Origin: Bacteroidota bacterium
GTDB taxonomy: Bacteria; Bacteroidota; Ignavibacteria; Ignavibacteriales; Ignavibacteriaceae
Direction: 5' to 3'
DNA: 39,410 nucleotides
NCBI GenBank assembly: GCA_021831685.1
Contig: JAKBMG010000199.1
Location: forward strand, 66,100-105,509
The position numbers and the translations under genes are program-made. Below, piece by piece: positions 1 through 39,410 of the stretch. The notes beneath the pieces are model-generated. The model was not told where the DNA came from, searched no databases, and saw only the letters and a list, made by a program, of their open reading frames with translations. The first letter of the stretch is position 1. Each line of letters begins with the position of its first letter.

Positions 1-1076
1 GAATAACTTATTACGGTACTTGGATTAAACGGGTTGGGATAATTTTGATTCAACGCATAGTTTTGCGGCACCGGCTGTGCAGCGGTTGTTTTTTTCATAG
101 TCTTTAGTATTTCATTAACAGACCTAATCCAAATTTCTCCGTTCCAAGAACCTGCAAAAACAGAACTTCCTATGTTAGCGAAACAATAAATGAACGGTTC
201 CGTTAATCCTGAGTCAACCGGTGCCCATGATGCACCGTTATCTACCGACAGAAAGATTCCCTCGCCTGAGGTTCCGACAAGAATCTTGGGATCAATTACT
301 TCAAATGAACGAATAAAAGATGTGGTCATTCCCGAATCGGAGGATACCCAGTCTACTCCATTATCTGTTGAAGTAAAAATGCCGGCATCATTTCCCATAT
401 AAAGTGTTGTCCCCTTTACTGCAAATTGATAAATGTTAAGGTTTGTTAATCCGCTATTAAGTTGTATCCAGGAATTCCCGTTATCATTTGAGAAGAATAC
501 ACCATCACCCCAAGTACCTGCATATAGATAATTTCCATATACAAGAAGTGTACGGACATACAAGTTTGTTAAACCCGTATTTGTAGCACTCCAAGTCACA
601 CCATTATCTGAAGAAACAAAGATTCCCCCTCCCCATGTTGAAACAAAAATATCTGTCCCCTTAAAGACGATTGAATATATATTATTATTTGTTAAACCTT
701 TGGCTTGAGTCCAGCTTTTCCCGTTATTGGAAGACATGTATAATCCTCCCCATATGCCTCCGTAAGTACCGCTGCCGTATGTTCCCATCATAATCATCGA
801 ATCATTAACTGCTATTGCATTTATATCTGAAGTGGTTAGCCCTGAATCAATATATGCCCATGTTGAACCGCTGTCGGTCGAATAATAAAGATTTCCACCC
901 AATGTTCCAGCATAAAGATTTGAACCGTTTACTGCCATTACTGTAACCTTACCGGGTAATGCCCCGTGACCATATGGAGGATTTGGCAACACTGTATTTG
1001 TCCATTGAGCAAATATTTGGCTTGGACTGAATGTCAATATGCTTAATAGAATAAAAAGTAAAAATTTCATTTTCAT
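1..1076 (-). CDS. Secreted beta-propeller (BNR/YCF48-like) protein with T9SS tail, C-terminus cut by window edge
   Basis: Translating the minus strand from the ATG at 1076 gives an open frame to base 1. It begins with a signal peptide (MKMKFLLFILLSILTFSPSQIFAQ) followed by six to seven repeats of about 45-50 residues. Each contains a G-(I/L/V)-(F/Y)-x-S-x-(D/N)-(N/S)-G-x-(S/T/D)-W core, the Asp-box/BNR type of blade found in YCF48-like and sialidase-like propellers. After the blades, a linker leads into NQNYPNPFNPST at about bases 20-60, the start of a T9SS type A sorting domain, and the frame is then cut by the window edge. The protein is probably exported by T9SS and surface-attached. It lies 82 bp downstream of the PorV-like gene on the same strand, so it may be the last member of that operon. 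No enzymatic residues can be assigned; ligand unknown. Confidence 0.85.
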   Translation of the reverse strand, partial: MKMKFLLFILLSILTFSPSQIFAQWTNTVLPNPPYGHGALPGKVTVMAVNGSNLYAGTLGGNLYYSTDSGSTWAYIDSGLTTSDINAIAVNDSMIMMGTYGSGTYGGIWGGLYMSSNNGKSWTQAKGLTNNNIYSIVFKGTDIFVSTWGGGIFVSSDNGVTWSATNTGLTNLYVRTLLVYGNYLYAGTWGDGVFFSNDNGNSWIQLNSGLTNLNIYQFAVKGTTLYMGNDAGIFTSTDNGVDWVSSDSGMTTSFIRSFEVIDPKILVGTSGEGIFLSVDNGASWAPVDSGLTEPFIYCFANIGSSVFAGSWNGEIWIRSVNEILKTMKKTTAAQPVPQNYALNQNYPNPFNPSTVISY

Positions 1077-1158
1077 ATTTATAACCTTAATTTTTTTACG
1101 AATAAACCTTTAATTACATATTCACTATTTAATTTCTCCAAATCATAATATCATTTCA

Positions 1159-2193
1159 TTAAAAGGCAACACCAATAGTAAACTTTTGGATATTATTCAA
1201 TCTGCCAAAATCCTGGTATGCATAGTCTAACCTAACGGCGACGTTACCCAACAATATTTGTTTCAATCCAAAACCTAGCGTAAAGGATTCCTCCGAGTCC
1301 GTTAAGAACAATGATTTATATCCGCCCCGGATAGCAATAATATCGTCATAGACATATTCACCTCCGACATTTATACTTTCATAATTATCACTCGGATGCA
1401 AAGCATCAATAGCAATAGTAATCTTGTTCTTTTCAGTTGATAATGGACTGTATGCAAGACCCACCCTAAAATTTAACGGAAGCGACCAATAATCTGTACT
1501 TAAATTTGCCGGAATCCGGTTATTTATACCTGTAGTCGTAGGATCTTGGACATAAGTAACCAGAGTTGAATTACCCTGAAGCTGCATTTTTGTACCAAAG
1601 TTAGAGATAGACATACCAAGCATTATCCCGTCAAAAGGAGTTTTGTATTGTACACCAAGGTCCATAGCAAAGCCGATAGCGCTTGTCTGCCAAATAGACT
1701 GATAAACTATTTTAGGATTAAAACCTATTGCAAAATTATCAGTTAAGTTAATTGCATATCCTAAGCTAAATGCTATATCAGAGGCATTAAAAATCTGTCC
1801 CGTACCGTTTGGCTGATCTACGGTTGTTACCTTCATATCTCCGTAAGAAGATGATATAAAACTAAAGCCAACCGTTCCCATTCCGCCAAGATTATAAGAT
1901 GCTGCAAGGTAATTATAAGCTACATCAGCTATCCAGTTTGTATGGTCGAACATAATTCCGGTGCCGTCTATCTTTGCCAGACCTGCAGGATTCCAGTAAA
2001 ATGCACTTTGATCATCGGCTATAGCTACGAAGGCGCTTCCCATAGCTGTTGCTTTTGCTCCCTCGCTTATTGATAGAAACGTAGCTGCCGTTGTTCCTCT
2101 TTTTGAAACATTCGATACAAAATCACTCTGGCAAAATGTCATTGACGTGGTTATGAATAATGCCGAAAAAATAACTAATATTCTAATTTTCAT
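1159..2193 (-). CDS. PorV/PorQ-family outer-membrane protein
   Basis: PorV-type proteins are outer-membrane beta-barrels that bind T9SS substrates as they leave the translocon and hand them to the attachment complex. The segment just after the signal peptide (LSISEGAKATAMGSAFVAIADD, then SAFYWNPAGLAK) matches the family's signature of small residues, AMGxAFVAxADD and YWNPAGLA. The protein ends in a terminal Phe (IGVAF), as many outer-membrane barrels do, and its length (344-346 aa) is typical. Two in-frame ATGs lie 6 nt apart (2199 and 2193). The GGAG Shine-Dalgarno sequence touches the first but sits 6 nt from the second, so I place the start at 2193 (MKIRILVIFSALF). The gene starts 5-11 nt after the exoprotein gene ends, implying translation from one mRNA and a dedicated pairing with that exoprotein. 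Confidence 0.88.
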   Translation of the reverse strand: MKIRILVIFSALFITTSMTFCQSDFVSNVSKRGTTAATFLSISEGAKATAMGSAFVAIADDQSAFYWNPAGLAKIDGTGIMFDHTNWIADVAYNYLAASYNLGGMGTVGFSFISSSYGDMKVTTVDQPNGTGQIFNASDIAFSLGYAINLTDNFAIGFNPKIVYQSIWQTSAIGFAMDLGVQYKTPFDGIMLGMSISNFGTKMQLQGNSTLVTYVQDPTTTGINNRIPANLSTDYWSLPLNFRVGLAYSPLSTEKNKITIAIDALHPSDNYESINVGGEYVYDDIIAIRGGYKSLFLTDSEESFTLGFGLKQILLGNVAVRLDYAYQDFGRLNNIQKFTIGVAF

Positions 2194-2204
2194 CTTCATC
2201 TCCG

Positions 2205-5200
2205 CTATTTAATTACCGCAAATTTGCCAATGTATTCACCTATTCCCGGGGCATCTACATGAAACACATAGACACCGTAAGCTATATCCATTCCATCGTC
2301 AGTTACCAAATTCCAGGTAATGGCGCCGCCGCTGTTTAGGTTAGAACCATCTTTATATAATGTCTTTACTAGAGCTCCGGACATAGTATATATTTTTATC
2401 GTACATTTTGCAGGTAGATTTATAAAATCAATCATCCTATCTCCGCGACCGGTAGCAAAAAGTGTCCTTGGCTCCCAGGTGGCCGCTGCTATATAAGGAT
2501 TCGGCACTACTGAAATTTTTGATAAATCCTTATTTGCCTGTGAAACATTTACAGCTGCCGATTTTGTAGTGAATGAGAAATAGTCACCGTTTTCAAACGG
2601 CTTCAAAGTATATATACGGAACTTATCACCTGCCTGCGGAAATACAGGAGTCAGACCGGGATTTTGTGGTGGCTGATACAGTACTCTCCAAGTGTATTTG
2701 GTTTGAGTCCCTATTTTCTGAGTAAAGATTATAAAATCACCCAGTGTCAGTGTTTTTGAATGATCATTATCCAAAACTTCAGCGCTTACTGGATTGCCGG
2801 TTGAAATATCCGTTACTGTAAAGTCGACCGGTATCTTTGTCTGTTTTGTTGTATCTACATTATGATCAAAGAAATCCATTTCATAGTCGGTTGGCCATTT
2901 GAAGTCTAAATTAGGAGATGTCATATCGGGCACTACACTCATATTCAGATTGCTTTTACCGACATACCATCCAGTCAATGAATCGTTTATTGCCACAGTC
3001 GTATCATTGCTGAATGAAAATACCATCCCGTCAAACGGCGGACTAAAAATGGTAGGACCAAATACTGTTGCGTCAACATTACTTTGCAGAGTGTCCGCTG
3101 TGCCGTTATAATTTCTTACTACACTATAAGAAGATGTACGGTAATTCGGGAAAGTTCCTTGAGAATTAAATTTAATGATATACTGCGCGCCGTCATTTAC
3201 TGTTTCCGGGTTTAATACCTGCGCGCTTATAGAACCCGTACCAACGCCCTGAGTAACCTTGCTTATATCTCCCACAATTTGAGGTGGGACATAACCTGCT
3301 ACCGGGGCATTCGGTGTAACAACCGCACAGTTGATATCTACAAAGGTAATATTACCGGCGTAATCCTCCCTAATGATTTTTGAGCATTCTGTAGGCTGCA
3401 GACCGGTTGTTCCTTTATTAGGATCGCCTTTTGAATAAGAGCATACTGCATAATAATATGTCTTACCGTTTTCAACCGTAGTATCTACAAACGAATGCTG
3501 AAGACCGGTATTGCTGCCTCTCCAAAAATGGGCGCCGTTTATTCCAACTGGATCAGGACCGGAGATTGAGTCAGCTATATCAAATTGGGCTATCGGTTTC
3601 CAGTATTTAGGTTCTCCCTGTGAGTCAGTTATCAACTTTACATCATTAAATTGAGGATCTAAGCTTCTGTAAATTGTATAGCCTTCAAAAGATTTTTTAT
3701 ATCCTTGCTTGGGGTCATTATTCTCAAAACCAAGGTATGGGTCTCTTGATTGTTCGGCGATACTATTCCAATACAAGAAAACCCTTTTATCTCCGGCAAC
3801 CGAACTTACTGTCGGTGTATAAGGCGGTTTCGAAAAATTATAATTTGCATTATATATTTGCTGTACCGTTTCTTTATTAAATAATAAATTATTTAAGTCA
3901 TTACCCATTACCAGAGCTAAAGAAAATCTCTCTCTTAAGCCTTTACCAAGAGGAAACGGACCTGATGCGAATACCATACTGATATTAACATTCTGCTGAA
4001 GTGTATCTTTGAATCCATTATTCATTTTCTGCCACATCGGTCCATCATTTTTAGGCCAGCCAGCCAAAGGTCCTTTATCTGCAAGCACATAGATAGAAAC
4101 GGCAGTTAATCCTATTTGATCTGACTCATCTTTATCAGTCTCGTCAAAATGAGGCTCTCCGTGAGTCGGCAGTCCATCGCCTTCACCTTCATCAGGACCT
4201 GTATAGCCAAGATCCCAGGGACCAAGACCATCGCGCCCGACGTCATCATTCAATGGCTCTCCGGCATCCCATTTACCGTTGCCGTTCAAATCTCCAAATG
4301 AAACCCAGTTATGATTATTATCGATATTATCATCTCGTCTTTCGTCTATCATTCCGTCCTGGTCATTATCAATTCCGTCAAAGGGATTGCCCGGACTTTC
4401 CAAATATGCATAACCCATATAGCCGGTCTTCCAGTTACCCGGATTTCCAAGTCCTCCGGGAGCCCATGAATATGCGATGTCTAATGCCGTATTGAAGTAC
4501 GCGCTGTTTCCCGGTTCTGTAGCATTGGCGCCGCCAACTCCGGGATCTGCATAAAACCCAAAGGCAGTACTGTCGTATGTATAGTCTGAAAGGTTGACGA
4601 TATCATAATGCCAAAAGATTATATCTTCGGCTAACACATGAGACCACTGAAAACCTCTCACTTCAACCCTTAAGCCTAAACCCGCACGGTTGGAATCGTT
4701 GGCTAATGGATAGAAAAAATAAGGAGTTTTAGTGAATTTTTTATCCTGTGAATCATCCAATACAAAGAAAGTTTCAAAGTCGGCGTTCATTACCCCTTTA
4801 CCAAAATAACCATACCATTTACCATTCCACGAAGGGTCTAATCCTAATGAAATAGGCCAGGTAGGCGGGAAGGAAGTCGGATCGATATTTATAGCAATAT
4901 TTGTACTTTTAGGATTTGCATAACCCGGCACAGGTTCCAAACCCCATGGTACTTGAGTAATTGGATCCATGCTGTACTCTTCTCTGTATGCTGAGATGAT
5001 TGGATCGATTCTCATACCGGTTGGCGTGGTTACTCTTGCACCAATTAAAATTGCCTGACCATCGAGATAGTTATGACCTGAACCTGCTGGCCATTCGATT
5101 GTTGGGGCATATAGCCATTTACCGACCTCGCCGTCGTTGTAGAATAATGTATTTATTCTATTTCCGACCATTATACTCTGCCTTCTGTAGGAAAAGTTTC

Positions 5201-5321
5201 CATATGGATCGTTCCGGTACAGCTGAATTCTTGGGTCCGGCTGGCCAATGTCCATTTGTGCTAAGGTTATATTTAACCCCGTGCCTAATAAAAAAAGAAT
5301 AATTAAAATCTTCAGTTTCAT
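2205..5321 (-). CDS. Large T9SS-type exoprotein with acidic calcium-binding-like segment
   Basis: This 1038-residue protein has a clean signal peptide (MKLKILIILFLLGTGLNITLAQ). It contains no catalytic motif that I recognise. Residues ~315-410 are an acidic stretch rich in DxDxDG-like loops (DGIDNDQDGMIDERRDDN, then DLNGNGKWDAGE), resembling dockerin/EF-hand or thrombospondin type 3 calcium loops. A fibronectin-III-like region with WNSIAEQS and YTIYRSLD lies at ~500-630. The C-terminal ~90 residues run from NPYIAAATWE through KIYTMSGALVKTLY to GVYVFHVDAPG and GKFAVIK, a beta-sandwich that resembles T9SS sorting or FlgD-like tails but lacks the NPFNPST signature of other tails here. AGGAG lies about 8 nt before the ATG at 5321. 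The gene is 24 nt downstream of the TonB receptor and 5-11 nt upstream of the PorV-like gene. It may be a surface partner of the receptor. Confidence 0.85.
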   Translation of the reverse strand: MKLKILIILFLLGTGLNITLAQMDIGQPDPRIQLYRNDPYGNFSYRRQSIMVGNRINTLFYNDGEVGKWLYAPTIEWPAGSGHNYLDGQAILIGARVTTPTGMRIDPIISAYREEYSMDPITQVPWGLEPVPGYANPKSTNIAINIDPTSFPPTWPISLGLDPSWNGKWYGYFGKGVMNADFETFFVLDDSQDKKFTKTPYFFYPLANDSNRAGLGLRVEVRGFQWSHVLAEDIIFWHYDIVNLSDYTYDSTAFGFYADPGVGGANATEPGNSAYFNTALDIAYSWAPGGLGNPGNWKTGYMGYAYLESPGNPFDGIDNDQDGMIDERRDDNIDNNHNWVSFGDLNGNGKWDAGEPLNDDVGRDGLGPWDLGYTGPDEGEGDGLPTHGEPHFDETDKDESDQIGLTAVSIYVLADKGPLAGWPKNDGPMWQKMNNGFKDTLQQNVNISMVFASGPFPLGKGLRERFSLALVMGNDLNNLLFNKETVQQIYNANYNFSKPPYTPTVSSVAGDKRVFLYWNSIAEQSRDPYLGFENNDPKQGYKKSFEGYTIYRSLDPQFNDVKLITDSQGEPKYWKPIAQFDIADSISGPDPVGINGAHFWRGSNTGLQHSFVDTTVENGKTYYYAVCSYSKGDPNKGTTGLQPTECSKIIREDYAGNITFVDINCAVVTPNAPVAGYVPPQIVGDISKVTQGVGTGSISAQVLNPETVNDGAQYIIKFNSQGTFPNYRTSSYSVVRNYNGTADTLQSNVDATVFGPTIFSPPFDGMVFSFSNDTTVAINDSLTGWYVGKSNLNMSVVPDMTSPNLDFKWPTDYEMDFFDHNVDTTKQTKIPVDFTVTDISTGNPVSAEVLDNDHSKTLTLGDFIIFTQKIGTQTKYTWRVLYQPPQNPGLTPVFPQAGDKFRIYTLKPFENGDYFSFTTKSAAVNVSQANKDLSKISVVPNPYIAAATWEPRTLFATGRGDRMIDFINLPAKCTIKIYTMSGALVKTLYKDGSNLNSGGAITWNLVTDDGMDIAYGVYVFHVDAPGIGEYIGKFAVIK

Positions 5322-5345
5322 TCTATATTCTCCTAATCGATTTAT

Positions 5346-8075
5346 CTAAAATCCTACAGTAAAGCCAATGCGTACCTGTCTTGGCGCCGAAAAACTTGTG
5401 GGATCGTTTAAGTATTGTTGAATTGTATTTAAGGCGTAAAGCGTTCCTGCAAGATTTGTATATAAATCTATATTTGCCCGGCCGCTTGCTGAGTTTACAT
5501 TTACTTCATTCTTTATATCTAACAGATTGTACACAAGTAAAAAAGCATTCAAATTTATTCCGCCGACTTTGAAGTATTTCTCCGCTCTCATGTCTACATT
5601 ATATGTCGGCGGTTTTAATCCTCCGTTTTCAAACCTGATTCCTTCGGATACCCTTACGTCTTCTGTGTACGGAAATCCTGAACCATAATTAAAAATCAAT
5701 CCCACATTCCAATTGTTGGCCTGACCAAAATTGAATGATAAATTTAACGTAGAGCGCTGATCCCAATTTAACGGTACAAATGTTTTATTTGTTTCAATCG
5801 GTGGACTTGTTTGATTATTATAAAACACTGACATTGGATCGGAGGCATCGCCTTCGGCTATCTGGTAGGTGTAATCTAATTTAGCGCTAAAAAAGTCTCC
5901 AAACCTTTTATCCAGTGTAAGTATAAATCCTTTTACATTTCCGTAATCTCTATTAACAAATCTTGCATAATTAACACCCTGATATGTGTTGATAATTTCC
6001 ATGCCCAAAAGATTTCTGATGTCTCTGTAGTATACCGTAAAATCCAATGACAAGTCTGAGGCTAACCCCTGCTGAAGTCCTATCTCATACATTACTGTCT
6101 CTTGTGCCTTCAAGTCCGGGTTTCCGACTACCGATGACAGTGTTGTACTCGGAACAACTATTATATCCGGGTTTACATAAAGATTAGAGAAGCTCGGTAT
6201 TTGAAAGAAGTGTCCATAAGAAAAATGTATTATTCCTCTGTCGGTTATAGGAAAAGAAATTCCCAAGCGGGGACTTATCTGCATCTTTGGTGTGGCTTTT
6301 ATCATTTGTCCCGCATTCACAAAATTTGTATCTCGCATCGGGTTTCTTAAGTCGGCTAGATATTTTGAGTTTGCATTAAAATAATCAAACCTGACTCCAA
6401 AATTCAAAATCATTATATCATATTCTGCTTTATCCTGGATATAAGCCGAAAATGCCATAGGATACTTTGTATATTCCTCATTGTCTGTCGTCCCTAACTG
6501 CCTGTAGCCTAGTGTGAAGGCCGTGTCATTCGGCGTTAAATTTACCACATTGTTATCATGGTTATAAAGCTTATACCAATCAGCCTCTGCTCCTACGCCT
6601 ATCTTATGTATTCTCGAGACCTGTGCGTTTAACTGCCACTGCAATGTGCTCTGTATCGTGGTGCGTTTATAACGGCCAGTTTGCTGACCGCCTGATTGGA
6701 ATGTATAATTTGATATCGGTGCGCCCTGATATGGATCAACATAACGGCTGTCATAAGGATCTGCATAAACATAGCCTGTATAGTCATATCTGTTAACAGA
6801 AAATTTTAATGTCTGATAAACACTCTGCGAGGGAACATGAGATATCTGGAAACTTTGAATTAGATTGTTCATATAATTATTCATTATACCATCCGGTGTC
6901 CATGCCCAGGCCTGACTAAAATATTTATTCCAATCCTTATTCCAAAATGCACTGTATGTAAACTTTAAATCTGGCAGTGAGTAGGTCAGCTTTCCGTTAA
7001 ATGAATATCTTTCCGTAGGATTCATCGGAACAAATGATCCGTCGCCCGTATGAGTGTAGATATAAACAGGATTACCGTTAGGATCTAGTATAGCAAAACC
7101 ATTCGGATCTTTTAGTGCAAAAGGTGATTTATCCGAAACATTGTATACCCGCTTTCCGTACAAGTAACCGTTATCGTGATAATACCTGCCTGTCATAAAA
7201 AATGTAAGATGACTTAGTACCTTCGTCGGGCCGCTTAGGCTAAATTCATAATTCTTTGTTCTGAAGGATGTCAGTCTGCCTATGTTTGGGAAAATATTTG
7301 TATGGGTTGTTACGTAATCTCCCATATATGCCGAAAGAGAACCATGAAAGGTTTGCGATCCATCTTGTGTTACTATATTAACTATACCAGACATTGCCTG
7401 TCCATATTCAGCATTAAATGTTCCGCTGATAACTTCCATTTCTCGGATCGATGAGTTTTCTACTTGTAGAGGAAGTCCTCCGTCATAAGGATCCGTCACC
7501 GGTAATCCGTCAACCAAATATGATACTTCATCGGAACGGCCGCCTCTGAAATGTCCGCCCACAACTCCCGCTTGTAGATTTATTATCTGACCTACGCTTT
7601 CCACAGGCATCATGCTGATTTCACTGGCAGATACCGTTACCGAAGAGGAGGTAAGATCTTTTTGAACCAAAGGACGCTCAGCTGTAATTACTACTTCCTT
7701 TGCACTAACTGATTTTTGGTTAAGTTTTACATCAAGTGAAAATGTCAGATCTATCTTTATCGGAACTTTATGCACTACTACTTTTTCATAACCAACCGCG
7801 CTTACCATTACGGTATAGTCTCCCGGCGGTATATTGTTAATGTAATAATACCCGTTTACATCTGCGGCTGCACCCATATATGTGCCTTCTATTATTACAT
7901 TAGCACCTATCAACGCTTCGCCTGTCTGAGCGTCCGTTATTCTGCCGGATAACTTTCCGGTAGTGCCCGCATAAGACATGCCTGTTAGAAACAAAATTGA
8001 GATGAAAAACAGTTTCTGCATTTTTATCAGAAAGCGGTTTGCTTTTAATAATTTCCGATTATCGCATTTACACAT
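5346..8075 (-). CDS. TonB-dependent outer-membrane receptor with carboxypeptidase-regulatory-like domain
   Basis: TonB-dependent receptors import large substrates across the outer membrane using inner-membrane energy. After a signal peptide (core MQKLFFISILFLTGMSYA) comes a CarboxypepD_reg-like domain, residues ~40-125, with GRITDAQTGEALIGANV and DVNGYYYINNIPPGDYTV. It is followed by a plug domain with VSYLVDGLPVTDPYDGG and EVISGTFNAEYGQAMSGIVNI at ~180-230, and a long barrel ending in GFTVGF with a terminal Phe. The 909-residue length is normal for the family. The ATG at 8075 gives a basic N-terminal extension ahead of the hydrophobic core; an internal ATG at 8021 would give a shorter signal peptide but has no better ribosome-binding site, so the start is uncertain. 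It is first in a minus-strand run with the exoprotein, the PorV-like gene and the propeller gene. Substrate unknown; this is not a clear SusC because no SusD gene follows. Confidence 0.9.
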   Translation of the reverse strand: MCKCDNRKLLKANRFLIKMQKLFFISILFLTGMSYAGTTGKLSGRITDAQTGEALIGANVIIEGTYMGAAADVNGYYYINNIPPGDYTVMVSAVGYEKVVVHKVPIKIDLTFSLDVKLNQKSVSAKEVVITAERPLVQKDLTSSSVTVSASEISMMPVESVGQIINLQAGVVGGHFRGGRSDEVSYLVDGLPVTDPYDGGLPLQVENSSIREMEVISGTFNAEYGQAMSGIVNIVTQDGSQTFHGSLSAYMGDYVTTHTNIFPNIGRLTSFRTKNYEFSLSGPTKVLSHLTFFMTGRYYHDNGYLYGKRVYNVSDKSPFALKDPNGFAILDPNGNPVYIYTHTGDGSFVPMNPTERYSFNGKLTYSLPDLKFTYSAFWNKDWNKYFSQAWAWTPDGIMNNYMNNLIQSFQISHVPSQSVYQTLKFSVNRYDYTGYVYADPYDSRYVDPYQGAPISNYTFQSGGQQTGRYKRTTIQSTLQWQLNAQVSRIHKIGVGAEADWYKLYNHDNNVVNLTPNDTAFTLGYRQLGTTDNEEYTKYPMAFSAYIQDKAEYDIMILNFGVRFDYFNANSKYLADLRNPMRDTNFVNAGQMIKATPKMQISPRLGISFPITDRGIIHFSYGHFFQIPSFSNLYVNPDIIVVPSTTLSSVVGNPDLKAQETVMYEIGLQQGLASDLSLDFTVYYRDIRNLLGMEIINTYQGVNYARFVNRDYGNVKGFILTLDKRFGDFFSAKLDYTYQIAEGDASDPMSVFYNNQTSPPIETNKTFVPLNWDQRSTLNLSFNFGQANNWNVGLIFNYGSGFPYTEDVRVSEGIRFENGGLKPPTYNVDMRAEKYFKVGGINLNAFLLVYNLLDIKNEVNVNSASGRANIDLYTNLAGTLYALNTIQQYLNDPTSFSAPRQVRIGFTVGF

Positions 8076-8135
8076 GATCTTTTTTTCCCAAATATTATAA
8101 TGATTTTTTATTCAAACGAACCCAATGATAAATAA

Positions 8136-8164
8136 ATGCAGTCCCGGCTTACCCGGGACTGCAT
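8136..8164 (-). terminator. Rho-independent-type terminator after the CBM exoprotein gene
   Basis: A perfect 12-bp stem (8136-8147 with 8153-8164) has a 5-nt loop. Read on the minus strand it follows the stop of the gene ending at 8179 by 14 nt, and is followed by TTTATTTATC. It separates that gene from the promoter region of the TonB receptor operon at 8075. Confidence 0.8.
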
Positions 8165-8178
8165 CTGTGCTCTGATTA

Positions 8179-10752
8179 TTACTTAAGCAGCATCATTTTC
8201 TTTACGTTCTGAAAGGAACCTGATTCTATTTTGTAGAAATACACTCCGCTTGATAATTTCGATGCATCGAAATTAACCGTGTATGTTCCCTGTGATTGAA
8301 ATTGATTTATCAATGTTGCTACTTCTCGGCCCAAAATATCATATATCTTTAATGATACCATTCCGGGTTTCATTATAGAATATTTGATCTGTGTCGAGGG
8401 ATTGAACGGATTTGGATAATTTTGTTCTAACTGGTAACTATTAACAACAGAATTACCTTTGTCTTTTACACCCGTTACATACCACTTATTACCTATCCAG
8501 GTATATGACCAGAGAGCTACGTTACTCCATGAATTACCTTGAGCAATTGGAGAATAATCTAATTGTCCGTCTCTTGAAGTTGCGCCGGGGCTAACACTAT
8601 TGATTTCGAAATCTATAGGAATCCTCATTCCTTCTTGTGGAGCAAATAAATTATCAGATCTTGTAGTGCCGTTACTTCCCTTATGAGCTAAATCTGTCCA
8701 CGGAATTTTTGCTTCAACATTATAGCCTGCAAGAGGATCGGGGAATCTTGCTGGATTCCAAGCGTAATCCGTACCGTAAGCTTCTAAAGTATCAACTCCC
8801 ATATTATCAATTCTTATATGATTTTGAGAAAATCTTAAATGATAATCTGGTTGAGCGCCTGCTTCTAAACCAGTATGGGATACTCCATGCCAATCATAGC
8901 ATCCGATAAAAAGATCAGGAGATGTATTTTCATATGAAAGACCAGTAGCATCCAAATTTGGATCGTAATATACGTTGCTTGCATTAACATGGAAGGCAAC
9001 ATATAAATAAGTCTGGTCTACTGCTATATATGCATCAGCAGAGCAAACCGTATCATTCGGAATTTTTGTATTTTGGACGACAGTACCGCTATGGTCGCTT
9101 GGATACATTCTAAAAGGAGTAACTCCAGTCCACTCGCCTAAATCAGCATCGGCAACAAAGTTTGCGGGAGCGCCCCAATGAATTACAGTAACGCCTTTTG
9201 CCATATTGGTTAAAGCTTGACTTGTAACGCCGGGGTTTCCTAAGATTCCAGCATCACTACGACAAACTACAGCATAATAATAGGAAACATTTTGATCTGA
9301 TCCGGGAGCCTTTAAGAGTGTTGTAGCAGATTGAATTCCGTGAACAATACCTGTAGCTGCAATTTCAACACCGGGAGCAGTAATATCCGTAATCGGATTT
9401 AAAGAATAATAAACATTATATGTTCCATTCGGTTGATCCGGTACATCGGTCCACACTACAGTATTTGAATTGTCTGTATTTGCAGTTGCAATAACTCCTG
9501 TTGGAGCTACCGGAGGAAGGACATTAATCACAGGATTGCCGGTCCAAACATTAGTAATATAAGCAACCTTGCCTAAAATTCTGCTTGGAGAAGCACTATC
9601 GTTTTGTGTCATAATACCAAAAGTACCAATTTGTGAAGGATCAAAAATTTGACCAGAAGGGTTCGTGGATTCATCTAACTTAATATCTCTAAGAGCAAAA
9701 GAATATTGATGCCAATTTGTATCGGCTGCGGTATTAAATATCAATCCTACCTTTCCGCCACCACTCTCAAATTGAAGCCTTAAGGAATCGTTAACGGCAT
9801 TTGTTTTCATCAAAAATTTTAAGCTGTCTGTCTGCCAGCCGCCTGATAAGTTAAAGGGAGAAGAAAGCGACCATCCGAAACCACACCACCCGTTCCCATA
9901 ATCATCACCCATTGTCCACATAAGTGCATTTGAATTTGGAACAGGACCTGCTCCATTGGCAACAGTAATTGCAGAACCACCCCATGTCCATGGTGTCCCT
10001 AATTGAGAAGGTGAAGAAATTCCGTTAAAAATCACAAAAGGTATAGGTTTATTTCCGCTTCTTTGGAATTCATCAAGTTTAACTTCAATCGAATCAGCCG
10101 GTAGATTTACACTCGCAGTATAACCGGAAACAACAAAAGCCATGTCCCAGCCAACTAGTTTATCGAGATTTAATTTATGATCATTGTAAGTAAATCCTCC
10201 CCACGAAGAAGGAGCAATAACGAAACCAGAATCACCCGGAGTTATCGTTCCATCAGAAGTAATCATTTTCAAAGGAACTTTAATTTGAACCCATCCGTTT
10301 GTAACCTTGGTTAAGATGGAATCATTTTCATAAATATAAGTTTCCATTGGATCACCAGGAGCATCTCGATCCTCAATTTGAATTCTGAATACCATATATT
10401 GAGGCTGAGAAGGGCCCATAGTAACTTTCAGATTTAAGCTCACAGTATCACTCGAGCTCCAATCCATAGTTGTCCCGGTAGGAGTTCTCCACATTATTTG
10501 CGAATAACTTCCCCAAGGATGAAAGGCGCCTATGGATGTTCTCACGTCCAAAGAAGCCATACTACCAGTTACCTTATCGGTAGAATCTTCCTTTACCGTA
10601 ATATAACTAGGAGCACCTTCAACATTTCCAGTCCACACATAGTTTGTGTCTTTGGAAATATTATCAAAGCTTTCTATTGTAGTCACTTGCGCATAAGATT
10701 TAAATGACCACAAAAAGAGAACTAGAAGAGCAGGTAAAATAACTTTTTTCAT
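8179..10752 (-). CDS. T9SS-exported multi-domain carbohydrate-binding protein (CBM9-like, fibronectin III)
   Basis: The 857-residue protein opens with a signal peptide (MKKVILPALLVLFLWSFKSYAQ). Two beta-sandwich segments follow at ~22-235 and ~240-410. Both have the look of CBM11/CBM4_9-type modules (ESFDN, DSVSLNLKV and a repeated SLKFLMKT-like strand). A fibronectin-III-like domain is at ~415-520. A CBM9/DOMON-like module at ~545-770 shows DADLGEWTGVTPF, YIAVDQTYLYVAFHV, YNVEAKIPWTDL and GQLDYS. The tail has NQ-like EQNYPNPFNPSTQIKYS, KIYDILGREV and SSGVYFYKIESG, a standard T9SS type A sorting domain. No glycosidase catalytic pair is visible, so it is probably a surface glycan-binding protein. 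AGGAAG precedes the ATG by 7-8 nt. It follows the symporter gene by 70 nt on the same strand and is closed by a strong terminator, so the two may be one transcript. Confidence 0.85.
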   Translation of the reverse strand: MKKVILPALLVLFLWSFKSYAQVTTIESFDNISKDTNYVWTGNVEGAPSYITVKEDSTDKVTGSMASLDVRTSIGAFHPWGSYSQIMWRTPTGTTMDWSSSDTVSLNLKVTMGPSQPQYMVFRIQIEDRDAPGDPMETYIYENDSILTKVTNGWVQIKVPLKMITSDGTITPGDSGFVIAPSSWGGFTYNDHKLNLDKLVGWDMAFVVSGYTASVNLPADSIEVKLDEFQRSGNKPIPFVIFNGISSPSQLGTPWTWGGSAITVANGAGPVPNSNALMWTMGDDYGNGWCGFGWSLSSPFNLSGGWQTDSLKFLMKTNAVNDSLRLQFESGGGKVGLIFNTAADTNWHQYSFALRDIKLDESTNPSGQIFDPSQIGTFGIMTQNDSASPSRILGKVAYITNVWTGNPVINVLPPVAPTGVIATANTDNSNTVVWTDVPDQPNGTYNVYYSLNPITDITAPGVEIAATGIVHGIQSATTLLKAPGSDQNVSYYYAVVCRSDAGILGNPGVTSQALTNMAKGVTVIHWGAPANFVADADLGEWTGVTPFRMYPSDHSGTVVQNTKIPNDTVCSADAYIAVDQTYLYVAFHVNASNVYYDPNLDATGLSYENTSPDLFIGCYDWHGVSHTGLEAGAQPDYHLRFSQNHIRIDNMGVDTLEAYGTDYAWNPARFPDPLAGYNVEAKIPWTDLAHKGSNGTTRSDNLFAPQEGMRIPIDFEINSVSPGATSRDGQLDYSPIAQGNSWSNVALWSYTWIGNKWYVTGVKDKGNSVVNSYQLEQNYPNPFNPSTQIKYSIMKPGMVSLKIYDILGREVATLINQFQSQGTYTVNFDASKLSSGVYFYKIESGSFQNVKKMMLLK

Positions 10753-10822
10753 TGGTTATCTTCCTTTCCTTTTTTATTGATTTATAAACAGTTAATTAAT
10801 TGAACCTCTAACAAGAAAACCA

Positions 10823-12451
10823 TTAGTACCATATACTCCATAAACCAAGAATGATTAGAAGAATAAATGCAGACATAAGAAGGTTAGTCTTATATCCACT
10901 TACAGTATTTATATTTTTTATACCAAAACCAATTTCGTGAATAGTATCAGGAAAGAGATACTGAACCTTTACAACTCTCGACTCAGATTTTTCCTGTGTA
11001 CTCAAGCTAACAATAACCATTAATGACACACTAAGAACAAAAAGGAATATCGCGAAGTACAAAAAATTTATATTAACTATTGAAAGAAGCAGCGGATTGC
11101 TTATTTGATTAGCATTAACTGACATTTCTAACAACAAACGTAAAAAGCCTATACCTTCACCGATTATCAGCATCCAAATGGCTCCCTTGGCATTTGCTTT
11201 TTTCATTAATAATCCGACAATAAATAAAGCTGCAATGGGAGGACTAAGAAAAGATTGTACACCTTGGAGAAATAAATAAACCTGGTTATTAATTAACTTA
11301 ACAAGAGGAATACACAAAATTGTCATTACAACAATTGCGGTAGTAAAAAGCCTACCAACTAAAACCAATTCCCTATCGGTTGCATCGCTATGTTTTGTTT
11401 TATAAAAATCATTTGTGAGCAGCATTGAAGTTGTATTAAAGACACTACTAAGAGAAGACATTATTGCAGCAAGAATTCCGGATACGACAAATCCTTTAAT
11501 ACCAATAGGAAGGAGGTTACTTGCCAATAGGACGGGATATGCTTCGTCTCCGGTTATTTCGGGATATAATGCAACAGCAATAAGTCCCGGTAAGACCAGA
11601 ATGAAGATCGGTAGAATTTTTAGAAATGCTGCCAAAAGAGAACCGCGGCGGGCATGCTCAATGTTTTTTGCACTTAATATTTTTTGGATAAAATATTGGT
11701 CGGTGCACCAATACCAAAATGCTATAATCGGAGCTCCAAAAATAATCCCTACCCATGGAAAATCAGGATCTGAGGCAGGTTTAAACATATTAAAAAATTC
11801 AGGAGGTAATTTTTGTCTTAAGCCTTCAAAACCTCCTACTTCTTTTAGGCCGAATAATGTTAGAGTTACTGCTCCGCCGATTAAAATTAAAGCCTGGAAA
11901 ACATGAGTTTTCATTATAGCGGTAGCGCCGCCGATCACGCTGTAAATACCCGTTATTAGGACTATTATAATAGTTGAAGTATATAGATTCAGCCCAAAAA
12001 TTTTATAAAATAAAATCCCCCCGGCAAAGAGTGTAACTGTTATTTTTGTAAGGATATACATTGCAATTGAAAAGACCGCAAAGAATTTTCTTGTTGAACG
12101 GTCAAATCGTTTTTCTAAAAACTCAGGTACAGTTTTAACACCGGATTTAATGTAAATAGGAGCAAGTATCCAGCCTAAAATTATCAGAACGAAGATAGCC
12201 ATCAGTTCAAAGTGCGCGGCAGCTAAACCTCTTGAAGCGCCTGCGCCGGCTAGACCGATAAAATGTTCGCTGGAAATGTTAGTGGCAAAAATTGATAGGC
12301 CGACAGTAATCCATCCCATATTCCTGCCTGCAAGAAAATAATCATCAAAATTTTTTTCTTTCTTGCCGGAATAATAAAAGCCAAGACTTAATGTAATAAT
12401 TAAGTAGGCAAAGAGAATTAAGCTGTCTAAAAAAGTAAAATTTGAAACCAA
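10823..12451 (-). CDS. Sodium/solute symporter (SSS/SGLT family)
   Basis: SSS-family proteins couple sodium uptake to import of sugars, amino acids or other small solutes across the inner membrane. The 542-residue sequence shows the family's N-terminal helix (FLDSLILFAYLIITLSLGFYYS) and the KNFDDYFLAGRNMGWITVGLSIFATNISSEHFIGLAG block. Further hallmarks are VPEFLEKRFDR, the VIGGATAIMKTHVFQALI segment and AAIMSSLSSVFNTTSMLLTND, within about 13-14 hydrophobic segments. This combination is typical of SGLT-like sugar transporters. No ATG is in frame near the N-terminus. A TTG at 12451 with GGATGAAG just upstream gives the expected N-terminus. It is divergent from the GH2 gene and lies behind a sigma-54-like element at 12478-12494. 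Context suggests import of the sugar released by the nearby glycosidases; the substrate is inference. Confidence 0.92.
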   Translation of the reverse strand: MVSNFTFLDSLILFAYLIITLSLGFYYSGKKEKNFDDYFLAGRNMGWITVGLSIFATNISSEHFIGLAGAGASRGLAAAHFELMAIFVLIILGWILAPIYIKSGVKTVPEFLEKRFDRSTRKFFAVFSIAMYILTKITVTLFAGGILFYKIFGLNLYTSTIIIVLITGIYSVIGGATAIMKTHVFQALILIGGAVTLTLFGLKEVGGFEGLRQKLPPEFFNMFKPASDPDFPWVGIIFGAPIIAFWYWCTDQYFIQKILSAKNIEHARRGSLLAAFLKILPIFILVLPGLIAVALYPEITGDEAYPVLLASNLLPIGIKGFVVSGILAAIMSSLSSVFNTTSMLLTNDFYKTKHSDATDRELVLVGRLFTTAIVVMTILCIPLVKLINNQVYLFLQGVQSFLSPPIAALFIVGLLMKKANAKGAIWMLIIGEGIGFLRLLLEMSVNANQISNPLLLSIVNINFLYFAIFLFVLSVSLMVIVSLSTQEKSESRVVKVQYLFPDTIHEIGFGIKNINTVSGYKTNLLMSAFILLIILGLWSIWY

Positions 12452-12477
12452 ACTTCATCCATTTTTTTACTACACGT

Positions 12478-12494
12478 GTCACAAAAAGTGCCAA
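12478..12494 (-). promoter_or_regulatory. Sigma-54-like promoter for the symporter gene
   Basis: On the minus strand the element reads TTGGCAC-TTTTT-GTGAC. The -24 half matches the consensus TGGCAC exactly and the 5-nt spacing is right. The -12 half keeps TG but has A in place of C. It would place transcription start near 12467, just ahead of the TTG start codon at 12451. Not confirmed experimentally. Confidence 0.5.
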
Positions 12495-12573
12495 GATGAT
12501 AATTTACTCATTTCGTATTTTTTTTGATTTTTTTGATATACTATAATCCCAGACAGCCAAATTGATTTATTAA

Positions 12574-12596
12574 ATTGATAAAGCAGACTTATCAAA
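12574..12596 (-). promoter_or_regulatory. Dyad operator-like site 1
   Basis: On the minus strand this is TTTGATAA-GTCTGC-TTTATCAAT, a near-perfect inverted repeat of (T)TTGATAA half-sites. It is the most symmetric of three related sites in this spacer and fits a dimeric DNA-binding protein. Confidence 0.5.
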
Positions 12597-12663
12597 CCAA
12601 TAAAAGAGATTTGGATAGCCGGCTTTAAGATATTTGAGATAAAAGATATTTTTACTTTATTAG

Positions 12664-12686
12664 TTTGATAAGTGCAGTTTATTGTT
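12664..12686 (+). promoter_or_regulatory. Dyad operator-like site 2
   Basis: On the plus strand this reads TTTGATAA-GTGCAG-TTTATTGTT. It shares the left half-site, the 6-nt spacer length and TTTAT with site 1. It is centred about 90 bp upstream of the plus-strand sigma-54-like element. Confidence 0.5.
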
Positions 12687-12687
12687 T

Positions 12688-12709
12688 TAATAAAATACTT
12701 TTTATCAAA
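12688..12709 (-). promoter_or_regulatory. Dyad operator-like site 3
   Basis: On the minus strand this reads TTTGATAA-AAAGTA-TTTTATTA. It is the weakest of the three, keeping the TTTGATAA half and an AT-rich second half. It lies directly beside site 2 with opposite orientation. Confidence 0.35.
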
Positions 12710-12764
12710 TTGCTAATATTCTTCGAATTCTTTGACTTTCTGTAATTTCACTTAGAATATTCGA

Positions 12765-12780
12765 TGGCACAATTTCTGTC
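12765..12780 (+). promoter_or_regulatory. Sigma-54-like promoter for the GH2-GH30 genes
   Basis: The sequence TGGCAC-AATTT-CTGTC has a perfect -24 half and correct spacing, with TG kept but C replaced by T in the -12 half. It would give a leader of about 65 nt before the GH2 ATG at 12855. Its partner on the opposite strand at 12478-12494 shows the same -24 match. Confidence 0.5.
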
Positions 12781-12854
12781 ATTTAAACTTTTAACCAAAT
12801 AATAGAAAATGAATTCATGCATAGCGCTAAAATTAAATTAGCCGGAGAATTATT

Positions 12855-15185
12855 ATGAAAAATATAGTTACTATCAACAACACATTATTTCTTATTTTAA
12901 TAATTTTTGCCTTAATGGATTTTACTTCGGCTCAGACAGCATCACTCAAGGCAACTTTCTCCTTACATAATGAAGGAAATATAATTGTTCCATATCAAAA
13001 TGGAATGCCGGTACCGACTTTCGAAAGACAAGACAGACAAATTATAGATTTAGACGGGACCTGGAAAAAACAACGATTTACAGCCGAGCATAATATTTCA
13101 TTAGCAGCAAGAGACTCTGCCGGTTACGCTAATTTATTAACAGAGGCTCAGAATCGATTTTCACCTATTTATAACGATAGCAGTTGGCAAGCAAAGAATA
13201 TTCCCTCCGTAGAAAACACAATGAATCCTGCTCCCAGCGCTCCCGAATTTTATCAAGACGGAGTTTGGTACCGTCGAACCTTTACCGTACCGGACAGCCT
13301 AAAAGGACAATTTTTCAAACTTATGTTTTATGCTGTTAATTACGTAGCTGATGTATGGATTAACGGGCATTATCTCGGTTATCATGAAGGCGGATATACT
13401 TCATTTGCTTTCGATGTTTCAAAATATCTTAATTATAATTCATCAAATTTAATTGCGGTAAGAGTTGATAATCCTGCATGGGGAACAAGAAATGATATTG
13501 TACCATATTATAATTGCGATTGGTTTAATTACACAGGAATAATTCATGATGTTTACCTTGAAGTTTCAAATCCAATTTCAGTAATTAGAACAGAAGTAAT
13601 ACCTTTAGATACTGCCGGGAATATTCAAACCACAGTCACACTATTAAACAAATGTGGTTATTCCTCAAATGCAAATATTCATATTGATATCTATCATGCA
13701 AACATTGATTCTACAAACATTCAATCTGAAACAGCATCTTCTTTAATCGGGGCTTCTGCACAGGTAACAGGAAGCGTTGATAATGCCATTACGATGGACA
13801 ATGACTCTGCAGGTGTTTGGAGAACTCAGCTAACGGTAAACGATCCTTTATTATGGTCTCCTAAATATCCTAATTTATATATTATGAAGGTAACAGTTTC
13901 AGACAGCGGTAAAGTTATCGATCAATACTGCACTCAATTCGGAATTCGTACAATAGCAACAAGTGGGACAAAGGTTTTACTTAACGGCAAGCCAGTATTT
14001 TTCACCGGCGTTGCCCGACATGAAGATCATCCGATTTATGGAAGAGCAATTCCTGACAGCGTCATATATAAAGACTTAAAAGTTATAAAAGGTTTAAATG
14101 CTAACATGATAAGAACAGGTCATTACCCTAATGCTCCTTTTACATATACACTTGCTGATAGAATGGGTTTTGCAATTATGGAAGAAATTCCCGTCTGGTG
14201 GTTTGATGATCCCGCGGCTTGGGTGATACAGAATAATACAAGACATATTCCTCAACAAATGTTCAGAGAAATGGTTTTCCGGGATTACAATCGCCCCTCT
14301 ATATTATTCTGGAGTACCTGTAACGAATGTTTAGACGTTACTAACAGAGCGGAATATATCCAAACGATTCAATCAGATATAAAAAATAATTATTATGACG
14401 GCAGGTTAGTTACACAATCTGCGGCAGCAGATAGACCTGGTCCACAAGATCCCTCACAAGATATTTGTGATGTTGCGGGATGGACTATGTACTTCGGAAT
14501 TTTTTATGGCAGTTCATACAATACCGATACACAAACTTTCTTAGATACTGCGAATACAGACCATCCAAACAAACCGATAATGGATACTGAGTTTGGTTAT
14601 TGGTCTACACAATCAGGCTCTACCGAACTACAACAGGCACAAGTATTTCTATTAACATTTAAGGCATTTCAACAAAACGCCGCTGTTAATGCTAACGGAA
14701 CATATAACCCTAATGGATATTTAGTTGGAACGATGTGGTGGTGTGCCTTTGATTGGTACACTGCGCAAACAGGACTTCAAACTATGGGGATCTACTATTT
14801 GGATAGGACTACAATTAAAAAAGTAGGACCAATCCTTCAAAGCGCATATAAACCATATTTTCAATTCGGAGGAACGATTACAGCAATTAAGGGACCTTCG
14901 GCGAACGAATTAGCACCAACAAATTATGAACTCAATCAGAATTACCCGAACCCGTTTAATCCAAGCACGACAATTTCTTTTTCTTTGAAAAAAAGCTCCA
15001 ACGTTACATTGAAAATTTATGATATACTTGGGAATGAAATTATGACATTACTGAATCACCAACTATATTCGCCTGGGGCTCATGAAGTAAAAGCAAACAT
15101 GGGCAGATTTTCTTCAGGAGTATATTTTTATAGATTAGTATCCGATAATTTCACCTCCGTAAGAAAAATGATTTTGCTTAAATGA
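12855..15185 (+). CDS. Secreted GH2-family glycosidase with T9SS tail
   Basis: GH2 enzymes are retaining exo-glycosidases (beta-galactosidase, beta-glucuronidase, beta-mannosidase and others). The order is signal peptide (1-27), jelly-roll sugar-binding domain (~65-235, with DGVWYRRTFTVPD, ADVWINGHYLGYHEGGYTSF, LIAVRVDNP), immunoglobulin-like domain (~240-365) and TIM barrel (~370-660). The acid/base Glu is E491 in WSTCNECL, where the usual NEP is NEC, and the nucleophile is E579 in MDTEFGYW. A T9SS sorting tail (ELNQNYPNPFNPSTTISFS, KIYDILGNEI, FSSGVYFYRLVSDNF) ends the 776 residues. GGAG precedes the ATG by about 9 nt. The gene is followed after 51 nt by the GH30 gene and preceded by a sigma-54-like promoter. 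The exact sugar specificity cannot be read from the motifs. Confidence 0.9.
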   Translation: MKNIVTINNTLFLILIIFALMDFTSAQTASLKATFSLHNEGNIIVPYQNGMPVPTFERQDRQIIDLDGTWKKQRFTAEHNISLAARDSAGYANLLTEAQNRFSPIYNDSSWQAKNIPSVENTMNPAPSAPEFYQDGVWYRRTFTVPDSLKGQFFKLMFYAVNYVADVWINGHYLGYHEGGYTSFAFDVSKYLNYNSSNLIAVRVDNPAWGTRNDIVPYYNCDWFNYTGIIHDVYLEVSNPISVIRTEVIPLDTAGNIQTTVTLLNKCGYSSNANIHIDIYHANIDSTNIQSETASSLIGASAQVTGSVDNAITMDNDSAGVWRTQLTVNDPLLWSPKYPNLYIMKVTVSDSGKVIDQYCTQFGIRTIATSGTKVLLNGKPVFFTGVARHEDHPIYGRAIPDSVIYKDLKVIKGLNANMIRTGHYPNAPFTYTLADRMGFAIMEEIPVWWFDDPAAWVIQNNTRHIPQQMFREMVFRDYNRPSILFWSTCNECLDVTNRAEYIQTIQSDIKNNYYDGRLVTQSAAADRPGPQDPSQDICDVAGWTMYFGIFYGSSYNTDTQTFLDTANTDHPNKPIMDTEFGYWSTQSGSTELQQAQVFLLTFKAFQQNAAVNANGTYNPNGYLVGTMWWCAFDWYTAQTGLQTMGIYYLDRTTIKKVGPILQSAYKPYFQFGGTITAIKGPSANELAPTNYELNQNYPNPFNPSTTISFSLKKSSNVTLKIYDILGNEIMTLLNHQLYSPGAHEVKANMGRFSSGVYFYRLVSDNFTSVRKMILLK

Positions 15186-15236
15186 TTTTCGAAATTAAAA
15201 AAATTAAGGATTTTCCGAATAAACTAAGGAGGAGAT

Positions 15237-16724
15237 ATGCATTCAACGTATAGACAACTTACACGACATTTAAAGTTAATATTGACATTTATTCTTTTTT
15301 CATTTTGTATTAGCATCTCTGCGAAGGGCGGGAGCGAAAAACCGGAACACAGGAATTCCCGTGCAAAGAAAATCAGAATAGCGGATGTTTATATTACCGC
15401 AAAAGGGACGACTGAAAGGATTACCAAAAAGGACTCAATCATATTTGAACCTCTTGAACAGCCTTTAGAACACGACCCAACAATTATCCTAGACAGAAGC
15501 AAGACATTTCAAACCATTGTAGGAATTGGCGGCGCACTTACAGACGCATCTGCCGAAACCTTTTACAAATTACCTGCTGATAAACAGGAGGAAATTCTGA
15601 CTGCTTTATTTGATAAAGATAAAGGTGACGGATTTTCTCTTTGCAGAACCAATATAAATAGCTGTGATTTTTCGAGTTCAAGTTACGCTTATGATGAAGT
15701 TGCGGGGGATACAAGCCTAAAACACTTTACGATTGAGCATGACTTAAGATACAAAATACCATTTATTAAAGCCGCGTTTAAAAAATCAGGAAATGAAATT
15801 AAACTTTTTGCATCGCCATGGAGCCCACCCGCCTGGATGAAAACAAATAACAATATGCTTGAAGGCGGAAAACTTAAAAATCAATATGACCAAACATGGG
15901 CAAATTATCTAGCTCTATTTGCAAAAGAGTATGGAAAAGCGGGGATACCTGTTTGGGGAATGACAGTTCAAAATGAACCGATGGCAGTTCAGCCCTGGGA
16001 ATCATGTATTTATACCGCCGCAGAGGAAAGGGATTTTGTTAAAAATTTCCTAGGGCCGACATTACAAATATCCGGTTTATCAAACTTAAAGTTGATCATT
16101 TGGGATCATAACCGGGGAATAATGTATCAACGCGCTGAAACAGTTTACGATGATCCGCAAGCAGCAAAGTATGTTTGGGGTACAGGCTTTCATTGGTACG
16201 TCGGAGATCATTTTGATAATGTAAGATTAGTTCATGATGCATTCCCCTCAAAACATCTTCTGTTTACGGAAGGCACAGAATCAACTTTTTTTGCAGATAG
16301 CTTACATGAATGGAAATGGGGAGAAATATTTGGAAGGTCGATAATTATGGATTTAAACAATTGGGCAGAAGGCTGGACTGCATGGAATGTAATTCTTGAT
16401 GAAAATGGAGGCCCCAATCATGTAGGAAACTACTGCATGGCGCCGATTATATGCAACACAAAAACCGGTGAATTGACATACATGAATTCGTTTTATTACC
16501 TAGGACATTTTTCAAAATTTATTCGACCCGGCGCACGGAGAATTATCTGCTCTTCAAACTCCGATGACCTTTTGGCAACTGCTTTCCAAAATAGAGATGG
16601 AAAGATAGCTGTAGTTGTTCTTAACACAACCGACAAAGGAATTGATTTTAGGACGTGGATTGAGGGAAGCGCAGTTAAAACACTTAGTCCTGCGCACTCT
16701 ATAATAACAATGGTATTACATTAA
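15237..16724 (+). CDS. GH30-family glycoside hydrolase
   Basis: GH30 contains retaining glucosylceramidases, beta-1,6-glucanases, beta-xylosidases and related enzymes. The protein (495 aa) has a signal peptide (to about residue 31). It then has the hallmark QTIVGIGGALTDASAETF, SLCRTNINSCDFS, KLFASPWSPPAWMKTN and WGMTVQNEPM with acid/base E247. HWYVGDHF, LLFTEGTES with nucleophile E345, and WTAWNVILDENGGPNHVGNYC follow. This pattern is closest to the glucosylceramidase-like GH30 branch. AAGGAGGAG lies just ahead of the ATG. Unlike its operon neighbour it has no T9SS tail and ends at ITMVLH, so it probably stays in the periplasm or is released by another route. Co-transcription with GH2 is likely. 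Confidence 0.92.
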   Translation: MHSTYRQLTRHLKLILTFILFSFCISISAKGGSEKPEHRNSRAKKIRIADVYITAKGTTERITKKDSIIFEPLEQPLEHDPTIILDRSKTFQTIVGIGGALTDASAETFYKLPADKQEEILTALFDKDKGDGFSLCRTNINSCDFSSSSYAYDEVAGDTSLKHFTIEHDLRYKIPFIKAAFKKSGNEIKLFASPWSPPAWMKTNNNMLEGGKLKNQYDQTWANYLALFAKEYGKAGIPVWGMTVQNEPMAVQPWESCIYTAAEERDFVKNFLGPTLQISGLSNLKLIIWDHNRGIMYQRAETVYDDPQAAKYVWGTGFHWYVGDHFDNVRLVHDAFPSKHLLFTEGTESTFFADSLHEWKWGEIFGRSIIMDLNNWAEGWTAWNVILDENGGPNHVGNYCMAPIICNTKTGELTYMNSFYYLGHFSKFIRPGARRIICSSNSDDLLATAFQNRDGKIAVVVLNTTDKGIDFRTWIEGSAVKTLSPAHSIITMVLH

Positions 16725-16802
16725 GAGAGATTAAATCCTTAAAAGAAGAGAATACTAATTATTTTATCTGAGTTTATCGCTAGTTTTTATTTAGGTATTA
16801 AA

Positions 16803-16906
16803 AACCGTTGAAACGGTTAATGAATAAGGTTTTATATTAAGCAACCCACGACTTGAAGTTGTGGGCTACTTATTCGGAACACTATAAATCAGCCATTTTA
16901 ACGGCT
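16803..16906. repeat. Cluster of three short stem-loops (REP-like intergenic element)
   Basis: Three small inverted repeats follow one another in the spacer between two converging genes. They are AACCGTT-GA-AACGGTT (16803-16818), CCCACGAC-5-GTTGTGGG (16845-16865) and AGCCATT-TT-AACGGCT (16891-16906, one mismatch). The arrangement resembles dispersed REP-type elements and may also act as a two-way terminator for the GH30 gene and the response-regulator gene. No transposase lies nearby. Confidence 0.6.
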
Positions 16907-16977
16907 TACCTTCAACGCCGGTCAACTTGAGTTATTATAATTGAAATTCAGATTACCGATTTATTAAATTTTTAAAA

Positions 16978-18435
16978 TTATTTCAGTCCAAGTTCTTTAG
17001 CCATTCTATAATAATTAGACGGAGCAAGTCCAAGTTTTCTAGCAGCATCAGTATCGGAATCCGAATGTTGACGAACATAAGTTAAATATTTTTCTCTAAT
17101 CATTCTTTCCATTTGAGAAAGAGGCAGAATATTATCTTCAAATACAGCTTCAATGCCGCTTAACGGACCACCGCTTTTGTTATTATAAAAAGCACCGAGA
17201 GAGAGCTTTGCCAGTTCTGCTCTTATTTCTATTTCCTCGCTAAAGAGTAATCGTTGAACGACATTTTTTAATTCCCTTACATTTCCAGGCCAGGTATAAT
17301 TTACGAACACTTCGAGAGCATCCGGCTTTAGAGTCGGAGCTTCCCTTCCCATTTTATTGCTGAATTGCAGAATAAAATATTCAAGTAAAACCGGGATATC
17401 CCCCTTTCTAAACTTAAGTTCAGGAACTTCAATAAAGATTACATTAAGGCGGTAATATAAATCCTCGCGAAATCTTTTTGCCTTAACTTCTTCTTCGATA
17501 TTCTTATTAGTTGCGGCAATAATTCTAATATTAACTTTGATTTTTTCAGTTCGCCCAATTTTTTCCAGTTCTCCTTCTTGAATTACCCGAAGCAATTTTA
17601 CCTGAGCAGAAAGGGGTAACTCCGTTATCTCATCAAGAAAAACCGTACCGTTATGGGCAATTTCAAATAATCCTGATTTCTTTTTATCGGCTCCTGTAAA
17701 TGCTCCTTTTTCATAGCCGAACAATTCGCTTTCGATAAGATCATGCGGGAGGCTGCCGCAGTTTATCGGAACAAAATTTTCAAATTTTCTTTCGCTGTTG
17801 TAATGGATATTGTAGGCAACCAATTCCTTTCCGGTACCGGAAGCACCGCTTATTAAAATATTAACATCACTGCGGGCATACTTTTTAATCTCATCTTTGA
17901 GTTTTTTAATTGTTGGGGATTCGCCTATGATTATTTTTTGAAGTAGAAGATCTTCGATATTCTTTATCAACTTTTGATTTGATTTTAATCTTTCCTTTTC
18001 GAGCCTGCATTTTTCATAGGCATTAAAGATGCTGAGAACAAAATCAGTAGGCTGATAGATATAGTCTTCAATATCCCCGGGGTATTTGGTACAATACCAG
18101 AAAGCTCCTGCTCTCATGAGCTTATTGGCAAAATCAAAGTCACTAATATTTATGGTCATCTTAGTAATTACAATAATTTGGATAGAAGGATCTATCTCTT
18201 TAATTTTTTGGATTAACTCTTCGCCCATAACCCCTCCGGCAAGGTGGAAGTCCATAACAACAACATCGAAGGCGGATTTATTTTTTCTAATCAATTCGAG
18301 AGCCGCATTACCATCCGAAACGATATTTGATACATTTATTTTATCGCGAAATGGTTTTACCGTATTCATTACTCTGATTACATCATACTCTTCATCTTCA
18401 ATTAGCAAAACTTGAATAACATTATTTATAAACAT
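16978..18435 (-). CDS. Sigma-54-dependent response regulator (NtrC type)
   Basis: This is a three-domain activator of sigma-54 RNA polymerase. The receiver domain (1-~125) has the acidic pair E13/D14, phosphoacceptor D62 in [11 protein letters not shown] and a TKY lysine. The AAA+ domain (~165-395) shows Walker A GASGTGKE (197-204), the sigma-54-contacting GAFTGA loop (244-249), Walker B VFLDEI and the [20 protein letters not shown] and WPGNVREL segments. A Fis-type helix-turn-helix at the end has [21 protein letters not shown]. All key residues are present, so it should be a functional activator. GGGA precedes the ATG by 6-7 nt. It starts 20 nt after the histidine kinase gene and is the last gene of a binding protein, kinase, regulator operon. 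It is the obvious candidate to act at the sites at 12574-12709. Confidence 0.95.
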
Positions 18436-18455
18436 AGATTTTCCCAGAAATTTAA

Positions 18456-19934
18456 TTAAGGATTAATAACTATAGTAAATTCACAGCCACAATCAGGGAG
18501 ATTTTGGGCATCAATATGCCAACCACACCTTTTTGTAATCTCATAAGCTATATAACAACCATACCCAGTGTTTTGGATATCGTTTTTTTTCGTAGAAATA
18601 TTTTCTTCGAAAATTCTTTTTATTCCATACTCATTTGTTTTAAGAAGTTCGCTTTCGATTCCTTTTCCGTTATCGCTAATTTTAATAGTTGAAATTTTAG
18701 ACTTTTGATCATACCCGGTTTTGATATTAATCAAAATATCCGGTATCCCGGCATGATCAATGCTATTTTGTATCAGCGGTTCAATTATTTCCCAGATAAC
18801 AAATTCATTAACGTTAATTTGGGGAATATTTTTATCAAGCTGAAGTTGTATATTATAAATACTAGTCTTTCTTGAAGTCCTAAGGAAAATATGATTGACA
18901 ATAAAGCTAATAACTTCATTTAAATCTGTCTTGAAGATAGGATTTCGAATAGTCTGAACCGGAGGTTCATACCATTTCATATCGTAAATTATTCTTGAAA
19001 TAAAATTAGCATACTTAGTAACCTTAAATTTTATTTCATTTATGTTCTCCGCTGAAAGCAGATTTAGATCACCTTTTATAAAGCCCATAACTTTTTCAGC
19101 TTTATGGTGAGTATGATAAATTCTTTTTGTAAAGGCTAATTCTTTCTCATAAGTGATTTGCTTTTTAATATTAACTTCATGCTCGACAAAAAGTAATTTC
19201 TGAGCCTCATCCCTTTCACGCAAAGTATAAGAAGAAACAAAATACATTGCAAGAAGACCAAGCGAAATAAACGAAAGATAGATTAAAGAAGTTTCGTCAT
19301 AGTTTGAAATAATCTGGCTTGTAAGGAAAGAAAAGTTCGGTGTGTTTTTAACATAAACAGCACCTACATATTCTCCTTTCAAAATAAAAGGAACAAAAGT
19401 GTTAAAAGTTACTTTATTAGTAACAATGCTTTTTATCTGTTCGGTGGTTTTTAATTGGTACTGGATTCCCTCATATAGTTTTATCACGTCAGAATGTGAA
19501 TCTTCCGAATCTGGCGCAACGTAAGAATTATTATTCAAGAATGAATAAAGATTTTTCCCGTCGTCGATCGCTAAAAGATTTTTCCCCTGTTGAACGATTA
19601 CACAAATATCCTGAATATTGTTTTGAAGCACCGGTTGTGTTAAAATAATATTGAATGATTTAATAATTCTTCTTGTATCCGCATCTCTAACTGGTTCCTT
19701 TGGGTCAATTGATTCGAGCTGGAGTTCAAGGGAAGTAGTAGTCAAGTTAGCAATTTTTTCCGCGGAATCTTTTTGATACCAATCCTGGGTGCTTAAAAAG
19801 AAATTTCTAATGGAGGCTTTATTAATAAATGAGACCAAAAATTGGAATGAGAAGAGCACGATAAAAATTATCGTTATATGTTTAAACTCAAAGTGATACT
19901 CTTTGAATTTTTCAAGAATTTTCTTTTTAGACAT
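18456..19934 (-). CDS. Membrane sensor histidine kinase, cognate of the sigma-54 regulator
   Basis: The 492-residue protein has a first membrane helix at ~20-37 (ITIIFIVLFSFQFLVSFI), a ~175-residue external sensor domain, a second helix at ~215-235 and a coiled-coil helical region. The C-terminal ATPase domain has an N-box around N390 (IIEPLIQNSIDHAG), G1 box DNGKG (421-425) and G2 box TGYGCYIAYE. The dimerisation helix lacks a textbook HE-N/D-P motif. The region KRIYHTHHKAEKVMGFIKGDL contains several histidines that could be the phosphoacceptor. The external domain I do not recognise beyond a possible CACHE-like or extended sensor fold. It follows the binding-protein gene by 20 nt and precedes the regulator by 20 nt, so the kinase probably reads sugar occupancy of the binding protein. 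Confidence 0.88.
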   Translation of the reverse strand: MSKKKILEKFKEYHFEFKHITIIFIVLFSFQFLVSFINKASIRNFFLSTQDWYQKDSAEKIANLTTTSLELQLESIDPKEPVRDADTRRIIKSFNIILTQPVLQNNIQDICVIVQQGKNLLAIDDGKNLYSFLNNNSYVAPDSEDSHSDVIKLYEGIQYQLKTTEQIKSIVTNKVTFNTFVPFILKGEYVGAVYVKNTPNFSFLTSQIISNYDETSLIYLSFISLGLLAMYFVSSYTLRERDEAQKLLFVEHEVNIKKQITYEKELAFTKRIYHTHHKAEKVMGFIKGDLNLLSAENINEIKFKVTKYANFISRIIYDMKWYEPPVQTIRNPIFKTDLNEVISFIVNHIFLRTSRKTSIYNIQLQLDKNIPQINVNEFVIWEIIEPLIQNSIDHAGIPDILINIKTGYDQKSKISTIKISDNGKGIESELLKTNEYGIKRIFEENISTKKNDIQNTGYGCYIAYEITKRCGWHIDAQNLPDCGCEFTIVINP

Positions 19935-19954
19935 ATTAATAAGGTCCTTAATAT

Positions 19955-21268
19955 TTAATTAAGCAAAAAATTTCCTGAATTTATTTTTTTTGTTGCCTCA
20001 TTAAGGGCATCAGAAACGGAAATTTGCTTTTTTATTGCCTCATGCAGATAGAAGGAAATAACGTCAGAAATGCCGGTGTAGCTTTGCAAAAATGGCCTGT
20101 GGACTCCCTGTTTTAATAAATTTTTGAAGAAATATAAACTTTTATGTTTGCTCAGAAAAGCCGAGTCATTATAAACCAAATTATTTACCGGAAGAAAACC
20201 TCCTTTCTCATAAAGTAACTTCTGGGCTTCTTCACTGGTAACGAAATTTAGAAATTTAACAGATTCGGGAATATTATTTGAGTATTTCGAAATCATTAAA
20301 TTCCATCCGCCAAAAATTGAGACAGCTTTCCCGTCTTTAAAGTGGGGTGTTGGCGCCCTAAAAATATTCTTAAATAACTTATTATATTTTTTTTCTTGTT
20401 TATACCCAGTATAAAATGCAGGCCAACCTCTTAAAAAGACTCCGTTATTTTTTAGAAAGTAATTATAACTTGGATCTTCCTTAAATCCAGTAACATTTGC
20501 AGGAGATAATTTATATTTATTCACAAGGTCGACAAGCAACTGTAATGCTTTGCGTGCCTCAGGCGTATTGAGCTGAACTTTCCCGTTTTCCATAAAAGAT
20601 TTACCCTGGCCTTGCATCAACTCTTCGAATATACAAATCAGCCCCTCATAGTCATCGCCTTGAAATATGAAATAGGGATTTTTATCTTTCATTTTTTCGC
20701 CAAGAGCGATAAAATCTTCCCAAGTAATTGAATGATTTAACTTTTGAATTATGGATTTGTAATCCGGCAATTGTTGAATTAAATCTTTCCTATAATACAT
20801 AAGCGCAATATCTATATAAAGCGGCAGGGTGATAATTTGCCCCCCATAGGTAGAAGTTTCCATCGCATAGTCAAGTAAATTACTTTTTTGCTGTTTAGAA
20901 ATGAATTTATCCAACGGAATTCCCCATCTTGCAAAGCGAGGTACCCAGATTTGATCAACAGCAAAAATATCGATCCTATCACTTTTACTTCTTAAATAAC
21001 GGGCAAGAAGTTCCTTCCTTTCGTTAGTACTGAACTTTTCGAAGGGAAGATTTATTCCGATAACCTCTATTTGCCCTTTATACCTTTCATTAAACAAGTT
21101 AATTAGCGCCTGATTAGCCGGCGATATATAATCGGCATAATAAATTTTTTTTACGCTTGTAATTGAATTATCTGCTGAACCATAGGGGGGGAAAATATAG
21201 CTAACCAACACGAACGTTGTAACTAAAAACGCACTTAAGGCTACGTAAAATATTTTTTCAAATTTCAC
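19955..21268 (-). CDS. Membrane-anchored extracellular sugar-binding protein (ABC-type family 1), apparently a sensor
   Basis: The sequence matches the family 1 extracellular solute-binding fold. Matching segments are IDIFAVDQIWVPRFARWG, LPLYIDIALMYYRKDLIQ, TWEDFIALGEKMKD, LNTPEARKALQLLVDLVNKY, GGWNLMISKYSNN, and VKFLNFVTSEEAQKLLYEKGGFLPV. Length (437 aa) is normal for maltose/oligosaccharide-type binders. The N-terminus has a long hydrophobic segment (residues ~7-29) without a lipobox Cys or an obvious cleavage site, so it may stay tethered in the inner membrane. The start codon is GTG at 21268. No ABC permease or ATPase gene lies beside it; instead it heads an operon with a sensor kinase and a sigma-54 regulator. 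This argues for sensing rather than uptake, although a distant permease cannot be excluded. Confidence 0.88.
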   Translation of the reverse strand: MKFEKIFYVALSAFLVTTFVLVSYIFPPYGSADNSITSVKKIYYADYISPANQALINLFNERYKGQIEVIGINLPFEKFSTNERKELLARYLRSKSDRIDIFAVDQIWVPRFARWGIPLDKFISKQQKSNLLDYAMETSTYGGQIITLPLYIDIALMYYRKDLIQQLPDYKSIIQKLNHSITWEDFIALGEKMKDKNPYFIFQGDDYEGLICIFEELMQGQGKSFMENGKVQLNTPEARKALQLLVDLVNKYKLSPANVTGFKEDPSYNYFLKNNGVFLRGWPAFYTGYKQEKKYNKLFKNIFRAPTPHFKDGKAVSIFGGWNLMISKYSNNIPESVKFLNFVTSEEAQKLLYEKGGFLPVNNLVYNDSAFLSKHKSLYFFKNLLKQGVHRPFLQSYTGISDVISFYLHEAIKKQISVSDALNEATKKINSGNFLLN

Positions 21269-21362
21269 TTTCTGCTTTCAGGTTTACCATATATATAACA
21301 CTTAATAAAAATAATTCCAATCTAAAAAAGCATCTGTTTTAAAAGTTCTTTTTTTCCAAATG

Positions 21363-22709
21363 CTATTCGCGAATCAATTTAAGTAGATCTTCCGTTTTTT
21401 CTTCCATTAACTTAATATCGCCGCGGCTTTCGACGTTTAATCTAATGATGGGTTCGGTGTTAGACATTCTTAGGTTAAAACGCCAATTGTCAAACTCAAT
21501 GCTGGCGCCGTCTAAATAGTCTGCCTTTCCACCGGCATATTTTTTCTCAATCTCCTGAATTTTCTGAGCAGGGTTTTCGATTGTCGAATTTATCTCACCC
21601 GAACAAGGATATGCCTGAATCATTTCTTCCACCAAAGATGAGAATGGTTTACTCTCTTCAGAAATTAATTGAAGAGTTAACAAGAAAGGAATCATTCCGC
21701 TATCGGAATAGGCATTATCTCTAAAATAATGATGTGCAGACATTTCGCCACCGTAAACCGCATTAACTTCGCGCATCTTCTGCTTAATAAAAGCATGGCC
21801 GCTTTTTGAAAGTACGGGATTTCCGCCGCTGTTTTTCACAACTTCAACCGTATTCCAAACAAGGCGCGGATCGTGGACAATATTTTCTCCGGGGTTAGTC
21901 CTAAGAATTGATTTAGCAAGAAGTCCGACAATATAATATCCTTCAATAAAATTTCCTTTTTCATCAAAGAAGAAACAGCGGTCATAATCGCCATCCCAAG
22001 CTACACCCAAATCAGCCTTATTTGCAAGCACAGCATCTATAGTTGCTTTTCTATTTTCCGGTAACAGAGGGTTAGGGACCCCGTTAGGAAAGTTTGAATC
22101 AGGTTCATTAAATATCTTAATCATTTTAATCGGCAGGTCTTTTTCAATTGCATCGAGCGCAAGCCCGGCGCAGCCGTTTCCTGCATTTACTACCACTCTA
22201 AGAGGATTAATTTTTTCTCTTTTGTAAAATTTCTTTAGGTTATTGATGAACGCCGGCATAATGTTTTGAACAGTTATACTTCCAAGTTTTTTCTGTTCCA
22301 TCTTTAAATCATTTTCAAGAATCATCTGCTCAATTTCCTGTAGACCAGTATCATAGCCTACCGGCACAGAACCTTTCTTGACGAATTTCATTCCGTTGTA
22401 CTCAGGTGGATTATGGCTGGCTGTTATCATTATACCGCCGTCCGCATCTAAAGCTGGGGTACCAAAGTATATCATTTCAGTCCCGCAGATTCCGATATCA
22501 ATTACATCAACGCTCGAATCCGTTAATCCCTTTATTAACGCCTGGGAAATAGATTCCGAAGATTTACGAACGTCATGGCCAACCACAACTTTTTTAGCAC
22601 TGATTAATTTTGTGAATGCCACACCAATTTTATAGGCAAGCTCCGGGTTAAGCTCCGACGGTACTTTTCCTCTAATATCGTATGCCTTAAAACAATTTAT
22701 TCTTTCCAT
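21363..22709 (-). CDS. manB: Phosphomannomutase/phosphoglucomutase
   Basis: This cytoplasmic enzyme interconverts hexose 6-phosphate and 1-phosphate for sugar-nucleotide synthesis. Motifs of the alpha-D-phosphohexomutase family are all present. They include catalytic serine S98 in TASHNPPEYNG, the magnesium loop DGDYDR (239-244), the sugar-binding GGEMSAHHYF loop and the phosphate-binding RMSNTEPIIRLNVE near the C-terminus. AYDIRG near the start is typical of bacterial PMM/PGM. A GTG nine bases upstream (22718) also reads in frame, but GGAG lies 8 nt before the ATG at 22709 and abuts the GTG, so I take the ATG as the start (448 aa). It is 94 bp from the binding-protein operon on the same strand and probably has its own promoter. 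The choice between mannose and glucose specificity is not possible from sequence alone. Confidence 0.93.
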   Translation of the reverse strand: MERINCFKAYDIRGKVPSELNPELAYKIGVAFTKLISAKKVVVGHDVRKSSESISQALIKGLTDSSVDVIDIGICGTEMIYFGTPALDADGGIMITASHNPPEYNGMKFVKKGSVPVGYDTGLQEIEQMILENDLKMEQKKLGSITVQNIMPAFINNLKKFYKREKINPLRVVVNAGNGCAGLALDAIEKDLPIKMIKIFNEPDSNFPNGVPNPLLPENRKATIDAVLANKADLGVAWDGDYDRCFFFDEKGNFIEGYYIVGLLAKSILRTNPGENIVHDPRLVWNTVEVVKNSGGNPVLSKSGHAFIKQKMREVNAVYGGEMSAHHYFRDNAYSDSGMIPFLLTLQLISEESKPFSSLVEEMIQAYPCSGEINSTIENPAQKIQEIEKKYAGGKADYLDGASIEFDNWRFNLRMSNTEPIIRLNVESRGDIKLMEEKTEDLLKLIRE

Positions 22710-22744
22710 GAAAAACACTCCATAAATACTTTTTTATTAAACAA

Positions 22745-22775
22745 ACTCAATAATCTGTCAAGGAATTTATTGAGT
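22745..22775. promoter_or_regulatory. Inverted repeat in the divergent promoter region
   Basis: ACTCAATAA (22745-22753) and TTATTGAGT (22767-22775) form a perfect 9-bp dyad with a 13-nt centre. It lies 36 bp upstream of the phosphomannomutase start and 127 bp upstream of the zinc-ribbon gene. It may be an operator or a 5' leader hairpin; the binding factor is unknown. Confidence 0.35.
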
Positions 22776-22901
22776 ATTTTATTAGCTAATTCAAATTGGT
22801 AATTTTGCCCAGTAAAATTATGAATTTTTTCCTTTGTTTCAATTAAGGGAAAAATAGATAAGAGAAATATTTTTCAATGGACTTTTACTTTTCAACTATA
22901 T

Positions 22902-23243
22902 ATGTTTACCAAAAAAATTTTTAGGGAGTTAATTATCGCAACTAATGATACTGTAAAATGGCACTTCGCTAAATGCAATAACTCAAAATGCAACTCGATT
23001 TTTCTAGTTCATCCGGAAGAAACGCCGGGCGAGTTAGGTTTTATTTGCCCTGATTGCAGTGCAAAAACTACCACATCTCACATAGTTCAATGTTCAAGCT
23101 GTAAAACTATCTTGAACTTTGTAAGAGCTAACCCGAGCGAGGAAAAAGTTGTGTTCAGTGTTCCCAAATGCTCGCATTGTGTCGGAACAATCGAAGATGA
23201 ATGGGAAATCGAACCGTTGTATCAGGCAGATTCATATATTTAA
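22902..23243 (+). CDS. Small double zinc-ribbon protein of unknown function
   Basis: The 113-residue protein has eight cysteines in two sets of four. They are C25, C30, C49 and C52 (CX4C-X18-CX2C), then C64, C67, C90 and C93 (CX2C-X22-CX2C). This is the pattern of two tandem zinc ribbons, with an acidic tail (IEDEWEIEPL). There is no signal peptide, so it is cytoplasmic. I see no Shine-Dalgarno sequence before the ATG at 22902; an AGGGAG sits inside the first codons, so the true start is open to question. It stands alone between the phosphomannomutase gene (divergent) and a repeat-bearing spacer. Zinc ribbons of this kind bind nucleic acid or protein, but no function can be assigned. Confidence 0.65.
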   Translation: MFTKKIFRELIIATNDTVKWHFAKCNNSKCNSIFLVHPEETPGELGFICPDCSAKTTTSHIVQCSSCKTILNFVRANPSEEKVVFSVPKCSHCVGTIEDEWEIEPLYQADSYI

Positions 23244-23689
23244 GGCAACTTCTGGAAAACCTGTCTACCGAGAGCGTTGCAGAACTCTCTATTTAGTCTC
23301 GAATGTAAAGAGAGGTCTCAAAACTGTCTAAAATGGGATTTCTCAGTCGAAGACTCCTTCGAAATGACATCTGGAAGTTGTGTAACAGACTCTGCCGCCA
23401 GGCAGGTTGGAATAATGGAGTTATGGAATAGTGGATTTGTATCATATACAAAAATATGATGGGCGGTTTTATTTTTTGACGGCATAATTGCCCGGTCAAA
23501 TAAAAGATTTTATTTTTCTCACCATATTTAGTTTAACTTTATAAATATTTTTCATGTCCATGCTATTTAGCTGTAAACCAGTCGACAATTTCCGCTTCAA
23601 AGCCTCCTTTGATATTTCATACCCGAAACTTAATTTTAACCAACAAGTTTAGCTATAATTAAATCTTTAAAAACATTATAGGATTACAG
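23244..23689. repeat. 446-bp gene-free spacer with repeat-like sequence
   Basis: No convincing gene lies here. Bases ~23245-23390 look like a decayed intergenic repeat. CAACTTC near 23248 and GAAGTTG near 23375 form loose ends facing each other, CTCTCTATTTA and TGTAAAGAGAG form an internal inverted pair, and TTCGAAATGACAT is a phrase I associate with dispersed spacer repeats in related genomes. GCCGCCAGGCAGGTT at ~23396 shares GGCAGGTT with a repeat at ~34960. The last ~150 bp before the S46 gene is plain AT-rich promoter sequence. Confidence 0.4.
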
Positions 23690-25888
23690 ATGAAAAAAAC
23701 AAACAACACTAGGTTTCTAAATTTCTTTGCGGTTGCAATTTTCTTGTTCATTGCAGGTTGTTCTTCAACGGGACAAATGCAGAAGGAAAAAGTTTCAGCT
23801 CAAGGAAATGAAAGCTGGCTTAATCTTGATACGGTAAAAGCCGGTAAATTTGATACAGGCAAGATGTGGACTTTCGATTATCCTCCAAAAGCGTATTTTG
23901 AGAAAGAATATAATTTTGATCCTTCCGACAAATGGCTTGACAACGTTCGCATGTCCGCACTTAGATTTGCAAATTATTGCTCGGCTTCTTTCGTGTCGGC
24001 AGACGGATTGGTTATGACCAATCATCACTGCGGAAGAGAGAGTGTTGCCGAGGTTACTAAAAAAGGCGAAGACCTTTTCGACAATGGCTTTTATGCAAAA
24101 ACTTTAGCCGACGAAAGGCCCGTCCCGGGCTTGTATGTTGACCAATTGGTCATGATAAAAGATATCACTTCTGATATTCAATCTGCGATTGATTCCGGCA
24201 AAACTCCAGAAGAAAAGGTAGCTAATGAAAAAAGGGCAATTAGTGAAATCGAAAAGAAAGAAGGAGATGCAACAAAACTAAGAATGCAAGTAGTTAAATT
24301 GTTTAATGGCGGAAAATATTCACTGTATGGTTATAAAAGATATACCGACGTGCGCTTAGTTTTTTCCCCAGAAGCTTCTTTAGGATATTTTGGAGGAGAT
24401 AATGATAACTTCACCTATCCGCGTTATGATTTAGATTGTAACTTCTTTAGAGTTTACGAAAACGGCAAACCATTAAAAACTGAACATTATTTCCACTGGA
24501 GCCCACAGGGCGCAGAACCTGGCGAGCCTGTTTTTGTTGTTGGAAATCCAGGTCATACTGATCGTCTAAAGACTGTTTCTCAGCTAGAATATATGAGAGA
24601 TATTCAATATCCGCGCACTTTAGATTTGCTTGACGAACTTATCAATGTATACTCAAAAGTCATTGAAGAACATCCCGAAAGAAAAGCTGAACTTCAAAAT
24701 AGGCTATTCGGATTCTCTAACTCTCAAAAAGCCTATACCGGTATGCTCAAAGGCTTACGCGACCCGATTTTAATGCAAAAGAAAATTGATTTTGAAAAGA
24801 ATTTTAAGGAAGCCGTCCATTCTAATCCAAAGCTGGAAGCAAAATACGGCGACCTTTGGAATAAGATTGCCGGTACGCAAAATGATTTAAGAAAAATTTC
24901 CGATAAGTTTTTTGCCCTATCTCTTAATCCTTTCTTAAGTTCAAAATATTTTATTATTGCCGAGCAGGCTGTTAAACTTGCCAATGAGATGAAACTTCCC
25001 GAAGATAAAAGATCTGAACAATATAAGGGATCAGAACTTGATTCAACAATCAATGAAATTATCCCGGCAGAAATGGACACGGCAATGGACAGAGAAATGC
25101 TTAAAGACCAGATTGACAGAATGATTAGATACTTAGGCACAAGCGATGTAAATGTCAAAGAGATGACAGCAGGAAGAAGAGGCTACGAAGCAGTAGACTA
25201 TATGCTTGGCAATTCCATCCTTACCAGCTCAAGTAAATTTAAGGAAATTGCTAAACAAGGTGCCGATGCAATTCTTAACTCTTCAGATCCTTTTATTTAT
25301 TTTATTGTTCACTCAAAGGATACAAGAGACGAACTAACGAAAAAAGTTAATTCCATAACTTCAGACGAATCGACTTATTCTCAGGAACTAGGCAAAGCGT
25401 TGTTTGATGTTTACGGAACCTCTATTCCGCCTGATGCTACATTTACTTTAAGAATTTCAGACGGGGTGGTAAAAGGCTATCCGTACAATGGAACAATTGC
25501 TCCTCCCTTCACTACGTTCTATGGATTATATAACAGATATTACTCATTCGACAAAAAATATCCTTATGATTTACCAAAAGAATGGCAAAATCCTCCGGCA
25601 GACTTCAAACTTGAAACACCTATGGACTTTGTTTCAACGAATGATATAATCGGTGGTAATTCCGGAAGCCCTGTAATAAATGAAAAAGCACAAATTGTTG
25701 GATTAGCATTTGACGGCAACATTGAAAGCTTACCCGGCAATTTTATTTTTACGACAGAGACTAACAGGACAGTTGCAGTTCATTCCGCAGGTATGCTGGA
25801 GGCAATAAAGGATTTATACAAAGCCACCCGGTTAAGCGATGAACTTAAAACCGGTAAAATGGTAGAAGAATCAACAGATAGTAAATAA
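23690..25888 (+). CDS. S46-family dipeptidyl peptidase, DPP7-like lipoprotein
   Basis: S46 serine exopeptidases remove dipeptides from the N-terminus of peptides, feeding amino-acid metabolism. The sequence has a lipoprotein signal with LFIAGC (Cys24), so it is predicted to be membrane-anchored in the periplasm or at the surface. Family motifs are TNHHCGR with catalytic His113, GDNDNFTYPRYDLD with the catalytic Asp (~237-239), and GGNSGSPV with nucleophile Ser658. Eighteen residues after that Ser the sequence reads AFDGN. Gly at this place is the DPP7 state (broad, hydrophobic P1), whereas DPP11 has Arg (acidic P1). Length (732 aa) is typical. AGGA precedes the ATG by 8 nt, and a strong terminator follows the stop. 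It looks monocistronic. Confidence 0.93.
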   Translation: MKKTNNTRFLNFFAVAIFLFIAGCSSTGQMQKEKVSAQGNESWLNLDTVKAGKFDTGKMWTFDYPPKAYFEKEYNFDPSDKWLDNVRMSALRFANYCSASFVSADGLVMTNHHCGRESVAEVTKKGEDLFDNGFYAKTLADERPVPGLYVDQLVMIKDITSDIQSAIDSGKTPEEKVANEKRAISEIEKKEGDATKLRMQVVKLFNGGKYSLYGYKRYTDVRLVFSPEASLGYFGGDNDNFTYPRYDLDCNFFRVYENGKPLKTEHYFHWSPQGAEPGEPVFVVGNPGHTDRLKTVSQLEYMRDIQYPRTLDLLDELINVYSKVIEEHPERKAELQNRLFGFSNSQKAYTGMLKGLRDPILMQKKIDFEKNFKEAVHSNPKLEAKYGDLWNKIAGTQNDLRKISDKFFALSLNPFLSSKYFIIAEQAVKLANEMKLPEDKRSEQYKGSELDSTINEIIPAEMDTAMDREMLKDQIDRMIRYLGTSDVNVKEMTAGRRGYEAVDYMLGNSILTSSSKFKEIAKQGADAILNSSDPFIYFIVHSKDTRDELTKKVNSITSDESTYSQELGKALFDVYGTSIPPDATFTLRISDGVVKGYPYNGTIAPPFTTFYGLYNRYYSFDKKYPYDLPKEWQNPPADFKLETPMDFVSTNDIIGGNSGSPVINEKAQIVGLAFDGNIESLPGNFIFTTETNRTVAVHSAGMLEAIKDLYKATRLSDELKTGKMVEESTDSK

Positions 25889-25906
25889 TTTCTTATTCTA
25901 ATTTAT

Positions 25907-25936
25907 CTACCGGCAGGAAAAACAACCTGCCGGTAG
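25907..25936 (+). terminator. Terminator after the S46 peptidase gene
   Basis: An 11-bp perfect stem (25907-25917 with 25926-25936) with an 8-nt loop begins 18 nt after the stop codon and is followed by AATTTTTCT. It lies between two converging genes and could also stop minus-strand transcripts, although the T-run favours the plus strand. Confidence 0.85.
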
Positions 25937-25966
25937 GAATTTTTCTGATTCCATACCGATTATTAC

Positions 25967-26410
25967 TTAGTTATCAAGCTTAAATCTTAAACGCAGCACT
26001 CCATTCTCAAAACTTGAAGAAAGAAATTTGAACTTCCCTATTTCCTTAGTGGACTTAACATGAATCCCGCTACATGGGCAAGCGTCATAGTCGCCTATCT
26101 TAATTATTCTGATTTTATCTCCTACTTCTTCAGGCAATTTTTCAAGCTGAAAATATTTTGATGCTACTTCCCTTTCCAAGAATTCTTCTATCACAACCAT
26201 ATCGGACTCAATTACTTCATTTATTTTTTTCTCAATTTCAATAGCTTCAAGTTCAGTTAAATTTCTATCAAAATAATAATCGCATTTAGATTTTTTCTTT
26301 TCAATATGAGCACTAAATGAGCGACCCCGGTTAAACATTCTGACCATAGTTTGATTTAGAATATGTTCGGCGGAATGCATCCTTGGGTCGCGCTGCTTTT
26401 TTTCTTCCAT
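25967..26410 (-). CDS. AlaX-type alanyl-tRNA editing protein
   Basis: Free-standing AlaX proteins hydrolyse mischarged Ser- or Gly-tRNA(Ala), acting as a trans backup to AlaRS proofreading. The short protein (147 aa) carries the editing-site zinc ligands of the AlaRS/ThrRS second-domain fold: H12 and H16 in MHSAEHIL, and C113 and H117 in CPCSGIHV, with an IGDYDACPCSG loop. Length and the lack of the glycine-rich N-terminal domain point to the small AlaX class. AAGGA lies about 7 nt before the ATG at 26410. It is transcribed divergently from the PAS kinase and has no partner in the operon. Confidence 0.88.
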   Translation of the reverse strand: MEEKKQRDPRMHSAEHILNQTMVRMFNRGRSFSAHIEKKKSKCDYYFDRNLTELEAIEIEKKINEVIESDMVVIEEFLEREVASKYFQLEKLPEEVGDKIRIIKIGDYDACPCSGIHVKSTKEIGKFKFLSSSFENGVLRLRFKLDN

Positions 26411-26534
26411 TTTAATCCTTAAAGTTTTTATTAATTTAGGTGTAAAGATAAAAACGTTCTAGTAAAAAATGGAAGTCTAAATGAGAACCCAAGTAATTCC
26501 CGGCACAAACTTAAAAACTTCGAGAATTATTTAA

Positions 26535-26554
26535 GGAAGGAGAAAATACCTTCC
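26535..26554 (+). promoter_or_regulatory. Leader hairpin upstream of the PAS kinase
   Basis: GGAAGG (26535-26540) and CCTTCC (26549-26554) form a 6-bp stem that traps an AGGAGA sequence in its loop side, 20 nt before the ATG at 26576. It may be a leader structure that affects translation. Small and unproven. Confidence 0.25.
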
Positions 26555-26575
26555 CAAAGAAACTTTGGAATAAAA

Positions 26576-27781
26576 ATGGATAAAAAAATAAATTCGGCTG
26601 AACAATTAGCAAAAGAGCTTGACGGATTGTATAAACGTCTTTCAGAACTTGAGACTATAGATAAAGAAAAAAGAAGAGCCGAAAGAGCCGTGATAGATAG
26701 TCAGGCACGAATGTCAAAAGCCGAAGAGATGGCACACTTCGGAAGCTGGAAAATGAATATTGCTACCCGGGAATCAGTATGGTCTGATGAACTATTCCGG
26801 ATTTGCGGCTTTGAGCCGGGTTCTTTTAAGCCAACTATCGAAGATATATTTAGAATTACTCATCCCGATGATAGACAGAGGGCGGCAGAGTTAGCCTCCA
26901 CCGCAATCGACACGGGGAAAAAATATGATGTTGAAAAGCGAATTATAAGGCCTGACGGTTCAATTCGATATGTTCAATCAATCGGACAAGTTCAATATGA
27001 TATAGATGACAAGCCGGAAAGCTTTGTCGGATCATTTCTGGATATTACCGAACGAAAACAAAACGAAGAAGCACTTCGCAAATATACCGCCGAACTGGAA
27101 GCAAGCAATGAAGAACTTGATGCTTTTGCTCATACAGTTGCGCATGATTTAAAGAACCCGGTGAACGTTGTCTACGGCGCTATTCAACAACTTCAAGAGA
27201 GCTTTAAGGAGATGACTTTCAGTGAAATCAATGAAATGCTTAATCTCGTTTCATGGAGTGCATTAAAAATGACAAGTATTATTAATGAGCTGCTTTTGCT
27301 TGCAAGCGTTCGCAAGATGGAAGAAGTGACCGTTAATAAGTTGGATATGGGAATCATTGTTTCGAACGTTATTAGCCGCTTAGGTAATGAAATTAAACTT
27401 TCTAAAGCCGAAATTATTATCCCCGATAATTGGCTGGCGTGCATCAGCTATGCACCGTGGATTGAAGAGGTTTGGAGCAACTATATAAGCAATGCTATTA
27501 AATACGGAGGGACTCCTCCGCGAATTGAACTCGGCTCAGATGAAAGTGCGGAGAACACTCGATATTGGGTGCGGGATAATGGTCACGGACTTACCAAAGA
27601 ACAAATCCCACTGCTGTTTACAAACTTTACACGCCTTCACGAATTTCGTGCTCAGGGTAATGGTTTGGGTCTATCAATAGTAAAGAGAATTATTGATAAG
27701 CTCGGCGGCAAGGCAGGAGTTGAAAGTGAAGTAGGAAAAGGGAGCCTGTTCTATTTCATATTGCCAAAGACACCAATTTAG
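26576..27781 (+). CDS. Soluble PAS-domain sensor histidine kinase
   Basis: The 401-residue protein has no membrane segment. An N-terminal coiled coil (~5-55) leads into a PAS_3-type domain (~52-162; ending GSFLDITERK, the usual PAC ending). A HisKA dimerisation domain follows, with phosphoacceptor H190 in FAHTVAHDLKNPV, then an ATPase domain with the N-box WSNYISNAIKYGG, G1 DNGHGL and G2 GNGLGLSIVKRI. All catalytic motifs are intact. The kinase would sense a cytoplasmic cue; the ligand is unknown, and I see no heme or flavin motif. It has no adjacent response regulator, so it is an orphan kinase in this window. It converges on the amylase gene with a hairpin terminator between. Confidence 0.93.
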   Translation: MDKKINSAEQLAKELDGLYKRLSELETIDKEKRRAERAVIDSQARMSKAEEMAHFGSWKMNIATRESVWSDELFRICGFEPGSFKPTIEDIFRITHPDDRQRAAELASTAIDTGKKYDVEKRIIRPDGSIRYVQSIGQVQYDIDDKPESFVGSFLDITERKQNEEALRKYTAELEASNEELDAFAHTVAHDLKNPVNVVYGAIQQLQESFKEMTFSEINEMLNLVSWSALKMTSIINELLLLASVRKMEEVTVNKLDMGIIVSNVISRLGNEIKLSKAEIIIPDNWLACISYAPWIEEVWSNYISNAIKYGGTPPRIELGSDESAENTRYWVRDNGHGLTKEQIPLLFTNFTRLHEFRAQGNGLGLSIVKRIIDKLGGKAGVESEVGKGSLFYFILPKTPI

Positions 27782-27785
27782 AAAA

Positions 27786-27822
27786 CAGAGATGTCATCTT
27801 CCCCTGAACTATGACATCTCTG
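27786..27822 (-). terminator. Hairpin terminator between PAS kinase and amylase genes
   Basis: A perfect 12-bp stem (27786-27797 with 27811-27822) with a 13-nt loop fills the gap between converging stops. On the minus strand it is followed by TTTTCTAA, so it best fits termination of the amylase transcript, and it may also slow the opposite one. Confidence 0.75.
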
Positions 27823-27829
27823 ATAATAA

Positions 27830-30800
27830 TTACTTAATCATAACCATCTTCTTCACATCAGAATAGATATTTCTGCCGGAGTTTGATGCGGCTTCGATTC
27901 TGTAAATGTAAACACCGGACGCAAGATTTGCGGCATTCCAAACAACCTCATGGTAACCGGCATTTTCAATATTGTTAATTAACTCGGCGATGCGCTGCCC
28001 AAGAATATTATAAATATCCAATTTCACTTTGCTGTCAAACGGCAACGCAAATCTGATAACCGTAGAAGGATTAAATGGATTCGGATAATTCTGATAAAGA
28101 GTAAATGAAGTGGGAATATTTTTAGGATTTTCTTTTACCTCGGTTAATTGAGTATTTGATAAAACTAAAATCTGCGCACTTGTTGCCGGTAATGTTACCT
28201 GGTAATTTCTTAACGCAGTTCCTGAAACAGGATAGGAAATCTGGTTAAGCTCATCATTCAGATAATACGAAGAGGTAGAATCAAATACGAGTTTATTAAG
28301 GGGCACAGAAATATTTGTCGTTTGCGAAGAGGAGCTAAAATTAATATTTACAATCACATCATTATTTCCGCTTGTTCTTAAGTAGGAATACACCTTAACA
28401 GGCGCGGTGTTAGCAATACGCAGATAATCTCCTTTTGTAAGAGCGGGATTGTCTTTTCTAATATTAATCAGCTTAGTATAGAATGGGCGAAGAGTATAGG
28501 GATCTGCCCAGTTAATATTTCCGCGGTAGGTAAGTTCGCCTACTTCCTGTCCCGCATACAATTCAGGAACTCCGGGAGCAGTTAACAAAAGATCAGCCGC
28601 AGCTTTGGTATCTGCAATCCCGAACTGGTTAATAAATCTCTGCTCGTCTTGGTTCTCCAGATATCTGAACTGAGTAGCGTTAGGGGGAAACTGATTATTG
28701 TTTAGATAAAAATCAGTCGTCGAATCAAGTTGATTTATATTACCCGTGCCGTTAAAGATACCTTTCATCTGTGCGAACCAATTCCAATCATAAGCAGCAT
28801 CAAACTTAGCATTAAAATACTGCGGTTTAGAGGCGTCGGCTTCGCCGAGTAAAAAGATATCCGGTTTTATAGCTTTAAGTTGAGAGCGAAAAGCTTGCCA
28901 GAAAGCAGGTCCAGAGGGACGTAAATCATTCACTCCCCAAGCTACGTCGCACCTGAAGCCATCGATATTGAAATTCTCTAACCAATATCTTGCCATGCGC
29001 AAAAGGTATTCTCTTGTAGTGGCAGCTTCATAATTAATTGAAGGCAAATCTACCCAGGTTGCGTAATATTCATAGTTATTATTTTGATCCCATTCATAGA
29101 ATGGATAATAAGGAGAGTATTGTTTGTATTTGTTTGCATCAAGCATGAAAGGATGGAGGTCTGAAGTATGATTAACTACATAATCCATAATGACTCTTAT
29201 TCCGTATTGATGGGCTGTATGCACAAGGTTTTTGAAGTCAGCTTTTGTTCCATACTGCGGTAGAATTCCATAATAATCAGTAATTGCATAGCCGGGGTTA
29301 TCGGGTCCGAGATTTCCGGTTGTCGGATGGATGGGAAGCAGCCAAATGCAATTTACCCCAAGACTTTGAAGCTGCTGCAATTGAGCAGTAAGCGCATTTA
29401 TAGTTCCGGATGGGCTAAGAGTTCTTAGAAAGACGCAATAAATTACTGCGCTATCGACCCAGGCAGGGTGCCATTCGCTCATGTTAGGATAATAGGCTGA
29501 ATCACCAACAACAAAAACACTTCGAGCCCAACCTGTATCCTGCGCGGAGTTAACGGCTTTTAGAGTAAAATAATACTCGCCCTTAGCTGGGGGTGCTGAA
29601 AAAGTAATCGATTGACTTGCCGGATTCGATATATTTATTTGTGCTGGATTGCCTGCATCCTGAGTCCAGTAGTAACTTAGCGCCGTTCTGTCAGGATCGA
29701 TTGTACTATCGCCGTTCATTGTAACAGTATTTTGGTAAACCGAAGTATTTATTTTAACAAGCGGGATATGGTTAACGATATAATTATAAACTATAGTTTG
29801 ACTGCTGCTAATTCCGTTACTTCCAAAAGGCGCTGATGCCATAATATTATTATTTCCTTCTTTTAGAGTAACAAGAAAATGAAATTTCTGATCAGAACCT
29901 GTAGTTGAAGTATAAGCAGAATCGTTAACATTTAGATTTACAGTTGAACCTGCAGGTTCTCCTACATAACCGTAAACGGAGACGGTATCGTAATAAAGAG
30001 GACCGCCATTAGCATAAATTTGGACTGAGGGAGCTTGACCAAGAAGCGAATCAATATCAGAAGGCATAATGCCAATATAACCACGTTGATTGCTTCCTAT
30101 AACCGCTTCGGTGGGTCCGCCTATTTGCGCGGCTGAACTATAATTTGCTAAAAGCCTTTCCTGAATTTGCGAGTCAGAGAAAAACGCAGCATCATAAACC
30201 AAAGGATTATTTGGATAACCTGCACCGGCTTCTTCAGGCCCAGGATTTACTGCTCCGTTTTGATTTTTCAGATAGGAGTATGCGCCGAAGTACCAGGTTT
30301 TGTTATATGTTCCCATAATATTTTGAAGCGCCGAAAGAGGAAGAGTAAATTTAAACTCCCCATTAGCTGCCTCTGTAGAATCCATATTAATTTTTAATGA
30401 TGATTGAATAGGATTACTTGACGTAAGCAAATCATTTTCTGAAGAAGAATCATAGTAAGCGGAATTCGGCTCTGACAATATTGCAAACACACCCCTACCG
30501 TTCCACTCCGGAATTTTGAGATTTATATTTTGCGGAGCTTCAACATAAGTTCCATCAAGCGTATTTACAATACCGAAGCCGACTCTAGTGTATTTAGAAA
30601 TTTTGCCCATTTTAATCGCAAACATTAAAGAATCTTTTCCAGAAGTGGTGGTAATGTCTATCGATTTAATATCGGCAGAACCGGAATCAATACCGGTGGG
30701 ATAAGTGTATGTACCTGGACCAACATCATCGTTATCACCGTCGACATAATGATAACCGCTGCTAGAAGGATAGACACCGAATACATAAGTTACGGGCGGA

Positions 30801-32059
30801 GCCGCTCTGCCGGACAAATCTTTTCCGAAAAATCTTACCACATGTCTGCCGATAGATGGGTTTGCGATTGACAAGCTAATATTTATTTGAGTTCCTGAAA
30901 AAGTTCTTGTTATTGAAGCTGCTACTCCATCGACCGTAGCATATACAGATGAAAAATCAAGAAATCCTTTTAAGTCACTTTGCATTAATGCAGTTGAAAT
31001 ATTTACTGATGAAACAGGGTAATTAAAAATTTTTCCCGAGGCTGATGAAAGACTACCGAACCTTGGAAGTGAATCGACTGCAGCAGTAGCAATTGTTTCA
31101 TGGTTAATAGATAAATTAGGATTATCGGGGTCGTTTGTATAAAGTCCGCCATTTATAACATAGACATATTCAAACGATTGTCCAAGGGTAAGATTTGTCT
31201 TAAAGGAATATACACCACTGCCAGTTGAATCAATTAAAGGATCAGCTCCGAAAGAATTGAATGATGATTTTACGGAAACATTCGATATCGTCCCAAGGAA
31301 TTTGAAGTTTGGACTTTTCGAATCAAATTGAAAAGTATAGGGAGCTGCAAGAATACTGCTTCCGCTTACTGTGAAAGTTGTGGTCAACGATGTAGAATCA
31401 CCGGCAGTTGTATAAACAAGCAAATCAGCAGTGTGGCTAGCAGCAGAAAGAGAAGTAGGCGGTGTATATGATAGCACTCGAGTTGTCGTATCGAAATATT
31501 GCTGAGGATTTGAAACCGGTGAACCGTCTACTGTAAAAACCATTTTTGAAAGATCAAGTTTATCTTTATTCGCCCAGGAAATATTAGCTCTTATAGTCGG
31601 TCTGGTATTTATAATCGTAGTCCCCGTCATAGGTAAAAAATAATAGATCATGGGGCTTTTAACATTGATGACTGAATTATTAAAATTCGAGCTGATCTTT
31701 GGATTAAGGGGATCGGAATAATAATTAATAACTCCGGTTTGTCCGGCCGTATCTTTGTATGTTACAAATTTATATTCATAACCAAGAGGAAGAACCTGAA
31801 TTGTAGTTGTCCAAAATCCGGGAGTGACTTGCTGCATTTTGAAAACACCGTTCGTCCAACTGTTAAATGCTCCGTTTAGTCCTACACCGGAATCGCCCGG
31901 AGCTAAAGTGTGCGTGAACATAAAGAAAACCGGGATAGCATTGGAATCTCCGGGAGCATACTGAGCAAGAAGAGTTGGAATAATTGAAATAGTAATTAAA
32001 AGAACAAAAAATCCTCTTTTCATTAAATAAGATAAATTGGAGTAAAGATTTAACTTCAT
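27830..32059 (-). CDS. Secreted multi-domain GH13 alpha-amylase-family enzyme with T9SS tail
   Basis: Secreted starch-active enzyme, 1409 aa. After the signal peptide come an E-set/CBM48-like module (~35-140: GVGLNGAFNSWTNGVFKM), further Ig/E-set modules (~145-425) and a glucodextranase-like, DOMON-type module (~430-660). Ig and PKD-like modules (~670-845), a GH13 barrel (~850-1230), a beta-domain and a NPFNPST sorting tail follow. GH13 regions are DYVVNH, GFRCDVAW with nucleophile D1038, LLGEADAS with acid/base E1073, and YLENQDEQ with D1138. The region IV His is replaced by Gln (Q1137), which is unusual. The two ATGs at 32065 and 32059 are in frame; AAGGAG touches the first and lies 6 nt before the second, so I choose 32059. 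The exact linkage specificity (amylase, pullulanase or cyclodextrinase-like) is not decided. Confidence 0.9.
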   Translation of the reverse strand: MKLNLYSNLSYLMKRGFFVLLITISIIPTLLAQYAPGDSNAIPVFFMFTHTLAPGDSGVGLNGAFNSWTNGVFKMQQVTPGFWTTTIQVLPLGYEYKFVTYKDTAGQTGVINYYSDPLNPKISSNFNNSVINVKSPMIYYFLPMTGTTIINTRPTIRANISWANKDKLDLSKMVFTVDGSPVSNPQQYFDTTTRVLSYTPPTSLSAASHTADLLVYTTAGDSTSLTTTFTVSGSSILAAPYTFQFDSKSPNFKFLGTISNVSVKSSFNSFGADPLIDSTGSGVYSFKTNLTLGQSFEYVYVINGGLYTNDPDNPNLSINHETIATAAVDSLPRFGSLSSASGKIFNYPVSSVNISTALMQSDLKGFLDFSSVYATVDGVAASITRTFSGTQINISLSIANPSIGRHVVRFFGKDLSGRAAPPVTYVFGVYPSSSGYHYVDGDNDDVGPGTYTYPTGIDSGSADIKSIDITTTSGKDSLMFAIKMGKISKYTRVGFGIVNTLDGTYVEAPQNINLKIPEWNGRGVFAILSEPNSAYYDSSSENDLLTSSNPIQSSLKINMDSTEAANGEFKFTLPLSALQNIMGTYNKTWYFGAYSYLKNQNGAVNPGPEEAGAGYPNNPLVYDAAFFSDSQIQERLLANYSSAAQIGGPTEAVIGSNQRGYIGIMPSDIDSLLGQAPSVQIYANGGPLYYDTVSVYGYVGEPAGSTVNLNVNDSAYTSTTGSDQKFHFLVTLKEGNNNIMASAPFGSNGISSSQTIVYNYIVNHIPLVKINTSVYQNTVTMNGDSTIDPDRTALSYYWTQDAGNPAQINISNPASQSITFSAPPAKGEYYFTLKAVNSAQDTGWARSVFVVGDSAYYPNMSEWHPAWVDSAVIYCVFLRTLSPSGTINALTAQLQQLQSLGVNCIWLLPIHPTTGNLGPDNPGYAITDYYGILPQYGTKADFKNLVHTAHQYGIRVIMDYVVNHTSDLHPFMLDANKYKQYSPYYPFYEWDQNNNYEYYATWVDLPSINYEAATTREYLLRMARYWLENFNIDGFRCDVAWGVNDLRPSGPAFWQAFRSQLKAIKPDIFLLGEADASKPQYFNAKFDAAYDWNWFAQMKGIFNGTGNINQLDSTTDFYLNNNQFPPNATQFRYLENQDEQRFINQFGIADTKAAADLLLTAPGVPELYAGQEVGELTYRGNINWADPYTLRPFYTKLINIRKDNPALTKGDYLRIANTAPVKVYSYLRTSGNNDVIVNINFSSSSQTTNISVPLNKLVFDSTSSYYLNDELNQISYPVSGTALRNYQVTLPATSAQILVLSNTQLTEVKENPKNIPTSFTLYQNYPNPFNPSTVIRFALPFDSKVKLDIYNILGQRIAELINNIENAGYHEVVWNAANLASGVYIYRIEAASNSGRNIYSDVKKMVMIK

Positions 32060-32065
32060 GTTCAT

Positions 32066-32396
32066 CTCCTTAAAATTAAATTTAGTTCGTGGTAAAATAA
32101 CTTATCAATAGGCTTATTATAAAATGGATTTGCTAATCTTGTCATTAGGCAATTCTTTATCAGCCTAATTAACCTATAAAATTGTTCCTGATTAAACCAC
32201 TATCTAAACGAGGGGATTTTTGGGGTGGAAATGCAATAAAAAAGCAGAATTACTACATAAATAGATAGGATTTTAATATTCCAATTATTCAAAACTTTAA
32301 CCACCATGGAGTTAAATTGATTTCAAAGCACAATTTCTATTTACATTTTCCTTATTTTTACTAAGTATTTTTTTTATAGAGGCGCTGATTTATATA
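32066..32396. promoter_or_regulatory. Divergent 331-bp spacer between amylase and radical SAM genes
   Basis: This AT-rich region holds the promoters of both divergent genes; no gene is visible. On the minus strand bases 32100-32108 read TTGATAAGT, matching the left half of the sites at 12574-12709, but the second half is not conserved and no TGGCAC-N5-TTGC element is present. I place little weight on it. Confidence 0.3.
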
Positions 32397-33383
32397 ATGA
32401 GCTTTGAACCTTCGTACATAAAGCTATTTTATTCCGGTGAGCTTAAGAGGCGTGCTGGGCTAATGGATGAAATTCTAAAAGCTTGTACAAACTGCCCAAG
32501 AAATTGTCTTACCGACAGGACAAAAGATGAATATGGCAAATGTTTGAGCGGGTATCTGCCGATAGTCTCTACATACACACCTCATTTTGGAGAGGAGCCA
32601 GTATTAAGCGGAACACAGGGAGCAGGAAATATTTTCTTCGGTAACTGTAATCTTAAATGCGTTTACTGCCAGAATTCAGATATTAGCCAAAATTGGAAAT
32701 CGGAAATAAAAAATCAAGTGAGCTTTGAAAGATTAGCCGATATAATGATAGAACTTCAAGAAAAGAATTGTCACAATATCGGGTTAGTTTCACCTTCTCA
32801 TTTTTCTTCACAAATATTGAAATCAATAGAAATAGCTACCGGACAGGGATTACGACTTCCTATCATTTATAACACTAACGGATATGATTCCGTTGATATG
32901 CTAAAACTTTACGAGGGCGTTGCGGACATTTATCTTCCCGATTGTAAATACGGCAACGAAGAATATGCAAAAAAATATTCGAAGGTTGATGATTATTTTT
33001 CAAAGACAAAATTAGCGCTAAAGGAAATGTACCGCCAAATAGGAGACGAAGTAATATATGAAAACGGAATTATGGTAAGAGGATTAATTATTCGCCATTT
33101 GGTTCTGCCGAATGATTTATCTGAGACCGAGGAAGTACTAAAATTTATAGCTAAGGAATTAAGCAACAAAGTTCACCTTTCAATTATGTCTCAATACTTT
33201 CCAGCATTCAATGCGAAGAAGGATATTTTGATAGACAGAACAATTAGAGAATCTGAATATAATAGAGTATTAAGATTGTTGGATAAATACGGTTTTGAAA
33301 ATGTTTTTACTCAGGAAATGGAGAGCTTTGATACATACAGACCAGATTTTGCAGGTAACAGGGAGAATCCTTTTTCATTCTAA
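32397..33383 (+). CDS. Radical SAM protein, PflX/PflA-like
   Basis: The iron-sulphur motif C84-X3-C88-X2-C91 (GNCNLKCVYCQN) is the radical SAM cluster site. An N-terminal cysteine-rich segment (C30, C33, C37, C49; ACTNCPRNCLTD) and phrases such as GTQGAGNIFFGNCNLKCVYCQN, VSPSHFSSQI, YNTNGYDS and VRHLVLPND-like IIRHLVLPNDL are typical of the uncharacterised PflX family. These resemble pyruvate formate-lyase activases but usually lack an adjacent formate lyase, as here. The protein is cytoplasmic and its length (328 aa) is normal. No clear Shine-Dalgarno sequence precedes the ATG. The substrate is unknown. It is separated by 58 bp from the MFS gene on the same strand and may be co-transcribed. 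Confidence 0.88.
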   Translation: MSFEPSYIKLFYSGELKRRAGLMDEILKACTNCPRNCLTDRTKDEYGKCLSGYLPIVSTYTPHFGEEPVLSGTQGAGNIFFGNCNLKCVYCQNSDISQNWKSEIKNQVSFERLADIMIELQEKNCHNIGLVSPSHFSSQILKSIEIATGQGLRLPIIYNTNGYDSVDMLKLYEGVADIYLPDCKYGNEEYAKKYSKVDDYFSKTKLALKEMYRQIGDEVIYENGIMVRGLIIRHLVLPNDLSETEEVLKFIAKELSNKVHLSIMSQYFPAFNAKKDILIDRTIRESEYNRVLRLLDKYGFENVFTQEMESFDTYRPDFAGNRENPFSF

Positions 33384-33441
33384 TGTTATCCTATCATAAA
33401 ATAAATTTTAAGTTTTGTAAAAGAAGAATGTGAGTTAAAGA

Positions 33442-34827
33442 ATGGATTTTAGCGATTCAAAAAACAGGAATAAATTATTAGGGTTATTATTTACCGGCGT
33501 TTTAATGGCTGCATTGGATATTGCAATTGTCGGTCCGGCGCTGCCTGCAATACAGAAACAATTTGGTATAGATGAACGCGCAGCCGCATGGATTTTTTCA
33601 ATTTATGTACTGTTTAATCTTGTAGGAACGCCTTTGATGGCAAAACTTGCCGATACGATTGGAAGGCGCTCGATTTATATAATTGATATAGCTTTGTTTG
33701 CAGCCGGCTCTTTAATAGTTGCAATGTCTCCAAACTTTTCAATTCTTCTTCTCGGAAGAGCAATACAAGGTTTTGGTTCAGGAGGAATTTTTCCAGTTGC
33801 CAGCGCGGTTATCGGAGATACCTTTCCGCAGGAGAAAAGAGGAAGCGCCTTAGGATTAATCGGAGCGGTTTTCGGGATAGCATTTATTATCGGACCGATT
33901 ATCGCGGGCGTGCTTTTGATGTTTAGCTGGCACTGGCTTTTCATGATTAACTTACCAATCGCATTTTTCATTATTGCCGGAAGTACGAAATTACTGAACA
34001 ATTCAAATAAAGAGACGAAGGGTAAATTTGATTTAAGGGGGATGCTGTTACTTGGAATAATACTCGCTTCAATTACTTATGGTTTTAATCAGATCGACAC
34101 AAAGGAATTTTTTCAAAGCTTAATCTCTCTTAGTGTGCTTCCGTTTATTTTGGTACCGGTTATTTTATTGCCATTATTCAAATCAACCGAAGAAAAAGCT
34201 GGAAGTCCGGTTTTGCGCATTAAGCTATTTGCTTCAAAGCAAGTTATCCTAGTATCGCTTCTTTCAATCGGAGCCGGAATAGTTGAAGCTGCAATTGTAT
34301 TCGTACCTCCGCTGTTGGTAGCCACTTTTAAAGTCACAAGCTCAACAGCAAGTTTTATGCTTTTCCCGGTTGTGTTAGCAATGGCGGCGGGATCGCCTAC
34401 TGCCGGAAGAATGTTGGATAAGATGGGATCGAGAGCTGTGCTAATAACCGGAACAATACTATTATCGATAGGAATGTTTGCATTAGCTTTAACCAGCGGG
34501 AGTTTAATTTTATTTTACATAGCAGCATCAATCAGCGGAATTGGGATGGGATTTTTGTTAGGGGCTCCGTTACGCTACATAATGCTAAAAGAAGCTCGTG
34601 CATCAGAAAGAGCATCGGGTCAAGGGGTGTTAACTTTGTTTACGGGGACAGGACAATTATTCGGTAGTGCGCTTGTCGGGGCCGTAGCAAGTTCTCAAGG
34701 CGGCGGCTCAACTGGACTTCAAATAGCTTATGGAATGGTCGGAGCAATTTTATTTCTGTTAATAATAGTTTCATTCAATCTAAAAAGTCGCACTGAAGAA
34801 TTAAATACAGTTCAAGAAAGTATTTAG
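33442..34827 (+). CDS. MFS drug/proton antiporter, DHA2 (EmrB/QacA-like) family
   Basis: About 14 hydrophobic segments in 461 residues fit the 14-helix DHA2 branch. The first helix carries LDIAIVGPALPAIQ, the loop after helix 2 has motif A (KLADTIGRRS), helix 4 has RAIQGFGSG and helix 5 has the antiporter motif C region GAVFGIAFIIGPIIAGVL. Such proteins export drugs or metabolites using the proton gradient. The substrate cannot be read from sequence. There is no membrane-fusion protein gene beside it, as an EmrAB system would have. Its stop overlaps the end of the penicillin-binding-protein remnant on the opposite strand by a few bases. Confidence 0.93.
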   Translation: MDFSDSKNRNKLLGLLFTGVLMAALDIAIVGPALPAIQKQFGIDERAAAWIFSIYVLFNLVGTPLMAKLADTIGRRSIYIIDIALFAAGSLIVAMSPNFSILLLGRAIQGFGSGGIFPVASAVIGDTFPQEKRGSALGLIGAVFGIAFIIGPIIAGVLLMFSWHWLFMINLPIAFFIIAGSTKLLNNSNKETKGKFDLRGMLLLGIILASITYGFNQIDTKEFFQSLISLSVLPFILVPVILLPLFKSTEEKAGSPVLRIKLFASKQVILVSLLSIGAGIVEAAIVFVPPLLVATFKVTSSTASFMLFPVVLAMAAGSPTAGRMLDKMGSRAVLITGTILLSIGMFALALTSGSLILFYIAASISGIGMGFLLGAPLRYIMLKEARASERASGQGVLTLFTGTGQLFGSALVGAVASSQGGGSTGLQIAYGMVGAILFLLIIVSFNLKSRTEELNTVQESI

Positions 34828-35213
34828 AAAGCGTGATCAATAGAATATTTTTCTTTTTCAACCGGATGATGAAGATTAAAAATTTCGTTTAGCTTATCAA
34901 CATTAACAGGATAAAGTTTTTCATGCATGCAATTTGCTTTTGCAGGCTTGCCTATCCGGCAGGCAGGTTCGCCTGTATCTTCACACATTTCAACATCTTT
35001 AATATTATTCGGTCTCTTAAATTCACTCCAACAGAAGCCGGATATTTTTTCGGAAATTTCAGACATCATTCTTCCCCAGATCGGAGCGCAAGCAGTTCCG
35101 CCGTATTGAAACCCACCGGATAATTTTCTTTGAGGGTTATCAAAGCCAATCCAGATTGCAGTGGAAAGTTTGGGATTATAACCTACGAACCAGGCATCAG
35201 TAAAATTTTGTGT
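34824..35213 (-). pseudogene. 5'-truncated class A penicillin-binding protein remnant
   Basis: The frame encodes only the end of a transpeptidase domain: TQNFTDAWFVGYNPKLSTA and IWIGFDNPQRK, then GGTACAPIWGRMM. These normally follow the KTGTT motif of class A PBPs. The glycosyltransferase domain, the SXXK and SXN motifs and the KTG itself are missing. Recognisable homology stops at ~35213, just where KTGTT should be. The apparent ATG of the open frame (35291) lies in the promoter of the opposite gene and is probably not used. Codons for GEPACRIGKPAKA at ~34945-34980 come from a GGCAGGCAGG-type repeat inserted in frame. Most likely the gene was cut when the rightward segment joined. Confidence 0.8.
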
Positions 35214-35270
35214 CATACCGATAGGAAATTGTATTGTAAAATGAGAATTAAAAAGCTGTAAAAATTTTTC

Positions 35271-35299
35271 TTGACAACTACCCCACCCCATCGTATTTT
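35271..35299 (+). promoter_or_regulatory. Sigma-70-like promoter of the LuxR-type gene
   Basis: TTGACA (35271-35276), a 17-nt spacer, then TATTTT (35294-35299). This is a near-consensus housekeeping promoter 29 bp before the start codon, and it sits in the sequence that replaced the front of the PBP gene. Confidence 0.6.
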
Positions 35300-35327
35300 G
35301 TGGAGGAAAATTTAATAGGAGTCCGAA

Positions 35328-36035
35328 ATGGGGAAAATAAATGTCCTCTTCTTATCCGCTATTCCAGTTGCAGCTAAAGCGTTGCAAGATTTTTTCCGCA
35401 GCGACGATAAAATAAATTTTACTGTAATGCCGTTCTGCGAGCTTTCAACTTTTCCCAATAAATTTGTTAATAGAAATGTAGTTGTAATTTTAGACGACAA
35501 CTCGCTTACCGTTCGCGAACAAATTTTAATAGATAATTTTGTGTTTGTAAAAAATATACCAGTTAAGAAAATCCTATTTACTACAAGCAGCAACAAACCC
35601 TATTTGAACAGCTTCATATACTGCGGCATCGAGGGGTTGATAAGCAGCAGGGCAAGCATCGAAGTTTTGAAAGAGGGGATACTTAGTGTTGCAGAAGGTC
35701 AAAGATATATTCACAGACTTATTAGTGAGCAGTTTTACAGCGTTGAAATGGAAGCGGTATCGGTAAATCAAGCAAAGATTACTAAGAGGGAGCTCGACAT
35801 ACTTAAATGCTTAAGTGATGGAAAAGGCGATAAGGAAATTTCCGAAGAGCTTTTTATAAGTCCGAAGACAGTGGAATCCCACAAGTCGCACTTAATGAGT
35901 AAGTTTAAATTAAAGACTGTGAGAGAATTAGCGGTACTGGCAGCATCAAAAATATTTAACCTCGGAATATTATTTATAGTATTGATATCTCAGGAAATCC
36001 CCTATATAAATTCAGGGAATTCCTTAATTGATTAA
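35328..36035 (+). CDS. LuxR/NarL-type transcription factor with degenerate receiver
   Basis: The helix-turn-helix (~149-205: ITKRELDILKCLSDGKGDKEISEEL, FISPKTVESHKSHLMSKF, TVRELAVLA) is a clear GerE/LuxR domain of response-regulator type. The first ~125 residues fold like a receiver (LFLS near the start; VVVILDD with D56/D57; ILFTTSS), but the acidic pair after strand 1 is absent (LFLSAIPV) and the expected K is replaced (LISSRAS). Canonical phosphorylation therefore looks unlikely. After the domain there is an odd 25-residue hydrophobic tail (IFNLGILFIVLISQEIP). GGAG precedes the ATG by 6 nt. The gene stands beyond the PBP remnant and upstream of the lipoprotein/TonB pair, which it may regulate. 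Confidence 0.85.
   Translation: MGKINVLFLSAIPVAAKALQDFFRSDDKINFTVMPFCELSTFPNKFVNRNVVVILDDNSLTVREQILIDNFVFVKNIPVKKILFTTSSNKPYLNSFIYCGIEGLISSRASIEVLKEGILSVAEGQRYIHRLISEQFYSVEMEAVSVNQAKITKRELDILKCLSDGKGDKEISEELFISPKTVESHKSHLMSKFKLKTVRELAVLAASKIFNLGILFIVLISQEIPYINSGNSLID
35993..36023 (+). terminator. Hairpin inside the 3' end of the LuxR-type gene
   Basis: GGAAATCCC (35993-36001) and GGGAATTCC (36015-36023) pair over 9 bp with one mismatch, with a 13-nt loop. The stem ends 10 nt before the stop triplet. It lacks a strong T-run, so its role as a terminator is weakly supported. Confidence 0.3.
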
Positions 36036-36160
36036 ACAAAAATTATTTCTCACATTTCTGTTGGCAAAAAAATAGTATGAATTACTAATGACCAAGTTAG
36101 AGATTAGAGAATTCATTGACTATTCCTAGTCATTTTATTAAAAATTTTTGTGGAGGTAAT

Positions 36161-37291
36161 ATGTTTTTAAAATCATTTTTTCTCGCAATTTGTATATTGT
36201 TTATTGTAACATTAACATTTCAGTCGTGCCAAGAACAAGTTGTCCAACCATCAAACGAATTAAAACAGAATTTTTCTGCAAATAATTCGACTAATGTCAA
36301 AAAAATTGATAAAATATCAAATACTGATTTAAAAATCCTTGCCAAAGATATAGCATTATTATTAAATAATGTTGACTTCAAAGAATTTCTAGAATCTAAT
36401 ATTAAAGAGTCTAAAAATGTTGAACAAATATTAGAAGCTTCTGATTTTTTGAATAAAAAAATGATGATAATGGATGATAAAGGGATAATTTCATCAACAA
36501 CTGTTTATAATGAGTTATTAAAAATTGACGATAAGAATGAATTTATTAAAGTTTGTAATAATATTAAATTTGGGTTAGTAGATATTTATTTCCCTGTTGA
36601 TGAACATAGGGAGAAGTGGAATAGAAATAAAGAATTGATAGTGGCTGCAGTTGATCAGAAAGAAATAGAAGGTAAAGAAAATATGATTGGCATTAATAAA
36701 ATGGGTGAGGAAATTATTTTATCAACTAAAACAATCCCAGAAACTCCTATTTTAGTTGTAACTTTCAGTGAAAAAAGAGGGGATTATTCTGTAAATAATA
36801 TACAACCTAAGCTTTCAAAAGTAAGTACAAATTATAATTTCAATATTCAAAGCATATATGTAAAACATAACTATGATGACGGATGGTTTTTAGGGGACAT
36901 GGAAATTTATTTAAAAGTTAAATTTAAAGAAGGAGTAAATGGAACATATGGGGGTTGGTCTGAAATAGATTTAGGACAAGTTGCCGCAAATTCTGCTAAA
37001 ACTTTTTCGCCTAATATTACATTAGTAAGCCGACAAGTTGAAGAATTCTATGTTAAAATCGAAATATGGGAAGATGATGGATGGGGGAGTGGCGACGATG
37101 ATTTTGTAGCAGATGAGTATTATGATGATTGGAGACTTGGAACGCAACCCTATGGACCTTGGGGAGGTTGGTTAGGTGCTGTATCTGAATTTCCTTATAT
37201 TAGACAAGGAGCTTATGGTAACGACATTTCAACCGTTGATGGCTCTTTGGGAAGTACAGATTATGATACAATGTGTTTAACTAAAGATTAA
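36161..37291 (+). CDS. Hypothetical lipoprotein with C2-like C-terminal part
   Basis: I take the start at 36161 because GGAGG lies 4 nt upstream; an in-frame TTG at 36116 has nothing before it. The protein (376 aa) has a lipoprotein-type signal (FLAICILFIVTLTFQSC; Cys23, Gln at -2 is not standard). Residues ~40-130 are helical and lysine-rich; ~135-205 hold DIYFPVDEHREKWNRN and KTIPETPILVVTFSEKRG, a block I have seen in unannotated Bacteroidota/Ignavibacteriota lipoproteins but cannot name. The C-terminal ~135 residues are rich in Asp and Trp (YDDGWFLGDMEIYLKV, IEIWEDDGWGSGDDDF), which suggests a calcium-binding beta-sandwich. It precedes the TonB receptor by 41 nt or less, so the two are likely a pair at the outer membrane. 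Confidence 0.75.
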   Translation: MFLKSFFLAICILFIVTLTFQSCQEQVVQPSNELKQNFSANNSTNVKKIDKISNTDLKILAKDIALLLNNVDFKEFLESNIKESKNVEQILEASDFLNKKMMIMDDKGIISSTTVYNELLKIDDKNEFIKVCNNIKFGLVDIYFPVDEHREKWNRNKELIVAAVDQKEIEGKENMIGINKMGEEIILSTKTIPETPILVVTFSEKRGDYSVNNIQPKLSKVSTNYNFNIQSIYVKHNYDDGWFLGDMEIYLKVKFKEGVNGTYGGWSEIDLGQVAANSAKTFSPNITLVSRQVEEFYVKIEIWEDDGWGSGDDDFVADEYYDDWRLGTQPYGPWGGWLGAVSEFPYIRQGAYGNDISTVDGSLGSTDYDTMCLTKD

Positions 37292-37332
37292 TTAAGAGAT
37301 TAAAATTTATCTTGGGTTGTTTTTTAAGAACA

Positions 37333-39410
37333 TTGTATATATATATAAAAAACATAATTCTATTTCTGTTCCTAAGCATTTTGGGCGGGAATTTATTTCC
37401 TCAAAAAGTAAGATTAGAAATTAATGGCTTTGTAAAAGATGCCAAAACAAGTGAAAGATTAATAGACGCGATAATTTTGTCGGATGGAATCGGAGTTGCA
37501 ATATCCGATTCTTCCGGCTTTTTTAATTTTTATTGTAAGTCAGGCAAACATAAGATTGAATGTAAGTATATTGGATACGAAACTTCATCTAAGGAAATTA
37601 ATTTAAGTAAAGATGCCGGTGAAGTCGAATTATTCTTTAATTTAACACCAACACCAATCGAATTTGAAAAAGTTACAATTACCGGTGAACGATATAAAGA
37701 ATTTTCAGAGTATAAAACTTATGAACTAAAAAATGGAGACATATCCCATATACCTGTATTATTGGAATCTGATGCATTAAGACCTCTTCAAGCCTTACCA
37801 GGAGTAATTGCCATACATGATTTATCATCGCTTGTTTATTTGCGTGGCGGGAACTTTGATGAAACTTTAATAACTCTTGATGATGTACCTGTATATAATT
37901 CTTATCATTTAGGAGGCATATTTGGCTCATTCAATCCTGATATAGTCGATAGTGAGATTTTATATCCATCAAATTACCCGGTTAATTACCAGGGAGTTCT
38001 TTCGGGAGTCTTAAGCATTCGTACTAAGAGGGGCAGCTATGAAAAATTGAAAGGGATAGTCTCTGCAGGTTTGGTATCATCAAAAATATTTTTGGAAGGT
38101 CCTCTTTCTAAAGGAAGCTTCATCTTTTCCGCCCGAAGAACTTATCCTGATTTGCTTTTTAATTTATTATCTAATAATTCATTCCCTTATTATTTTTATG
38201 ACTTTAACGGGAAATATACTATTCATTTAGATGATAAAAATATAATTTCCTTTTCCGGTTTTTATTCAAGAGATATATTTAAATTGTTTGTTGATGAAAA
38301 AGCCTACATAATAGAAAAGAAAGATGATATTAATTGGGGAAATAGAATTGCACAGGCAACATATAATCATCTCTTCGATATCGGGGCTATAAAATTAGAC
38401 ATTTATTTTTCAAATTCTTTTTTTGGCGGAAATGCAAAAGGAATTTCAAGAGTTTACAATTATACTACTATCCAGGATTCACTTAATAGCATAGAACACA
38501 TTTTTATAGATAATAATATTGAAGACTTTACATTAAAATCAGAGGTTGAGTTAAGCTTTACTGGGCAGGAAATAAAATTCGGCGCTGAATATAAAAATTT
38601 GTCAAACAATTATAATTGGGATATAGAAGAAAAAGAAATATCAAGTACAATAAACGGCAGCCTGAAGAATGTGTTTTTTGACTTCGCACCTGACAAATAT
38701 TATTCTAATGATTATACAAATATTTTATCGGCATATCTTTCTGACAAATTACAAATAACAAGATCATTTGATTTATTACTTGGTTACAGGGGGTTATTTA
38801 TTAAGAAGATTGATCAATATCTTAGTTCTCCATATATACTTGCAGATTTCAAGTTAAATGATGAGACTAAACTTTCCGCAAGTTATGGAAAATATTATGA
38901 ATATTTCTTTACTAAAAGGGAATTAACAAATACAACTTTCTTTTCTCCTTTTGCCATCTATTTTATAATTGATAATATGGAACATATGCCATCATCAGAT
39001 CATTTTAGCTTGGGATTAAAGGTAAAGGAAATTCTTCCCGGGATTAGATTTGAAGCAGAAGGTTATTACAAGACACGATATAACATAATAACTTCGGATG
39101 AATTGACGGAAACAATCTCCTACACCGACGGCTACTCTGCCGGATTAGATATTTTATTAAAGAAAGAAAAAGGAACATTAACCGGATGGGCTGCATATTC
39201 CCTATCAAGAGCAGTTAAAAATAATAACGGCTATTGGTACTATGCCGATTACGATAGAACGCATAATTTTAAGCTAATGCTTAGTTACGACTTATCTGAA
39301 AATTGGGAAATAAATTCTTTCTGGATTTACTCTACGGGGATGCCTTTTACCCCTGCAGTAGGAAAATATATAATTGGTAACAATAATAGCACTGTTGAAC
39401 TAGCGTTCGG
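37333..39410 (+). CDS. TonB-dependent receptor with carboxypeptidase-regulatory-like domain, 3' end off window
   Basis: The plus-strand frame is open from ~37283 to the right edge. I place the start at the TTG at 37333, which gives a signal peptide (YIYIKNIILFLFLSILGGNLFPQ); a TTG at 37312 is the alternative, and neither has a strong ribosome-binding site. A CarboxypepD_reg-like domain follows (INGFVKDAKTSERLIDAI, SDSSGFFNFYCKSGKHKI, YIGYET). The plug has LRPLQALPGVIAIHD, LVYLRGGNFDETLITLDDVPVYN and SNYPVNYQGVLSGVLSIRTK. Barrel strands such as LSASYGKYYEYFF and LKLMLSYDL-like FKLMLSYDLSENW continue to the edge. At least 692 residues are present. It lies directly after a lipoprotein gene, which may act as its partner. 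The substrate is unknown. Confidence 0.85.
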   Translation, partial: MYIYIKNIILFLFLSILGGNLFPQKVRLEINGFVKDAKTSERLIDAIILSDGIGVAISDSSGFFNFYCKSGKHKIECKYIGYETSSKEINLSKDAGEVELFFNLTPTPIEFEKVTITGERYKEFSEYKTYELKNGDISHIPVLLESDALRPLQALPGVIAIHDLSSLVYLRGGNFDETLITLDDVPVYNSYHLGGIFGSFNPDIVDSEILYPSNYPVNYQGVLSGVLSIRTKRGSYEKLKGIVSAGLVSSKIFLEGPLSKGSFIFSARRTYPDLLFNLLSNNSFPYYFYDFNGKYTIHLDDKNIISFSGFYSRDIFKLFVDEKAYIIEKKDDINWGNRIAQATYNHLFDIGAIKLDIYFSNSFFGGNAKGISRVYNYTTIQDSLNSIEHIFIDNNIEDFTLKSEVELSFTGQEIKFGAEYKNLSNNYNWDIEEKEISSTINGSLKNVFFDFAPDKYYSNDYTNILSAYLSDKLQITRSFDLLLGYRGLFIKKIDQYLSSPYILADFKLNDETKLSASYGKYYEYFFTKRELTNTTFFSPFAIYFIIDNMEHMPSSDHFSLGLKVKEILPGIRFEAEGYYKTRYNIITSDELTETISYTDGYSAGLDILLKKEKGTLTGWAAYSLSRAVKNNNGYWYYADYDRTHNFKLMLSYDLSENWEINSFWIYSTGMPFTPAVGKYIIGNNNSTVELAF

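Follow-up and report, generated by a model that had tools for sequence, protein, structure and literature searches.

Analysis of a 39,410-nt stretch of DNA from a Bacteroidota bacterium (hereafter the window) revealed that the spacer between its divergent symporter and GH2 genes is very probably a double sigma-54 control region, in which each operon would have its own −24/−12 promoter and its own enhancer module, driven by a system of a solute-binding protein (SBP), a histidine kinase (HK) and an NtrC-type response regulator (RR) (Table 1). This reading draws on features revealed by comparing sequences: conserved modules and elements, phase-locked distances between them, synteny of the SBP-HK-RR genes, co-occurrence of sites and system, and the presence of rpoN. 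An earlier note on this DNA had proposed at its core that the neighbouring NtrC-type regulator acts through sites in the spacer on two sigma-54-type promoters, and the co-occurrence of modules and elements in relatives supports that proposal.

Table 1 Features of the window and their coordinates.
Feature	Position	Strand	Remarks
PorV/PorQ-family protein	1159-2199	-	downstream of symporter
1038-aa protein	2205-5321	-	downstream of symporter
TonB-dependent outer-membrane protein	5346-8075	-	downstream of symporter
T9SS-tailed 857-aa protein	8179-10752	-	downstream of symporter
Sodium:solute symporter (SSF)	10823-12451	-	first gene of leftward operon; TTG start
Spacer			403 bp between SSF symporter (10823-12451, minus) and GH2 gene (12855-15185, plus)
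−24/−12 type element TGGCACTTTTTGTGAC	12478-12493	-	putative sigma-54 promoter, symporter operon
Module A	12567-12603		TTATTAAATTGATAA (12567-12581) + TTATCAAACCAATAA (12589-12603), 22 bp apart
Module B	12657-12693		TTATTAGTTTGATAA (12657-12671) + TTATTGTTTTAATAA (12679-12693), 22 bp apart
Third unit TTATCAAATTGCTAA	12702-12716		1 mismatch; 23 bp past last module B unit
−24/−12 type element TGGCACAATTTCTGTC	12765-12780	+	putative sigma-54 promoter, GH2-GH30 operon
GH2 family enzyme	12855-15185	+	T9SS tail
GH30 enzyme	15237-16724	+	best NCBIfam model endo-1,6-beta-glucanase, below cut-off
NtrC-type response regulator, proposed activator	16978-18435	-	receiver, AAA+ with GAFTGA, C-terminal helix-turn-helix by homology
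Sensor histidine kinase, proposed regulator partner	18456-19934	-	Pfam: HATPase_c only
Extracellular solute-binding protein (SBP_bac_1), proposed periplasmic sugar sensor	19955-21268	-

Genes of the window

The binding protein, kinase and NtrC-type regulator genes are adjacent. The GAFTGA that the earlier note had read in the regulator is indeed in its translation, with a sigma-54 activator domain (PF00158, E 1.7e-70) and a receiver domain (PF00072, E 1.5e-10, over the cut-off). Its putative Fis-type helix-turn-helix gave no Pfam match at 0.001; at the C-terminus, the alignment to the solved chain 5m7n_A (nitrogen assimilation regulatory protein) reaches residue 483 of 485, and those to the NorR and NtrX models reach 485 and 484. 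The kinase is 100% identical in G011 and in a record named Bacteroidetes bacterium BP9.bin49, so that the window probably belongs to the lineage of the loci compared below; the kinase has no Pfam HisKA match, and a motif common to its relatives, RIYHTHHKAEK, may hold the phosphorylated histidine. The SBP-HK-RR operon lies directly after a phosphoglucomutase-type gene, and the junction at 21268-21363 has no module. A second glycan-degrading gene (27830-32065) encodes a 1411-aa alpha-amylase family protein with a T9SS tail, and no module was found beside it. Glycan use is suggested by the GH2 and GH30 genes together with those for transport, and the GH30 model makes beta-glucan our guess for the sugar.

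Putative promoter elements and tandem palindromes in the spacer

The two TGGCAC-N5-nTG elements described in the earlier note were confirmed, one toward each operon, with GG and TG at −24/−12 spacing in both. The sequence TGGCACNNNNNNTG has exactly three copies in the window, two of which are the spacer elements; with one mismatch allowed there are 15, which is the chance level. When the spacer was shuffled by dinucleotides 20,000 times, TGGYAY-N5-nTG arose on both strands in 2 cases. In relatives, the SSF gene is preceded by a matching element, such as TGGCACTTTTTGTGAG in L035 and L042.

The earlier note had further described three dyads of the type TTTGATAA-N6-TTTAT between the promoters. 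All three are present, two of them exact, at 12578-12596 (minus) and 12664-12682 (plus), and one with two mismatches, at 12691-12709 (minus); the frame itself was wrong, since with three mismatches it occurs 86 times in the window against 74 expected, a chance-level count, and the dyads are inner halves of a larger unit. A first idea of our own, TTGATAA-N7-TTATCAA, was also set aside: it had one perfect copy in the genome, and at two mismatches each strand gave 155 matches, compared with 90 when the pattern was reversed.

The frame that takes the place of both is a 15-bp palindrome, TTATYA-N3-TRATAA, in tandem copies 22–23 bp apart. Comparison of the regions that precede GH2 in 22 relatives brought out a recurring arrangement, a TTATTA-N3-TAATAA tandem followed by TGGYAY-N5-nTG. 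Read in the tandem frame, the spacer holds two modules with one mismatch each; counted from the end of the module, the GG of the facing element is 74 nt away for module A (symporter) and 72 nt away for module B (GH2). The earlier note had proposed a set of shared operator sites; in this spacer, each of the two promoters is instead paired with a separate module, set at a fixed distance. Both the window and G008 have a separate module per promoter, and a single module between both promoters was found only in G006, where one tandem module, L007 407-443, stands 74 nt from one divergent element and 71 nt from the other and would be a shared enhancer of natural origin.

Occurrence in shuffled and genomic sequence

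We compared the module with shuffled, reversed and genomic sequence. Not one module with at most one mismatch appeared in any of the 20,000 dinucleotide-shuffled spacers, whereas the real spacer has two. Throughout the 4.5-Mb genome, the N7 tandem (22-bp spacing) with at most one mismatch was found at three places, two of them within the spacer; at up to three mismatches there were six places, against one for the reversed control. The third strong module of the genome, L094 10789-10825 (G000:C143), lies 95 nt before GGGCATAATATTTGACC, upstream of MFS and ROK-family genes. Other places were not counted as targets: C56:1958 adjoins a GH3 gene without a proper element, and C174:10403 and C209:1462 have two or three mismatches. 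The exact tandem has 74 occurrences, spread over 35 of the 59 genomes searched, and its reverse occurs in none of the 59. The pattern was chosen after the first set of loci had been seen, from some of these 59 genomes, and related loci are non-independent; therefore, the independent set described below carries more weight.

That the matches are merely chance in an AT-rich spacer has a negligible probability in our estimate. The chance level of the original dyad frame would agree with it, but the tandem module is missing from every shuffle, its reversed pattern is absent from the 59 genomes and from the 64 independent loci, and it is conserved in relatives.

Conservation in relatives

The GH2 gene has matches in 22 relatives, at 52% identity or more. 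In 19 of the 22 the symporter adjoins GH2, and the regulator lies within the fetched stretch in 15, being absent from that stretch in seven, one of which is a 3.8-kb contig. Gene order is mostly with all genes on one strand, and among the loci compared only this genome, G008 and G006 have the symporter and GH2 divergent. Upstream of GH2, a −24/−12 type element is present in 19/22 relatives and a module pair (two mismatches or fewer) in 17/22; L043 has a single unit there and L046 a weak pair, and neither pair nor element was found within 420 bp upstream of GH2 in L047, L048 and L055. L047 and L048 have a module before SSF. Across the order, dyads and −24/−12 elements co-occur upstream of GH2 and symporter orthologues, which the earlier note had named as the thing to look for, and a lack of dyad or −24/−12 conservation in orthologous spacers was not seen. 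Furthermore, the same layout of module and element is present at HK/RR paralogue loci without GH2, and a second system of this genome, at C33, has a module before its symporter.

Distances between module and element

A first set of 43 loci (the window, L007, L035-L055 and L094-L113) contained 73 modules in 40 loci, and GG[CT]A[CT]-N5-nTG was found at 45–110 nt from 66 of the 73, against a background expectation of about 2. Modules without the element occur one each in L048, L098 (contig end), L103, L104, L108, L112 and L113. When all spaced dinucleotide pairs were counted with no element presupposed, GG-N9-TG came first, at 106 of 113 modules, compared with 17.1 in mononucleotide shuffles.

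First-set distances within 55–100 nt (n = 67; two at 50 and 106 nt are left out) fall at 60–64 (19), 69–75 (40) and 92–95 nt (8), with none between. Tested for a period of 10.5, these distances give a Rayleigh R of 0.69, and the main clusters are a helical turn apart; the loci are related, which makes the Rayleigh p-value too small, and the gaps between the distance clusters are plain.

We assembled an independent set by a scan with a kinase alignment, which gave 80 named loci, 64 of them without overlap to the earlier ones; among the names are Ignavibacteria, Melioribacter, Stygiobacter, Calditrichota and KSB1, and relatives of the HK are present in records under the names Melioribacter roseus and Stygiobacter electus. 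These 64 loci held 40 modules, in 29 loci, against 0 for the reversed control, and 35 of the 64 had no module. The element was present at 29 of the 40 modules and absent at 11. Most distances (26/31) were again 60–64 or 69–76 nt, the others being 51, 53, 78, 80 and 81 nt.

Predicted targets of the elements

Elements of the first set are directed toward the symporter (32), GH2 (18), an MFS transporter (9) and, in a few loci, GH3 or GH125; the GH2 count leaves out three genes labelled GH2 by BLAST matches to the T9SS tail only. Modules on the SBP side face a gene divergent from SBP; this is often an MFS gene with ROK after it, and ROK was found in 7 of 11 MFS loci searched. MFS is the divergent gene in L035, L041, L042, L099, L100 and L101 of the first set and in L143, L144, L148, L152, L156 and L157 of the independent set; GH3 is so in L040 (Pfam) and L111 (by similarity to L040), and GH125 in L044 (Pfam), L043 being alike by eye.

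SBP-side modules, with elements starting with G or A, had suggested autoregulation of the sensor operon. A check of direction revealed that these elements point away from SBP to the divergent gene, and for that reason autoregulation is not claimed; at loci with an SBP-side module there was no sign of it except in L148, which alone also has an element toward SBP, at 81 nt. This genome has its MFS and ROK genes, with their module, apart on C143, which is probably why the SBP operon of the window has no adjoining module.

The −12 base and RpoN

The C at −12 is the defining base of classical sigma-54 promoters, and in the window it is replaced by A (symporter) and T (GH2). The earlier note had counted this deviation against its own reading. 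It does not weaken the case locally, as C follows TG in only 18 of 67 first-set elements (A 31, T 16, G 2) and in 6 of 31 independent ones (T 13, A 7, G 5). C is not conserved across the regulon, and the element is conserved in its absence; therefore, the doubt about −12 concerns the regulon as a whole and is not a local defect. The G-to-G distance of GG-N9-TG is identical to that of GG-N10-GC, and at the modules GG-N10-GC was found 36 times (9.2 in shuffles), GG-N10-GA 52 times (15.6) and GG-N10-GT 44 times (17.3).

A different polymerase form might read GG-N9-TG, with the regulator acting on that form; the primary sigma of Bacteroidota, for instance, has a TAnnTTTG −7 box. The −12 C is missing in 49/67 elements and TAnnTTTG lies within 5/67, which would favour such a polymerase, but 62/67 elements, including both in the window, are without TAnnTTTG, GG and TG at sigma-54 spacing are the dominant signal when nothing is presupposed (106/113), and the regulator carries GAFTGA, the loop that contacts RpoN. 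We consider this alternative very unlikely, and infer that the elements are RpoN promoters. An rpoN gene is present in this genome (G000:C91:30142-30615) and in 58 of the 59 genomes, and the RpoN of eight relatives, when read, had the ARRTVAKYRE box.

More tentatively, and with somewhat less than even confidence, we suggest that short-range sigma-54 enhancers at phase-locked distances may be the means by which this SBP-HK-NtrC family controls loci for glycan harvest (symporter, GH2, MFS-ROK, GH3) across the lineage, with an RpoN that reads a relaxed −12 (TG without C). If the relaxed −12 holds, promoters of this kind would tend to escape standard sigma-54 matrices.

Which protein binds the palindromes

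Across genomes, the exact tandem follows the HK: it is present in 33 of 40 genomes with HK and in 2 of 19 without (Fisher p 1.5e-7). Seven genomes with HK have no exact site, and the two HK-less genomes with a site, G003 and G006, are each assembled in hundreds of contigs. Of the 74 exact sites, 59 have an HK relative or a GH2 ortholog no more than 8 kb away. By class of recognition helix, modules were found at 46/66 loci with NY[YHF]RM against 7/23 with other classes, with relatedness not removed and with 17 regulators lacking a recognisable helix, one of them with a module, left out.

At two paralogous loci with the helix NFSRL, L119 (downstream of RR) and L121 (about 11120-11224), ATATCA-type tandem dyads lie 61–62 nt from a TGGCAY element, a hint that the site may change along with the recognition helix. 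The ATATCA-variant pattern was found in 0/59 genomes, missing those of L119 and L121 as well, because the search pattern was too strict. L122-L124 and L126-L138 have other sites or sites that did not resolve.

These observations bear on an alternative in which the tandem palindromes are the sites of an unlinked regulator, whether repressor or activator, and SBP-HK-RR acts elsewhere. It would accommodate the other 15 of the 74 exact sites, which have no HK relative or GH2 ortholog within 8 kb, as well as the regulator's own operon, which, at loci with an SBP-side module, has no element toward it with one exception; moreover, the pairing of palindrome and regulator is one that we infer. Against it, the sites follow the HK/RR system across genomes, modules are commoner with the NY[YHF]RM class, and an RpoN-type element at a phase-locked distance is in keeping with an enhancer-binding protein. 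We regard an unlinked regulator as unlikely, and favour the window's own NtrC-type regulator as the protein that binds.

In the mechanism proposed with this regulator, the SBP would bind sugar in the periplasm, presumably of a beta-glucan type as the signal, and engage the kinase, a transfer of signal suggested by gene order. The kinase would phosphorylate the NtrC-type regulator, which would bind the tandem palindromes and, by looping, remodel the RpoN polymerase waiting at each promoter. The effect would be activation, not repression, with the symporter/outer-membrane operon and the GH2-GH30 operon induced together.

Discussion

In a bacterial group that is mostly uncultured, the analysis predicts a site, a promoter and a sensor through which glycan harvest would be regulated, and it may account for promoters skipped by a −12 GC matrix. 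Furthermore, the preferred enhancer distances, about one turn apart, offer natural material for the study of DNA looping across about 60–75 bp.

One close known system is that of the Bacteroides polysaccharide utilization loci with hybrid two-component regulators. The system of the window resembles these loci in having a sensor-regulator pair adjoining glycan-harvest genes, and differs from them in its NtrC-type regulator, RpoN-type promoters and separate SBP. A SusC/SusD pair was not found: a TonB-dependent receptor is present, and the window genes scanned gave no SusD match.

In the literature searched, we found no description of this SBP-HK-NtrC arrangement for glycan harvest. Passages of a sigma-54 regulon survey (PMC12316311) describe PTS-type sugar uptake operons under RpoN in Bacillota and Proteobacteria; its main text does not contain 'ignavibacteri'. 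In contrast to those operons, the predicted targets here are an SSF symporter, a TonB-type outer-membrane protein and T9SS proteins.

For arsenite oxidase of Rhizobium NT-26, passages of PMC6011840 describe AioXSR, a periplasmic binding protein, histidine kinase and transcriptional regulator that are co-encoded, the regulator binding upstream of the RpoN promoter TGGCACAACGATTGCA of the adjoining target operon. By analogy, the predicted three-part logic matches that of AioXSR as those passages present it: a gene trio of binding protein, kinase and NtrC-type regulator beside an RpoN-type target promoter, here read from sequence. Unlike AioXSR so described, the binding protein here is of the SBP_bac_1 family and the predicted targets serve glycan harvest; moreover, several operons are predicted as targets, their tandem module being set at fixed distances.
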